DNA of 51,954 nucleotides from positions 1 to 51,954 of the forward strand of contig JACYMC010000090.1 in assembly GCA_015272195.1 (NCBI GenBank), in the 5' to 3' direction. Positions 1 to 51,954 of this stretch are shown in pieces. The translations under genes were made by a program, and so were the position numbers. Under the pieces are notes generated by a model. It was not told the DNA's origin. It ran no database searches and saw only the letters and a program-made list of their open reading frames with translations. Numbering within the stretch: the stretch's first letter is position 1; every line of letters starts with the position of its first letter. This DNA is from Candidatus Sericytochromatia bacterium. GTDB taxonomy: Bacteria; Cyanobacteriota; Sericytochromatia; UBA7694.

Positions 1-55
1 ATTGGGGTAAGCGTAGCTTGAGAATCCCCTTCCTTTAGGGAGGGGAGTATGTCAA
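1..55 (+). mobile_element. Probable right end of an IS200/IS605-type (TnpB) element, partial
   Basis: An 8-bp stem (26-33 with 38-45, loop TTTA) is followed by GAGTATGTCAA ending at base 55. A 'GAATCCCC...GGGGAGTATGTCAA' arrangement resembles, from memory, the right ends of IS200/IS605 elements, where it also forms the 3' end of the TnpB guide RNA (omega RNA). The tnpB gene itself would lie upstream, outside the window. The element would end 15 bp past the stop of the CNNM gene. The alternative is an ordinary transcription terminator hairpin, but there is no T-run after the stem on either strand. Confidence 0.5.
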
Positions 56-70
56 ATCGCGTGTGTGCCA

Positions 71-1369
71 TTAGGCCATGTGCTTTTCAATCCGGCAATG
101 ACCCACACCGCGTCCTTTGACGCTCAGTACCTGCAACTCCAGCCCCATATAGCTGACCTTGTCTCCTTCCAGCGGCGGGCGCTCCAGCAGATCCAGCACC
201 AGGCCGCTGACGGTTTCGACTTCGGCGTGTTCCAGTTCCAGATTCAGGTATTCTTCCAGATCGGTCAGGTGGGCTGTGCCTTCAACGATCAGATGGCCCT
301 CAGGGGTCTGAATAATTTCGGCTTCATGAATTTCGTCGGCTTCAATGGGCCCGGCCAGCTCGGCAAAGATGTCTTCGAGGGTGATCAGGCCAGCGGTGCC
401 GCCAAATTCGTCGAGCAGCACAGCCATGCGGACCTGCTCACGGTGCATCACCTTTAAAACGGTTTCGAGTTCAGCCGTGGCGGGTAAAAAGGGTAGCGGG
501 TGCAGGTCTTTTTCCTGGATGGGCTGGTCCAGGGTGGGATTGCGCAGGCTGTGGTACAGATCTTTGAGGTGGACAAAACCCAGAATATCGTCGAGATTAT
601 CGCCGTAGACCGGGTAGCGTGAGTGAGGCTGCTCCATGATTTGCTGGCGCACATCCTCAGCCGTGCTCTGCAGATCCAGGGCCGCCATATGGACCCGTGG
701 CACCATCAGTTCACCTGCGTCGGTATCGGTAAAGGCCAGCAGTTCCTGCAGCACGTCTGCCGTGTCTTTTTGCAGCTCACCGGCTTCGTGGCTCTGATTG
801 ATCACAAACTGCAGCTCCCGCAGGGTGGAAGCCTGAATTGGGGTGGCCCGCTGAATGCCAGCCAGCTTCAGCAGGCCGTTGCCGATGCCGTTCAGCAGCA
901 AGACCAGCGGCAGAAAGATCCAGCGAAAGCTCAGCATCAGTGGGGTAATCCAGAGCACCACATTTTCAGATTTCTGCAGGGCCAGGGTTTTGGGGATCAT
1001 TTCGCCAAACACCACATGCAGATAGGTCATTAAGCCAATTGAAAGGGCGGAGGCAATGCTGTGGGCGGCCAGAAACTGCAGCCATTCGGTGCGCTCAAAA
1101 AAGTGAAACAGCATTTCGGCCAGATGGTGTTCGCCGTACATACCCAGACCCAGGCTGGCCAGGGTAATGCCCAGCTGGGCGGTGGCAATATACTGATCCT
1201 GTCGGGTAGCGTCGGTTTTGAGCTGCAGGACCTTTGCCGCCATGCGGTGCCCTTCGTCAGCCAGTTGCTGCATGCGGGTGCGTGAGGCCGAAACAATGGC
1301 AAACTCAGCGGCCACAAAAATGCCGTTGAGGATAATCAGGGCCGTGATGATCAGAATAAAAACAAGCAT
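71..1369 (-). CDS. CNNM/CorC-type transmembrane protein with CBS pair (copy 1)
   Basis: A 432-aa membrane protein of the CNNM/CorB-HlyC family, linked in other organisms to Mg2+/Co2+ efflux. An N-terminal DUF21 membrane domain spans roughly residues 1-190, starting with a hydrophobic helix (MLVFILIITALIILNGIFVA). It contains the family motif GEMIPKTLAL near residue 122. A cytosolic CBS pair follows (about 200-330), and a CorC_HlyC domain closes the protein (about 345-430). Its ATG lies one base after the stop of the paralogue upstream on the same strand, so the two are very probably co-transcribed and translationally coupled. Older annotations call such proteins 'hemolysin', which is misleading. 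The transported ion is inferred from the family only. Confidence 0.9.
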   Translation of the reverse strand: MLVFILIITALIILNGIFVAAEFAIVSASRTRMQQLADEGHRMAAKVLQLKTDATRQDQYIATAQLGITLASLGLGMYGEHHLAEMLFHFFERTEWLQFLAAHSIASALSIGLMTYLHVVFGEMIPKTLALQKSENVVLWITPLMLSFRWIFLPLVLLLNGIGNGLLKLAGIQRATPIQASTLRELQFVINQSHEAGELQKDTADVLQELLAFTDTDAGELMVPRVHMAALDLQSTAEDVRQQIMEQPHSRYPVYGDNLDDILGFVHLKDLYHSLRNPTLDQPIQEKDLHPLPFLPATAELETVLKVMHREQVRMAVLLDEFGGTAGLITLEDIFAELAGPIEADEIHEAEIIQTPEGHLIVEGTAHLTDLEEYLNLELEHAEVETVSGLVLDLLERPPLEGDKVSYMGLELQVLSVKGRGVGHCRIEKHMA

Positions 1370-1370
1370 G

Positions 1371-2663
1371 TCAGGCCAGTACCGTTTCGGGCGGCGTAAT
1401 CAGCACCGAAAGAATGGCGCTGGCAGATATTTTTTCGATTTCGACAGCCATGCCCTGGACCTCAAGGGTTTGGCCCCGGTAGGGCAGGCGATCCAGCTGA
1501 GAAAAGAGGTAGCCTCCAACGGTGGTGCTGAATTCGGTCTCCCAGGCAATGCCAATCAGTTCCTGCATCTGATCCAGACGCATCTGACCCGAGACCCGGA
1601 TGCGTCCGTCAGAGAGATGATGGTAATACATGCGCGAATGCGAAAACTCATCACCCATGGTGCCGGTCAGCTCGGCCAGAATATCCCGCAGGGTCAGCAA
1701 ACCTGAAATACTGCCGTATTCATCGACCACCAGTGCGACACGGGTACGGTGCTGGCGGAATTTATCAAGGGCCCGCTGAATGGTTAAAGAGCGGGGAATA
1801 ATCAACAACGGATGCACAAAGCTGGAGAGGCCTCTGACCTGACCGTGAATCATGACATAGCGCAGCACTTCCGGGCAGCGGATGTAACCGCTGATTTGCT
1901 CACGATCTTCGTGGTAGACCAGCAGGGTGGAGTAATTGGAGCGGGCAATCTTGCGCAGGTTCTTTTTGGTGGAGGCTTTTAGATCCAGGCTCTGCAGATA
2001 GGGTCGGGGAACCATCAGGTTGCGTACGGTCCAGTCTGAAATATGCAGCGCTTTTTGCATGCGCTCGCGCTCTTCGCTGTCGAGCACGCCCGAGGATTCA
2101 CTTTCGTGAAACAAAAAGCCGATTTCATCGGGGGAGTGGACGTGGCGATGAGCTTCGGGCTGAAAGCCCATCAGCATCAGCAGGCTATTGCCGCTGCCGT
2201 TGAGCAGGGCCACGGGCAGGCGCAGCAGCCAGAGTGCAGCAAACATGGGGAAGGTGGTCCACAGCGCTATTCGGGTGGGAAACTGTAACGCCAGGGATTT
2301 GGGCATCAGTTCACCCATAATCATCTGGGTGCCGGTCAGGCCCACCAGAATGCCGGGTGCCAGCAAATAAGCTGCTGAGCTGCCGTCGGGAAACAAAGGC
2401 GCAAACCACTCACTCAGATGAGCCTGACCGTAAGCTCCCAGTACCAGGCTCGAGAGGGTGATGCCCACCTGGCAGGTGGCAATATAACGGTCAAATGAAG
2501 GGGTGTCATTGAGCAGAGGCCAAAGCAGCCGGGCCGCTGGATGACCATTTTCGGACTGCTCTTCCACTTCACTGTGTGATACCGATACCACAGCAAACTC
2601 ACCGGCCACAAACAGGGCGTTGAGCAGGATTAAAATCAGCATCACAAAGAGGGCGAATAACAT
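1371..2663 (-). CDS. CNNM/CorC-type transmembrane protein with CBS pair (copy 2)
   Basis: A 430-aa paralogue of the neighbouring gene with the same order: DUF21 membrane domain (about 1-190, motif GELMPKSLAL), CBS pair (about 200-330) and CorC_HlyC domain (about 345-425). It is the first gene of a two-gene minus-strand operon. Pairs of diverged CNNM paralogues in tandem are common in bacteria and may form heteromeric transporters; that is inference. The C-terminal domain ends in a short hydrophobic tail (SAILSVLITPPETVLA). The AT-rich stretch upstream (2664-2875) separates it from a divergent gene and presumably holds promoters for both. Confidence 0.9.
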   Translation of the reverse strand: MLFALFVMLILILLNALFVAGEFAVVSVSHSEVEEQSENGHPAARLLWPLLNDTPSFDRYIATCQVGITLSSLVLGAYGQAHLSEWFAPLFPDGSSAAYLLAPGILVGLTGTQMIMGELMPKSLALQFPTRIALWTTFPMFAALWLLRLPVALLNGSGNSLLMLMGFQPEAHRHVHSPDEIGFLFHESESSGVLDSEERERMQKALHISDWTVRNLMVPRPYLQSLDLKASTKKNLRKIARSNYSTLLVYHEDREQISGYIRCPEVLRYVMIHGQVRGLSSFVHPLLIIPRSLTIQRALDKFRQHRTRVALVVDEYGSISGLLTLRDILAELTGTMGDEFSHSRMYYHHLSDGRIRVSGQMRLDQMQELIGIAWETEFSTTVGGYLFSQLDRLPYRGQTLEVQGMAVEIEKISASAILSVLITPPETVLA

Positions 2664-2875
2664 ATTGCCTCTACTGTACCATTAATCCCCTGAAGGCGTA
2701 TCAAAAGATGTTTTGCACGCTTATTATTTTAAAGTGTTAAGCAAAGTCAGTTTTATTTTAGGTTGATGTTAACCAAATATTAATCGTAAATAGACCTTTC
2801 CTTTACGCAGTTTTGCCGCAAAGCTTCTATAAGTAGAAATGTGAAAGCGTTATTTTTGATTGAAGGAGCATTTTT
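2664..2875. promoter_or_regulatory. AT-rich divergent intergenic region
   Basis: This 212-bp spacer lies between divergently transcribed genes. It is clearly richer in A+T than its surroundings. It contains a TATAAG-like element near 2829 and a small inverted repeat TTTGC-C-GCAAA near 2811-2822. No textbook -35/-10 pair at good spacing is visible. The AAGGAG at about 2861-2866 is the ribosome binding site of the plus-strand gene. Confidence 0.4.
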
Positions 2876-3601
2876 ATGTCCGCCATAAGCACAGCCAATA
2901 TGAATTTTTATGACCCTTATGGGTCATATCAGCAACCCGGCTACCAGCAGCCTTATAACGGAGGCATGCAGACCTCACCCCATGGTGGGATTGTGCCCGA
3001 CACCTATACCGATACCAGTGGATTTTCCAAAATGAGCAGCATGATTTCAGCAGCCGGAAGCGGTGGTTTTGTGGCCTATAAACTTGGCGGACAGATGGCC
3101 AAAAATATCGGCAATATTTTTGGGGGCGGCAACAGCACACAGATCCAGGCCCAGCTGGCCAAAAGCTCCCAGGCGCTGTTAACCAAAGGCAGCAAGGGCC
3201 TGGTCAGCGAAATGCAAAAAACAACAGCTGCTGCAGCCAAAGACCTCAGCACCCAGGCAGGCAAAGGCGGCAGCATCATCGGTGGTGTGGGGAGTGTCCT
3301 GGCCACCGGTCTTAAAGGGGCGGGTCTGGGTGCCCTGGTTGGCGCCGGTTTGTCTGCTGTCAGCAACGGAATTGGCGTGGCCACAGGCCAGATCAGCAGC
3401 GGCCGCGCCATGGATAACGTGATTGGTGATACCATTGGCGGCGCTGTCGGTGGTCTGGGAGCGGTCACTGCCGCTGGTCTTGGCGGCATGCTGCTGGGCA
3501 AAATGGGTGTCAGCGGCTTGCCGCTGACCATTGCCACGGTCGCCCTGGGTGCTGTGGGCGGCATGGGCGGGATGTTCGCCAAGGATGCCCTGCTCGACTA
3601 A
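2876..3601 (+). CDS. Glycine-zipper protein with Tyr/Gln-rich N-terminus, unknown function
   Basis: A 241-aa protein I do not recognise. The first ~45 residues are low-complexity and rich in Tyr, Gln, Gly and Pro (YGSYQQPGYQQPY). There is no Sec signal peptide. The rest is Ala/Gly-rich and alternates amphipathic helices with long GxxxG/GxxG runs (GGAVGGLGAVTAAGLGG, GAVGGMGGMF), which look like glycine-zipper membrane hairpins. An AAGGAG ribosome site sits 9 bases before the ATG. The gene stands alone and ends in a strong terminator. The overall design (disordered head, membrane-active tail, no signal) fits a protein exported by a dedicated route or a cytoplasmic-membrane assembly factor; neither is shown. 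Compare the glycine-zipper protein at 36996-37550. Confidence 0.75.
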   Translation: MSAISTANMNFYDPYGSYQQPGYQQPYNGGMQTSPHGGIVPDTYTDTSGFSKMSSMISAAGSGGFVAYKLGGQMAKNIGNIFGGGNSTQIQAQLAKSSQALLTKGSKGLVSEMQKTTAAAAKDLSTQAGKGGSIIGGVGSVLATGLKGAGLGALVGAGLSAVSNGIGVATGQISSGRAMDNVIGDTIGGAVGGLGAVTAAGLGGMLLGKMGVSGLPLTIATVALGAVGGMGGMFAKDALLD

Positions 3602-3634
3602 GTTTTAAATGCCCAACTGAGCGCTTTCACACAC

Positions 3635-3668
3635 AAAAGGCCGGTCAGTGACCGGCCTTTTGCTTTTT
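3635..3668. terminator. Bidirectional rho-independent terminator
   Basis: AAAAGGCCGGTCA-GTGACCGGCCTTTT forms a near-perfect GC-rich stem flanked by A's on one side and T's on the other. It can end the plus-strand glycine-zipper gene and the convergent minus-strand glutamate synthase-like gene. Confidence 0.9.
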
Positions 3669-3728
3669 TATACGCTTCAGCATGATGCAGCTGCGGGTGA
3701 TGGGGCGCTGCCTGCGGTCTGATCTGGA

Positions 3729-5243
3729 TCAGGGCAGGTAGGTGTAGTCCAGCATGCTGGTAAAGGTCCCCGGCGTGCGCTGATAGGCCAGCATTTCTTC
3801 CAGCGGGGCCAGCTGGTGGCTGCCCACTGAGACCTCAATATCTTTGGCCCGGAACAGGGCCGGATGCTGATAGCCTGATGCGTGCGCCAGAGAGAGCAGT
3901 TCCTTGCGGAAATTTTGCACATAACGGGCAAAACGCTGAGCCTTATCGTCTACATCCACGCCAGCTTGCAGCCATTTGTTCTGGGTGGCAATGCCTGCCG
4001 GGCAAAAATCGGTATGGCACTTCTGGGCCTGAATACAGCCAATGGCCATCATGGGTTCGCGGGCCATCTGAATCAGGTCGCAGCCCATGGCAAAGGCAAC
4101 AATGGCCCGATCCGGGAAGCCCAGTTTGGCGCTGCCAATCCAGACCAGCTCGTCAGCAATGCCGAGGTTATGAAAGATGCGGTAAACCCGTGCAAAGGCA
4201 CTTTTAAAGGGCAGGCCCACATGATCCGAAAAAGCCAGCGGAGCTGCCCCTGTACCGCCTTCAGCGCCGTCAATAGCGATATAGTCAGGACCCATTTTTT
4301 GCTGCTTCATTTTCTGGGCCAGTTCTTCCCAGAAGTCAATTTCGCCCACGGCACTTTTGATGCCCACGGGCAGGCCGGAGGCCTCGGCCACGCGCTCAAT
4401 AAAGGCCAGCAGTTCGTCGACATTGCTGAAGGCCGTGTGGGCATTGGGCGAAAGGCAGTCTTTGCCCACAGGAATGCCCCGGATTTTGGCGATTTCGGCA
4501 TTGACCTTGCGGCCAGGTAATACCCCCCCTTTGCCGGGTTTGGCCCCCTGTGAGAGCTTGATTTCAATCATGCGAATCTGCGGGTTGGCCTCGGTGGTCT
4601 GCAGCAGTTTGTCGAGCGAGAAATTGCCGGCTTCATCGCGGGCGCCAAAATAGCCGGTGCCCAGCTGCCAGACCACGTCTGCCCCCAGCAGATGGTAGGG
4701 GCTGACGCCGCCTTCGCCGCTGTTGTGGTAGCAATTGGCCATTTTGGCACCCTTGTTGAGGGCGCTGACTGCCCGCTCGCCCAGGGAGCCAAAAGACATG
4801 GCTGAGATATTCAGGACCGAAGCCGGTCGGTAAGGCCGTTTGCGGCCGTGGCGCTCGCCAATAATCTTCAGACAGGGAATGGCGCTGGGATCTTCGGTAG
4901 GCTTTTCGGCTTTGGTTTCCAGAAAAGGGAAAGCCGCATGTTTGATCAACGGGAAGCCCGCTTCATAAGGGGGAATCTCGGTGGTACCAAAGCCAAAATA
5001 ACTGTTCTGCCCTTTGGAAGAAGCGTAAACCCAACGGCGCTCAGCACGGTTGAAGGGGGTTTCTTCTTTGTCGTTGGCCACAATATACTGGCGCAGTTCG
5101 GGGCCGATTTCTTCCAGAAAATAGCGAAAGTGGCCAATCACCGGAAAGTTATGCTGAATGGTATGTTTTTTCTGAAAAAAGATATCGCGCAGGGCCACGC
5201 CACCCACCACTGCGCCACCCAGATACATCAGTTTTTTCCACAT
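3729..5243 (-). CDS. FMN-binding glutamate synthase family protein
   Basis: A 504-aa protein of the stand-alone 'Glu_synthase' type (YerD-like), equivalent to the FMN/iron-sulfur barrel of glutamate synthase without the glutaminase part. Residues about 1-25 form a short membrane-anchor-like segment (LMYLGGAVVGGVAL). The barrel shows family motifs such as SFGSLGERAVSALN, GEGG, the GAKPGKGG loop, and DGAEGGTGAAPL for FMN/substrate binding. A cysteine cluster near residues 404-417 (CIQAQKCHTDFCPAG) matches the [3Fe-4S] site. The start is supported by AAGGAGA upstream on the minus strand. The substrate of YerD-like proteins is not well established, so true glutamate synthase activity should not be assumed. 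It is divergent from the methyltransferase gene. Confidence 0.9.
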   Translation of the reverse strand: MWKKLMYLGGAVVGGVALRDIFFQKKHTIQHNFPVIGHFRYFLEEIGPELRQYIVANDKEETPFNRAERRWVYASSKGQNSYFGFGTTEIPPYEAGFPLIKHAAFPFLETKAEKPTEDPSAIPCLKIIGERHGRKRPYRPASVLNISAMSFGSLGERAVSALNKGAKMANCYHNSGEGGVSPYHLLGADVVWQLGTGYFGARDEAGNFSLDKLLQTTEANPQIRMIEIKLSQGAKPGKGGVLPGRKVNAEIAKIRGIPVGKDCLSPNAHTAFSNVDELLAFIERVAEASGLPVGIKSAVGEIDFWEELAQKMKQQKMGPDYIAIDGAEGGTGAAPLAFSDHVGLPFKSAFARVYRIFHNLGIADELVWIGSAKLGFPDRAIVAFAMGCDLIQMAREPMMAIGCIQAQKCHTDFCPAGIATQNKWLQAGVDVDDKAQRFARYVQNFRKELLSLAHASGYQHPALFRAKDIEVSVGSHQLAPLEEMLAYQRTPGTFTSMLDYTYLP

Positions 5244-5338
5244 GGTTTTTGACTCTCCTTCTCTGTTTGGGGATACCGGAACCAGCTACCTATACGTTAA
5301 CATAAGCCCAGACATCTTAACACGGGAGGTCCTCTGAA

Positions 5339-7021
5339 ATGTCAGTATCCGATGACCTGATTGCCCAGTGGCATCGTGATCTGGCCCGCCACAGGCCCCT
5401 GGCTGAAGTGCTGGCCGCTGGCCTGCAAAGTGTCGGAAAGCGTGCACTGGCCCCTACCAATGCTGCCGACAGCGCTTTGCAACATGAGCTGCTCTGGCTG
5501 CTGAGCGAGCTGCCCCGACAGGCAAAACTCCCCGAAATGGCCCGTCAACAGGCGCTGGCATTGTTGCGTGTGGCCTTGCCTCGCCAGCAAAACGAGCTAC
5601 AGCCCTGGGCTCAGGTGGCGCTGCGGCTCCTGCTGACTTCGACTGAAGCCAGTACCGTTTTACAGGTCCCGCAGATGCTGCCGTCATCTGTGCCGCTGCT
5701 GTTTCAGGATCCTTTGTTTTTATTGCTGCTGCAGCAGAGTTGTTTGACGGATCCGCAGCTGGAGCTGGCGCTGCGTGACTGGCGTGCTTTGCTGCTGCAG
5801 GCGCCAGAATGCTCAGTTTGCTGGCAGCCCTTTGCCTTTGCCCTGGCGCATCAGCTCTGGAACAATGGCTATCTTTACGCCACATTTGAAGCCGAAGCAG
5901 CCTTGCTGGCCCGTATCAGCCAGCAGCTGCGGGTCCCCCCGCCGAGCGATGCGCAGTTTTCAGACCGGGTGCTGCGCTGTGCGCTTTATAGTGATCTGGG
6001 CTCGCTCAGGCTATCGGATCTGAGCCTGGCAGTTCTGCTGAAAACCGGGCCGTCCTGGGTCCGTCTGCTGCAAAAGCTGATTTTTGATCGGCGCCAGGAA
6101 GACCGTCTGGCGCGCCAGATTCCCGTGGTGACGCCCTTACCCGCTGCGGATCTCTGCCAGTCTTTTTATGCAGCTTACCCTTATCCGCGCTGGCTGGCAG
6201 CCCCTGTACCCCCTGAAAGCAGTCAGGCAGAGATGCTGCAAGGGCTGTTTCCGCATCACAACTGGGCACCTCATTTTAGCGGCCAGCCCCGCTGGCTGAT
6301 TGCGGGCTGTGGTACGGGTCGTCAGGTACTGGCCGCGGCCCAGGCTTGCCCCCAGGCACGGCTGACCGCCTGTGATCTGAGTCAACCAAGCCTGGCCTAT
6401 GCGGCCCGCATGCTGCAGGGTTTTGCCCTGACCCGCGACGTGGCGCTGGTACAGGCCGACCTGTTGACCCTGGCGCAGCAGCCCGGCTGGTCAGAAGCTT
6501 TTGACGGGGTCGCCTGTGGGGGCGTTTTGCACCATCTGGCAGATCCCTTTGCGGGTCTGCAGCAGCTGGTGGCTGTGCTGCGTCCTGGCGGGCTGTTACG
6601 TCTGGGGGTTTACAGCCAGACAGCGCGGCAGACCCTGCGTCTGCCGCCGCCGCCAGCAGCCCGTCAGGATGATGCGGCCCTGTGCAGCTGGCGCTGGCAC
6701 TGGCTGCAATCCCATGCAGATCAGGCGCAGGAACCCTTGCTGCAAATCCAGGATTTTTACCAGTTGGGGCATTGCCGTGATCTGTTGCTGCATCCCCGCG
6801 AACAGCCTCTCACACTGCCCCGGCTGGCAGACTGGTTTGCTGCCCTGCAGCTGCAATTGCTGGGACTGGAACTCTGGGACCCCCGTGCTTATAAGCTTTA
6901 CAGCCATCATTTTCCGCAGGATCCCACCCGCTGTTATCTGCCGTACTGGCATCAGCTGGAGCAGGCCTACCCGCACTTGTTTGTCCAGATGTATATTTTC
7001 TGGCTGCGCAGATCAGCATAG
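5339..7021 (+). CDS. Class I SAM-dependent methyltransferase with long helical N-terminal domain
   Basis: A 560-aa protein. Residues 1-270 are Leu/Ala/Gln-rich and predicted helical, without a recognised fold. The C-terminal half is a class I methyltransferase: entry motif YPYPRWL near 285, SAM-binding motif I LIAGCGTGRQ near 320, acidic motif ACDLSQ, and GGVLHHLADP followed by LRPGGLLRLGVYS. This layout (helical or TPR-like head, then YPYPRW and a methyltransferase) is common among uncharacterised methyltransferases; the target is unknown. A good GGGAGG ribosome site precedes the ATG. The gene is transcribed away from the glutamate synthase-like gene. Codon use is strongly GC-rich, unlike the glycan region further on. 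Confidence 0.85.
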   Translation: MSVSDDLIAQWHRDLARHRPLAEVLAAGLQSVGKRALAPTNAADSALQHELLWLLSELPRQAKLPEMARQQALALLRVALPRQQNELQPWAQVALRLLLTSTEASTVLQVPQMLPSSVPLLFQDPLFLLLLQQSCLTDPQLELALRDWRALLLQAPECSVCWQPFAFALAHQLWNNGYLYATFEAEAALLARISQQLRVPPPSDAQFSDRVLRCALYSDLGSLRLSDLSLAVLLKTGPSWVRLLQKLIFDRRQEDRLARQIPVVTPLPAADLCQSFYAAYPYPRWLAAPVPPESSQAEMLQGLFPHHNWAPHFSGQPRWLIAGCGTGRQVLAAAQACPQARLTACDLSQPSLAYAARMLQGFALTRDVALVQADLLTLAQQPGWSEAFDGVACGGVLHHLADPFAGLQQLVAVLRPGGLLRLGVYSQTARQTLRLPPPPAARQDDAALCSWRWHWLQSHADQAQEPLLQIQDFYQLGHCRDLLLHPREQPLTLPRLADWFAALQLQLLGLELWDPRAYKLYSHHFPQDPTRCYLPYWHQLEQAYPHLFVQMYIFWLRRSA

Positions 7022-7053
7022 GCTTTCAGCGGACGCAGACCCTGACTGTGCGC

Positions 7054-7059
7054 TATAAT
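7054..7059 (+). promoter_or_regulatory. Candidate -10 element (TATAAT)
   Basis: A perfect TATAAT lies 65 bases before the TTG start of the next gene, in the 102-bp spacer after the methyltransferase. No good -35 hexamer is found 16-18 bases upstream, so this is a weak call. Confidence 0.4.
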
Positions 7060-7123
7060 ACAATTTAAATCTGGCTCTCTTTTTCCCTGACAGTGGACAA
7101 ACTAATATAAAGGAAGTGGCGCG

Positions 7124-8368
7124 TTGAGAAACCACTTTGATCGCTTTCATTCTGAGCATTGGGGCATTCTGGAGGTGATGATCACCGATCATTCGCCGAT
7201 TGATTTGAACCGGCTCTGCATTACCAGTCGGGACGATGCCCATCACTTTGTGCTGAATTATGGCTATGATCTGGATCAGCCCGAAGAAGCGGCTGAAGTG
7301 GAGCAGATTCGCAAAGACGCCCTGCGCTTTATTCAAACCTACTTCTTAGATACTCTGGTGCCAGAGTACCGGCCCATGTGGTTTCCGCAGGCCGTTCAGA
7401 ATGCCGCGGTGATCGATTTGCTCCTGCTGGCTTCAGCCAATCCACGCGGCCAGCTGCAAAAATGGGCCTGTGCGGTCTTGCGGGTGATGCATACCATTTC
7501 TCATGCGGTAACCGATCTTTCGACACACTTTTTTTCAGATATTCAGAAACAGATTCTGACGCCTTACTACAAAAATATTCACCATATTAACGAGGGGCTT
7601 TTTCTGGGCAAAGACCCCAGTTTTCGGATTCCGCTGGTGGATTTTGAGGTTAAAGCCGGCAAAGAGCGCGACTCGTCAATTCTGAAACTCTTACATAAGC
7701 CCGAAAATGTCGCCGCAGATATCTTTGACCAGATTGGAGTGCGTTTTGTGACCAAAGATCGTCTGGATGCGATTCTGGTGCTGCATTACCTGCGCGAAAA
7801 CCATATTGTGCCCTTCCCCAATGTCAAGCCCAGTCGTTCGGTTAACACCCTGATCCATATTGAAAAGTTCCGGCGCACCTTTCGCGAACTCTATAAAAAT
7901 TACCGCCAGGGCCAGATCGAAAAAAAAGAACTGGAAGACTTTTTGCGCCACAGTGCCCAGTTCCGTGATGTATTAACGGACCGGCAGGTGCATCAGCTCT
8001 TTAACCGCAACCCTTACACCAGCCGTCAGTACCGCTCCATGCAGTTTACCGTGCGTCAGCTGGTGCGCATCAACAATCCCCTTTACCCCTATAAACAGCA
8101 GCTGGCCGACGAAAACGAAGGCCATCCAGCCGCCCATGCCCGCATTCAAAATGCCCGGCCCTATTACCGCTTTTACTTTCCGTATGAAGTGCAGATTGTG
8201 GATGTCAAAACCCATCAGAACAATATCAGCGGTGCCGCCAGCCATGAGGTCTACAAACACCGCCAGCTGGTCAGCGCCCGCGAACGGGTGCTGGGGACGC
8301 TGCTTAAGCCTGCAGAGCATCCGGCAGCCAGCCTGCAGTCCTGGCAGGAAGAAAGTGAGCTGGTCTGA
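7124..8368 (+). CDS. Uncharacterised protein with RelA/SpoT-like nucleotidyltransferase resemblance
   Basis: A 414-aa protein read from a TTG start with a close AAAGGAAG ribosome site. No ATG is available without losing conserved-looking sequence. The middle reads like the (p)ppGpp synthetase fold: a basic stretch, then VAADIFDQIGVRFVTKD (compare 'DLIGIRFVT' in RelA-type enzymes). Later come FPYEVQIVD and ASHEVYKHRQL, which resemble the RelA 'EIQIRT...H..YK' end. Residues 1-150 and the segment around 230-300 are helical and unrecognised. It may belong to a TIGR04552/TIGR04562-like uncharacterised family known from deltaproteobacteria; that is from memory. Nucleotide synthesis is not shown. 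It is followed after two bases by the pyroglutamyl peptidase-like gene, implying an operon. Confidence 0.6.
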   Translation: MRNHFDRFHSEHWGILEVMITDHSPIDLNRLCITSRDDAHHFVLNYGYDLDQPEEAAEVEQIRKDALRFIQTYFLDTLVPEYRPMWFPQAVQNAAVIDLLLLASANPRGQLQKWACAVLRVMHTISHAVTDLSTHFFSDIQKQILTPYYKNIHHINEGLFLGKDPSFRIPLVDFEVKAGKERDSSILKLLHKPENVAADIFDQIGVRFVTKDRLDAILVLHYLRENHIVPFPNVKPSRSVNTLIHIEKFRRTFRELYKNYRQGQIEKKELEDFLRHSAQFRDVLTDRQVHQLFNRNPYTSRQYRSMQFTVRQLVRINNPLYPYKQQLADENEGHPAAHARIQNARPYYRFYFPYEVQIVDVKTHQNNISGAASHEVYKHRQLVSARERVLGTLLKPAEHPAASLQSWQEESELV

Positions 8369-8370
8369 GC

Positions 8371-8883
8371 ATGGTCCAGGTCTGGGTCTATGGCTTTGAA
8401 CCCTTTAAGCACTACCGCCGCAATATCACCGCTGAGCTGCTGGCTGACTTTCCGGCGCTGCCCGGCGTGCAGATTGATGTCTTGCCCGTATGTTTTGATA
8501 AGTCGCTGTTTCTGGCGCCTGTGCGCCAGCTGCAGCCGCGCTGTGTGCTGGGGCTGGGCCAGTGCCCGCGCGGTGAGCTGCTGCGCATTGAGCGCCGGGC
8601 CTTTAATCAGATGCGCGACAAAAGCACCGGCCTGGATGCTCTGATTGATCCGGTGGGCCCGGCCACCCTACATACGGCCTGGCGTTTGCAGCCGGGCAGT
8701 CGCTGCCGCGACAGCTATGATGCCGGGCGCTATGTCTGTAATTTTTCGATGTATGTACTTGGCCAGCAATCCGCCCAGCAGGGTTTTGCCTCGGCCTTTT
8801 TGCACCTGCCGCGCCAGTTTAATCTGAGTCAGGCCCGTCGTGAGGTGCTGCGCCAGCTTGAAAAGGTCTTAAAACATGTCTGA
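8371..8883 (+). CDS. Pyroglutamyl-peptidase I-like (C15) cysteine peptidase
   Basis: A 170-aa protein, shorter than the usual 200-220 aa of the C15 family, which removes N-terminal pyroglutamate from peptides. The family's three active-site regions can be followed in order. It starts with VWVYGFEPFKHYRRN (the 'GFEPF...N' motif). The catalytic Glu sits in RIERRAFN, the Cys in YVCNFSMY and the His in FLHLP. The central region is condensed. Its ATG is two bases past the upstream stop, and its end overlaps the next start by 8 bases, so it sits inside a translationally coupled operon. The fold assignment is good, but the shortened middle means substrate preference may differ from true Pcp. Confidence 0.75.
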   Translation: MVQVWVYGFEPFKHYRRNITAELLADFPALPGVQIDVLPVCFDKSLFLAPVRQLQPRCVLGLGQCPRGELLRIERRAFNQMRDKSTGLDALIDPVGPATLHTAWRLQPGSRCRDSYDAGRYVCNFSMYVLGQQSAQQGFASAFLHLPRQFNLSQARREVLRQLEKVLKHV

Positions 8884-9904
8884 AGCACTGTTTGCCTTGC
8901 AGGACTTTTTACTGGAACAGTCGGTGGTCGGCGGCTTTGGCCGCCTGGGCTACCAGCTGCGCAAGGCCCACTGGCAGCCCCTGCCCGAAGATCTCAGCCA
9001 GCGGGTGATGATCGTGACCGGGGCCAACAGCGGTCTGGGTTATGCCACTGCTGAGGCCCTGGCCCGGCGCGGTGCGCAGCTGATTCTGGCCTGCCGCAGC
9101 GCGGCGCGGGGGCAAATCGCCCTGGAGCGCCTGCAGGCTGAGACGGGCAATGTCCGTCTGCAGCTGGAACTGCTGGATGTGGGCAGTCAGGCCTCTGTCA
9201 GGGCTTTTACGGAGCGTGTGGCAGCAGCTTACCCACAGATTCATGCTCTGATTCACAATGCCGGGGCCCTGATGCATCAGCGCCAGGAGAGCCCGGAGGG
9301 CATTGAGTTGACGTTGGCAACCCACGTGCTGGGGCCTCACCTGCTGACAGCCCTGCTGCAGCCGCAGCTGGCTGCGGCTGGCAGCGATAGCGCTCCGGCC
9401 CGGGTGATCTTTGTGTCTTCCGGGGGCATGTACCTGGCCCGGCTGAACCCCGAGGATCTGCAGTTTCAACAGCGGGCTTATCACGGCACCCAGGCTTATG
9501 CTGAGGCCAAGCGGGGCATGCTCTATCTGGCCCAGCTCTGGGCGGCGGCCTTTGTGCGCCAGGCGTTGCCGGTGGCGGCCTATGCCATGCATCCGGGTTG
9601 GGCCGATACGCCCGGTGTACAGGCTGCCCTGCCGGGTTTTCGCCGCCTCAGCCGCCTGATATTGCGCAACAATGCCGAAGGGGCCGACACCACGGTCTGG
9701 CTGGCGGCCACTGATGAAGCGCTGCAAAACGGTGGCTTTTATGCTGACCGTGCCCTGCGCCCCCGCTACCGTCTGGCCACCACCCGCAGCAGCCCTTCTG
9801 AAATTGAACGCTGGTGGCACAGACTGGGTGAACTGACCGGGATGCCGTTGCCTTTTCCACTGGCCTTACCTGTGACCCTGCCAGAAAAGCGAACTGAAGA
9901 TTAA
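8876..9904 (+). CDS. Short-chain dehydrogenase/reductase (retinol dehydrogenase-like SDR)
   Basis: A 342-aa NAD(P)-dependent oxidoreductase of the SDR superfamily. A ~45-residue N-terminal extension precedes the Rossmann start VTGANSGLG (cofactor loop). The NAG motif appears as IHNAGAL, the catalytic Ser in FVSSGG, and the YxxxK pair as YAEAK. The overall pattern (ACRS after the second strand, implying NADP preference) matches the eukaryote-like retinol dehydrogenase/WWOX group. The substrate is not predictable. The start codon overlaps the end of the peptidase gene (ATGTCTGA), so the two are translationally coupled. Confidence 0.88.
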   Translation: MSEALFALQDFLLEQSVVGGFGRLGYQLRKAHWQPLPEDLSQRVMIVTGANSGLGYATAEALARRGAQLILACRSAARGQIALERLQAETGNVRLQLELLDVGSQASVRAFTERVAAAYPQIHALIHNAGALMHQRQESPEGIELTLATHVLGPHLLTALLQPQLAAAGSDSAPARVIFVSSGGMYLARLNPEDLQFQQRAYHGTQAYAEAKRGMLYLAQLWAAAFVRQALPVAAYAMHPGWADTPGVQAALPGFRRLSRLILRNNAEGADTTVWLAATDEALQNGGFYADRALRPRYRLATTRSSPSEIERWWHRLGELTGMPLPFPLALPVTLPEKRTED

Positions 9905-10026
9905 AGAGATTCACGTCCATTAAAAAGCACTTTAAGTTTTGGTAATGTCCGGCAAGCTCAGGCGGTGCGTAGCAGATAAACAAAACAGAGAGAGATTTGG
10001 TAGAGAGAAAAGTGGAGACGAGACCC

Positions 10027-11658
10027 ATGAAAAACAAAAAATTTCAGTCCCTGATCAGCGCCGCCGTTCTGGCAGCCAGCCTGTTGAGCGCCTGTGGCCA
10101 GACTTCTCCCACTGCCCGCTACATTCCTACCCAGCCTCTGCCGGCGCCGACTCTGAACCAGCGCGCTCTGCCGCCTGTGCAAGTCACCAACCGCCAGCCC
10201 ACCCTGCCCGACGGCAAAACAGCCACTGGCATCCGTTTTGATATGGAGTTTGAAAGCCTCAGTGCTGACAGCAGCGATCCCCTGGCCTCTGCCAGCACCG
10301 ACGAAGCGGCCAACGCCGAAGTGCTCCACCCCCAGGCCAACGAAATGGCCGTGCCCATTGGCACCACCAAACAATTCTCCGTTGAGCTGACCCTCGAAGA
10401 CGGCCAGCTGCTCAGCAATCAGACCCGCGTGAACTGGGTTTCCAGCAACCGCAATGTCGGCACCATCAGCAGCAGCGGTCTGTTTACCCCTGTGACCGAA
10501 GGCACCACCAAAGTGATCGGCTCTATCGGCGGCGTGGCCGTAACCATGGTCGTTAACGTGGTGGCCGGCGAGTTTATCTGGCAGCAGATGCCTGCCCCGA
10601 CTGAATCCAATCTCTATGGCGTCAAGCTGGTCTCTGACACCGAAGGCTGGGCTGTCGGTGCTGGCGGTACCGTGCTGCACTTCCTGCGCGGCCAGTGGTA
10701 CAACCTGACCCAGCAATTGCACCCGGTCACCCAGGGTGCCAATATCTACAGCATCGATATGATCAACCCCAATGAAGGCTGGGCTGTTGGCGACAACCTG
10801 ATCATGCACTATATCAACGGCCGCTGGAACAAAGTCCCCACCCCCACAGCAGGCACCTTTAAATCGGTCGATATGCTGGCACCTGGTCTCGGCTGGATTG
10901 TTGGCACCAGCGGGGGCCAGGCTGTGGCCCTGACCCTTCGCGGCCCGATGGGCTGGCAGCCCATGAACACCGGTATTGAGCGTCCGCTCAACGGTGTTAG
11001 CATGATTGGCGTCAACCACGTCTGGGTGGTGGGCGAAAGCAGCAATCTTTCACGCCCTGGTATCTTTCAGTTTAACGGCACCACCTGGGAGCGCGTGCGC
11101 TTCACCAACAATCTGATTGACTGGCAGCGCCCCACGGGTCGCTACAATATGAAAGCCATCAAAATGGTCAACTCTGCCCAGGGCTGGGCCGTGGGTGAAT
11201 ACGACCCCCTGCTGAGCAGCGTGCGCGGCAAGCGCGGTGCAATCTTTAAATATGATGCCATCAACGATATCTGGACCGAAGTGGAGCTCGCCGAAAACGT
11301 GGATGATCGCTTCCAGCAGGCCACCTTTAACGCGGTGGGCATGATGAACCCCAACGAAGGCTGGATTCTCGGCAACACTGTCGATGCCGCCCTGGACTTC
11401 TCACCCAACCCCGAAGTCAACGGTAACCTGATGAAAACCAACGGTGAGTTTGTGGCGCCTGCCACTGACTTTCAGGCCCAGGCCCTGCCCCGCGCCTTCA
11501 ACGCCATCGATATTGTGGAGCACGGTCACGGCATTATCGTGGGCGACCGCGGCCTGATCATGCACCGCCAGTATGACCTGAACTATCGCTACCAGCGCGG
11601 TAACTTTGGTAACTTTAATCCCAACCTCGGTATGGGCGCGCCCCGCATGGGTCTTTGA
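10027..11658 (+). CDS. Lipoprotein with Ig-like (BIG2) domain and Ycf48-like propeller
   Basis: I place the start at ATG 10027, not the TTG at 9997 of the ORF track. A GGAG lies just upstream, and the protein then begins MKNKKFQ followed by a typical lipoprotein signal ending in LLSAC (lipid-modified Cys about residue 22). The mature 543-aa precursor has a Pro/Thr-rich linker, then a bacterial Ig-like fold at about 90-185 (VNWVSSNRNVGTISSSGLFTP). About 330 residues of beta-propeller repeats follow, with the recurring core 'GWAVG' (DTEGWAVGAGG, NEGWAVGDN, GLGWIVG, QGWAVGE, NEGWILG). These repeats are of the Ycf48/BNR type. Ycf48 assists photosystem II in cyanobacteria, but here the propeller is on an envelope lipoprotein with no photosynthesis genes nearby, so a binding or structural role is more likely. 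It ends in a clear terminator. Confidence 0.85.
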   Translation: MKNKKFQSLISAAVLAASLLSACGQTSPTARYIPTQPLPAPTLNQRALPPVQVTNRQPTLPDGKTATGIRFDMEFESLSADSSDPLASASTDEAANAEVLHPQANEMAVPIGTTKQFSVELTLEDGQLLSNQTRVNWVSSNRNVGTISSSGLFTPVTEGTTKVIGSIGGVAVTMVVNVVAGEFIWQQMPAPTESNLYGVKLVSDTEGWAVGAGGTVLHFLRGQWYNLTQQLHPVTQGANIYSIDMINPNEGWAVGDNLIMHYINGRWNKVPTPTAGTFKSVDMLAPGLGWIVGTSGGQAVALTLRGPMGWQPMNTGIERPLNGVSMIGVNHVWVVGESSNLSRPGIFQFNGTTWERVRFTNNLIDWQRPTGRYNMKAIKMVNSAQGWAVGEYDPLLSSVRGKRGAIFKYDAINDIWTEVELAENVDDRFQQATFNAVGMMNPNEGWILGNTVDAALDFSPNPEVNGNLMKTNGEFVAPATDFQAQALPRAFNAIDIVEHGHGIIVGDRGLIMHRQYDLNYRYQRGNFGNFNPNLGMGAPRMGL

Positions 11659-11687
11659 TCCAAACCCTACATTCTCTCTACGCAACA

Positions 11688-11711
11688 ACGGCCCTTTGGG
11701 GCCGTTTTTTT
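11688..11711 (+). terminator. Rho-independent terminator
   Basis: ACGGCCC-TTTG-GGGCCGT followed by a run of T's, about 30 bases after the lipoprotein stop codon. Confidence 0.9.
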
Positions 11712-11732
11712 CTGTTTGCAAAAGCCGGGCCA

Positions 11733-11769
11733 GGTTTTAATATTAAAAGTGTTCATATATATTAAAACC
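11733..11769. promoter_or_regulatory. AT-rich inverted repeats, candidate operator
   Basis: A perfect 14-bp palindrome TTTTAATATTAAAA (11735-11748) is nested in a wider inverted repeat GGTTTTAAT (11733-11741) / ATTAAAACC (11761-11769). The repeats lie 24-60 bases before the dienelactone hydrolase-like gene. The symmetry and position fit a repressor site over the promoter; no regulator gene is adjacent. Confidence 0.45.
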
Positions 11770-11792
11770 TTTATTTAAGTGGAGTACACCTT

Positions 11793-12644
11793 ATGTCCAA
11801 CACACGATCTCTTGCTCTGACGGCCCTGCTGGCCCTGGCCCTGAGTCTGCCCGCCTGTGCCCAGGCTGAGGCACCTTCAGCACCTGCCACGCCTGCTGCG
11901 TCAGCCAGCCCCGCTGCTGAAGCGCCAGCGGTAGAAATTCGTACCCAGCGGGTGGAGTATATCCATAACGGTCAGGTGCTTGAGGGCTATCTGGCTTATA
12001 ATCCCGCTCTGAGCAGTCTGCGACCGGGGGTGCTGGTGATACATGAATGGACCGGCATCAACCCCTATATCGAAAGCCGGGCGCGCCAACTGGCCGAGAT
12101 GGGCTATGTGGCTTTTGCACCGGATATTTACGGCAAGGGTGTGCGCCCCCAGCCGCCTGCTGCAGCCCAGGAAGCCGGCAAATACTACGGTGACCGTGAG
12201 CTGGCCAAAGGCCGTTTAACGGCAGGTCTTAACGTGCTGCGTGAGCAGAATAACGTGGACCCTGAACGCCTGGCCGCAATCGGCTATTGTTTTGGCGGCA
12301 CCATGGCACTGGAACTGGCCCGCAGCGGTGCTGATCTGCAAGGTTTTGTGAGCTTTCACGGCGGGCTGAATCCGACCGAAAACGAAGGCCGCAATATTCA
12401 GGGCAAGGTGCTGGTGCTGCACGGGGCCAATGATCCTTTTGTGTCTCAGGAAAGCATCGACGGCTTTAAGGCCGAAATGAACACTGGCAACGTGGACTGG
12501 CAGATGGTCTATTACAGCGGCGCGGTGCATGCGTTTACCAACCCGGATTCTGGTAACGACAACAGTACGGGTGCGGCTTATAACGCCGATGCCGATCGGC
12601 GCTCCTGGGAGGCCATGAAAAGCTTTTTTGCCGAGATCTTTTAG
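11793..12644 (+). CDS. Dienelactone hydrolase family protein, probable lipoprotein
   Basis: A 283-aa alpha/beta hydrolase of the dienelactone hydrolase family. The N-terminus is a signal peptide ending LSLPAC, a plausible lipobox although Pro at -2 is unusual. An Ala/Pro/Ser-rich linker to about residue 48 follows. The hydrolase domain shows the family's catalytic Cys in GYCFGGTMA, Asp in GANDPFV and His in AVHAFTN. It therefore probably acts in the periplasm on an ester or lactone that cannot be named from sequence. An AGTGGAG ribosome site precedes the ATG. An 11-bp hairpin follows the stop. Confidence 0.88.
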   Translation: MSNTRSLALTALLALALSLPACAQAEAPSAPATPAASASPAAEAPAVEIRTQRVEYIHNGQVLEGYLAYNPALSSLRPGVLVIHEWTGINPYIESRARQLAEMGYVAFAPDIYGKGVRPQPPAAAQEAGKYYGDRELAKGRLTAGLNVLREQNNVDPERLAAIGYCFGGTMALELARSGADLQGFVSFHGGLNPTENEGRNIQGKVLVLHGANDPFVSQESIDGFKAEMNTGNVDWQMVYYSGAVHAFTNPDSGNDNSTGAAYNADADRRSWEAMKSFFAEIF

Positions 12645-12647
12645 CAT

Positions 12648-12675
12648 CCTGCCGGCCAAAATTCTGGCTGGCAGG
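12648..12675 (+). terminator. Strong hairpin after the hydrolase gene (terminator-like, no T-run)
   Basis: CCTGCCGGCCA and TGGCTGGCAGG pair over 11 bp (one G-U) around a 6-base loop, starting 4 bases after the stop. The lack of a T-run means it may be an mRNA 3'-stabilising structure instead of an intrinsic terminator. Confidence 0.5.
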
Positions 12676-12740
12676 CGTGCTCACACAGGCCAAAACGGTG
12701 TATAGTACTTAAGAATAAGCATAAACCAAGGAGACCCTTT

Positions 12741-13418
12741 GTGAGCACATCTTCTCTTTTTGAACGCAGTCCTTTTCTGAAAGTGATTGCCGGGATTGAA
12801 AACTTTGACGCCGAAAGCATCCGCGCTGTGGCTACCGCCGCTGACGGTGTTGCTGACGCCATTGACCTGTCTGCTGACGAAGCCGCCGTGCGCTGGGTCA
12901 AAGCCCATACGGGTCTCAGCGTGTTTGTTTCTTCTCTGGATCCGGCGCTGCTGGCCCAGGCCGTGGAATGGGGCACCGACTGGGTGGAGCTGGGTAACTT
13001 TCAGCCCATTTATGATCGTGGCGCCCTGATCAACCCCACCATGGTGATGGACTGGACCCGCCAGCTGCAGTTACTTGTACAGGGTCGTGCCCGCATTTGC
13101 GTGACCATTCCTGGTATTCTGTCTGTGGCTGAGCAGGTGGAACTGGCTCGCCAGATTCAGGCAGCTGGTGCCGATCTGATCCAGGTTGAAAACATCTCTG
13201 GCGATCTGAGCCATGTGGCCCCAATTCAGGCTGCGGTTGAAATCCCCGTGATGCTCAGCGGCCGTCTGACCCGCGACAATCTCAGCACCGCGCTGCAGAC
13301 TGGCGCTGAAGGCTATGGCGTGGGCAATGCCGTTCGCCAGGCTGGTGATGTTGACGCCATGCGCGCGTATATCAACACCATGCAGCAGCAGCTGGGCCGC
13401 GTTGCAGCCCAGGCTTAA
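12741..13418 (+). CDS. Ycf23-like protein (DUF561)
   Basis: A 225-aa protein starting at GTG with a good AAGGAGA ribosome site. It matches the Ycf23/DUF561 family of cyanobacteria and red-algal plastids in its main landmarks: KVIAGIENFDAESI near the start, DWVELGNFQPIYDRG in the middle, VTIPGILSVAEQVELA, and a C-terminal GAEGYGVGNAV. The sequence reads as a TIM barrel with a phosphate-binding-like glycine turn at the end. The molecular function is unknown. Finding it is the best lineage clue in the window. A TATAGT at 12701-12706 could be its -10 element. Confidence 0.85.
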   Translation: MSTSSLFERSPFLKVIAGIENFDAESIRAVATAADGVADAIDLSADEAAVRWVKAHTGLSVFVSSLDPALLAQAVEWGTDWVELGNFQPIYDRGALINPTMVMDWTRQLQLLVQGRARICVTIPGILSVAEQVELARQIQAAGADLIQVENISGDLSHVAPIQAAVEIPVMLSGRLTRDNLSTALQTGAEGYGVGNAVRQAGDVDAMRAYINTMQQQLGRVAAQA

Positions 13419-13420
13419 GC

Positions 13421-13476
13421 GCTTCACTGACCTTCAGGCTGGCGCAGCAGATTTGTTGCGCCAGCTTCTGTGAAGC
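13421..13476 (+). promoter_or_regulatory. Stem-loop spanning the start of the histidine phosphatase gene
   Basis: An outer 7-bp stem GCTTCAC (13421-13427) / GTGAAGC (13470-13476) encloses an inner 9-bp stem GCTGGCGCA (13438-13446) / TGCGCCAGC (13457-13465). The outer stem includes the GTG start codon of the next gene and lies directly after the Ycf23 stop. It could be an attenuating or start-masking structure; there is no T-run for a terminator. Confidence 0.5.
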
Positions 13477-14135
13477 CCATGGAACTGCTTTTTATTCGTC
13501 ACGCCGAGTCAGAGGGTAACCTGCACGGCATTATGCAGGGCCGCAAGGACTATGCGCTCTCAGAACACGGCCATTATCAGGCTGACGTGCTGGCGGCCTT
13601 TTTAAGCCATGCGGTGTTTGACCGTCAGCCGCCGGATTTTTTATACTGCAGCCCCCTGCAGCGGGCCCGCCAGACGGCAGAGCCCCTGCAACAGCGTTTT
13701 CCTGAACTGGACTGGACCGAGCATGCTGATCTGGTCGAGGTGGATTCGGGTATTTTTTCAGGCCTGACCTGGGACGAAGCCAAAGCCAGTCATCCGGAGA
13801 TCTGCGACCGTTTTAAAGCCGTACGGGACTGGGGCGCTGTGCCTGAGGGTGAGTCCAAACAGCAACTCTGGCAGCGTGCTGAGCGTCTGCTCAATGACCT
13901 GCAGCAGCGCCATTCGCCCGGCCAGAAAATTGTGCTGCTGACGCACGGCGGTCTGATCCGGGCTGCTCTCAGTGTGCTGATGGGCATTGCCCCAGACGCT
14001 GAACTCTTTTTATGCATTGACAACACCTCTCTGAGCCTGGCCGGCATTGAAGGCTCCCGCCGCTATGTGCGCTATATCAACAACACCCGCCATTTAAACC
14101 CATGCGATTTCAAACCCGACTATATTCCGCGCTGA
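13470..14135 (+). CDS. Histidine phosphatase family protein (phosphoglycerate mutase-like)
   Basis: A 218-221-aa phosphatase. The catalytic RHAESEGN motif is at the very start. The supporting motifs are SPLQRARQTA (second Arg), the acid-bearing loop EVDSGIFSGLTWDEA, and LTHGGLIRA with the second His. The start is either GTG 13470 or ATG 13479; neither has a clear ribosome site, and the GTG is inside a predicted stem. This broad family dephosphorylates sugars, nucleotides or cofactor precursors, and the sequence does not identify which. The gene end overlaps the next start by 34 bases, suggesting coupled expression. Confidence 0.88.
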   Translation: MKPMELLFIRHAESEGNLHGIMQGRKDYALSEHGHYQADVLAAFLSHAVFDRQPPDFLYCSPLQRARQTAEPLQQRFPELDWTEHADLVEVDSGIFSGLTWDEAKASHPEICDRFKAVRDWGAVPEGESKQQLWQRAERLLNDLQQRHSPGQKIVLLTHGGLIRAALSVLMGIAPDAELFLCIDNTSLSLAGIEGSRRYVRYINNTRHLNPCDFKPDYIPR

Positions 14136-14683
14136 CGGCTGGCCTGCTCAGCATGTCTGCTGCGCTGCCGGTCTATGCGGCTGCGGGCCTGTCGGTATCG
14201 ATTGAAAATCTCTACGCCCCGCTGGGCAAACAGGTTGAGGCTTTTAATGACGAGGGTGTGGCTGAAGTGGGGCCGGGCCGTGAAACCACAGAATGGTTGG
14301 GCGTGTCGGGCTTTTATGACCTGAATCGCAACTGGCGTCTGCTTTACGGGGCCCACGCTACTTTGCTGGAGCGCCCCCTGTTTAAGCTGGATGGCTCTCT
14401 GGCCTTTATGCTGGATATGGCCGAAAAAGTACCGCTGCAGCCCTATTTTTTTCTGGGGGTCACGCCGGTGCTTGCGCCGGGCTCCCCGGCACTGCCGCCT
14501 TTGGGCATGACCTTTCACGCCGGCACGGGCGTGGACTACAGCTGGAATAACCAGCTCTATACCAGTCTGCGCCTGAATACCTATCTTTTCAGCCTCTACA
14601 GCGAAGACGAGAACCGTCGCCTGAACCTGCAGTGGCTGCCCTTTTCGTTCAGCTTCAGCGTGGGCATGGGCTATCTGTTTTAA
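14102..14683 (+). CDS. Small predicted outer-membrane beta-barrel protein
   Basis: A 193-aa protein beginning with a Sec signal peptide (positive MRFQTR, hydrophobic core, cleavage around VYA-AAG). The mature part has alternating aromatic/polar strands (WLGVSGFYDLNRNWRLLYG, LYTSLRLNTYLFSLYS) and ends in a phenylalanine after SFSVGMGYLF, the classic outer-membrane insertion signature. It looks like an 8-strand barrel. No specific family is recognised. The first 34 bases lie inside the histidine phosphatase gene in another frame. Confidence 0.75.
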   Translation: MRFQTRLYSALTAGLLSMSAALPVYAAAGLSVSIENLYAPLGKQVEAFNDEGVAEVGPGRETTEWLGVSGFYDLNRNWRLLYGAHATLLERPLFKLDGSLAFMLDMAEKVPLQPYFFLGVTPVLAPGSPALPPLGMTFHAGTGVDYSWNNQLYTSLRLNTYLFSLYSEDENRRLNLQWLPFSFSFSVGMGYLF

Positions 14684-14690
14684 GTCCTTT

Positions 14691-16823
14691 TTATCCGGTT
14701 TCATCCGGGCTACAGAGCTGGTAGCACTCAGGCGGCAGTTCACTCACAAAGCGCGAGGGCTGAAAAAAACTCTCGTTATAGCTGTGGTAATGGCCCGGCA
14801 GGCTGAGCCAGAGCCGATCTTTGGCCCGGCTGCAGGCCACATAAAACAGGCGGCGCTCTTCTTCGAGGTCTTCAAAGTCTTCTAAGCTGCGCTTGCCCGG
14901 CAGCAGGCCGTCGAGCAGATGCATCACAAACACACCGCGCCATTCGAGGCCCTTGGCCGAGTGCACGGTGGAAAGCACCAGGGGCTTTTCGGGCAGTTCC
15001 AGCGCGGGGCTGTCCTGGCGCATAAACTGCTGCGAAGGTGGCTCCAGGGTAAAGTCGGTCAGAAAGTTCTCCAGCGCGTCATATTTGCCGGCCAGATCCA
15101 GCAGGACGGCCAGATCGGGCAGACGCTGCAGGTAGTCGCTCTCGACACTGCGCAACAGGGGCAGATAATGGGCCTTTAAAATCTCCAGCTGGGCCGCCGG
15201 CAGGCTCTGGGCCGCCGCCTGATTTAAGGCCTGTTGCAGCGCCTGCAGGGCCGCGCCAAACTTCTTTTTGCCAAAAGCCTCGGCCTGCAGCTGACCCTGG
15301 TGGGCCCGCACGTGCTCAATGATCTGGCGCGCGCCGACCTTGCCCACGCCGGGCAGGAGCTGCAGCACCCGGTGCCAGGCAATGGCGTCGAGGGGGTTGA
15401 GCAGCAGGCGGGCATGGGCCAGCATGTCCTTGATATGCCGGCGTTCCACAAAGCGAATGCCGCCGTAGACCACAAAGGGAATGCGCCGCTTGAGCAGCTC
15501 GGCCTGCAGGTAGTTGCTGTGAAATCCGGCTCGGTAGAGCACGGCCATGTCTTCAAAGCCCCACTGCTGGTCGTGGTGCAGGTTCAAGATAGCTTCGGCA
15601 ATGCCCTCGGCTTCGGCTTCGGGACTGAGGTACTGCCGGATCTCGGGTAGATCATCAGAACCGGGCCGATCGGCCTGCAAATGCTTGGGAAAGCCGAGCT
15701 GCTGCTGTTTGAGAATCGCGTTGCCCAGATCCAGAATCGCTTTGGTGGAGCGATAGTTCTGCTCCAGGCGCACAATGCGACAGTCGGGCCAGGTCTGGGG
15801 GAAGCGCAGGATGTTTTCGTAGTTGGCCCCGCGAAAGCCGTAAATGCTCTGGGCGTCGTCACCAACGACCATCAGGTTGCGGTGTTCAGCCGCCAGGGCG
15901 TCGGCCAGGGCCTTCTGAATGCCGTTGGTGTCCTGATACTCATCCACCATAATGTAATCAAAGAAGCTGCGGGCCTTGCGGGCAAAAGCCGGGTTGTGCT
16001 GCAGCAGTTCCAGGGTTTGAATCAGCAGATCGTCGTAGTCCATCAGCTGGTTGCCCAGCTTATACCGGCCATAGGTACTGGCCAGGGTTTCGAGGGCCTC
16101 GCGATAGTCCAGCAGATCCGGGTGCCAGGTTTCCAGCAGCGTCAGCCAGTCGATTTGCAGGTTGCGCTGGCGCGAGATCAGCTCCTGCAGCCGGGCCTTG
16201 CGCGGAAAGGCCCGGTCTTTGCCGCGCAGCTTAAGCTCATTGCAGATCAGATCCAGAATATCCGCGCTGTCGGTGGTGTCAATGATGCTGAAGCCCGGGT
16301 GCAGCTGGGCCAGCGGAGCCAGCCGCCGCAGCAGCCAGGCGCAGAAGCTGTGAAAGGTACCGCCCATGACCTGGTGGGCTCCGCCTTTGGGAGCGATCTG
16401 CTGGGCCCGCTCCAGCATTTCGCGGGCCGCGCGTCGGGTAAAGGTCAGCAGCAGAATGCGCCCGGCGGGCACTTTTTGTTCGAGCAGGTAATTCAGGCGG
16501 TAGACCAGGGTGCGGGTTTTGCCGCTGCCGGCCCCGGCAATCACCAGCAGGGGCCCTTGTGTCTGGGCCACCGCCGCTTGCTGGCGCGGGTTCAGTTCCC
16601 GGGCATAGTCAATCGCCAGATTGTCGGCAAAGTCTGGGGCTGCCGGCAGGCGTTCATCGAGCTGCTGGCTGAGCTGTTGGAGTTCCTGCAGCCGGGCCGC
16701 AACGCGCGCTGGCGGCTCCGGCCAGGTGTAATGCTGGTTGTGCAGGCCATTGCCCCGGTCGGTTTCCCAGAACTGGGTCTGGGGGGCAAAAAAGGCCAGA
16801 AAGTCGTCGGCGTTGGAAGGCAT
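14691..16823 (-). CDS. UvrD/Rep/PcrA-type superfamily 1 DNA helicase
   Basis: A 710-aa ATP-dependent 3'-5' helicase. After a ~75-residue N-terminal extension the helicase motifs appear in order: Q-motif region LNPRQQAAV, Walker A VIAGAGSGKT, motif Ia TFTRRAA, Walker B DEYQDTN, motif III GDDAQSIYGFRGA, motif IV EQNYRST, motif V STVHSAKGLEW and motif VI YVACSRAKDR. The length is close to UvrD/PcrA, but the C-terminal Tudor-like tail of PcrA is not evident. Likely roles are repair or replication-fork clearance. It converges on the outer-membrane protein gene with a 7-bp gap. There is no ribosome site; a TATAAT lies 6 bases before the start codon (see below). Confidence 0.93.
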   Translation of the reverse strand: MPSNADDFLAFFAPQTQFWETDRGNGLHNQHYTWPEPPARVAARLQELQQLSQQLDERLPAAPDFADNLAIDYARELNPRQQAAVAQTQGPLLVIAGAGSGKTRTLVYRLNYLLEQKVPAGRILLLTFTRRAAREMLERAQQIAPKGGAHQVMGGTFHSFCAWLLRRLAPLAQLHPGFSIIDTTDSADILDLICNELKLRGKDRAFPRKARLQELISRQRNLQIDWLTLLETWHPDLLDYREALETLASTYGRYKLGNQLMDYDDLLIQTLELLQHNPAFARKARSFFDYIMVDEYQDTNGIQKALADALAAEHRNLMVVGDDAQSIYGFRGANYENILRFPQTWPDCRIVRLEQNYRSTKAILDLGNAILKQQQLGFPKHLQADRPGSDDLPEIRQYLSPEAEAEGIAEAILNLHHDQQWGFEDMAVLYRAGFHSNYLQAELLKRRIPFVVYGGIRFVERRHIKDMLAHARLLLNPLDAIAWHRVLQLLPGVGKVGARQIIEHVRAHQGQLQAEAFGKKKFGAALQALQQALNQAAAQSLPAAQLEILKAHYLPLLRSVESDYLQRLPDLAVLLDLAGKYDALENFLTDFTLEPPSQQFMRQDSPALELPEKPLVLSTVHSAKGLEWRGVFVMHLLDGLLPGKRSLEDFEDLEEERRLFYVACSRAKDRLWLSLPGHYHSYNESFFQPSRFVSELPPECYQLCSPDETG

Positions 16824-17118
16824 AGCGGTATTATAACCTGTCTTTTTATCTGACAGACTGAAAGCCGTGACTTGCTTTGGAGCCTGGGATATCTTTTTTT
16901 AGCGGTGTTTTGCTGACTTCAGTCCTTCTCACCTGACTTGTCAGCTCTGGGATACCTGACCTACACTGAAAGAAAATGCTTTTGCTGTTCATTGGATGGT
17001 TTGTGTATTTGCCAAACAACAGAAGTGTCAAAGCTAAAAATAGCTCATGTTTCTTAGGAACCGGTGATTTTTGTCGAGATTGGGTTGTGTTCACGCTCAA
17101 CCTATTAAGAGGATATAC
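16824..17118. other. Divergent intergenic region between helicase and glycan genes
   Basis: A 295-bp spacer. On the minus strand a TATAAT (plus coordinates 16830-16835) sits 6 bases before the helicase ATG, suggesting a leaderless mRNA. A direct repeat CTGGGATAYC occurs at 16884-16893 and 16947-16956, 63 bases apart, which could be a regulator site. The AAGAGG at about 17107-17112 is the ribosome site of the downstream gene. No RNA gene recognised. Confidence 0.4.
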
Positions 17119-18096
17119 ATGCACATTTTGGTGACCGGGGCCGATGGCTTTATTGGCTCACATTTGACCGAAAAGCTGCTTCAGGCAGGCCATACTGTCA
17201 GAGCACTGGCTTATTATAATGCGTTTAACCATTGGGGGTGGCTCGAATCTTTGCCGCCTCACCCCAAACTTGAAATCGTTTCCGGCGATATTCGGGATGC
17301 TCATTTCTGCCAGGGGCTTGTAGAGGGTGTGCAAACTGTTTTTCATCTGGCTGCTTTGATAGCGATTCCTTACTCTTATCAGGCGCCCGATAGTTACATT
17401 GATACCAATATCAAAGGAACCCTCAATCTTTGTCAGGCTGCGCGTGCGAGTCAGGTCAAGTGTCTTATTCAAACGTCCACCAGTGAGGTTTATGGTACAG
17501 CACGCTATGTCCCCATTGATGAACAGCATCCGCTGCAGGCCCAGTCGCCCTACAGCGCTTCTAAAATTGGTGCTGATGCCCTGGCCATGAGCTTTTATAA
17601 CAGTTTTGATCTGCCTGTTGTGATTGCCCGCCCTTTTAATGCTTATGGGCCACGCCAGTCAGCCCGTGCCGTGATACCGACCTTGATCAGTCAGATTGCC
17701 AGTGGTCAGCGGGTAATTCGTATGGGGGATGGCCGTCCAACGCGGGATTTTAATTATGTTGAAGATCTGTGTTCCGCGCTGATGTCTCTGGCTGATTGTC
17801 CTCAGGCTCTGGGCAAAACAGTGAATATCGCAACAGGCCGAGAAATCAGTATGCAGAACCTGGCTGAGCTGCTGGCAGAACTGATGCAGGTTGAGGTTCA
17901 GTTTGAAACAGATCCACAACGTTTGCGGCCTCAAGCCTCAGAGGTTTTCAGGCTCTGTGGTGATGCCAGTCTGCTCAGGTCTTTGATAGCTTATGCTCCG
18001 CGATACAGTCTGCGTGAAGGCCTGCAAAAGACGATTGCCTGGTTTCAGCAACCCGAAAATCTGCAGCGTTATAAACCCCAGGTCTACAATGTCTGA
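17119..18096 (+). CDS. legB: LegB-type NAD-dependent nucleotide-sugar 4,6-dehydratase
   Basis: A 326-aa extended SDR. I use ATG 17119 (AAGAGG upstream) in place of the earlier TTG of the ORF track because the Rossmann motif then starts directly: MHILVTGADGFIGSHLTE. Family marks of LegB are YYNAFNHWGWLES, HLAALIAIPYSYQAP, TSTSEVYGTARYVPI, the catalytic YSASK, and RPFNAYGPRQSARAVIP. In legionaminic acid synthesis LegB turns GDP-GlcNAc into the 4-keto-6-deoxy sugar. No LegC aminotransferase is next to it, so in this cluster the product could feed another deoxy-sugar. It overlaps the following nucleotidyltransferase by 8 bases. Confidence 0.75.
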   Translation: MHILVTGADGFIGSHLTEKLLQAGHTVRALAYYNAFNHWGWLESLPPHPKLEIVSGDIRDAHFCQGLVEGVQTVFHLAALIAIPYSYQAPDSYIDTNIKGTLNLCQAARASQVKCLIQTSTSEVYGTARYVPIDEQHPLQAQSPYSASKIGADALAMSFYNSFDLPVVIARPFNAYGPRQSARAVIPTLISQIASGQRVIRMGDGRPTRDFNYVEDLCSALMSLADCPQALGKTVNIATGREISMQNLAELLAELMQVEVQFETDPQRLRPQASEVFRLCGDASLLRSLIAYAPRYSLREGLQKTIAWFQQPENLQRYKPQVYNV

Positions 18097-18808
18097 GTCT
18101 CCTCGGCGGGCCGTTATTCTGGCTGGCGGTAAAGGCAGTCGACTCTATCCTTATACCACTGTTTTTCCCAAACCGCTAATGCCCCTGCAGGAAAAACCCA
18201 TTCTGGAAATTGTGCTCCATCAACTAAAGCATGCGGGTGTTGCACACGTTACGCTCGCGGTGGGCTATCTGGCGGAATTGATTCAGGCTTATTTTGGCAA
18301 GGGTGAGCGTTTGGGCATCACCATTGATTATTCACGCGAGTCTGAACCGCTGGGAACAGCAGGTCCGCTGCGTCTGATAGAAGAGCTTGAGAGTGACTTC
18401 CTGGTCATGAACGGCGATATTCTGTGTACGCTGGATTATGCGGATATGTTTCGTTTTCATCAAAATCATGGCCAGTTAGCCACGGTCGGCACTTACCGTA
18501 AAGAGGTCCGAATTGATCTGGGTGTCCTGGAGTTAGACACAGCAGACCAGATTATGGATTATATCGAAAAGCCTGTGCTCTATTATCAGGTGAGTATGGG
18601 GGTCTATTGTTTTCGACCGGAAGTGTTGCAATATATCCCGGCCGGTCAGCGCTTTGATCTGCCGGATCTGATCAAACAACTGATTGAAAAAGAACAGGTA
18701 CCGCAGGCCTATCGGTTTCAGGGCCAGTGGCTGGATATTGGACGCCATGAAGACTATGCTGAAGCCCAGCAGATTTTTCAGGCCCACAGTGAGGTGTTTT
18801 TGCCTTGA
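18089..18808 (+). CDS. Sugar-phosphate nucleotidyltransferase
   Basis: A 239-aa enzyme starting at ATG 18089, not at the ORF-track TTG 17993, which would add 32 residues inside the dehydratase gene. It begins with the nucleotide-binding signature LAGGKGSRLYPYT followed by FPKPLMPL. Further marks are TLAVGYLAELI, EPLGTAGPL and MNGDI (metal-binding Asp). It activates a sugar-1-phosphate to an NDP-sugar. The partner dehydratase suggests a GDP- or similar hexosamine, as with PtmE in Campylobacter, but the base and sugar are not readable from the sequence. It is translationally coupled to the genes on both sides. Confidence 0.85.
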   Translation: MSESPRRAVILAGGKGSRLYPYTTVFPKPLMPLQEKPILEIVLHQLKHAGVAHVTLAVGYLAELIQAYFGKGERLGITIDYSRESEPLGTAGPLRLIEELESDFLVMNGDILCTLDYADMFRFHQNHGQLATVGTYRKEVRIDLGVLELDTADQIMDYIEKPVLYYQVSMGVYCFRPEVLQYIPAGQRFDLPDLIKQLIEKEQVPQAYRFQGQWLDIGRHEDYAEAQQIFQAHSEVFLP

Positions 18809-19680
18809 CCCTGCCACGTTTGTTGATTACGGGAGCCCGTGGTTTTTTGGGAAGCCATTTACTTCAGCACCTGAGGCAGCAGTCTCCCCCTTTGTTTGAT
18901 GTGCATGTGCATACAGGACGCCAGCAATCAGATCTTTGTCAGCCAGAGGCTCTGGATGCTTTGCCAGCAGTGGATATGGTCGTGCATCTGGCGGGTGCCA
19001 GTGGCCCCTGGTACTTTGAGCAGCATGCGGCACAGAGTTGGCAGCAAAATTTGACAGCAACACTGAATCTGCTCAATTGGGCTGCTGTGAACAAGGTCAA
19101 ACACTTTGTGCTGGCGTCGACCTATGTTTATGGCACGCCCCGGTTTTTGCCTGTTAACGAAGAGCACCCTGTGCAGCCACAACACGCTTATGCCTGCAGC
19201 AAATACCTTTGTGAACAGCTTTTACAGCAATTTGTCCGGGATACAGGCATGCGTGGCACGGCGCTGCGTATCTTTAATGTCTATGGTTCCGGTCAGGGGA
19301 CACACATGTTGATACCCACCATTCTGCGGCAGTTGACAAAGTCCGCTATGACGCTGCGGGATGCTTTGCCCCGGCGAGATTTTTTGCATGTAGATGATCT
19401 GAGCCGTGCTTTTATCGCCAGCTTACAATTGCCGGCAGCATCTGTCTTTGAAGCGATAAACCTCGCGTCAGGTCAAAGTATCAGTGTGGCAGAACTTGTT
19501 GATTTAATCACAGAACTTGCCGGTGTTGCGCCAGAAATTTGTTATCTGCAGCAGTCCCGCGCCAGCGAAGTCCTGGATGTTGTGGGAGATATCAGCAAGG
19601 CCAGACGCTTGTTGCAATGGCGACCCCGTATTTCTATGCAACAGGGCCTGCAGGACCTTGTTCAGGCCGTGGTCAGTTAG
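18805..19680 (+). CDS. NAD-dependent epimerase/dehydratase (extended SDR)
   Basis: A 291-aa extended SDR starting at TTG within the upstream stop (TTGA overlap). Rossmann motif ITGARGFLGSHL, VHLAGASGP, catalytic ASTYVYG and YACSK, and LRIFNVYG are all present. It probably performs an epimerisation, dehydration or reduction on an NDP-sugar made by the two genes before it. It is weakly similar in layout to the LegB-type neighbour but is not a copy of it. The reaction cannot be named. Confidence 0.82.
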   Translation: MTLPRLLITGARGFLGSHLLQHLRQQSPPLFDVHVHTGRQQSDLCQPEALDALPAVDMVVHLAGASGPWYFEQHAAQSWQQNLTATLNLLNWAAVNKVKHFVLASTYVYGTPRFLPVNEEHPVQPQHAYACSKYLCEQLLQQFVRDTGMRGTALRIFNVYGSGQGTHMLIPTILRQLTKSAMTLRDALPRRDFLHVDDLSRAFIASLQLPAASVFEAINLASGQSISVAELVDLITELAGVAPEICYLQQSRASEVLDVVGDISKARRLLQWRPRISMQQGLQDLVQAVVS

Positions 19681-19683
19681 GCG

Positions 19684-21759
19684 ATGCGTATTTTGATGTC
19701 GATGTTTGGCTGGCAGGACTCTGGCGGTGGCACCATTATGCCCCGGCAAACGGCGCTGGATCTTCAGGCACGGGGTCATGAGGTGATGGTCATTTATGCG
19801 GCCGTACCTCAGCTGACCGGTGAGCCAGCCTATACGGTGCGTGAGCACGGCGAGGCCGGGGTGCAGCTGGTGGGTATCCATAACCGCCCGGCCCTCTTTT
19901 TGGATGCCCATGCCCCCCGGCGCGAGGCCCATGATCCTGAAGTCAAACGTATTTTTGAAAGCTATCTCGAAGCTTTTCAACCTGATGTGGTGCATTATCA
20001 TAACTTTTTAGGACTTTCCCTGGCCATTGCCGACCCGGCCTGGGAGCGTGGCCTGCCCAATTTTTATACGCCTTATAACTTTTGGCTGCTTTGCCCCACC
20101 CTTTATCTCAATTTGCCCGATCTTTCACTTTGCCGGGGGGTTAACGGCAGCGGCAGCAATTGCCTGCAGTGCACTCACGCCCCTTTGCCCGGCACAGAGT
20201 TTGTCTGGCGCCGCGATCAGCTGCGGCGTCTTTACAGTGAGCGGATTGGCGCTTGTCTGGCCACCTCACTCTGTGTGCGGGATCTGCTGCTCGAAAACGG
20301 CTATAGCAGTGAGCGGGTCGAACTCTTTCAGCTGGCCAATGGCCGGGCTGCCAAAATCTGGCAGGCGGTGGGTGCCCAGCGCGCGCCGGGTGTGCCCCAG
20401 CGCATTCAGATTGGCTTTATGGGCCAGGTTGTACCCATCAAAGGGGTGCACATGCTGGTGCAGGCCGCCCAGCACCTGCGCGGGGATTTTGAGGTGGTGA
20501 TTCACGGTGGCGGCCCTGACAATTATATGGACTACCTGAAACAGCTGGATGCCCGGCGCGTGGTGCGCTTTGCCGGCTACTTTGACGATGCTGACCACGC
20601 TGATTTGCTGGCCCAGATGCATCTGGCGGTGGTGCCCTCGGTCTGTTTTGACCACTCGCCCCTGGTGATCTCTGAATTTCTGGCGGCGCGCATTCCGGTG
20701 ATTGGGGCTGAGATTGGGGGGATTCCTGACTATATCCCTGAGGGCTGCGGTCAGTTGTACCCGGCCAATCAGCCTGAAGCCCTGGCCGCTGTGCTGCAGG
20801 CTCTGATCGATCAGCCAGAGCAGATAGAGGCCATGCAGGCCCGCATCAGCGAGCCACCGTCTTTTGCCGACTACGTCGCGGCGCTGGAAACCCGCTATGC
20901 GCAGGCCTTGACTGCACCCGACCCTGAGCGTCTGCGCCAGCGCGTGAATTATGTGCTGCAGCATCGCAGTGCCCGCTATTATACGGCCCACAGTTTGCAG
21001 GCGCTTGACGTACCCAATCCTGAATCCTCTGTGCCCGTGCTCTACGGTCTGGACCTGCTGTCTGAGGCGGATCTGGCAGCCACGCCTGCCGCGCATTTGC
21101 AGGCCGCTGCCTGGATAGTTTTTGCTGATCCTGCGTTGGCGCCTCTGCTGACTGAGGCTGCCCCTGATGTGCCCCGCCAGCAGATATTGCCCCTGCGGGC
21201 CACGCCGCCCGATGTGCATCTGCCCCTGCCTACAGAGCAGCCTTACAGCCTCCTGATTCTGTTGACGCCAGCAAATGATTGGCAGCCCGTGCTGGCAGCT
21301 TACTGGGACCAGACCCCAGCCGATACAGCCTGTGTGCTGGTCCCCTGGCAGCAAAGCCTTGAAACCGCCCAGGATGCCTTGCTGGACTGGCTCGACGCCA
21401 CGGGTCGGGACCCTGAGCAGGGGCCAGAGCTGGTGCTGGTGGAGGCTGAAAATGAAGATCAACTTAAAAGTCTTTTGCAGCAGGTTTATCTAACGGCTGT
21501 GCCGCCGTCATTATGTGCTGACGAGGCTTTGTTGCCTGTTCTGATGCTGGCGGCGCGTCTTTTGACGGCTGCCGAGCTGCCGGCAGCCTGGCAAGGTCAG
21601 CTGAGTACCCTCACCCTGTCTGATATTTTGCAGCCAATGCAGCGAGCTTTGCCGGGCTGGCTGGTACTGCATACTGAGCAGGATGTGCGTCTGCATCATG
21701 GTCAGATTCAGGCGCAGCGCTGGCTTGATTTATTGTTAGAGACGAGTAACCCGACCTGA
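19684..21759 (+). CDS. GT4-type glycosyltransferase with unknown C-terminal domain
   Basis: A 691-aa protein. Residues 1-410 are a GT-B glycosyltransferase of family GT4: N-terminal domain FGWQDSGGGTIMPRQTA, then the C-terminal nucleotide-sugar domain starting IGFMGQVVPIKGVHMLV, with HGGGPD and the acidic pair region FDHSPLVISEFLAARIPVIG. A cysteine-rich loop (LCPTLYLN...CRGVN...CLQCTHAP) around 135-165 is also seen in other GT4 enzymes with a zinc-like knot. Residues about 420-691 are Leu/Ala/Gln-rich and match nothing I know. It follows the second SDR after three bases, closing the first sugar block. Donor and acceptor are unknown. Confidence 0.85.
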   Translation: MRILMSMFGWQDSGGGTIMPRQTALDLQARGHEVMVIYAAVPQLTGEPAYTVREHGEAGVQLVGIHNRPALFLDAHAPRREAHDPEVKRIFESYLEAFQPDVVHYHNFLGLSLAIADPAWERGLPNFYTPYNFWLLCPTLYLNLPDLSLCRGVNGSGSNCLQCTHAPLPGTEFVWRRDQLRRLYSERIGACLATSLCVRDLLLENGYSSERVELFQLANGRAAKIWQAVGAQRAPGVPQRIQIGFMGQVVPIKGVHMLVQAAQHLRGDFEVVIHGGGPDNYMDYLKQLDARRVVRFAGYFDDADHADLLAQMHLAVVPSVCFDHSPLVISEFLAARIPVIGAEIGGIPDYIPEGCGQLYPANQPEALAAVLQALIDQPEQIEAMQARISEPPSFADYVAALETRYAQALTAPDPERLRQRVNYVLQHRSARYYTAHSLQALDVPNPESSVPVLYGLDLLSEADLAATPAAHLQAAAWIVFADPALAPLLTEAAPDVPRQQILPLRATPPDVHLPLPTEQPYSLLILLTPANDWQPVLAAYWDQTPADTACVLVPWQQSLETAQDALLDWLDATGRDPEQGPELVLVEAENEDQLKSLLQQVYLTAVPPSLCADEALLPVLMLAARLLTAAELPAAWQGQLSTLTLSDILQPMQRALPGWLVLHTEQDVRLHHGQIQAQRWLDLLLETSNPT

Positions 21760-21936
21760 AATCCATACGGTCTGACGATCAGAAGGGATGCCAGATATCC
21801 GCCAAAATAAATGCATATTTTGTTCTCAATCGCGGATCGGCCTTACGTTCCCTGGCTGGCTGATTATCTTAGAAACGTGTTACTCTGGTTCTGACCAGAA
21901 TGCTTTAGCAGTGAATTTAATGAACTTGGAAACCGC
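21760..21936 (+). promoter_or_regulatory. Spacer with hairpin before the pse operon
   Basis: A 177-bp gap splitting the two sugar blocks. It holds a 6-bp hairpin TCTGGT/ACCAGA at 21884-21899. No clear T-run or -35/-10 pair is visible. It probably carries the promoter for the PseB gene, since the genes after it are nearly gap-free to 29387. Confidence 0.4.
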
Positions 21937-22938
21937 ATGCAGATTGATAACGCATCCATTTTGATCACAGGTGGCACAGGCTCTTTTGGAAGCCATTTTG
22001 TCCGCCATATATTAACCCACCACAATCCACATAAAATCGTTATTTATTCGCGTGATGAGTATAAGCAGTATCAGATGCAGCATCAGTTGCGGGAGCAGGC
22101 CAGTAAACTGCGTTTTTTTATTGGTGATGTTCGTGATAAAGAAAGGCTTTATCGCGCTTTTGACGGGATTGATCTGGTCATCCATGCTGCCGCTTTAAAG
22201 CATGTGCCTCTGATGGAGTACAATCCCATTGAAGCTGTGAAAACCAATATTCAGGGTGCTGAAAATATTGTGGATGCAGCCATTGATCGCAACGTACAGA
22301 GGGTAATTGCGCTGTCAACGGATAAAGCTTGCAACCCTGTGAATCTTTATGGCGCCACAAAGCTAGTTTCAGATAAGTTATTTGTTGCGGCCAATGCCTA
22401 TACGGGCAATAAACGGACCCGTTTTTCTGTGGTCCGTTATGGTAATGTGGCCGGCAGCCGGGGATCTGTTATCCCTTATTTCAGGCAGTTGCTCCAGCAG
22501 GGGGTACAGGTCTTTCCGATTACTGACCTGCGTATGACCCGCTTTTGGATTTCTCTTGATGAAGCGGTGCGGCTTGTTTTAAAGGCTGTGGATGACAGCC
22601 GTGGCGGTGAGATCTATGTCAGCAAAATTCCCTCTTTTAAAGTCACGGATCTCGCAGAGGCCATGTTGCCGGGTGTTCAATTAAAAGAAGTGGGTATCCG
22701 GCCCGGAGAAAAACTCCACGAAGCCATGATCACCGAAACAGACAGTCTGAACGCCTACGAATATGAGCGGGAATATATTATCTATCCAAACCTGGATTGG
22801 TGGAGCGTCAAACGGGATTTGCAGACAGGTGGCAAAAAGGTGCCCGAAGGCTTTTTCTATACCTCCAATCAAAACAGCGATTGGTTATCTTCTGCCCAAC
22901 TGCAAAACCTGATTCAACAGATGCCGTTGATCGTCTAA
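21937..22938 (+). CDS. pseB: PseB-type UDP-GlcNAc 4,6-dehydratase (5-inverting)
   Basis: A 333-aa enzyme catalysing the first step of pseudaminic acid synthesis: UDP-GlcNAc to UDP-4-keto-6-deoxy-L-AltNAc. The Rossmann motif is ITGGTGSFGSHF. Family landmarks include YSRDEYKQYQM, GDVRDKERL, HAAALKHVPLMEYNPIEAV, and the active-site STDKACNPVNLYGATK with Asp/Lys and Tyr/Lys. The C-terminal half contains RPGEKLHEAMI. Length matches PseB (about 330). First gene of the dense pse operon; the next start is 6 bases downstream. Confidence 0.93.
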   Translation: MQIDNASILITGGTGSFGSHFVRHILTHHNPHKIVIYSRDEYKQYQMQHQLREQASKLRFFIGDVRDKERLYRAFDGIDLVIHAAALKHVPLMEYNPIEAVKTNIQGAENIVDAAIDRNVQRVIALSTDKACNPVNLYGATKLVSDKLFVAANAYTGNKRTRFSVVRYGNVAGSRGSVIPYFRQLLQQGVQVFPITDLRMTRFWISLDEAVRLVLKAVDDSRGGEIYVSKIPSFKVTDLAEAMLPGVQLKEVGIRPGEKLHEAMITETDSLNAYEYEREYIIYPNLDWWSVKRDLQTGGKKVPEGFFYTSNQNSDWLSSAQLQNLIQQMPLIV

Positions 22939-22944
22939 ACACTT

Positions 22945-24105
22945 ATGGAAGCGATACCTTATACGCGCCATCAGATTACCGCCGAAGACATCGAAGCTGT
23001 CTCCGATGTCTTGTTGCATGGCGCTTTGACCCAGGGATCTGCCGTTCCTGCTTTTGAAGCGGCTTTTGCTGACTATGTCGGTGCGCCCTTTGCGGTGGCT
23101 GTTGCCAACGGTACGGCTGCCTTACATCTGGCTGCTCTGGCCCTGGGCGTCAACAGCCATGCCAAGGTGATTACCACGCCGCTGACTTTTGTCGCTTCGG
23201 CGAATGCGGTGCTGTATTGTGGGGGAAGCCTGGCGTTTTGCGATAGTGATCCGGCGACCGGCTTAATGGATCTCGACAGTCTGGAGCACATGTTGAAGCA
23301 GGCGAAGCCCAATACATATGCTGGCGTTATTCCGGTGTCGTTGGCAGGATACCCCTTAAATCTGGAGCGTTTGCGCGCCCTTGCTGATGCCTATGATCTA
23401 TGGGTTTTGCATGACGCCTGTCATGCGCCCGGCGCCGCTTTTTTAGATTCCAAAGGCACCTGGCAGCGGGTGGGAAATGCTGCGTTTGAAGAAGCCTGTA
23501 CTTTTTCACTGCATCCGGCCAAACATATCGCTGCAGGCGAAGGGGGCGTCATTACAACCCGTTCGCAGACTCTGTATGAAAAGCTTTGCTTACTGCGTAC
23601 ACATGGCATTAGCAAACAGCCTACGACAACAAGGTCTGCACGGGGCAACTGGTACTATGAGATGCTGGCCCTGGGCTATAATTACCGCTTTCCCGATATT
23701 CTGGCTGCACTGGCTCATTCTCAGCTTAAGCGTGCCCCTGCAGGGCTTGAACGTCGCCGTGAGCTGGCCCAAAAATATCAGGAAGCCCTGGCCGACTTAC
23801 CGCTGTTGCTTCCACAGAGCAATCCACAATTAATAGCACATGCTTATCATCTCTATATTGTGCAGACCCCTTTGCGTGATGCTTTGTACAGCTATCTGCA
23901 TGCAGAGAATATTCTGGTGCAGGTGCATTATATTCCTGTCTATTGGCAGCCTTATTATCAGCAACTGGGTTTTGCGCCAGGACTGTGCCCACAGGCTGAA
24001 TCTTTTTATCAGAAGTGTTTAAGTTTGCCCCTATATCCGGACTTAAGTGATGCCCAGCAAAACCATGTGATTCAAAAAATAAGGCAGTTTTTTGATGGTA
24101 AGTAA
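22945..24105 (+). CDS. pseC: PseC-type UDP-sugar aminotransferase
   Basis: A 386-aa PLP enzyme of the DegT/DnrJ/EryC1 family that aminates the PseB product at C4 to give UDP-4-amino-4,6-dideoxy-L-AltNAc. It starts IPYTRHQITAEDIEAV with the PseC-typical substrate region. It has NGTAALHLA for PLP phosphate binding, HDACHAPG, and the PLP lysine in FSLHPAKHIAAGEGG. A C-terminal motif LVQVHYIPVYWQPYY is also typical. It overlaps the following start by 11 bases. Confidence 0.93.
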   Translation: MEAIPYTRHQITAEDIEAVSDVLLHGALTQGSAVPAFEAAFADYVGAPFAVAVANGTAALHLAALALGVNSHAKVITTPLTFVASANAVLYCGGSLAFCDSDPATGLMDLDSLEHMLKQAKPNTYAGVIPVSLAGYPLNLERLRALADAYDLWVLHDACHAPGAAFLDSKGTWQRVGNAAFEEACTFSLHPAKHIAAGEGGVITTRSQTLYEKLCLLRTHGISKQPTTTRSARGNWYYEMLALGYNYRFPDILAALAHSQLKRAPAGLERRRELAQKYQEALADLPLLLPQSNPQLIAHAYHLYIVQTPLRDALYSYLHAENILVQVHYIPVYWQPYYQQLGFAPGLCPQAESFYQKCLSLPLYPDLSDAQQNHVIQKIRQFFDGK

Positions 24106-24835
24106 GCGCACCAGGCAGGTTGGCATTGTGACGCAGGCTCGAATGGGTAGCACCCGGTTGCCTGGCAAGATTTTGCTTTCAGCTGCAAATAAGCCTCTGC
24201 TTGCTTACCATATTCAACGCCTTCTATGGTCAAACCTGCCAGTTTATGTGGCCACCACAGATCAGGAAGCTGAAACACCGATTCTTCAGTTTTGTACACA
24301 GTATTCGCTTCCTGTTTACAGAGGCGGCGAGCAGGATGTGCTGGCCAGGTTTTATGAAGCAGCTTGCTATTTTAAACTGGATGTCATTGTGCGCGTGACG
24401 TCTGATTGCCCTTTGATTGATGGACATCTGATTCAAGAAGGTCTGCAGATGTTCAGCGCCTCACCGGCAGAAAAAAAATATTTATCCAATTCTCTTGAGC
24501 GCACCTTTCCCAGAGGATTTGATTTTGAAATTTTTTCATTTGAATTGTTAAAAGAAGCCTATGAACACGCCAGTCATCAATATGAGCGTGAACATGTCAC
24601 ACCATATATGTATTTAAGAAACTTACCTGATGTGCAGCTGATTTCTTTTAAACAGGCTCAGGATCAAAGCCGCTATCGGATCACTTTAGACGTTCCCGAG
24701 GATTATGAGCTGATCAAACGGCTGATTGCAGAACATCATGCCGAAGATATGAACCATATCCAAATCACCGGTATTCTTGAGGCCAACCCGGACCTGTCTG
24801 ATATCAACAGTCATGTGGAACAAAAAAAGCTATGA
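24095..24835 (+). CDS. SpsF-like cytidylyltransferase domain protein
   Basis: A 246-aa protein; ATG 24095 is preferred to TTG 24092. It carries the CTP_transf_3 entry motif VTQARMGSTRLPGK, typical of SpsF-type proteins, and not the ARGGSKRIPRKN of PseF/NeuA. Other marks are VATTDQEAETPI, VYRGGEQDVLARFYEA and RVTSDCPLIDG. SpsF-like genes are frequent in nonulosonate operons, and their exact job is not settled. In this window it is the only candidate for a CMP-sugar activating enzyme. Overlaps the next gene by 4 bases (ATGA). Confidence 0.85.
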   Translation: MVSKRTRQVGIVTQARMGSTRLPGKILLSAANKPLLAYHIQRLLWSNLPVYVATTDQEAETPILQFCTQYSLPVYRGGEQDVLARFYEAACYFKLDVIVRVTSDCPLIDGHLIQEGLQMFSASPAEKKYLSNSLERTFPRGFDFEIFSFELLKEAYEHASHQYEREHVTPYMYLRNLPDVQLISFKQAQDQSRYRITLDVPEDYELIKRLIAEHHAEDMNHIQITGILEANPDLSDINSHVEQKKL

Positions 24836-25725
24836 AGATCAACAGCAAAGAAGTGATACAAAACAGGCTGGGCTACTTTGAGCTGGCGCAGAAGCCCAGC
24901 GAAGGTGAGCTGCAGCAATATTATGCTGAAAAGTATTATCAATACGAGCATAGCAATTATGCTAAAACCTACCCGGAGGACGAGTTAAAGTATTTTCGGG
25001 CAAAAATAGCCCAAAAATATCTGGCTTTAAAATCGCTAAGTGGCTCTGAATCAGGATCTCTTCTTGATGTTGGGTGTGGCGAAGGTTTTACACTGGCGTT
25101 TTTTAAAGAGATGGGCTGGCAGGTGACCGGGGTGGATTATAGTCGTTTTGGTTGTCAGCAGATGAATCCGCATTGTTTGGACGATCTGTTGGCAGGAGAT
25201 ATTTATCTGATTCTGCATCAGCTGATAGAACAGCATAAGACCTATGATCTTCTCTGGATCAGCAATGTATTAGAACATGTGCTGGATCCTCTGGCCTTGC
25301 TTCGGACACTTCAAAAGCTTGTATCTCCCGCAGGTTATCTGATTGTGCAGGTCCCGAATGATTTTTCGTTTTTTCAGAATTATTTACTGCAGGCAAAGAT
25401 TATTTCTGAACCCTTTTGGGTGGCTGTTCCTGATCATATTTCTTATTTTACGAGAACATCTCTGAAACGCCTTTGTCTGGAAGCCGGCTGGTCTGAACAG
25501 TTGGTGCTGGCTGACTTTCCCATTGATCTGTTTTTATTAAACGAGCACTCCAACTATCATCACGCGCCTGAAAAAGGCAAGGCGGCACATCTGGCAAGAG
25601 TCAAACTGGAGAACCTGTTTCATGCCCATTCGCCTGAGCGCACCAATCGCTTTTACCAGGCCATGGCTGAACTGGATTTTGGTCGCCAAATCACGGGATT
25701 CTACACATTAAAGCCATTAAATTAA
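24832..25725 (+). CDS. Class I SAM-dependent methyltransferase
   Basis: A 297-aa methyltransferase of the Methyltransf_23 type. The N-terminal 75 residues include LGYFELAQKPSEGELQQYY, like the 'C-terminal-part-only' sugar methyltransferases. The SAM motif SLLDVGCGEGFTL is at about 77-90. VDYS and WISNVLEHVLDPLALL follow, and then VSPAGYLIVQVPND. It is probably a sugar O- or N-methyltransferase acting on the nonulosonate or its precursor. A 4-base overlap with the upstream gene implies coupling. Low GC relative to the first 17 kb. Confidence 0.82.
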   Translation: MKINSKEVIQNRLGYFELAQKPSEGELQQYYAEKYYQYEHSNYAKTYPEDELKYFRAKIAQKYLALKSLSGSESGSLLDVGCGEGFTLAFFKEMGWQVTGVDYSRFGCQQMNPHCLDDLLAGDIYLILHQLIEQHKTYDLLWISNVLEHVLDPLALLRTLQKLVSPAGYLIVQVPNDFSFFQNYLLQAKIISEPFWVAVPDHISYFTRTSLKRLCLEAGWSEQLVLADFPIDLFLLNEHSNYHHAPEKGKAAHLARVKLENLFHAHSPERTNRFYQAMAELDFGRQITGFYTLKPLN

Positions 25726-25735
25726 AAAGGATATA

Positions 25736-26506
25736 TTGAGGGCCTGGTTGATGAACAATGATTACAATGTCCTTTCTAATGCACATGAAAAAGAACAATT
25801 GATGCGGGAGGGCTTTGTGCAATTGTTTAAAGCCTGTCCGATTCCTGAAAATGAACTGATGATGAATTTGGGCTTGTTTTTGAACAGACAGGCCCTGTCG
25901 CGCATTTTATTTATGCATGAGCTCTATCAAAAGATCATATCTGTTCATGGGGTGGTGATGGAGTTTGGCGTTCGCTGGGGGCAAAATATGGCCCTTTTTC
26001 AGTCTTTTCGCGGCATGTATGAGCCCTATAACTATAACAGAAAAATTATTGGATTTGATACATTTACAGGTTTTCCTGAAATTGACGCTAAAGATGGGAG
26101 GGCTTCGGCACTGACAACTGGCGCTTATTCTGTGTCTGAAAACTATGAGATTTATCTTGAGAAAATTCTGACCTATCACGAAAATGAAAGCCCTGTTTCA
26201 CATTTGCGCAAATTTTCTCTGGTGAAAGGCGATGCTGTGGTTTCAATCGATCAGTATCTTGAAAAACACCCCGAAACCCTGATTGCCCTGGCTTATTTTG
26301 ATTTTGATCTGTATTTGCCGACCAAAAAATGTCTGCAGGCCATCAAAGGACATCTGACCAAAGGCAGTGTGCTGGCGTTTGATGAGTTGAACTATGAGAA
26401 ATTTCCAGGCGAAACACTGGCTCTTAAAGAGGTTTTTGGTTTGGATCGCTATAAAATAACCAGATCTCCGCTGAATCCCTTGTGTTCTTATCTTGTGATT
26501 GATTAA
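25736..26506 (+). CDS. TylF/macrocin-type methyltransferase-like protein
   Basis: A 256-aa protein. The TTG at 25736 has an AAAAAGG 5 bases before it, which supports it over ATG 25751. The core VVMEFGVRWGQNMALF is a SAM-site-like motif, followed by IGFDTFTGFP and a metal-site-like ALAYFDFDLYLPTKKCL. These are features of the TylF/MycF sugar O-methyltransferase group. Proteins of this kind are found in pseudaminic acid clusters and have sometimes been mislabelled as CoA-transferases. It probably methylates a hydroxyl of the sugar. Ten bases separate it from the gene before. Confidence 0.72.
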   Translation: MRAWLMNNDYNVLSNAHEKEQLMREGFVQLFKACPIPENELMMNLGLFLNRQALSRILFMHELYQKIISVHGVVMEFGVRWGQNMALFQSFRGMYEPYNYNRKIIGFDTFTGFPEIDAKDGRASALTTGAYSVSENYEIYLEKILTYHENESPVSHLRKFSLVKGDAVVSIDQYLEKHPETLIALAYFDFDLYLPTKKCLQAIKGHLTKGSVLAFDELNYEKFPGETLALKEVFGLDRYKITRSPLNPLCSYLVID

Positions 26507-26517
26507 GGAGATTGGGG

Positions 26518-28101
26518 TTGATACAAAAATACCATTGCCTGCCTCAGTCTGTTTACACCTGGCAAGACTATAGCATTCAAGCCATTCAGGCAGATCAAAT
26601 CGAAGCCATTCGTGTGTGGCGAAATGCGCAGATTGAAATTTTACGCCAATCACAGCCCTTGTCTGCTGAAGATCAGGAAACCTACTTTAAGACCGTTATC
26701 TGGCCATCTCTGTCTGAGCGTCAGCCCAGACAGGTTATTTTTTCACTTTTTCATCGCCAGCAGTTTATAGGTTATGGCGGGCTGGTGCATATTGCCTGGC
26801 ATGACTTTCATGCTGAGGTCTCTTTTCTTTTGGATCCCCAGATCATGCAGGACCCAACGCAATATCAGAATGCCTTTCAGGGTTTTCTTGAACTGATGAA
26901 ACATATTGCGTTTGATGAACTGGGCCTGAATCGTCTCTCGACAGAAATATATGGTTTTAGAAAGCAGCATATTGCGCTGGTCGAGCAGAATGGTTTTGTT
27001 TTAGAAGGCGTCTTAAAAGAAAGGGTCTTTTTTAAAGGCGTATTTTGGGATGCCGTGATTCACAGCTTTTTAAAGGCTGCTTATACGCAGGGGCAGCAAC
27101 CGTCTTTGCCAGAACCATCAAGGATCCCGCTGAACCGCTTTCCAGGCAATATTCTGATTACCAGTGCCGCCAGAAAAATCCCCCTGATTTTTGCAGTGGC
27201 TGATGCCGCCAGAAGATTTCATCCACGGGTCAAAGTATATGCCGGTGATATAAATGAACACGCGATTGCACAATACTATGCCGACGTTTTTTGGCCCATG
27301 CCTATATTGGCGGATAACCAGGCAGAAAGCCTTAAAGATCATTGTCTGCAGCACAATATCAGATTGATTATTCCCACACGCGATGGAGAACTGCTTTTTT
27401 GGGCCAGGCACCGTGCGTTGTTTCAGCAAGCCGGCATTTTTATTCTGGGGTCTGATGAAGAAGCCTTAAAACGTTGTCTGGACAAACTTGTATTTTCTTC
27501 TTATTGCAGGGAGCAGGGTATTCCTGCGATTACAGCAGCGCTGGAGCCTGAAAAGATTCCTGCGCCATTATATGTGGTTAAAGAGCGCCAGGGAGCGGGT
27601 TCGCACAATATAGGAATAGCTCTTGCGCTGGACTGTGCCAAAAAGCATGCCAGACAACTAAAGGATCCTGTTTTTCAGCCTTATATTGAGGGGCAGGAAA
27701 TCAGTATTGACGGTTATGCCACGCAAACGGGGGAGATGAAAGGCATTGTTTTGCGAACCCGGGATCAGGTTTTAAATGGTGAATCTCAGGTGACGACTTA
27801 TTTCCGTGATGCTCAGATCGAAGAAAATGCTGCGATATATGCAAGGAAGCTGGGGCTGAAAGGCCATTTTGTGATGCAGGCCATTCTGGATTCTCAGAAT
27901 ATCTTGCATGTGATTGAGTGTAATTGTCGTTTTGGTGGGGCTTCCACCCTTTCGCTCGCGGCCGGACTGGATACATTTTTCTGGGGGCTGTTGGAAGCAC
28001 ACGGTATGTGCCTTGACTCACGGCCTTTTATCAGAAAAAACCTAGCAATAAAACAAATAAGAATTCCTCAAGATATATTAATATATGGTTCTTGTTTTTG
28101 A
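26518..28101 (+). CDS. GNAT acetyltransferase fused to an ATP-grasp ligase
   Basis: A 527-aa two-domain protein. I choose TTG 26518, 7 bases after AAGGAG; the track start at 26512 would be too close. Residues about 8-190 are a GNAT fold (VWRNAQ..., IGYGGLVHI, the C-terminal FRKQHIALVEQNGFVLEGVLKER), as in PseH N4-acetyltransferases. Residues about 205-525 are an ATP-grasp domain: ILITSAARKIPLI, IPTRDGELL, VVKERQGAGSHNIG for ATP, PYIEGQEISIDG, and the metal motif HVIECNCRFGGAS. The first half would acetylate the 4-amine made by PseC. The second would ligate an acid to an amine or similar nucleophile using ATP. The fused combination suggests two different N-acyl groups. The end overlaps the HAD gene by 17 bases. 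Confidence 0.82.
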   Translation: MIQKYHCLPQSVYTWQDYSIQAIQADQIEAIRVWRNAQIEILRQSQPLSAEDQETYFKTVIWPSLSERQPRQVIFSLFHRQQFIGYGGLVHIAWHDFHAEVSFLLDPQIMQDPTQYQNAFQGFLELMKHIAFDELGLNRLSTEIYGFRKQHIALVEQNGFVLEGVLKERVFFKGVFWDAVIHSFLKAAYTQGQQPSLPEPSRIPLNRFPGNILITSAARKIPLIFAVADAARRFHPRVKVYAGDINEHAIAQYYADVFWPMPILADNQAESLKDHCLQHNIRLIIPTRDGELLFWARHRALFQQAGIFILGSDEEALKRCLDKLVFSSYCREQGIPAITAALEPEKIPAPLYVVKERQGAGSHNIGIALALDCAKKHARQLKDPVFQPYIEGQEISIDGYATQTGEMKGIVLRTRDQVLNGESQVTTYFRDAQIEENAAIYARKLGLKGHFVMQAILDSQNILHVIECNCRFGGASTLSLAAGLDTFFWGLLEAHGMCLDSRPFIRKNLAIKQIRIPQDILIYGSCF

Positions 28102-28762
28102 TCTTGATGATACTTTGTATGATGAATTGACATACGTGGAGAGTGGTTTTGATGCGGTGGCCAAGATGCTGGCTGAAGCCTTTGAGATCTCTGCACACCA
28201 TTTAAAAGAACGCATGATGCAGATTTTAAAACAACAGGGCAGAGGTGCTGTGTTTGACCTTTTGCTGCAAGAAATCGGTGCTTATACTAAAAACAATGTG
28301 CACAAAGCACTGTCCTGTTACCGGACGCATCAGCCCAGCATTGCCATGTCAGCAGATGTGCGCCTGATGCTTCTGGAACTCTCACGCTCTTTTCCGCTCT
28401 ATCTGGTGACGGACGGCAATAAAGAGGTGCAGTACAACAAAATTAAAGCCCTGAAGATCGCTCCTTTGTTTAAGAAAGTCTATATTACGCACCGCTATGG
28501 TCTGAAACATGCCAAGCCGTCTCTTTATTGTTTTGAAAAAATTCGTCAGAAGGAAAAATGTTCTTTTGCTGATATGACTTATATTGGGGATAATCCTCAC
28601 AAGGATTTTGTCAATCTCAAAAAACAGGGCGCAAAAACCATCCGGGTCATGACCGGGTCATATCGCCAGATTGAATTAACGCCAGATTTTGAAGCAGACC
28701 AAAGGATAGATTCTGTGCTGGAACTGAAACATTTAATCAACGTGAACGGGAGCTTAAGTTAA
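28085..28762 (+). CDS. HAD-superfamily hydrolase
   Basis: A 225-aa phosphatase-like protein. Motif I VFDLDDTLYDE has both catalytic Asp residues, motif II is YLVTDGN, motif III Lys lies in GLKHAKPS, and motif IV is YIGDNPHKD. A helical cap domain occupies about 20-90. It overlaps the ATP-grasp gene, and the two are likely functionally linked, for example by dephosphorylating an intermediate. Its substrate is not known. There is no evident ribosome site, consistent with coupling. Confidence 0.85.
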   Translation: MVLVFDLDDTLYDELTYVESGFDAVAKMLAEAFEISAHHLKERMMQILKQQGRGAVFDLLLQEIGAYTKNNVHKALSCYRTHQPSIAMSADVRLMLLELSRSFPLYLVTDGNKEVQYNKIKALKIAPLFKKVYITHRYGLKHAKPSLYCFEKIRQKEKCSFADMTYIGDNPHKDFVNLKKQGAKTIRVMTGSYRQIELTPDFEADQRIDSVLELKHLINVNGSLS

Positions 28763-28763
28763 A

Positions 28764-29387
28764 GTGAAATCGTCAAGCATGACAGAGCAGGAGGCCTTCT
28801 GGGCCGGAGATTTTGGTCACGCCTACATTCAGCGCAATCAGGCAGCGCTTTATTTACCGGCTAATCTGGCGTTTTTTTCGCGTGTTTTATCCAAAACACA
28901 TGCCGTGAATGATGTGCTGGAGTTGGGGGCAAATATTGGCGCCAATTTGATGGCGATTAAACAACTTCGGCCTGACATCCAGCTTTCTGCTGTTGAGATC
29001 AATCAGCAGGCCTACACACAACTGATGCAATTGCAGATTGATGCCAGACATCAATCAATTTTGAGCTTTAAACCAGAAAAAAAATGGGACCTGGTGCTCA
29101 TTAAGGGGGTTTTAATCCATATATCTCCAGACAATCTGGCTGAAGTTTATGATGTGATGTATCAGTCTTCAGAACGGTATATATGCATTGCTGAGTATTA
29201 TAGTCCAACACCTGTGGAAGTACCCTACCGGGGGCACCGCAATAAATTATTCAAGCGTGATTTTGCCGGCGAAATGATGGATAAATACCCTGACTTAAGA
29301 CTTGTCGACTATGGTTTTTATTATCACCGGGATCCTGTCTTTCCGATGGACGATATGAATTGGTTTCTGCTGGAAAAACGCGATTAA
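28764..29387 (+). CDS. Pseudaminic acid biosynthesis-associated methylase
   Basis: A 207-aa SAM methyltransferase matching the Pse-associated methylase family (TIGR03587 type). It opens with TEQEAFWAGDFGHAYIQRN, has SAM motif DVLELGANIGANL, then VEINQQAY, LIKGVLIHISPDNL, and the conserved AEYYSPTPVEVPYRGH. It ends with GFYYHRDPVFPMDDMNWFLL. The start is GTG 28764 (GGGAG upstream) or ATG 28779. This is the third methyltransferase of the operon and lies one base after the HAD gene. The methylated position is unknown. Confidence 0.88.
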   Translation: MKSSSMTEQEAFWAGDFGHAYIQRNQAALYLPANLAFFSRVLSKTHAVNDVLELGANIGANLMAIKQLRPDIQLSAVEINQQAYTQLMQLQIDARHQSILSFKPEKKWDLVLIKGVLIHISPDNLAEVYDVMYQSSERYICIAEYYSPTPVEVPYRGHRNKLFKRDFAGEMMDKYPDLRLVDYGFYYHRDPVFPMDDMNWFLLEKRD

Positions 29388-29405
29388 TTGAGGGCACTCT
29401 TTGGC

Positions 29406-30455
29406 TTATAAATTTAAATCAAGGTCTTCTGCATGCAGGGGCTGTCCCATTTTGAGGGTTTTATTTGCTTTCTGACCGAGGATCTTCTGATAGTAACGTG
29501 GTTCCAAACCGTCTGCTGGCCGGATAATCTTTGTGTTAAATTCCGTCAGGGTTTCGCCCTTTTGAATGTCGGCCGCGACATAAATGGAGCGTTTGAAAAT
29601 CAGGTTCTTTTTTTCTGAGTCGCTCAGTTCGTAACTGATTCGACCTAATCCTGTCCAGGCCCGTTTGGCTTCAGTGACCAGGGTCTGCATTTCTTCCGGC
29701 TCCATAGAGAAAGCGGCATCAACGCCACCATCGGAGCGGCTCAGCGTAAAATGCTTTTCAATGACACAGGCACCCAGCGCTACGGCAGCAATGGCCACGC
29801 CAATACCTGTTGTGTGATCAGATAAGCCAACCTCAACGCCAAAGCGTGAACGCATGTCTGGCAACGTTAACAAATTGCTGTGCAGGGGATCGGCCGGATA
29901 GTTGCTGGTGCACTTTAAAAGAATCAGTTCTTTACATCCGGCCTTTCTTAAAACGTCAACAGCGGTCTGAATATCTTCAAGGGAAGCCACACCTGTTGAT
30001 AAAATAACCGGCTTGCCTGTTTGTGCTACTTTTATTAAGAGCGGATGGTGCGTGTTTTCGAATGAGGCTATTTTATAGGCGGGTACATTTAAGCTTTCCA
30101 GAAAGTCTACAGCGGACTCGTCAAAAGGTGAGCTAAAGGCAATTAATCCCCTTTTTTGGGCGTGTGCAAAAATCTCTGCGTGCCATTCCCAGGGCGTATA
30201 GGCTTCCTGATAGAGTTGATAAAGGTCTTTCCCACGCCATAGAGACTCAGGATCCTGAATAGTATATACAGCGTCCATTGTGATGGTATCTGCTGTATAG
30301 GTCTGGAGTTTAATCGCGTCCACGCCAGCATGGGCTGCTGCATCTACAATGTCTAAAGCCCTTTGTAACGACTGGTTATGATTCCCAGACATTTCCGCAA
30401 TAATAAAAGGCTGTTTGCTTTGGCCTATCAAGCGTCCGGCTATTTTTACTTCCAT
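29406..30455 (-). CDS. pseI: PseI-type pseudaminic acid synthase
   Basis: A 349-aa enzyme condensing a 2,4-diamino-hexose with phosphoenolpyruvate to give a nonulosonic acid. I start at ATG 30455 instead of the track's 30527; the protein then begins MEVKIAGR, and an AGGA lies upstream. NeuB-family motifs are FIIAEMSGNHNQSL, AIKLQTYTADT, FSSPFDESAVD, ILSTGVAS, LKCTSNYPA and GLSDHT, then VIEKHFT and a C-terminal SAF domain (RSIYVAADIQKGE). The WRGKDLYQLYQEAYTPWEWH segment favours PseI over NeuB/LegI. It is the only gene of the pathway on the minus strand, converging on the operon end and divergent from the radical SAM gene. Confidence 0.93.
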   Translation of the reverse strand: MEVKIAGRLIGQSKQPFIIAEMSGNHNQSLQRALDIVDAAAHAGVDAIKLQTYTADTITMDAVYTIQDPESLWRGKDLYQLYQEAYTPWEWHAEIFAHAQKRGLIAFSSPFDESAVDFLESLNVPAYKIASFENTHHPLLIKVAQTGKPVILSTGVASLEDIQTAVDVLRKAGCKELILLKCTSNYPADPLHSNLLTLPDMRSRFGVEVGLSDHTTGIGVAIAAVALGACVIEKHFTLSRSDGGVDAAFSMEPEEMQTLVTEAKRAWTGLGRISYELSDSEKKNLIFKRSIYVAADIQKGETLTEFNTKIIRPADGLEPRYYQKILGQKANKTLKMGQPLHAEDLDLNL

Positions 30456-30621
30456 AATGCATCTATTCCTTTTGGACTTCCGGCAATTCTTAAATTTGTT
30501 ATTAAGAGCATTTTCTGGAAAAGTCATTCAGGCTAACCAGTCTTTGCAGCCCAGGCTGAACTATGGGAAAATGCCTTTAAATACTCTGAAGTCTAATTTT
30601 CAGTATTTGAATGAGGTAGTC
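30456..30621. promoter_or_regulatory. Divergent promoter region between pseI and the radical SAM gene
   Basis: A 166-bp AT-rich spacer separating two divergent genes. It presumably holds both promoters, but I cannot fix clear -35/-10 pairs. GAGG at 30613-30616 is the ribosome site of the plus-strand gene. Confidence 0.35.
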
Positions 30622-32172
30622 ATGAACGCTAAGCCTAAAGAAGCCTGTAGTCTGCTTTTTGTCAATCCCTGTTTGAGAAAAAACTCGTTCTCAAAGCTTT
30701 TACCCATTGGCCTTGGCTATGTCATGACCTACTTTAAGACCCGCGGTTACTCCTTTGACTTACTGGATGTTGACCTTAACGAGTATTCCGATGAATACAT
30801 TGAAGACTATCTTCGCCAGCATCCCTATGATTTTGTGATGCTGGGTTCTATTGTAACCCATTATAAATGGGTCAAATGGTTTGTGAACACCGTCAAAAAG
30901 CACCAACCTCAAGCCAAAGTCATTGTGGGGAACTCGGTGGCGGGCTCCATTCCTGAAGTGTTTCTGAAACATACGCAGGCTGATGTGGTGGTCATCGGTG
31001 AAGGTGAAATCTCGGCTTATGAAACCGTAGAAGCTTTGCGCCAGCAGCAGAGTCTGGACGATGTTGCCGGTATTGCTTTTCGTCACCCGGTCAGTCACGA
31101 GATGATCAAAACGCCGGTGCGCGCAACGGGACCGGTAGATGACTTTGAGATGGTCAACTGGGATTTCTTTGATGTCGAGCGATACATCAGCTCGGCTTCG
31201 TTATCGCATGGGTTTGATACTCAGAATCCCCAGGCTGTTCGTGTGATGCCAGTGAGTACTGCCAGAGGCTGCGTGTTCAAATGTACATTCTGCCATTATG
31301 TTTTCTGGAACGATCCTTACAGACACCGCTCAGCTGAAAGCATTCTGGCAGAAGTCAGACGCAATATTGAAAAATACCAGGCCAATTATATTAACTTTTG
31401 GGACGATCTCAGCTTTGCTTCTGCCAAGCAGGCAGAGCGCCTGGCTGACCAGATTCTGGCATCGGGTCTGAAATTTTCGTGGAGTGCAGCGATTCGGGTG
31501 GATTTCTTCAGCCGCAATAAGCTGCCGCGTGAACGCTGTATTGAGATTGCTCACAAAATGAAAGCCGCTGGATGTAAGGCCCTGGGCTTTTCACTGGAGT
31601 CCGGTAATAAAGAAATTCTCGAAATGATGAACAAGCGCATTGACGTTTCGGCTTTTTTAGATACGGTTGAAATTCTCAGAGAAGTCGATATTGTCTGCAA
31701 TACCAGTGTGGTGTTTGGTTACCCAATTGAAACTCGCGAATCGATTCGGGAAACCTTTGCACAGTGTTTGCGAGCCAAAGTTTACCCCAGCATTGGCTTT
31801 TTGCTGCCCCTGCCGGGAACAGGAATGTATGACTATGCCAAAGAACACGGTTTTATTACAGATGAAGACGCTTATCTGGATTCTATTACCGAACGCCAGG
31901 ATATTTGTCTGAATATGACTCAGCTGTCAGATGAAGATATTATGCAGGAAATCAAACGGGGTGCCGAGCAGCTGAATGAATTATTGCAGCTGGGCCTGGA
32001 TGAGGAGCGCTATATCAGAACCGGTCGTTACCAGAATGACAAGGGTGTGCACGACAAGCGCGAAGGCCCTCTGGATCCTGACAATATCCAACGCAATGAG
32101 AACGACTTTAGCTTTAATTACAGCCAGACGGTATTTCAGGTGGATGGTGGTAAAGCGGACGCCGTCTGTTAA
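30622..32172 (+). CDS. B12-binding radical SAM protein
   Basis: A 516-aa enzyme. ATG 30622 (GAGG 5 bases upstream) is preferred; the track start adds 69 residues from the intergenic region and across pseI. Residues about 10-150 look like a cobalamin-binding domain (LPIGLGYVMTYFKTRG, VMLGSIVTHY, VVVIGEGE). The radical SAM cluster ligands are in TARGCVFKCTFCHY (CxxxCxxC), followed by INFWDDLSF, and the barrel runs to about 400. Such enzymes do radical methylations or rearrangements at unreactive carbons. Its place between PseI and glycosyltransferases points to C-methylation or a related change of a glycan, which is inference. It shares a base with the next start (TAATG). Confidence 0.87.
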   Translation: MNAKPKEACSLLFVNPCLRKNSFSKLLPIGLGYVMTYFKTRGYSFDLLDVDLNEYSDEYIEDYLRQHPYDFVMLGSIVTHYKWVKWFVNTVKKHQPQAKVIVGNSVAGSIPEVFLKHTQADVVVIGEGEISAYETVEALRQQQSLDDVAGIAFRHPVSHEMIKTPVRATGPVDDFEMVNWDFFDVERYISSASLSHGFDTQNPQAVRVMPVSTARGCVFKCTFCHYVFWNDPYRHRSAESILAEVRRNIEKYQANYINFWDDLSFASAKQAERLADQILASGLKFSWSAAIRVDFFSRNKLPRERCIEIAHKMKAAGCKALGFSLESGNKEILEMMNKRIDVSAFLDTVEILREVDIVCNTSVVFGYPIETRESIRETFAQCLRAKVYPSIGFLLPLPGTGMYDYAKEHGFITDEDAYLDSITERQDICLNMTQLSDEDIMQEIKRGAEQLNELLQLGLDEERYIRTGRYQNDKGVHDKREGPLDPDNIQRNENDFSFNYSQTVFQVDGGKADAVC

Positions 32173-34253
32173 TGCTGCACGTTCAAAATCTGGTCTTTCT
32201 CTCTGACTCTGTGATGTATGAGCATCTCAGGCAGGTCCAGCCCGGCTTATTTGAGCAGGACAACGCCTATTTGCTGTTGGATATCGACGTGGCGGCCCTG
32301 CTGCCGGCTGATGCCCGCTATTTTTATCTGCAGGATCTGACCTGTCATGAGAACCAGCACCTGCCATTTTTATTGGACTTCAGAGATTGGCTCAATGGGC
32401 TTTACCCTGAACTGAAAGCACTTACACACCGCGGTGTCAGCATCTGGGAGTCTGTCAGTGCGTCATTTTTTTATCCTTACCGCGCCATTATTCTGGCGAT
32501 TCAGGGTTTAAAACAACTGTCTGAGCGCTTAACCTGGGCGCATTTTTATCTCACCGCGCCGCTGAAACACCCCGTTTATCTGGATACGGGCGGGCTGTTT
32601 GAATCAGACGGAATTCAGGCCGCCATGGCGTTTTGGGCCTTGCAGCAGGACATACGGGTTCACTGGCTCAATCCGCCGGATAAAACAGATGATTCCAACC
32701 ACTATATTCGCCATATTGTCTCAGAAACCAATCTGGGGCAGACCGCACTGGTGCCTTTAACTCCCCCCGAAAGCCTGAACAGGCTGGTGGCCCAGCCCCC
32801 TAAAAAATGCGTTATTTTGATTGGCAACTCCAGTGACTGTCATGATATTCCATTGCTGACAGATTATCTGAAGCAGAGCCCGGATTATTTTTTTATCTAT
32901 CTTTCGACACAGCATTTTTTTCGCTATGAAGAAGGTCCGGGATACCTTGCGCTGGATTTTAGATATCTTTATGCCTGGCCCTGGTTTACACAGGCGCAGT
33001 ATGACCAGATATCAGAAAGCGTGCGCCGGGCCCTGCAAAATCCAAACCCTGTTGATAAAGCAAGCTACGACTATCTTTTGAATAATCCCTTTTTGGCTTT
33101 TCAGCAAGACTGGCTGTATAACAGCTGCCTGGAAATCTATAAGGTGATTGAAGTGGCGCATTATTTACAGCAAACGCTTGCGCCTGCTGTGTGTATGTTT
33201 GGTTACGGGCATATTACCAAGACCGTGGCGGCTTTTATTAACACGATGCGCAGCGGGGGAACGCGTCTGATGCATGTGGTGCATGGGGGTTATATGGCCA
33301 AAGATACCTTTGCTGATTTACCCCCTGCTGACTATGCCCTCGTGCGTGGCCAGCAATTTGCCGCCCAGCTTTCCAAAGACAAAGTGAGCCGGGACTGTTT
33401 TGTGGTCGGCGATCTGCGCAAAGAAAGTGCCGTGCTGGAACAGAAACGCCCTAAGCATTCTCCGGCCCAGGGTAAACAGCCGCCCAAAATTATGTATCTG
33501 ACCAATCGCTTGTTGCTGGGCACAGGGGTTGGCAAAGTGGCTGATTTTTCTTTGTTGAAGCATTATGAGACCTTACAGGGCATTTTTGCGCTCGCTGAGC
33601 GTCGCAAGGATCTTCAGTTCATCTGGAAGCCGCATCCCCGGCATGACTATGTGCATTATTATGCCCGCCAGGATCATACCGTTATTCCTTTTTATGGCAG
33701 GGAACAATCTCTGGCTGAATTGCTGGAAGATGTCTCTGTCTGTGTTCTGCTGAATAACTTCTCCGCCTCGATGATTGAAGCCGCCGTTTCTGAAACTCCG
33801 ATTATTCAGCTGCGGACGGCTTTTACAGACAGTCTCAGCTTGAATACAGCCTATCTGGCTCCGGATATTCATGTGGTTCACAGTCTGGAAGCCCTGGAGC
33901 AGCAGATTGACTTGATTTTATCTGATGGGTCTGCACGTGAACGCAACGTGTGCTCTGTGATTCAGACCAAAGAAAAGTGGTGTGAAGCGGTGGGTACTCA
34001 GGCCCTGGACAACACATTAAAAGCCTTTTCGCAGATCGACTGGTCTCTGCCTGAGGTCACCCTGCCTTCTGCTGAGATACAGTCAGGTTTAGGGCATATT
34101 GTGCAGCTCATGGCCTGGCGTGCGGCATATGCCAGAACCAGAGACCGGCAGCAGTATCAGCGTCAGCGCCAGACCCTGCTGGAGGCCTTTACAGCGCCTG
34201 AAGATCGGCAGCTTGTGGCGCGTTATATTCAGGACAGCGAAAAATGGATATGA
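32172..34253 (+). CDS. Large GT-B-like surface glycan protein, unknown specificity
   Basis: A 693-aa protein, starting in TAATG with the previous gene. The region about 330-600 has GT-B character: FGYGHITKTVAAFINT, VVHGGYMAKDTFAD, then FIWKPHPRHDYVHYY and LLNNFSASMIEAAVSETPIIQL. These resemble the donor-binding halves of CDP-glycerol transferase or capsule-synthesis (KpsS/KpsC-like) enzymes. Residues 1-320 are not recognised. There is no signal peptide or membrane helix. Likely a cytosolic glycosyltransferase that adds the modified sugar; donor unknown. Overlaps the next gene by 10 bases. Confidence 0.6.
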   Translation: MLHVQNLVFLSDSVMYEHLRQVQPGLFEQDNAYLLLDIDVAALLPADARYFYLQDLTCHENQHLPFLLDFRDWLNGLYPELKALTHRGVSIWESVSASFFYPYRAIILAIQGLKQLSERLTWAHFYLTAPLKHPVYLDTGGLFESDGIQAAMAFWALQQDIRVHWLNPPDKTDDSNHYIRHIVSETNLGQTALVPLTPPESLNRLVAQPPKKCVILIGNSSDCHDIPLLTDYLKQSPDYFFIYLSTQHFFRYEEGPGYLALDFRYLYAWPWFTQAQYDQISESVRRALQNPNPVDKASYDYLLNNPFLAFQQDWLYNSCLEIYKVIEVAHYLQQTLAPAVCMFGYGHITKTVAAFINTMRSGGTRLMHVVHGGYMAKDTFADLPPADYALVRGQQFAAQLSKDKVSRDCFVVGDLRKESAVLEQKRPKHSPAQGKQPPKIMYLTNRLLLGTGVGKVADFSLLKHYETLQGIFALAERRKDLQFIWKPHPRHDYVHYYARQDHTVIPFYGREQSLAELLEDVSVCVLLNNFSASMIEAAVSETPIIQLRTAFTDSLSLNTAYLAPDIHVVHSLEALEQQIDLILSDGSARERNVCSVIQTKEKWCEAVGTQALDNTLKAFSQIDWSLPEVTLPSAEIQSGLGHIVQLMAWRAAYARTRDRQQYQRQRQTLLEAFTAPEDRQLVARYIQDSEKWI

Positions 34254-36988
34254 AGTGTCAACGGCTTTTTGTGGTGAGCACTTCGGCAGGACTGGCTTTT
34301 TTAAAGGCTGATCTGCTGGAAACTTCTGATGTGATTTTAAATCTAACAGACGCTGAGCCTGCGCAAGATCTCACGGCTGTCGTCCTGTCTGTCAGAACCG
34401 GGGATATCAATGTGAATGCAAGGATTCTCCGGGCTTATCTGGACTTTTACCGTCCTGAAGTCTGCATCTGTGACAGTGATGCATTGACCGCCATGCTCAG
34501 GGATGCGGAAGCCCCGCAAATCTGGTATAAGCTTCAGGCTCCTGGGCAAACAATGCCGCTCCATCAGACCCTGCAGGATTATGCTGCCTGGATCGCGACA
34601 GATACCGGGGCCTTAAGGGTTTTGCAGGACGTGCCTGTTCTGGAGCTGGGTTTGTGTACGTTGCCGGCCTTAAGGCGCAGTTCAAAGCCGCAGTCACCTT
34701 TGAAGCAAGCGCCGATCTGGCAATGGAGTGTCCTGAATGCGCGCTTAAAAACAACGTTTATTCAGCTGCCCGATGCCAGTGCTGTGATTGGCTGGAGCCC
34801 TGGCAGTCTGCACACCAGAGATCAAGCCCTTACGGAGGACCTGCGGGCTTTTGTACAGCAGGCGCCACTGGCGCTGACCGCCTGCCTGGACACCCTGGAT
34901 ATTGAACTTTTGCAGGCGCTGAAAACCCGTGTGGGTCGCGTGCTGGTTTTGAGTGCTCCCGCCAGGATGTCTCAGTTTCAGTCTGCCCTTCAGTCCGCAG
35001 ATTTATCGGCGCATTGCCTGATCCTCGATTACCGTGTATTAAGCCAGAGTCTGGCCCAACTTATGCCTTATATTCAGTTGGTAGCAGGCCGTTCTGATCA
35101 GACAGACCTTCTCAGCTGGGCGCAGCGCTTTCATCTCAGTTATCTGGAATGGCAGGGCCAGACTTTGCATGAACGCGATTTAACAGATTATGACCCGTTT
35201 TTGGCATACACACATCTTTGTCTGCGGCTTCTGGCTGCTGATATCACCTGTCTTGACCGCTATCCTGAGCTGATGCTGCAGCAGACAGCGGCGAGGCCAC
35301 CTCAAGAAGGTCTGATCTCTGTTGTGATTCCCTGTTATAACTACGGCCCCTTTTTAAGAGAGTGCGTTGAAAGCGTGATGCAGCAGGACTATGCGCCTTT
35401 AGAAATCATCATTGTCAATGATGGCAGTACAGATGAAACGTTCACAGTCTGTCAGGAACTGTTGCGTGATTATGTTCAGTTTCCTCTGACCGTCATTCAT
35501 CAGCCCAACTCGGGCGATCCTGCCATTACCAGAAATCAGGGCATCACTGTTGCAAAGGGAGAGTGGATTCTCTGCCTTGATGCTGACGATAAAATCAACC
35601 CCGGTTTTCTGACGGCATGCTGGACAGTGGTGGAAAATTACCCCCATCTTTCGATTGTTTACCCGCGCTTGCAGGAGTTTGGGATGAGTCAGGCCTTGTG
35701 GGGCAGTATCCCCTATGACTTTGGGCTGCTCACCAACTGGAATATTGTGCCCACAGCTAGCTTGTTCCGCAAGCAGGCCTGGTCTGAACTGGGGGGCATT
35801 AAAACAGGGGTGATTATTTGCGAGGACTGGGACTTCTGGATTGCCTGTGGTGCCCGGCAGTACTTTGGCATGCAGGCTGAAAAGGCGCTGCTTTATCACC
35901 GCGTGCACAGGCAGGGCAGTCTTTTGGATACCCAGGGCCATTTTCAGAAAAGAAGTGAGATCAAAGCCGATATTATTCTCAGATATCCAGGGCTGTATAC
36001 TGAGCAGCAGCGCCACTGGGCCAGTGCTCTGCGCTCAGACCCGACATTATTTGCTGATTTAAAAGTGGATATATCCTGGATGCCTTTCAGCCAGCAGGGC
36101 CCTTTGCCTGAAGAGACCCAACGCCAGAACAGGATTTATCTGCAGTATCTTGTCCAGGATCAGCCGGCTCAGCTTCTCGCCCGCCGTACACCTGTTGTGA
36201 AAGAACATCAGCTCTGGACCTGTCATCAGGGTTTCTGGCGACTATCAGACGCAGATACAGAGAGGGCCTGGTTGGATTGGTATCCAGGTCTTGAAACTCA
36301 CGTTTCAGATGTGCAGGGCGTCTGGACACCCACAAGTGCCGCGCAAAGGCATTTGCCCGAGCCGCTCGCAAGGTTTCCGCAGCAGGTACTGCCACGTTTT
36401 TGCCCTTCTGTTGACGCTGCTGCAGCCCTGAATCATATCGAGATTGAAAAAGCCTATCGGGTGCTGATGATTCTTGAACACCGGCAGACAGAGCAATGGC
36501 AGACATTTTTAAGAATCTGTCTGGAAGCTTATCCTGACAACGACTCCATCGCCCTGCTTCTGTTTTTTACGGATGTTGATGCTGAGCTGACCTATCAAAG
36601 TGTTTCCAGTTTTCTGGAGCAGGAACCCCTGGGGGCAAGGGCTCCGGAACTTGTGATTCTGGAACCGGATGATTTTAAAGTTGAAATTCTGGCCTCGCAG
36701 ACACAACCACAGGTGGTTTACTGTGAACCCGAAAGTGATCTCTCGGGCGCGATCTGGTTGGATGCTCTGCAGGCCGGGTGTCAGTTGATTTTTAGCGCTG
36801 AGATCCCCGACGAGTTCCAGGGTTGGCTCAAGCGCTGTTCTGAGCCGGAGCCTTTTCTGGTCCCTTTGCTGCCGCTGAACAAAGAAGCCTCTTTGTATCA
36901 GGCAGTGCCTTTTTTCTCAGCGCGTTGGAATCAGTCTGTGCTTCGTCAGATGCATCAGGCTGCAGAACAGTCTCTGCCGGACCAGTAA
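34244..36988 (+). CDS. Large protein with a central GT2 glycosyltransferase domain
   Basis: A 914-aa protein. Residues 1-345 are unrecognised but show a Rossmann-like or degenerate GT-B pattern (VIGWSPGSLHTRDQAL). A canonical GT2 domain spans about 355-590: ISVVIPCYNYGPFLRECVES, IIIVNDGSTDETF, TRNQGI, and the metal-binding ILCLDADDKINP. Then comes LGGIKTGVIICEDWDFWIACG. Residues 590-914 have no match. It overlaps the 693-aa gene, so both are made together. The multi-part architecture suggests a two-site or processive transferase for the surface or flagellar glycan. There is no signal peptide. Confidence 0.8.
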   Translation: MDMKCQRLFVVSTSAGLAFLKADLLETSDVILNLTDAEPAQDLTAVVLSVRTGDINVNARILRAYLDFYRPEVCICDSDALTAMLRDAEAPQIWYKLQAPGQTMPLHQTLQDYAAWIATDTGALRVLQDVPVLELGLCTLPALRRSSKPQSPLKQAPIWQWSVLNARLKTTFIQLPDASAVIGWSPGSLHTRDQALTEDLRAFVQQAPLALTACLDTLDIELLQALKTRVGRVLVLSAPARMSQFQSALQSADLSAHCLILDYRVLSQSLAQLMPYIQLVAGRSDQTDLLSWAQRFHLSYLEWQGQTLHERDLTDYDPFLAYTHLCLRLLAADITCLDRYPELMLQQTAARPPQEGLISVVIPCYNYGPFLRECVESVMQQDYAPLEIIIVNDGSTDETFTVCQELLRDYVQFPLTVIHQPNSGDPAITRNQGITVAKGEWILCLDADDKINPGFLTACWTVVENYPHLSIVYPRLQEFGMSQALWGSIPYDFGLLTNWNIVPTASLFRKQAWSELGGIKTGVIICEDWDFWIACGARQYFGMQAEKALLYHRVHRQGSLLDTQGHFQKRSEIKADIILRYPGLYTEQQRHWASALRSDPTLFADLKVDISWMPFSQQGPLPEETQRQNRIYLQYLVQDQPAQLLARRTPVVKEHQLWTCHQGFWRLSDADTERAWLDWYPGLETHVSDVQGVWTPTSAAQRHLPEPLARFPQQVLPRFCPSVDAAAALNHIEIEKAYRVLMILEHRQTEQWQTFLRICLEAYPDNDSIALLLFFTDVDAELTYQSVSSFLEQEPLGARAPELVILEPDDFKVEILASQTQPQVVYCEPESDLSGAIWLDALQAGCQLIFSAEIPDEFQGWLKRCSEPEPFLVPLLPLNKEASLYQAVPFFSARWNQSVLRQMHQAAEQSLPDQ

Positions 36989-36995
36989 GCTCTTT

Positions 36996-37550
36996 TTATT
37001 GATCTTTACTTAACTGTTGACCAATCTCATGAATGGTATTCCATTGCGCGCTGGGCTGGCTGCGCAGATCTGAGGTCACGCTGCTGCCAGCACCCCAGGC
37101 AAAACCTGAGGCAAAGCCCACGGCGGCACCGATTAAGATACCGGCTTTGCCGGCGGTGCCCAGCACTTTGCGCTCCAGCAGCATCACCGTAATACCGGCT
37201 GCCGCACCGCCCACACCGTTAGACAGGCCGTCTTTGAGGGCGTTGGAAGCAATGGTCTGAAAGCGTTCGCTGAGGCTGTTGGCTTCGTTGTCGAAGTGCA
37301 CCACTCTGGCGGGCTGGCCGTTGAGGCTGATCTGCGGGTTCTGCCCCAGGCTGCTCAGGTCCAGCTGATCGCTGGTTAAAACGTATTTTTTGTTGTTTTG
37401 CTCGACAAAAAGCTCGTCAATGCCGTTGTCTTTGGTGACCTGCATGGCGACCCGCAAACCCAGCGCGGACTGAAACTCAGGGGCCAGCTTGTGGGTGCTC
37501 AGGGGGGTGTGGGCAATCGCGGCGGTTTGACCGTTAATTTCGACGGGCAT
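36996..37550 (-). CDS. Glycine-zipper protein with Omp85-like N-terminal module, unknown function
   Basis: A 184-aa protein; ATG 37550 has an AGAAGG 9 bases upstream and is preferred to the track start. There is no signal peptide. Residues 1-90 follow, with almost no gaps, the first 92 residues of the Omp85 protein at 47783-50071: MPVEINGQT versus VNINGRT, DELFVEQNNKKYV (45-57) versus DELYFEHEGQLFV (44-56), and FDNEAN versus IDNEPD. Residues about 105-165 are a Gly/Ala-rich membrane-hairpin-like stretch (GVGGAAAGITVMLL, GKAGILIGAAVGFASGFAWGAG). The tail is short and polar. It lies convergent to the giant GT2 gene with a 7-bp gap. Function unknown. Confidence 0.75.
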   Translation of the reverse strand: MPVEINGQTAAIAHTPLSTHKLAPEFQSALGLRVAMQVTKDNGIDELFVEQNNKKYVLTSDQLDLSSLGQNPQISLNGQPARVVHFDNEANSLSERFQTIASNALKDGLSNGVGGAAAGITVMLLERKVLGTAGKAGILIGAAVGFASGFAWGAGSSVTSDLRSQPSAQWNTIHEIGQQLSKDQ

Positions 37551-37700
37551 GGCAGACATCCTTCTCTTACGCAAAACATTCTCTGCAGTGATTATAAGCT
37601 TGCTGTGGGCACTTCTTGTGGCTTTGAATTTAAAGTTGAACCAAAATTAAACCTTTTTTAATACAGGCCGGGCTTTTACGCTGTGACAGCGCAAATCCGA

Positions 37701-37706
37701 TATAAT
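37701..37706 (+). promoter_or_regulatory. Candidate -10 element (TATAAT) before the aminotransferase gene
   Basis: A perfect TATAAT lies 28 bases before the ATG and 15 bases before the AGGAGG ribosome site (37722-37727). A TTTACG at 37675-37680 could be a -35 element but is 20 bases away, longer than ideal. Confidence 0.5.
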
Positions 37707-37734
37707 GATGCAAAATCATGCAGGAGGCCAGATC

Positions 37735-38898
37735 ATGACTCAGGCTCAACTTTCAGCGCGTATCAGCGCCATTGCCGAATCCAGTACCACCCAGCTGATG
37801 GGGCTGGTGCAACAGCTCAAAGCCGAAGGCAAACAGATTATTTCATTCAATGCCGGGGAGCCGGATTTTAACGCCCCCGAACCGATTCTGCAGGCCACCG
37901 TGAAGGCTTTGCAGGCCGGTAAAACCAAATATGGTGCCGTACCGGGTGAACCCTCACTGCGCGAGGCCATTGCCAAAAAAGTGCGCGAAGAAAACGGTAT
38001 TGTGGCAGAAGCGGCCAATGTGCTGATCGCCAATGGTTCCAAGCAGATTCTTTATATGATTTTTCAGGCCCTGTGCAACCCTGGTGATGAAATCATTGTG
38101 CTGAAGCCCTATTGGGTGACCTTTCCTGAGGGGATCAAACTGGCGGGCGGTGTGCCGGTTTTTGTGGACACCATTGATCATCAGCCGGATGTGGATGCGA
38201 TTGCAGCAGCCATCACGCGGCGGACCAAAGCTATTCTGGTGAATACGCCCAACAACCCTACAGGGGCGGTGTATAGCCGTGAAGCCCTGATGGCCATTGG
38301 CCAGCTGGCTGTTGAAAAAGAAATTCATGTGATTTCAGATGAAGCCTATGAAGGCCTGGTCTATGATGAGGCCCGACATATCAGCATGGCCAGCCTGAGC
38401 CCCGAGATTGCCGACTGGGTGATCACCACCCAGACCTTTTCCAAAAGCTATTGTATGACCGGTTTTCGGGTGGGCTATCTGGTGGCTGCTGCACCGGTGG
38501 TCAAAGCCATTAACGGCATGCACAGTCACCTGACGGGCAATGTCTGCACCTTTGCCCAGTATGGTGCGCTGGCGGCCCTTGAAATGGATCCGGCCATTAT
38601 GCAGCAGATGCAGCAGACCTTTCAGCGTCGGCTGGATCTCGCTTACCCTCTGTGCACCGAGCTGTTTGACTGCGTGCGCCCTGCGGGAGCCTTTTATCTG
38701 TTTCCGGACGTTTCGCGCTGGATCGGTGAGCGCTTTGCCGATGACGATGCGCTGGCGGCCCATCTGCTCAAAGAGGCCCATGTGGCGGTCGTTCCGGGCT
38801 CGGCTTTTGGGGCGCCCAATCACCTGCGCCTGTCGTTTTCGACGGATGATGCGTCGATTGAAAAAGGTTTTGCCCAGATCAAACAGGCCCTCAGCTAA
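37735..38898 (+). CDS. Class I/II pyridoxal-phosphate aminotransferase (aspartate aminotransferase type)
   Basis: A 387-aa PLP enzyme starting at ATG 37735 (AGGAGG 7 bases upstream). Motifs run in order: FNAGEPDFNAPEPI at the start, NGSKQILYMIF, PYWVTFPEGIKLAGG, VNTPNNPTGAVYS, SDEAYEGLVYD, and the PLP lysine in TFSKSYCMTGFRVGYL. Near the end is PFYLFPDVSRW-like substrate-Arg architecture (AFYLFPDVSRW, LRLSFS). This is the class Ib aspartate aminotransferase pattern, but other amino acids or prephenate are possible substrates. It is followed by a GT2 gene after 15 bases. Confidence 0.9.
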   Translation: MTQAQLSARISAIAESSTTQLMGLVQQLKAEGKQIISFNAGEPDFNAPEPILQATVKALQAGKTKYGAVPGEPSLREAIAKKVREENGIVAEAANVLIANGSKQILYMIFQALCNPGDEIIVLKPYWVTFPEGIKLAGGVPVFVDTIDHQPDVDAIAAAITRRTKAILVNTPNNPTGAVYSREALMAIGQLAVEKEIHVISDEAYEGLVYDEARHISMASLSPEIADWVITTQTFSKSYCMTGFRVGYLVAAAPVVKAINGMHSHLTGNVCTFAQYGALAALEMDPAIMQQMQQTFQRRLDLAYPLCTELFDCVRPAGAFYLFPDVSRWIGERFADDDALAAHLLKEAHVAVVPGSAFGAPNHLRLSFSTDDASIEKGFAQIKQALS

Positions 38899-38913
38899 AT
38901 CTGTTTCAACATC

Positions 38914-39741
38914 ATGAAGCTGGTCATGACCCTGCTGGTCAAAGATGAGGCGGATCTGATTGCAACCCAGATCCGTTATCACCAGGCCCAGGGTGTAGAC
39001 CACTTTCTGGTGCTCGATCATGACTCTCAGGATCAGACGGCTGGGCTGCTGCAGCCCTTTGTAAGCGCTGGCCTGGTGACGCTTTTTCGTCATACCGGGC
39101 GGGCGTTTTATCAGGGGGCCTGGATGACTGAGCTGGCCCGCCGCGCCTATCTGCATTTTCAGGCGGACTGGGTGATCAACAATGATGCCGATGAGTTCTG
39201 GTGGTCTGATGCAGGCTCTCTCAAATCCGTGCTTGCAAGCGTCCCGCCTGCTTACCGCCTGGTGCGGGTCGCCCGCCATAACTTTGTCAGTCGCCGTCCC
39301 TTTCAACATCCCTTCTGGCAACATCTGACCTATCGTCAGACGCAAACGCGCAACTTTATGGGCAAGCCCCTGTCTGATAAAGTCTGCCATCGCGGCGAAG
39401 CAGATATTGTGGTGCATGCCGGCAGCCATTCGGTGCTGCCGCTGGCGGCCTCAGATATCTGGCCGGTGCAGCCGCTGGAGATTTTTCACTTTCCGGCGCG
39501 GACCTATGCCCAGTTTGTGTCCAAAGTGCGCAACAGTGGCGAGGGCTGGGCGGCTTTGCCACAGCAGTTGCCAGGCATGGCCAGCGGGGTGCGTTTTCTT
39601 TATGCCGCCTATCTTGCCGGCCGTCTGCCTGAAATTTATGCCCAATGGGCCTATGAGGATGCTGCACTGCAGGCGGCGCTACAGTCCCAGGTACTGGTCA
39701 AAGACCGTCGTTTTCAGGAATTTATGGCGCGGCTTTCTTGA
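38914..39741 (+). CDS. GT2-type glycosyltransferase (Glyco_tranf_2_4 group)
   Basis: A 275-aa protein with the compact GT2 pattern MTLLVKDEADLIATQIRYHQAQGVD, then LDHDSQDQT. The metal-binding acidic motif is NNDADEFW, and a Trp/His-rich C-terminal part contains HAGSHSVLP and IFHFPARTYAQF. Similar proteins act on capsule or LPS-like glycans. It may have no functional tie to the rsmH gene that follows after 59 bases. Its acceptor is unknown. Confidence 0.82.
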   Translation: MKLVMTLLVKDEADLIATQIRYHQAQGVDHFLVLDHDSQDQTAGLLQPFVSAGLVTLFRHTGRAFYQGAWMTELARRAYLHFQADWVINNDADEFWWSDAGSLKSVLASVPPAYRLVRVARHNFVSRRPFQHPFWQHLTYRQTQTRNFMGKPLSDKVCHRGEADIVVHAGSHSVLPLAASDIWPVQPLEIFHFPARTYAQFVSKVRNSGEGWAALPQQLPGMASGVRFLYAAYLAGRLPEIYAQWAYEDAALQAALQSQVLVKDRRFQEFMARLS

Positions 39742-39800
39742 TGCGTTGTGTCAGAATATGTGACAATGCATACGAGTGAAAGTATCAAAAAGCCGTTAAG

Positions 39801-40766
39801 ATGGTAGAGGAAGTATTGGATTTGCACAGAACACCTCTGGAACACATTCCGGTGATGTCCGAGGAAGTCCTGGAAAGTCTGGCCCCCAAGCCAGGCGACC
39901 GGGTACTGGACTGCACGGTGGGTGGCGGAGGTCACAGCGCACTGCTGCTGGAGCGAATAGGTCCCCAGGGTTTTCTCTGGGGTATTGAACGGGATCCCCG
40001 AACGCTGGACCGTGCCCGCGCACGCCTCGAGCAAGTCGGCCACCCCTTTGAGCTTGTTCACGCCAATTTTGCAGCGCTTGAGACCCTGGAGACACACTGG
40101 CAAATCAGCGATTTGGATGCGGTTTTACTGGACCTGGGAACCTCAATTTTTCAGCTCAAAGAAGCTGAACGGGGGTTTTCGCTGTCACAGGATGGCCCAT
40201 TGGATATGCGCATGAACCCTGCTGAAGACACGCCCAGTGCGGCAGACCTTGTGAATACGTGGTCTGAGGCTGAACTGAAGCATCTGTTTCAGACCCTGGG
40301 TGAGGAACGCTTTTCCGGACGCATTGCCCATGCCCTGGTGAAAGCACGGCAAAAGCAGCCGTTTGAGCGCACTGCCCAGTTGGCCGAATGCATCGCTGAA
40401 GCAGTTCCGCGTCGGGAAAAAATTCACCCGGCCACCCGTGTTTTTCAGGCTTTGCGCATTGCTGTCAATGATGAACTGGAGGCCATTGAGACGGTTTTGC
40501 CGGTGGCGATGCGTCTGCTCAAACCAGGAGGGCGTCTGGCGGTGATATCGTTTCATTCGCTCGAAGACCGCCGGGTGAAACAGGCTTTTCGCTACTGGAG
40601 TCAGGATTGTCTTTGTCCACCGCGCCAGCCGGTTTGTACCTGTCAGCACCAGCCCCTGCTGCAGCGTTCAGGCAAGGCCCTGCGGCCAGGCGAAGCAGAA
40701 ATCCGGGCCAATTCACCTTCCCGCAGTGCACGCCTGCGCGTAGCCCAGCGCTGCAAAGACGTGTAA
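39801..40766 (+). CDS. rsmH: 16S rRNA (cytosine-1402-N4)-methyltransferase RsmH (MraW)
   Basis: A 321-aa methyltransferase for C1402 of 16S rRNA. Family motifs: EHIPVMSEEVLESL, DCTVGGGGHSALLLE for SAM, LLDLGTSIFQL (usually 'GVSSxQL', so slightly unusual), GFSLSQDGPLDMRMNP, RIAHALVKAR, and HPATRVFQALRIAVNDEL. Its C-terminus has a Cys/Gln segment (CLCPPRQPVCTCQ) typical of the family. ATG 39801 lacks a ribosome site; TTG 39816 with GAGGA just ahead is an alternative start. As usual for the division and cell-wall cluster it precedes ftsL- and ftsI-like genes, but no mraZ lies upstream. Confidence 0.95.
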   Translation: MVEEVLDLHRTPLEHIPVMSEEVLESLAPKPGDRVLDCTVGGGGHSALLLERIGPQGFLWGIERDPRTLDRARARLEQVGHPFELVHANFAALETLETHWQISDLDAVLLDLGTSIFQLKEAERGFSLSQDGPLDMRMNPAEDTPSAADLVNTWSEAELKHLFQTLGEERFSGRIAHALVKARQKQPFERTAQLAECIAEAVPRREKIHPATRVFQALRIAVNDELEAIETVLPVAMRLLKPGGRLAVISFHSLEDRRVKQAFRYWSQDCLCPPRQPVCTCQHQPLLQRSGKALRPGEAEIRANSPSRSARLRVAQRCKDV

Positions 40767-40804
40767 AATATGAATTGAATGAATTGAAATAGGACGGAAC
40801 CTTC

Positions 40805-41242
40805 ATGGCTGCAAGTACTGCCTTCAATGCCTCAGCCCGTGTACAGGCCATTGCTGCACCCCACGCTGATACCCGCCAGATTGCTACCGGCAAAGTTATT
40901 CGCACTGAAAAAATTGCCAGCAGCTGGATTATTTCAGTCTTTGGCCTCTTGATTTGCACCTTTCTGGTGTATTTTCATACCGTGCTGATCGAAAACCAGG
41001 CCAATAAAAAGCAGCAGCAGATTATGCAGATTCAGGAGCAGAACGATATGCTCCAGGCTCAGCTGGCCGAGCTGAAAACTTTGCCCGCCGTTGAGTCCCG
41101 TGCGCAGGCCATGGGCATGCAGCCTGTAGAGCAGTATCATTACATCAGCATTGAGTCAGAGCTTTACCGCCAGGCCACCCATCCGCCGGCACTGGATGTC
41201 AGTCCTGTGCGTTACCCCGTACAACCGCCGATCGGCTTTTAA
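40805..41242 (+). CDS. FtsL-like cell division membrane protein
   Basis: A 145-aa single-pass membrane protein. About 40 cytoplasmic residues come first, one membrane helix follows (WIISVFGLLICTFLVYFHTVLI, about 40-61), then a coiled coil rich in Gln/Glu heptads (NKKQQQIMQIQEQNDMLQAQLAELK). A proline-rich tail follows. Position between rsmH and ftsI, size and topology are those of FtsL, which joins FtsB/FtsQ in the divisome. Sequence identity to known FtsL is low, as is normal. AGGACGG supports the ATG. Confidence 0.75.
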   Translation: MAASTAFNASARVQAIAAPHADTRQIATGKVIRTEKIASSWIISVFGLLICTFLVYFHTVLIENQANKKQQQIMQIQEQNDMLQAQLAELKTLPAVESRAQAMGMQPVEQYHYISIESELYRQATHPPALDVSPVRYPVQPPIGF

Positions 41243-41248
41243 GCGCTG

Positions 41249-43003
41249 ATGCCCCCAGCGCCACCCATTTCACGCACACAGCAGATTGACCGGCGTATTC
41301 ACGTCCTGTACCTGGTTCTGCTGTTATCGTTTCTGGGGTTGGCGGGTCGGGCGGCTTACCTGCAAATTTATCAGCACCAGGATTTTTTGCGCAAAGCAGC
41401 TGCCCAGCAAAAAAAACTGGTGCGCATTGCTGCCAAGCGCGGCATGATTACGGATCGCAATGGCCACAAGCTGGCTTTGGATGTGCAGGCCTACTCGGTT
41501 TACGTGGATCCTGAATATGTTAAAAATACCCCGGCTGAAATTGCCGCCCGTCTGGCACCGGTGCTGGAGATGTCGGTGTCGGACCTGCAGGCCGATCTGG
41601 AAAAAAAACAGTTCTGGCATTACCTGACCCGCAAAGTAGATGAAAAAGTGGCTGATGCGGTGCGGGCGCTTAAAATCCCTGGCATTGGTATCTTGTCAGA
41701 AAACAAGCGTGTTTACCCCCATGACAACCTGGGGTCTTCGCTGATTGGCTATACGGATATTGACAATGAAGGCCGTGAAGGGATTGAAAAGTCTTTTGAT
41801 GAATTTTTGCAGGGTGGCACCAATAAAGTGGGCATTCTGACAGACGCCTATGGCAATGAGCTCCTGCGGGCCGAAGGGGATCTGCCTTTTTTGACCGAAA
41901 AGTCCAAAGCCAATAAAGTGGTGCTGACCATCGATGAGAACGTGCAGTATATCGCTGAGCGCGAACTGCAAAAAGGCATGGAAAGCACCCAGGCGGAGCG
42001 GGGCGTGGCGATTGTGATGCGGGTTGATAACGGCGATTTGCTGGCCCTGGCGACCAACCCTTCTGTGAACCCCAATGAGATTATTCAGCAGGGCTGGGAT
42101 GCGCGCATTAAAAACTGGGCCGTGACCGACTTTTATGAGCCGGGTTCGACCATGAAAATTTTTACGGTAGCTGCTGCTCTGGAGGCCCAAAAGACCACCA
42201 TTGATGAAGTGATTCCCACACCGACGCTGATTCATCTGGATGGTTGGCCGGTGCATGACCATCATCAGCCACCGGGCCGCGTGCGCATGCTGACGCCCCT
42301 GCAGATGATGGAAGTGTCCAGTAACGTGGGCACCAGCATTCTGGGTCGGCGGATGCCTCCCGAAGAGCACCGCAACCTGCTGCTGAAGTTTGGCTTTGGC
42401 CGCAAGACCCACTCGCGTCTGAATGGTGAAGTGGCAGGCATTTTACCGCCCCTGCCCTGGCCGGCCAGCCGCCAGTCCACCGTTTCTTTTGGGCAGGGTG
42501 TGGCCGTGACGCCCCTGCAGGTGGTGACGGCCACTTCGGCGATTGCCAACCGGGGCGTGCGGGTTGAACCGCGCATTATTGAGCGGATTGTGTCACCCGA
42601 AGGAGATGTGATTAAAGCCTTTGAGCCGGTCAAAACCCAGACGCTTTCAGAGTCCACAGCCCAGGATATGCTCAAGATGATGGAAGAAGTGGTGGAAAGC
42701 AAAGGGGGCACAGGTCACGGGACCAAACTGCCCGGTTATCTGATAGGTGGCAAAACCGGAACGGCAGATAAGGTGGTTGGCGGTCGCTATAACGGGGATG
42801 TGATGTCTTCTTTTGTGGGGGTGCTGCCCACGGATCGGCCCCAGTTTGTGATCTTTGTGCTTTTTGATGCGCCCAAAACAGCCCATTACGCCAGCCTGAC
42901 AGCTGTGCCGGTGTTTAAAGAAATTGCCCGCAATCTGATCTCGTATTACGGGCTGCAGCCCAGCCGGCCGGAAGAATTAAACGCTTACCGGATGCGCCGC
43001 TAA
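41249..43003 (+). CDS. ftsI: FtsI/PBP2-like peptidoglycan transpeptidase
   Basis: A 584-aa class B penicillin-binding protein, seven bases after the ftsL-like gene. A membrane helix (about 14-36, LYLVLLLSFLGLAGRAAYLQI) is followed by a dimerisation domain (about 55-220, RGMITDRNGHKLA). The transpeptidase domain has the active-site S300-T-M-K303 (EPGSTMK), SSN at about 357-359, and KTG at about 502-504 (GGKTGTADK). There is no PASTA domain. Its place after rsmH and ftsL argues for the septal enzyme FtsI. It converges on the kinase gene with a 4-base overlap. Confidence 0.93.
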   Translation: MPPAPPISRTQQIDRRIHVLYLVLLLSFLGLAGRAAYLQIYQHQDFLRKAAAQQKKLVRIAAKRGMITDRNGHKLALDVQAYSVYVDPEYVKNTPAEIAARLAPVLEMSVSDLQADLEKKQFWHYLTRKVDEKVADAVRALKIPGIGILSENKRVYPHDNLGSSLIGYTDIDNEGREGIEKSFDEFLQGGTNKVGILTDAYGNELLRAEGDLPFLTEKSKANKVVLTIDENVQYIAERELQKGMESTQAERGVAIVMRVDNGDLLALATNPSVNPNEIIQQGWDARIKNWAVTDFYEPGSTMKIFTVAAALEAQKTTIDEVIPTPTLIHLDGWPVHDHHQPPGRVRMLTPLQMMEVSSNVGTSILGRRMPPEEHRNLLLKFGFGRKTHSRLNGEVAGILPPLPWPASRQSTVSFGQGVAVTPLQVVTATSAIANRGVRVEPRIIERIVSPEGDVIKAFEPVKTQTLSESTAQDMLKMMEEVVESKGGTGHGTKLPGYLIGGKTGTADKVVGGRYNGDVMSSFVGVLPTDRPQFVIFVLFDAPKTAHYASLTAVPVFKEIARNLISYYGLQPSRPEELNAYRMRR

Positions 43004-44139
43004 GGGACTGCTGTTTTATCAAGGGCCGGCAGGTCAGTCAGGCGCGGCAAGCTCAACACAAAGCAGGCACCTTTTTGGGGGGATGTTATGCAGCTCAGCT
43101 GGATTTGCAGCAGATCACAGAGCTGCCGCACAATCGAGAGCCCCAATCCGGTCGAGTGTTCACCAGCGGTGGGTCGGGCCGAGAGACGGGCAAACTTTTG
43201 GTACATCTGTTGCTGATCGGCTGCCGTGAAGCCGGGGCCCTGATCGGCTATCCAGCACTTGACCTGTGCGCCCTCGGCCTGCATGCCAATTTCCACTTCG
43301 CTGCCAGGGGGGGCGTATTTGATGGCGTTGGAGAGCAGGTTGTCGAGGATTTGCAGCAGCAATTGCCAGTCACTTTCGACCAGGCACAGCTCCGGGCTGA
43401 AACGCTGCTGAAGGGTGATGTTTTTGCGTCTGGCCTGGGTCAGATGCTGTGATATGGATTCACTGAGCAGGTCCTGTAAATCACAGAGATCCTGACGTGG
43501 CTCCAGTCTGCCGTCTTCGAGGCGGTGAATTTCGAGCAGATTGTGGATGATTTCTGTCATGCGCTGGCCAGATTGCCGGATTACCTGAGCGCTTTCACGC
43601 GTGGCCGGGCTGAGGCTCTGATCCTGAGACAGGGTTTCGGCATGCATCAGAATGGCGGTTAAGGGGTTTTTGAGATCGTGAGAGGCAATGCCCAGAAACT
43701 CGCCTTTTTCCTGGTTCAGGCGCTGCAGTTCTGCATTGGTCTGACGCAGGGCGTCCTGGGTCTTTTTGAGGGCCACATGTACCTGTACCCGGCTGAGTAA
43801 CTCCAGGTTTTCAAAGGGCTTGGTGATATAATCCACGCCGCCGGCTTCAAAGCCCTGCAGAATATCGGTTTTATCGGTGCGGGCGGTTAAAAAAATGACC
43901 GGAATGGCCTGACAGCCCGGCAGTGTTTTGAGCTGCTGGCACAGTTCAAAGCCGTTGATTTCTGGCATCATGACATCGAGCAGAATCAAATCGGGCTGGC
44001 TGCGCTCCAAAAATCCCAGGGCTACGGCGGCTGTATTGGCCACTGCTACCTTATAGCCTGCGTTGCGCAGGGTGGTATGCAGTAATTGCAGATTCTGGGG
44101 CAGATCATCCACGATCAGAATCAGGCCTTTTTCGGACAC
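43000..44139 (-). CDS. Response-regulator/histidine-kinase hybrid
   Basis: A 379-aa protein. An N-terminal receiver (REC) domain holds the phospho-acceptor Asp in DLILLDVMMPEING and the Lys in YITKPFE. A short coiled linker follows, then a HisKA domain with the phospho-His in FLGIASHDLKNPLTA, and an HATPase_c domain (LLQILDNLLSNAIKYAPP; DQGPGF; GLGLSIVRQL). There is no membrane segment, so it is cytosolic. It lies three bases after the large hybrid kinase gene, forming an operon; phosphate probably passes between them. Confidence 0.92.
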   Translation of the reverse strand: MSEKGLILIVDDLPQNLQLLHTTLRNAGYKVAVANTAAVALGFLERSQPDLILLDVMMPEINGFELCQQLKTLPGCQAIPVIFLTARTDKTDILQGFEAGGVDYITKPFENLELLSRVQVHVALKKTQDALRQTNAELQRLNQEKGEFLGIASHDLKNPLTAILMHAETLSQDQSLSPATRESAQVIRQSGQRMTEIIHNLLEIHRLEDGRLEPRQDLCDLQDLLSESISQHLTQARRKNITLQQRFSPELCLVESDWQLLLQILDNLLSNAIKYAPPGSEVEIGMQAEGAQVKCWIADQGPGFTAADQQQMYQKFARLSARPTAGEHSTGLGLSIVRQLCDLLQIQLSCITSPQKGACFVLSLPRLTDLPALDKTAVP

Positions 44140-44142
44140 GGG

Positions 44143-47100
44143 CTACTCCTGTGGGGTGAGGTATGCTTCTGTCAGTTTAGCAAATTCTGTCATATGACCG
44201 GCCAGTTTATCCATTTCAAACTGGCTGCAGGCGCTTAAGATTTTGCTTGCCAGCTGATCGAGCACGGCATGGCCGCTTTGCCGGGCGTGTTGCTGCAAGG
44301 CCTGTCCAAAGGCTTCGATTTCATCGATGATCAGCGAGTCTCTGGCCATCTGCCAGCTGTTTTCAAGGCTTTTAAGGCTTGCTGTCAGGCTCTCGCTGTC
44401 TTCAGGTGCTGAAACCAGCAGCGTAGCCGGGGGCGTGGCGGTGAGGCGCTGGTGCGGCAGAAAGTGTGACAGGGCTTCAAACAGATCCTGTTTGAGAACG
44501 GGTTTGCGCAGATAACCATGAAAGCCCTGCGCCAGAATGCTGCTTTCGTCCTGCAGCATGCCCGAAGCACTCAGGGCAATCACGGGAATATGGGCGGTTT
44601 CTCTGTTTTCCTTGAGCTCCAGGGTGGCTGTATAGCCATCCATTACGGGCATTTTTAAGTCCATCAGAACCAGATCGGGCTGGTGCTGGCGGCAGCTGTC
44701 CAATGCTTCCTGGCCGTTTTCAGCCTCGAGCATCTGCAGGGGGGTGTCGGCAAAATACTGCTGAATCAGGCTGCGGTTGAGGCGTACATCGTCGACAATC
44801 AGCACTTTGGCGGGTGCAAAGTGTACGGCTGCCGGTGTCTCGGTGTGTGTGGGTTCGAGCGGGAGGGCCTGGGTGACCATGACCTGATTGAGCCGCACGG
44901 TAAACACAGAGCCCCGCCCCACTTCACTCTCCAGGCCCAGGCTGCCGTTCATCATCTCCACCAGGCGGCGGGTAATGCTCAGCCCCAGCCCGGTGCCGCC
45001 ATATTTGCGGTTACTCTGGCCTTCCCGCTGCTGAAAGGATTCAAAAATACGGGTCTGATCTTCTGACGGGATGCCAATGCCTGTGTCCTCTACCTGGATT
45101 TCCAGTTGGATCAGGCCTGGGTTTTGTGGCAGGGCTTCGGTTGTGACACCCAGGCGGATATGGCCTGTATCGGTAAACTTGACGGCGTTGCCTATCAGGT
45201 TAAACAAGACCTGGCGCAGGCGGGTTTCATCCAGCATCACCACGCCCGGCAGATCAGCCGGCAGCTCACAGTCAAAGCTCAGGTTTTTCTGGCGGATTTT
45301 GGGGCCAAAAATACTCTGGATTTCCTGAAAGATATCCGGCAGATGAACCGGACTGTGTTCGATCAGCATTTTGCCAGCTTCAATTTTGGACAGGTCCAGA
45401 ATATCGTTGATCAGATCCAGCAGGGTGTGGCCAGCCGAGCGGATGGCCGCGAGGTATTCCAGCCAGCGGGGATCCTGCAGGGCCTCCTGCAGCAGTTCGG
45501 TAAAGCCCAGAATCACGTTCATGGGCGTACGGATTTCGTGGCTCATATTGGCCAGAAACTCAGACTTTGCCAGGTTGGCCGCTTCCGCTGCAATTTTGGC
45601 AGTTTCGAGTTCGGCCAGGGAGGTTTTCAGCTCCTGGGTGCGCTCAGAGACCCTTTGTTCCAGGCGGGCGTTTAGCTCACGCAGCTCAGACTCAATGCGC
45701 TTGTGCTCGGTGATATCCTGAATCGCACCGTAAAAACCGCTGACTTTACGGCCTTCCATGCGTGCCCGCCCGCGCAGGTGTACCCAGAGCAGCTGGCCAT
45801 TACGCTGGTAAAAAGGCAGCTCCAGCTCAAAAGGTTCCTGATTCTGCATCAGGACGCTCAGCGCCCGTTCCAGCTGTTCTCTGGCGGCCTGGGGGTAGGG
45901 GGCCAGCCATTCGCTCAGGCTTTCGGGTACACGGCTGTTGTCAATGCCGTAAATTTTGAACATTTCGTCGGTCCAGACCGACTGCAGACCGTGTACATCC
46001 ATTTCCCAGCCGCCGATCCGGGCCATTGAGCCGGCCATTTTGAGCAAGCGTTCTGATCGCAGGGATTTTTCTTCGGCCCGTTTGCGTTCGGTAATGTTTT
46101 CGGCAATGCCAATGATCCAGAGCGGCTCGCCATGCTGGCTGCGGATCAAAGAGGCCGAAAAATGCACCCAGACCGTTTCGCCGTTTTTGCTGAGGTAGCG
46201 GTTTTCGGTGCGAAACTGCAGCAATTGTTTGCTTAAGACCAGATTGAGACGCTGACGATGGGTGTCTTCGTCCTGTGGGTGGCAGAGGGTGTAGATCTCT
46301 TTGTGAATGAGTTCTTCGGCCCGGTATGAGAGCATCTGGCAAAAGGCGTCATTGACACGGGCCAGACCGCCATCGGGGTTGATAATCGCAATGCCGACCG
46401 AAGCCGACTGAAACACGTTGCGGAACATGCTTTCGCTGTAGGCCAGTGCTGCTTCATCCCGTTTGTGCTCCAGGGTGGCACCAATGGCGCCCGCGACCAT
46501 GCGCAGCAAGGATTCTTCGCTGGAAGTCCAGGGGCGCTCAGAGTGACGGTTTTCCAGCCCGATAAAGCCCCAGAAACATTTGTCCATTTCAATCGGCACG
46601 ACCAGAATGGCCTGAATGCCCTGCTGCACCAGCTGGGTCTGCTCCGCTGCCGGAAACTGCTCAACGGGTCCCTGGACGACTTCGCCTTGCTGCAGCAGCT
46701 TCAGCCAGCGGGGCAGCTGCTGGGGGTAAGCCGGGTCTTGCGGCTCAGGCTTCTGATGCAAAAGATGTGGCGCGGTCCATTCATAGCGCTGGCTCAGCAA
46801 AAGCTCACCACTCTGCATATCCAGATGGTTCTCAAAGATATAGACCCGATCCACATCCGGAATTTTGCCCAGGCTGGCGATCACTTCCTGAATGGCCAGA
46901 TGAAAGTCTGGAATGGTGATCAGATTATTGACGGCCTGCACGATTTGCTGTAGCAATTTGTCTTTGCGCAGCAGTTCTTCTTCGACCCGCTTGCGTTCAG
47001 CGGCCTCCAGCGTCAGGGTAATAAAGTCGGCAGAAGACGAAATAAAAACTTCCTCTTCGGGCGTCCAGTCTTTGGCCTGGGGGGCGTTCAGAATGAGAAA

Positions 47101-47607
47101 GCCCTTGAGCGCCCCGTTATAGGCAAAAGGGGAGACCAGTACCGCGCTGGACTCGCTGAAAAAGCTGCCGATCAGGGCCTCTGTGCGGGGATCGTGGCGG
47201 GCCTGCTGAATGGCCAGCACCCGGTTTTTGCGCAGGGCTTTAAAAAAATCTGGATAATCTACGGCCTGCAGCTGCCGGCCCTCGGAGTAACATCTCTCAG
47301 CGCTGTGATAACAGCAGATTTCTTCCAGCTGCTGGTGCTCAGTATCCAGAAACCAGACACTGGCCTGACAGAGCTGCAGGGTCTGTGAGAGACTGCGGGT
47401 GATTTTTTGCAGAACCTTCTGCATATCGCCGGCCATGATGTTTTCGCTGCTGCTGAGGGCCTTGAGCACCTTTTTATGCTGGCGCAGGGCGTAGGCCTGC
47501 TCCAGCTGCCGGTTGATCTGGTTTTCGAGGACGGTACTCTGTTTTTGCAGGCTTTCTTCCAGCTCTCTGACGCGGGCCTCCAGGGAAGCGATTTTGGTGC
47601 TGTCCAT
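44143..47607 (-). CDS. Large multi-sensor hybrid histidine kinase
   Basis: A 1154-aa protein with no membrane helix. Order: N-terminal coiled coil (about 1-50), GAF (about 55-210), GAF (about 215-390), PAS (about 400-525, with IIGIAENITERKRAE end), PAS (about 530-650), coiled coil, HisKA with the acceptor His near 690 (FLANMSHEIRTPMNVIL), HATPase_c (NLIGNAVKFTDTG; GTGLGLSI), and REC (VLIVDDVRLNR, Asp in DLVLMDLKMPVMDG). A helical C-terminal tail (about 1060-1154) may be an HPt-like remnant with no obvious phospho-His. Likely senses small cytoplasmic ligands or redox state; the ligand is unknown. First gene of the two-kinase operon. Confidence 0.93.
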   Translation of the reverse strand: MDSTKIASLEARVRELEESLQKQSTVLENQINRQLEQAYALRQHKKVLKALSSSENIMAGDMQKVLQKITRSLSQTLQLCQASVWFLDTEHQQLEEICCYHSAERCYSEGRQLQAVDYPDFFKALRKNRVLAIQQARHDPRTEALIGSFFSESSAVLVSPFAYNGALKGFLILNAPQAKDWTPEEEVFISSSADFITLTLEAAERKRVEEELLRKDKLLQQIVQAVNNLITIPDFHLAIQEVIASLGKIPDVDRVYIFENHLDMQSGELLLSQRYEWTAPHLLHQKPEPQDPAYPQQLPRWLKLLQQGEVVQGPVEQFPAAEQTQLVQQGIQAILVVPIEMDKCFWGFIGLENRHSERPWTSSEESLLRMVAGAIGATLEHKRDEAALAYSESMFRNVFQSASVGIAIINPDGGLARVNDAFCQMLSYRAEELIHKEIYTLCHPQDEDTHRQRLNLVLSKQLLQFRTENRYLSKNGETVWVHFSASLIRSQHGEPLWIIGIAENITERKRAEEKSLRSERLLKMAGSMARIGGWEMDVHGLQSVWTDEMFKIYGIDNSRVPESLSEWLAPYPQAAREQLERALSVLMQNQEPFELELPFYQRNGQLLWVHLRGRARMEGRKVSGFYGAIQDITEHKRIESELRELNARLEQRVSERTQELKTSLAELETAKIAAEAANLAKSEFLANMSHEIRTPMNVILGFTELLQEALQDPRWLEYLAAIRSAGHTLLDLINDILDLSKIEAGKMLIEHSPVHLPDIFQEIQSIFGPKIRQKNLSFDCELPADLPGVVMLDETRLRQVLFNLIGNAVKFTDTGHIRLGVTTEALPQNPGLIQLEIQVEDTGIGIPSEDQTRIFESFQQREGQSNRKYGGTGLGLSITRRLVEMMNGSLGLESEVGRGSVFTVRLNQVMVTQALPLEPTHTETPAAVHFAPAKVLIVDDVRLNRSLIQQYFADTPLQMLEAENGQEALDSCRQHQPDLVLMDLKMPVMDGYTATLELKENRETAHIPVIALSASGMLQDESSILAQGFHGYLRKPVLKQDLFEALSHFLPHQRLTATPPATLLVSAPEDSESLTASLKSLENSWQMARDSLIIDEIEAFGQALQQHARQSGHAVLDQLASKILSACSQFEMDKLAGHMTEFAKLTEAYLTPQE

Positions 47608-47782
47608 TTCAGGATGCTGTACTCAGGTGTTGGAGCTGCTGGTGACTATTGCTGTGCCAGATGCCCTTGCCTTTGGCTGGATAAACCTTGTTGTTGTGCG
47701 CAATTAGAGCGATCCTACGGGCAGGCGCCAAGATAATCCCGCTTAAAAACAGGGGCTGATGGGAGCGTTTCAGGAGCACGGC
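47608..47782. other. Spacer between kinase operon and Omp85 gene
   Basis: 175 bp on the minus strand between the Omp85 stop and the kinase start. I see no clear terminator hairpin, promoter pair or small gene. Confidence 0.4.
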
Positions 47783-50071
47783 TTAAAAGGGAATGCCAAA
47801 GCCAATATGAAACGCACCACCTTTGTCGCCCTCTTGTTTGCCCACCAGCTTGTGGCCATAGCCAGCGTGCAGCACGCCAAAATTGCCCAGCTTGACGTTG
47901 ACGCCCACGCCTGCGCCGACTTTTGGCGAAAATTGTGTGCCGTCAAAGAAGTCACCGGCCGTGACGCGGGCAGTGGCGCTGACGGGGCCCCAGATTTCGG
48001 CGTTGACGCCCGCGGTGCCAATGGCGTAACTGGAGCCCACCAGGCTGCCGTCAGACTCCCAGCCCAGCAAGGTGCGGCCGCTGCCGGAGTTATTGAATTT
48101 TTCGTAGAGTGGCGTGTTGCCAATGCTGGTGCCGGCCTGGGCGCCAGCGTGCAGGGTAAAGCGCTCCGAGCTGCCCAGCGGGCGGTAATAGTCAAAGCGG
48201 CTGTCCAGCTTGCCGATCGCTTCGCCGCTGATCCAGACCGGCTCGGCTGAGGTCTGCCACTTCATGCCTTCTTTGGGCAGGCTGGGGTTGTCGAGGGTGT
48301 TGTAAGTCAGGGTTGGCTTCAGACCCAGACGAAAATCGGTGCCGCTGCCTGAAACCGAGTACTGGGGGTCAATGCCCACCCGCTGGCCGTCGAGGGTCAG
48401 GTCCATGCGCCAAGGCGAGTCGTAGATATCGCCGAGGGGACGACCCACGGTGACTTTGGCCCCCGTGCGGGTTTCGTCAGAGTAAGGCCCCTGCCACTGG
48501 CGGTGGTAAACACCAGCCCCCAGAGAGGTACGGTTGTCAAAGGCCCAGGGGTCGTAATAGTTTAATCCGCCGCCCCAGACTTTGGTGCCCAGGGTGACAT
48601 CTGCGCTGACGCGGCGGTTCATACCGGCCATATTGCCCAGGTTCATGCTGGCGGTGCCAAAGGGGCCGTTGCTTAGGCTGTAGCCTGCCCCTACGTTAAA
48701 GCTGGAGGCTTTGTCTTCGGCGGCATGCACCCGCACGCGCACCTTGTCGGGATCTTCCGGGTCCGGCTCCACGCTGTGCTGCACGTTGGCAAAGAGCCCC
48801 GTGCCCGAGACGCGCTTGAGGTCATCGTCGAGGGTTTTGAGGTTGACCGGCTGATCGGCCTTCAGGCGCATTTCGCGCTGCAGCACTTCACTTTTGGTTT
48901 TATCATTGCCGCTGAAAGCGATATCGCTGAGTTTGGCTTCGCGTACATTGATGGTCAGCTGGCCGTCTTTGAGGTCTGCCGAGACCCCTTCAGGCGGCAT
49001 CAGCAGGTAGCCGTCGTCGGCGTATTTCTGTTGCAGGGCCTGCATGCCGCTCTGGATGTTTTCCATGGTCAGGGGTTTGGGAAAGAGGGCCTGCGCCACT
49101 TCGGGGCTATAGACCGTCATACCTTTAAAATCGAGCTGCTGCGGCATCTCGGTGCTGCGCAGATCGACGCTCAGCACGCCTTCGCCGGCCTCATTCTGGC
49201 CGTAGGTAAAGGTCAGCTGGGGCACAATCTGGCCGCGCTCAGCGTAATGGGCCTTGAGTTTTTCCATGCCCTGATCCACAGAGGCCGGGTTATAGGGCGG
49301 CTGAAAAAAGCCTTTGAGGGTTTCGGCCTCGCTGGCCGGCACGCCTGAAACCTGCAGCTGGCTGGGCAGGGTGCTGACGTCGAGGTAGATGTCGAGGCTG
49401 TCGCCATTGATATGGGGCTGCACCTGTCGAACCACCACCTGGCTGTCCTGATCCATCTTGCTTTGGAGGGCTTTGAGTCCCTTATCAATGTTTTCGCGGG
49501 TCAGGGGCTTGGGGAAGAGATCCTGCATGGCCTGCATGCGCTGGGGGTCAAGCCCGTGAATCTGTACTTTTTCGGGCACGGGCTGGACGTTCAGGGTGAG
49601 CTGAATGCCTTTGTCGGTGGCGCTGGGGCTGAAATCAACGGATAAAAAGCGATTGCTTTTAAAGAGCCGGTCGGCTTCTTTTTGCAGATCGTGTAAATTG
49701 GCAGCCCGCCCGCTTTTGAGCTTGAGGTTGTCTTCGAGCCAGCGCTGGTGCGGACCGGCCCCCTGGATTTCAATGCCGGTCACCTTGTGGGCGTCGGGCT
49801 CATTGTCGATCAGAATGGGGATCGCTGGAATGGCGTCAACGCGGACTTTGGCGTCCTGGGCTTTGCGAATGCCGATGTTTTCGACCACAAATTTGTCTTC
49901 GGTGACAAAGAGCTGGCCTTCATGCTCAAAATAGAGTTCGTCGCGGAAGTTTTTGCTGATCAGGCTCTGGTTTTTTTCGACATAGGACTTGGGCGTCTCG
50001 CCTTCAGGCACGGGAATCTGGCGAATCGAGCGCGGGTCCACAGTACGTCCGTTGATATTGACGTTTCCCAT
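47783..50071 (-). CDS. Omp85/BamA-like outer-membrane protein, no signal peptide, five POTRA-like repeats
   Basis: A 762-aa protein. After a 90-residue N-terminal module without signal peptide (MGNVNINGRTVD...), five POTRA-like repeats follow at about 94-460. Each has a leading strand (GIEIQGAG, KVQIHGLD, QLQVSGVP, QLDFKGMT, DIAFSGND). The C-terminal ~300 residues are a beta-barrel (NVGAGYSLSNGPFGT, GGGLNYYDPW) ending in phenylalanine (FHIGFGIPF). Family proteins insert other barrels into the outer membrane. Two oddities: no Sec signal, and the usual barrel 'RG[FY]' motif reads LLGW. AAGGAT supports the ATG. It follows the OppC-like gene on the same strand after 104 bp. It could be a TamA or lineage-specific relative and not the essential BamA. 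Confidence 0.82.
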   Translation of the reverse strand: MGNVNINGRTVDPRSIRQIPVPEGETPKSYVEKNQSLISKNFRDELYFEHEGQLFVTEDKFVVENIGIRKAQDAKVRVDAIPAIPILIDNEPDAHKVTGIEIQGAGPHQRWLEDNLKLKSGRAANLHDLQKEADRLFKSNRFLSVDFSPSATDKGIQLTLNVQPVPEKVQIHGLDPQRMQAMQDLFPKPLTRENIDKGLKALQSKMDQDSQVVVRQVQPHINGDSLDIYLDVSTLPSQLQVSGVPASEAETLKGFFQPPYNPASVDQGMEKLKAHYAERGQIVPQLTFTYGQNEAGEGVLSVDLRSTEMPQQLDFKGMTVYSPEVAQALFPKPLTMENIQSGMQALQQKYADDGYLLMPPEGVSADLKDGQLTINVREAKLSDIAFSGNDKTKSEVLQREMRLKADQPVNLKTLDDDLKRVSGTGLFANVQHSVEPDPEDPDKVRVRVHAAEDKASSFNVGAGYSLSNGPFGTASMNLGNMAGMNRRVSADVTLGTKVWGGGLNYYDPWAFDNRTSLGAGVYHRQWQGPYSDETRTGAKVTVGRPLGDIYDSPWRMDLTLDGQRVGIDPQYSVSGSGTDFRLGLKPTLTYNTLDNPSLPKEGMKWQTSAEPVWISGEAIGKLDSRFDYYRPLGSSERFTLHAGAQAGTSIGNTPLYEKFNNSGSGRTLLGWESDGSLVGSSYAIGTAGVNAEIWGPVSATARVTAGDFFDGTQFSPKVGAGVGVNVKLGNFGVLHAGYGHKLVGKQEGDKGGAFHIGFGIPF

Positions 50072-50107
50072 AAACAGGTATCCTTATTTATATTGCAGGC
50101 TGTCTCT

Positions 50108-50113
50108 ATTATA
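50108..50113 (-). promoter_or_regulatory. Candidate -10 element (TATAAT) for the Omp85 gene
   Basis: TATAAT on the minus strand, 36 bases before the Omp85 ATG. No strong -35 hexamer is seen 16-18 bases upstream. Confidence 0.4.
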
Positions 50114-50175
50114 TCGCCTGAAGCCCCAAAACTTTCGCCGGCCGCTGCAAGCGTGAATTCCTGCGGTTGTGGGAC

Positions 50176-51417
50176 TTATTTCAGGCGGGGATCCAGCGCG
50201 TCGCGCACCCCGTCGCCGAAGAGGTTAAAGGCAAAGACGGTGATGGCAATTGCCAGACCGGGAATCAGAGGGATCCAGGGGGCATCGCGGAAGTAGCCCA
50301 GGCTGTCGTTGATCATGCTGCCCCAGCTGGCAGTGGGCACTTTGACCCCAAAGCCCAGAAAGCTGAGAGAGGCTTCGGTCATGATCGCACTGGCAATGCC
50401 CATGGTGGCGACCACAATGATCGGCGCGGCCACGTTGGGCAGGATGTGGCGGAACATAATAAAGCCGTCCTGAGCGCCCAGGGAGCGTGAGGCTTCAACA
50501 AACTCCTGTTCGCGCACGCTCAGCACCTGTGAGCGTACCAGGCGGGCGTACTGGGTCCAGCTGACCACTGAAATGGCCACGCAGATAAATATCACCTCCG
50601 GCGTCAGGCCGATCTTCTGGGTCATCTGAAAGAAGGCCACCTCGGCCGGGTTGACCACGGCCACAATCGCCATCACCAGCAGCAGATCCGGAAAGGCCAT
50701 CATAATATCTGTCAGGCGCATAATGGCGGCATCGATCCAGCCGCCAAAATAACCCGAAACCAGCCCCAGCACGGTGCCAATCAGCACGGCCATGCCAATG
50801 GCAATCATGCCCACCTGCAGCGAGACCTGCGCGCCATAAATCAGGCGGCTGAGCACATCGCGCCCGCTGGCATCTGTACCCAGTGGGAAGTAATGCTGGT
50901 TTTCGAGCTGGGCGGCGCTAATAGGGATGCTCAGCAGGGCAAGGTCTTCACCGGTCGGGCTGAGGCTCAGGCCGCTGCCGGCGGCACTCATCTCCGGTCG
51001 GCGCGGATTGACCGGAACGGTGACGCTCTGCTCACCGGCTTCAAAGCCGATATTCTGGCGGGTGCTGAATTCATACTGGCCGTCAGGGCTGGTGTAGGTA
51101 ATGGTCGACGGCACGCTGTAGGCCCGCTCCGCCGGCTGGGCCAGGGTCAGGGTCAGCTGCTTGCCGTGGCTGCGCATGGGCAGGGGCATCCCGTAAGAGG
51201 AGGTGCCACCAGGGTACTGGGTATTGGGATCATGGGGGCTGATCCAGGGGGCCAGCAGCGCCAGACCCACCAGCAGCACAATCACAATGCCGCCGACCAC
51301 GGCCACTTTGTCTTTGAGCAGGCGGCGTCCGGCTTCGTGCCAGAGACTGTTGCCGCCACCGCGGACTTCGGGCATGCGTTGCAGCTCACCCGTGGCCATG
51401 CCAAGATTTGAACTCAT
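50176..51417 (-). CDS. OppC/DppC-type ABC transporter permease with extracytoplasmic insertion
   Basis: A 413-aa permease for oligopeptide/dipeptide-type import. The OppC_N segment holds TM1 (VAVVGGIVIVLLVGLALLAPW). A ~110-residue stretch follows (about 62-175, beta-rich and Ser/Thr/Pro-rich) where typical OppC has only a few tens. Then come the hallmark LGTDASGRDVLSRLIYGAQVS and the membrane core. The EAA-type loop (EASRSLGAQDGFIMFRHILPN) contacts the ATPase. A C-terminal GDGVRDALDPRLK is typical. AGGAG supports the ATG. No OppB, ATPase or binding protein lies in the window, so it is an orphan here. Confidence 0.9.
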   Translation of the reverse strand: MSSNLGMATGELQRMPEVRGGGNSLWHEAGRRLLKDKVAVVGGIVIVLLVGLALLAPWISPHDPNTQYPGGTSSYGMPLPMRSHGKQLTLTLAQPAERAYSVPSTITYTSPDGQYEFSTRQNIGFEAGEQSVTVPVNPRRPEMSAAGSGLSLSPTGEDLALLSIPISAAQLENQHYFPLGTDASGRDVLSRLIYGAQVSLQVGMIAIGMAVLIGTVLGLVSGYFGGWIDAAIMRLTDIMMAFPDLLLVMAIVAVVNPAEVAFFQMTQKIGLTPEVIFICVAISVVSWTQYARLVRSQVLSVREQEFVEASRSLGAQDGFIMFRHILPNVAAPIIVVATMGIASAIMTEASLSFLGFGVKVPTASWGSMINDSLGYFRDAPWIPLIPGLAIAITVFAFNLFGDGVRDALDPRLK

Positions 51418-51784
51418 GAAAGGTACTCCTGAATCAAGCGCTGCTTCAGTCTACCCCAGAATCCATGCGGAACCAAGGGGGCATGCTTTTGGCGTGTCAC
51501 TGGTGATTGACGTCAGACGAAAGTCTGCTGACACAGGCTCGCGGCGGAGCAGAGCGCGGGCTTGTGCAAACAAGCCTGCCCGACTGGGATGTTGTGGAGT
51601 CTTAAGCAGCTTGCCTGACAGGGCATACGCAGGGCAGCACATATCAGTAATAACTCAATGTTCATAGCTTTTGCCTGACATGATCGCTGAAAGCAAAGAA
51701 AGAAGACCTTTTTAGAATGGTGTATATTTTGAATAACCACAAACAAAATAAAAACCATACAAAAAGGTCTGAAGCCAAGCTACC
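51418..51784. other. Intergenic region with several inverted repeats
   Basis: A 367-bp non-coding stretch upstream of the permease and before a probable transposase. It holds a GNRA-type hairpin CAGAC-GAAA-GTCTG (51514-51527), a second hairpin GGCTTG/CAAGCC (51559-51576) and a long inverted repeat (51704-51770, listed separately). TTGCCTGACA occurs twice (about 51610 and 51671). This may be a structured leader or mobile-element end; no known RNA family is recognised. Confidence 0.5.
51704..51770. repeat. Long AT-rich inverted repeat (hairpin) just before a transposase-like ORF
   Basis: Left arm 51704-51731 starts AGACCTTTTT and right arm 51744-51770 ends AAAAAGGTCT. Inside, ATGGT pairs with ACCAT and ATTTTG with CAAAAT, giving a ~27-base arm with few mismatches and a 12-base loop. 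It ends 14 bases before the ORF at 51785. It could be the terminal inverted repeat of an insertion sequence or a structure limiting transposase expression. Confidence 0.7.
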
Positions 51785-51954
51785 ATGTACTCCTTTTCTT
51801 GTATACCCCCTGAAATCAGAAAAAGCCTGGAAGGCTTACGTCATCAATTCCGGGCAAAGCATTTGCTCACGCTGTCCTGGCTGGTTTTTTTGCACATCAT
51901 TTGTTTTGAAACCGCCAACCTTAAAACACTCCATAAACATGCTTCAAACATTGA
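51785..51954 (+). CDS. N-terminus of a probable DDE transposase (runs off the window)
   Basis: An open frame from ATG 51785 to the window end (56 codons) that is too incomplete for the ORF track. The sequence (IPPEIRKSLEGLRHQF, then LTLSWLVFLHIICFE and LKTLHKHA) resembles the helical start of IS4/IS701-type transposases. With the strong inverted repeat just upstream, this suggests an insertion sequence begins near 51.7 kb. The family call is tentative because only the head is visible. Confidence 0.45.
   Translation, partial: MYSFSCIPPEIRKSLEGLRHQFRAKHLLTLSWLVFLHIICFETANLKTLHKHASNI

Follow-up and report, generated by a model that had tools for sequence, protein, structure and literature searches.

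Why should an operon for pseudaminic acid (Pse) encode an ATP-grasp ligase fused to a GNAT domain, with the gene of a HAD phosphatase overlapping its end? The operon lies in a window of 51,954 nucleotides, the whole stretch of DNA analysed here, which is one complete contig of a 4.17-Mb metagenome-assembled genome (MAG) with a completeness of 91%. This MAG lacks the psbA/psbD-type genes present in the photosynthetic members of its phylum, from which we infer that the host is probably a non-photosynthetic member of Cyanobacteriota, perhaps of the class Sericytochromatia. The features on which the argument draws are given below.

21937..22938, + strand: pseB, UDP-GlcNAc 4,6-dehydratase (inverting); TIGR03589, 523.6 bits, cut-off 407.75
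22945..24105, + strand: pseC, 4-aminotransferase; TIGR03588, 421.7 bits, 1.8 below the cut-off of 423.5
24092..24835, + strand: SpsF/KdsB-like CMP-sugar synthetase; 36% identity with the synthetase part of the ATP-grasp fusion in locus L007
24832..25725, + strand: class I methyltransferase (Methyltransf_23); Pfam
25736..26506, + strand: TylF/CalS11-like sugar O-methyltransferase; match to CalS11 (solved structure), 215.5 bits, 8.9e-63
26507..26510, + strand: GGAG, Shine-Dalgarno-like motif; read from the sequence, 7 nt before TTG 26518
26518..28101, + strand: GNAT::ATP-grasp fusion; open reading frame and Pfam, same fusion in locus L033
26575..27054, + strand: GNAT domain (Acetyltransf_4, PF13420); residues 22-181 of the 529-residue frame, 2.4e-13
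27151..27444, + strand: PylC-like_N (PF21360); residues 214-311, 1.9e-11
27454..28047, + strand: ATP-grasp domain; Pfam, 28-homologue alignment, nearest solved structure 2pn1
28085..28762, + strand: HAD phosphatase, 225 aa; HAD_2 (PF13419), 7.1e-15
28764..29387, + strand: Pse-associated methylase (Pse_Me-ase); TIGR03587, 277.1 bits, cut-off 112
29406..30527, - strand: pseI, pseudaminic acid synthase; TIGR03586, 493.9 bits, cut-off 340.25

Eight genes form a run on one strand (21937-29387) with intergenic gaps of -17 to +10 nt, in the order pseB, pseC, CMP-sugar synthetase, methyltransferase, CalS11-like methyltransferase, fusion, HAD and Pse-associated methylase; pseI is convergent to this run. 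The matches to PseB, PseC and PseI together identify a Pse locus and, with the match to Pse_Me-ase, bear out the operon setting assigned in the original prediction. The SpsF/KdsB-like gene, which scores 19.9 bits against the PseF profile (cut-off 205.7) and thus falls outside that family, is by its sequence the likely CMP-nonulosonate synthetase, and the CalS11-like methyltransferase is 61% identical to a counterpart adjoining the ATP-grasp/HAD genes of L007. For the UDP-sugar hydrolase PseG, matches in the 91%-complete MAG reach at most 24 bits, and of the two best one resembles MurG and the other a glycosyltransferase-like ORF. A match of the SpsG kind was not found either; the gene may be missing from the assembly or may have been replaced.

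Further genes surround the operon. Adjoining pseI, a B12-binding radical SAM protein (30415-32172, likely start near 30616) shares in its first part 50% identity over 119 residues with positions 3121-3498 of locus L057, which lie just downstream of a pseI and a GNAT gene; this may make it a radical enzyme linked to nonulosonates. Positions 32172-34253, between the radical SAM gene and a glycosyltransferase gene, encode 693 residues that match nothing in Pfam at E ≤ 1. The operon is flanked by very large glycosyltransferase proteins with long extra regions, at 19684-21759 (691 aa) and 34244-36988 (914 aa).

The GNAT and ATP-grasp domains do reside in one polypeptide, as had been predicted. A single open frame extends from TTG 26512 to the stop at 28101 (529 aa), in which TTG 26518, spaced from the GGAG motif as listed above, is the better start (527 aa) and coincides with the start position of the original prediction. 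Besides its GNAT and PylC-like domains, this frame matches ATPgrasp_Ter (PF15632, residues 386-512, 8.5e-13) and ATP-grasp_3 (PF02655, 5e-8), and the Pfam gathering scores are exceeded for PF21360 (44.4 against 27), PF15632 (48.7 against 29.1) and PF02655 (33.6 against 23.2). An equal fusion in L033 is 44% identical over 523 residues; this second occurrence, together with three further fusions of the ATP-grasp domain, rules out a frameshift or assembly artefact. The structural model of the whole fusion is poor (pLDDT 59, built on four sequences), and a Foldseek search with it returned generic ATP-grasp folds, among them PylC and amino-acid ligases.

Is the ligase intact? Loss of catalytic residues had been named beforehand as an observation that would speak against it. 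The alignment of 28 ATP-grasp homologues retains them, including the two Lys, the acidic, the Asn and the Arg residues of the nucleotide and metal sites, with K325, K357, E396, E469, N471 and R473 among the invariant residues, and a degenerate ATP-grasp domain is thereby ruled out. We propose, on sequence grounds, that the domain actively joins carboxylates to amines at the expense of ATP. Its best profile is NCBIfam NF009405 (PRK12767), at 147.7 bits against a cut-off of 390, a score that places it outside this equivalog. PRK12767, termed 'carbamoyl phosphate synthase-like', and PDB 2pn1, the best solved structure, which is annotated only as carbamoylphosphate synthase large subunit, have the same domain order as the window protein (PylC-like N-terminal domain, then ATP-grasp). 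The window sequence nevertheless groups separately from PRK12767, in a single clade (99/100 support) with four close relatives by ATP-grasp profile, namely L006 (a Pelosinus MAG), L007 (Bdellovibrionales), L032 and L033; the branch of this clade is long (2.78). L032 and L033 are 'Bacillota-type' in that their genomes were drawn as belonging to the phylum of Pelosinus, and the phylum labels of L032-L051 are generally those of the search's centre genome; the loci are drafts, some of them short, and E-values are per genome. The close ATP-grasp type was detected in no other genome of the window's phylum (386 genomes), and no relatives were found in phage and viral collections.

The company kept by this domain is consistent. 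Mining for the same fusion beside pse genes, which the original prediction had suggested, led to L033, where the fusion is followed by HAD, pseI and pseC. In L006 the GNAT has a gene of its own just upstream, and the fusion partner of the ATP-grasp domain is an SDR; in L007 that partner is a CMP-sugar synthetase, and in L005, a more distant relative from the window's phylum, it is PglD, with a DegT aminotransferase alongside. GNAT, SDR, CMP-sugar synthetase and PglD represent four kinds of aminosugar or nonulosonate enzyme.

ATP-grasp proteins are already known in nonulosonate and 4-aminosugar modification, which makes the step less new than had been implied. According to two studies, Neisseria PglB2 is an ATP-grasp::phosphoglycosyltransferase tied to the swap of a C4 N-acetyl for a glyceramido group (GATDH) (PMC11130364, PMC6959607). 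Compared by description, PglB2 and the window protein share an ATP-grasp fused to an aminosugar-pathway enzyme, but the partner in the window is a GNAT rather than a phosphoglycosyltransferase, the pathway is that of Pse, and the window system is known from its genes alone. Transfer of the PglB2 substrate is uncertain because of the long branch on which the window clade sits. In Shewanella, SfmE (SO_3265) is an ATP-grasp protein encoded with a methyltransferase in a flagellin nonulosonate modification operon, and its deletion reduced spreading and shifted the flagellin mass (PMC3765264); unlike the window protein, SfmE is of the ATP-grasp_4 type, has 412 residues and has no GNAT partner in its published description, and none of the five sfm genes encodes a HAD. 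Clostridioides difficile CDR20291_0245, an ATP-grasp protein (Pfam 13535), is required for the peptidylamido-sugar on flagellin (PMC5207246), in contrast to the window in a different pathway, the synthesis of an unusual sulfonated moiety. A link between ATP-grasp and bacillosamine was not found in the literature searched, and the searchable literature held no description of a GNAT fusion in Pse operons, of the four-partner fusions or of the near-constant phosphatase. For members of the clade itself, the search turned up neither an enzyme assay nor a substrate or product.

We were curious to know how tightly the phosphatase is bound to the ligase. The predicted overlap is real: the HAD gene starts within the last codons of the fusion gene, with 17 nt shared. 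Its motifs are intact (DxDDT and TDG; D6, D8, T109, K144, D169/D174), and the catalytic residues are conserved in 22 HAD sequences. Across the 28 loci with the broad ATP-grasp type, 22 have a HAD gene downstream of the ligase gene in the same orientation, and in 20 of these the gap measures between -50 and +124 nt; an adjacent HAD is absent in six (L005, L032, L040, L043, L045 and L046), some of which are short stretches or contig ends. A PseI/NeuB-type synthase is matched in 16 loci. Six others encode a phosphoglycosyltransferase without a PseI match, and five of the six keep the HAD. On a Phocaeicola plasmid (L052), a phosphoglycosyltransferase, ATP-grasp, HAD, aminotransferase and dehydratase are encoded together, and on a Priestia plasmid (L031) an aminotransferase, sugar transferase, ATP-grasp and HAD; because no acetyltransferase is seen in either run, the ATP-grasp/HAD pair seems to replace a PglD-like acetyltransferase. 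Distant relatives in the window's phylum (L061, L062, L070 and L085) lie beside a calcineurin-like phosphoesterase (metallophosphoesterase) and no HAD, and the distant relative in L058 lies beside a different HAD_2. This pattern of genes suggests that phosphate removal itself is the step needed, with unrelated phosphatases swapping in. Separately, L044 (224-2582) combines a HAD matching that of L006 at 297 bits with an ATP-grasp match of 76 bits and about 730 bp between them; the ATP-grasp gene there has perhaps been replaced or has decayed.

Taken together, the fusion and the phosphatase probably equip a nitrogen of Pse with an uncommon acyl group, the acid being perhaps glycerate. ATP-grasp ligases form an acyl phosphate for transfer to an amine, and one free amine arises in the Pse pathway, the 4-amine installed by PseC. 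In the scheme that we favour, the ATP-grasp domain would acylate this free 4-amine of UDP-4-amino-4,6-dideoxy-AltNAc, the future N7 of Pse, with a phosphorylated acid, for which 3-phosphoglycerate is the most plausible candidate and O-phosphoserine the second; the N-acyl group would then lose its phosphate to the HAD encoded by the overlapping gene. Fusion of the GNAT domain would reflect that it handles the same aminosugar, either docking the acceptor or acylating a second nitrogen, and the CalS11-like and Pse-associated methyltransferases may cap acyl hydroxyls to yield an O-methylated N-glyceroyl-type Pse. For the scheme in full, comprising an active ligase, transfer of a phospho-acid to the PseC-installed 4-amine, dephosphorylation by the HAD and a GNAT that serves the same sugar, we estimate a probability of about 0.5. 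The domains, the intact catalytic residues, the fusions, the order of the genes and the pairing with a phosphatase are observed; the acceptor amine, the phosphorylated donor, the identity of the acid and the site of methylation are the parts that we infer.

Several observations point this way. A HAD accompanies the ligase in different sugar pathways, so the simplest substrate for it is what the ligase produces, with the phosphate carried by the acid; the earlier suggestion that the HAD handles a phosphorylated intermediate fits a phosphatase partner that is nearly always adjacent. Likewise, the ligation of an acid to a sugar amine, as first suggested, gains from the intact residues and from the association, across several phyla, with genes for aminosugars and nonulosonates. 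As donor acid, 3-phosphoglycerate is our favoured guess because it is abundant and yields an N-glyceroyl group after dephosphorylation, and because N-glyceroyl occurs on Pse and on the Neisseria sugar. On Pse, it is found in the Pse5Am7Gra of Tannerella forsythia (PMC6120980), and Campylobacter bears Pse with a di-O-methylglyceroyl group (PMC6321876); the two to three methyltransferases of the window operon would suit an O-methylated glyceroyl group. Against the scheme weigh the six loci without an adjacent HAD and the lack of a PseG match in the MAG; moreover, the remaining enzymes of the operon and the window do not name the acid, and a GNAT acetylating the 4-amine as PseH does would leave the ligase no obvious free amine.

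The donor need not carry a phosphate. The ligase might instead add an unphosphorylated acid or amino acid (Glu, Ala, Gly or Ser) whose amino group the GNAT then acetylates, with the HAD serving in housekeeping or proofreading. The Leg of C. botulinum bears N-methyl-glutamate (PMC2674064, PMC13317340), the ATP-grasp relative in L043 adjoins a PLP-dependent enzyme, and fusion of the ATP-grasp to two unrelated N-acetyltransferase folds, GNAT and PglD, fits acetylation after aminoacylation. Against this, the Phocaeicola and Priestia runs carry ATP-grasp and HAD with no acetyltransferase seen, and a housekeeping HAD would be neither so strictly paired with the ligase nor swapped for other phosphatases; we consider such an unphosphorylated donor doubtful, if the strongest of the alternatives. 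The donor acid does probably vary among relatives, given the PLP enzyme in L043 and the PLP (Orn/DAP-type) decarboxylase that is the partner in L065. L065 belongs to a set of large-genome loci in the window's phylum (with L066, L077, L060 and L078) in which the ATP-grasp gene has a DegT aminotransferase or sugar transferase on one side and a partner of 413-447 residues on the other. ORFs similar to the L065 decarboxylase occur in L066 and L077; the partner in L060 has a weak AMP-binding match and a look-alike ORF in L078. These partners may be other acid suppliers.

What, then, does the GNAT domain do? It had been called a PseH-like acetyltransferase, and a distant resemblance stands: PseH (TIGR03585; PDB 4RI1) and the window GNAT share the fold, the Pse operon setting and distant sequence similarity. 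Membership does not, since the window GNAT scores 26.3 bits against the curated cut-off of 93.1. The loop from the 'EVSFLL' strand to the next helix is also longer than in PseH and free of glycine, and the GNAT domains of the window, L006 and L033 all lack a glycine in the CoA loop and a recognisable (Q/R)xxGx(G/A) motif. Inactivity of the GNAT is not claimable from this, because a GNAT beside pseI in L057 likewise lacks the Gly-rich CoA loop. Among 399 Bacillota-type genomes, the GNAT subfamily was matched in only two with the close ATP-grasp type, plus one weak match. The domain may serve to bind the acceptor or to acylate a different nitrogen, or it may acetylate after all. Were it a true PseH making ordinary Pse5Ac7Ac, the ATP-grasp half would be left to act on something else, for instance a lipid or a peptide linker. 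This is the sole PseH-like domain of the operon, and no stand-alone PseH above the cut-off was found in the window MAG; the low score and the unrecognisable CoA loop argue otherwise, as does the finding that all fusion partners found for the ATP-grasp are aminosugar or nonulosonate enzymes. We regard such a bifunctional PseH as unlikely. Least probable is a HAD that neighbours the ATP-grasp by chance and acts as an NANP-like nonulosonate-9-phosphate phosphatase: human and mouse NANP (4knv, 2gfh) are the nearest folds to the HAD model (pLDDT 86), but Pse is a 9-deoxy sugar whose standard pathway has no 9-phosphate, and retention of the HAD in five of the six phosphoglycosyltransferase loci without a PseI match argues that it acts on the ligase step. 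The same loci disfavour the HAD as a substitute for PseG.

Returning to phospho-acid ligation followed by dephosphorylation, the ATP-grasp/phosphatase pair recurs in at least five phyla, counting genomes whose phylum is named and genomes for which it is deduced. A broader proposal, which we advance tentatively and with the odds leaning against it, is that ATP-grasp and phosphatase constitute a widespread cassette that would build N-glyceroyl-type groups from 3-phosphoglycerate directly on nucleotide aminosugars, free of CoA and carrier protein; a dedicated Pse clade, with its repeated pathway fusions, would fill a gap in the pathway, for instance the glyceroylation of C7, and the GNAT would be an acceptor-binding module and no acetyltransferase. 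Chemists would gain a CoA-free N-acylation of nucleotide aminosugars. Non-acetyl N-acyl groups on nonulosonic acids (glyceroyl, di-O-methylglyceroyl and methylglutamyl) shape bacterial surfaces, and some of them have no assigned gene. The ATP-grasp/HAD pair is a candidate for a decoration step for which, according to one published study, no gene is known, and the sequence of events that it implies, phospho-acid ligation and then dephosphorylation, is concrete enough to be tested.
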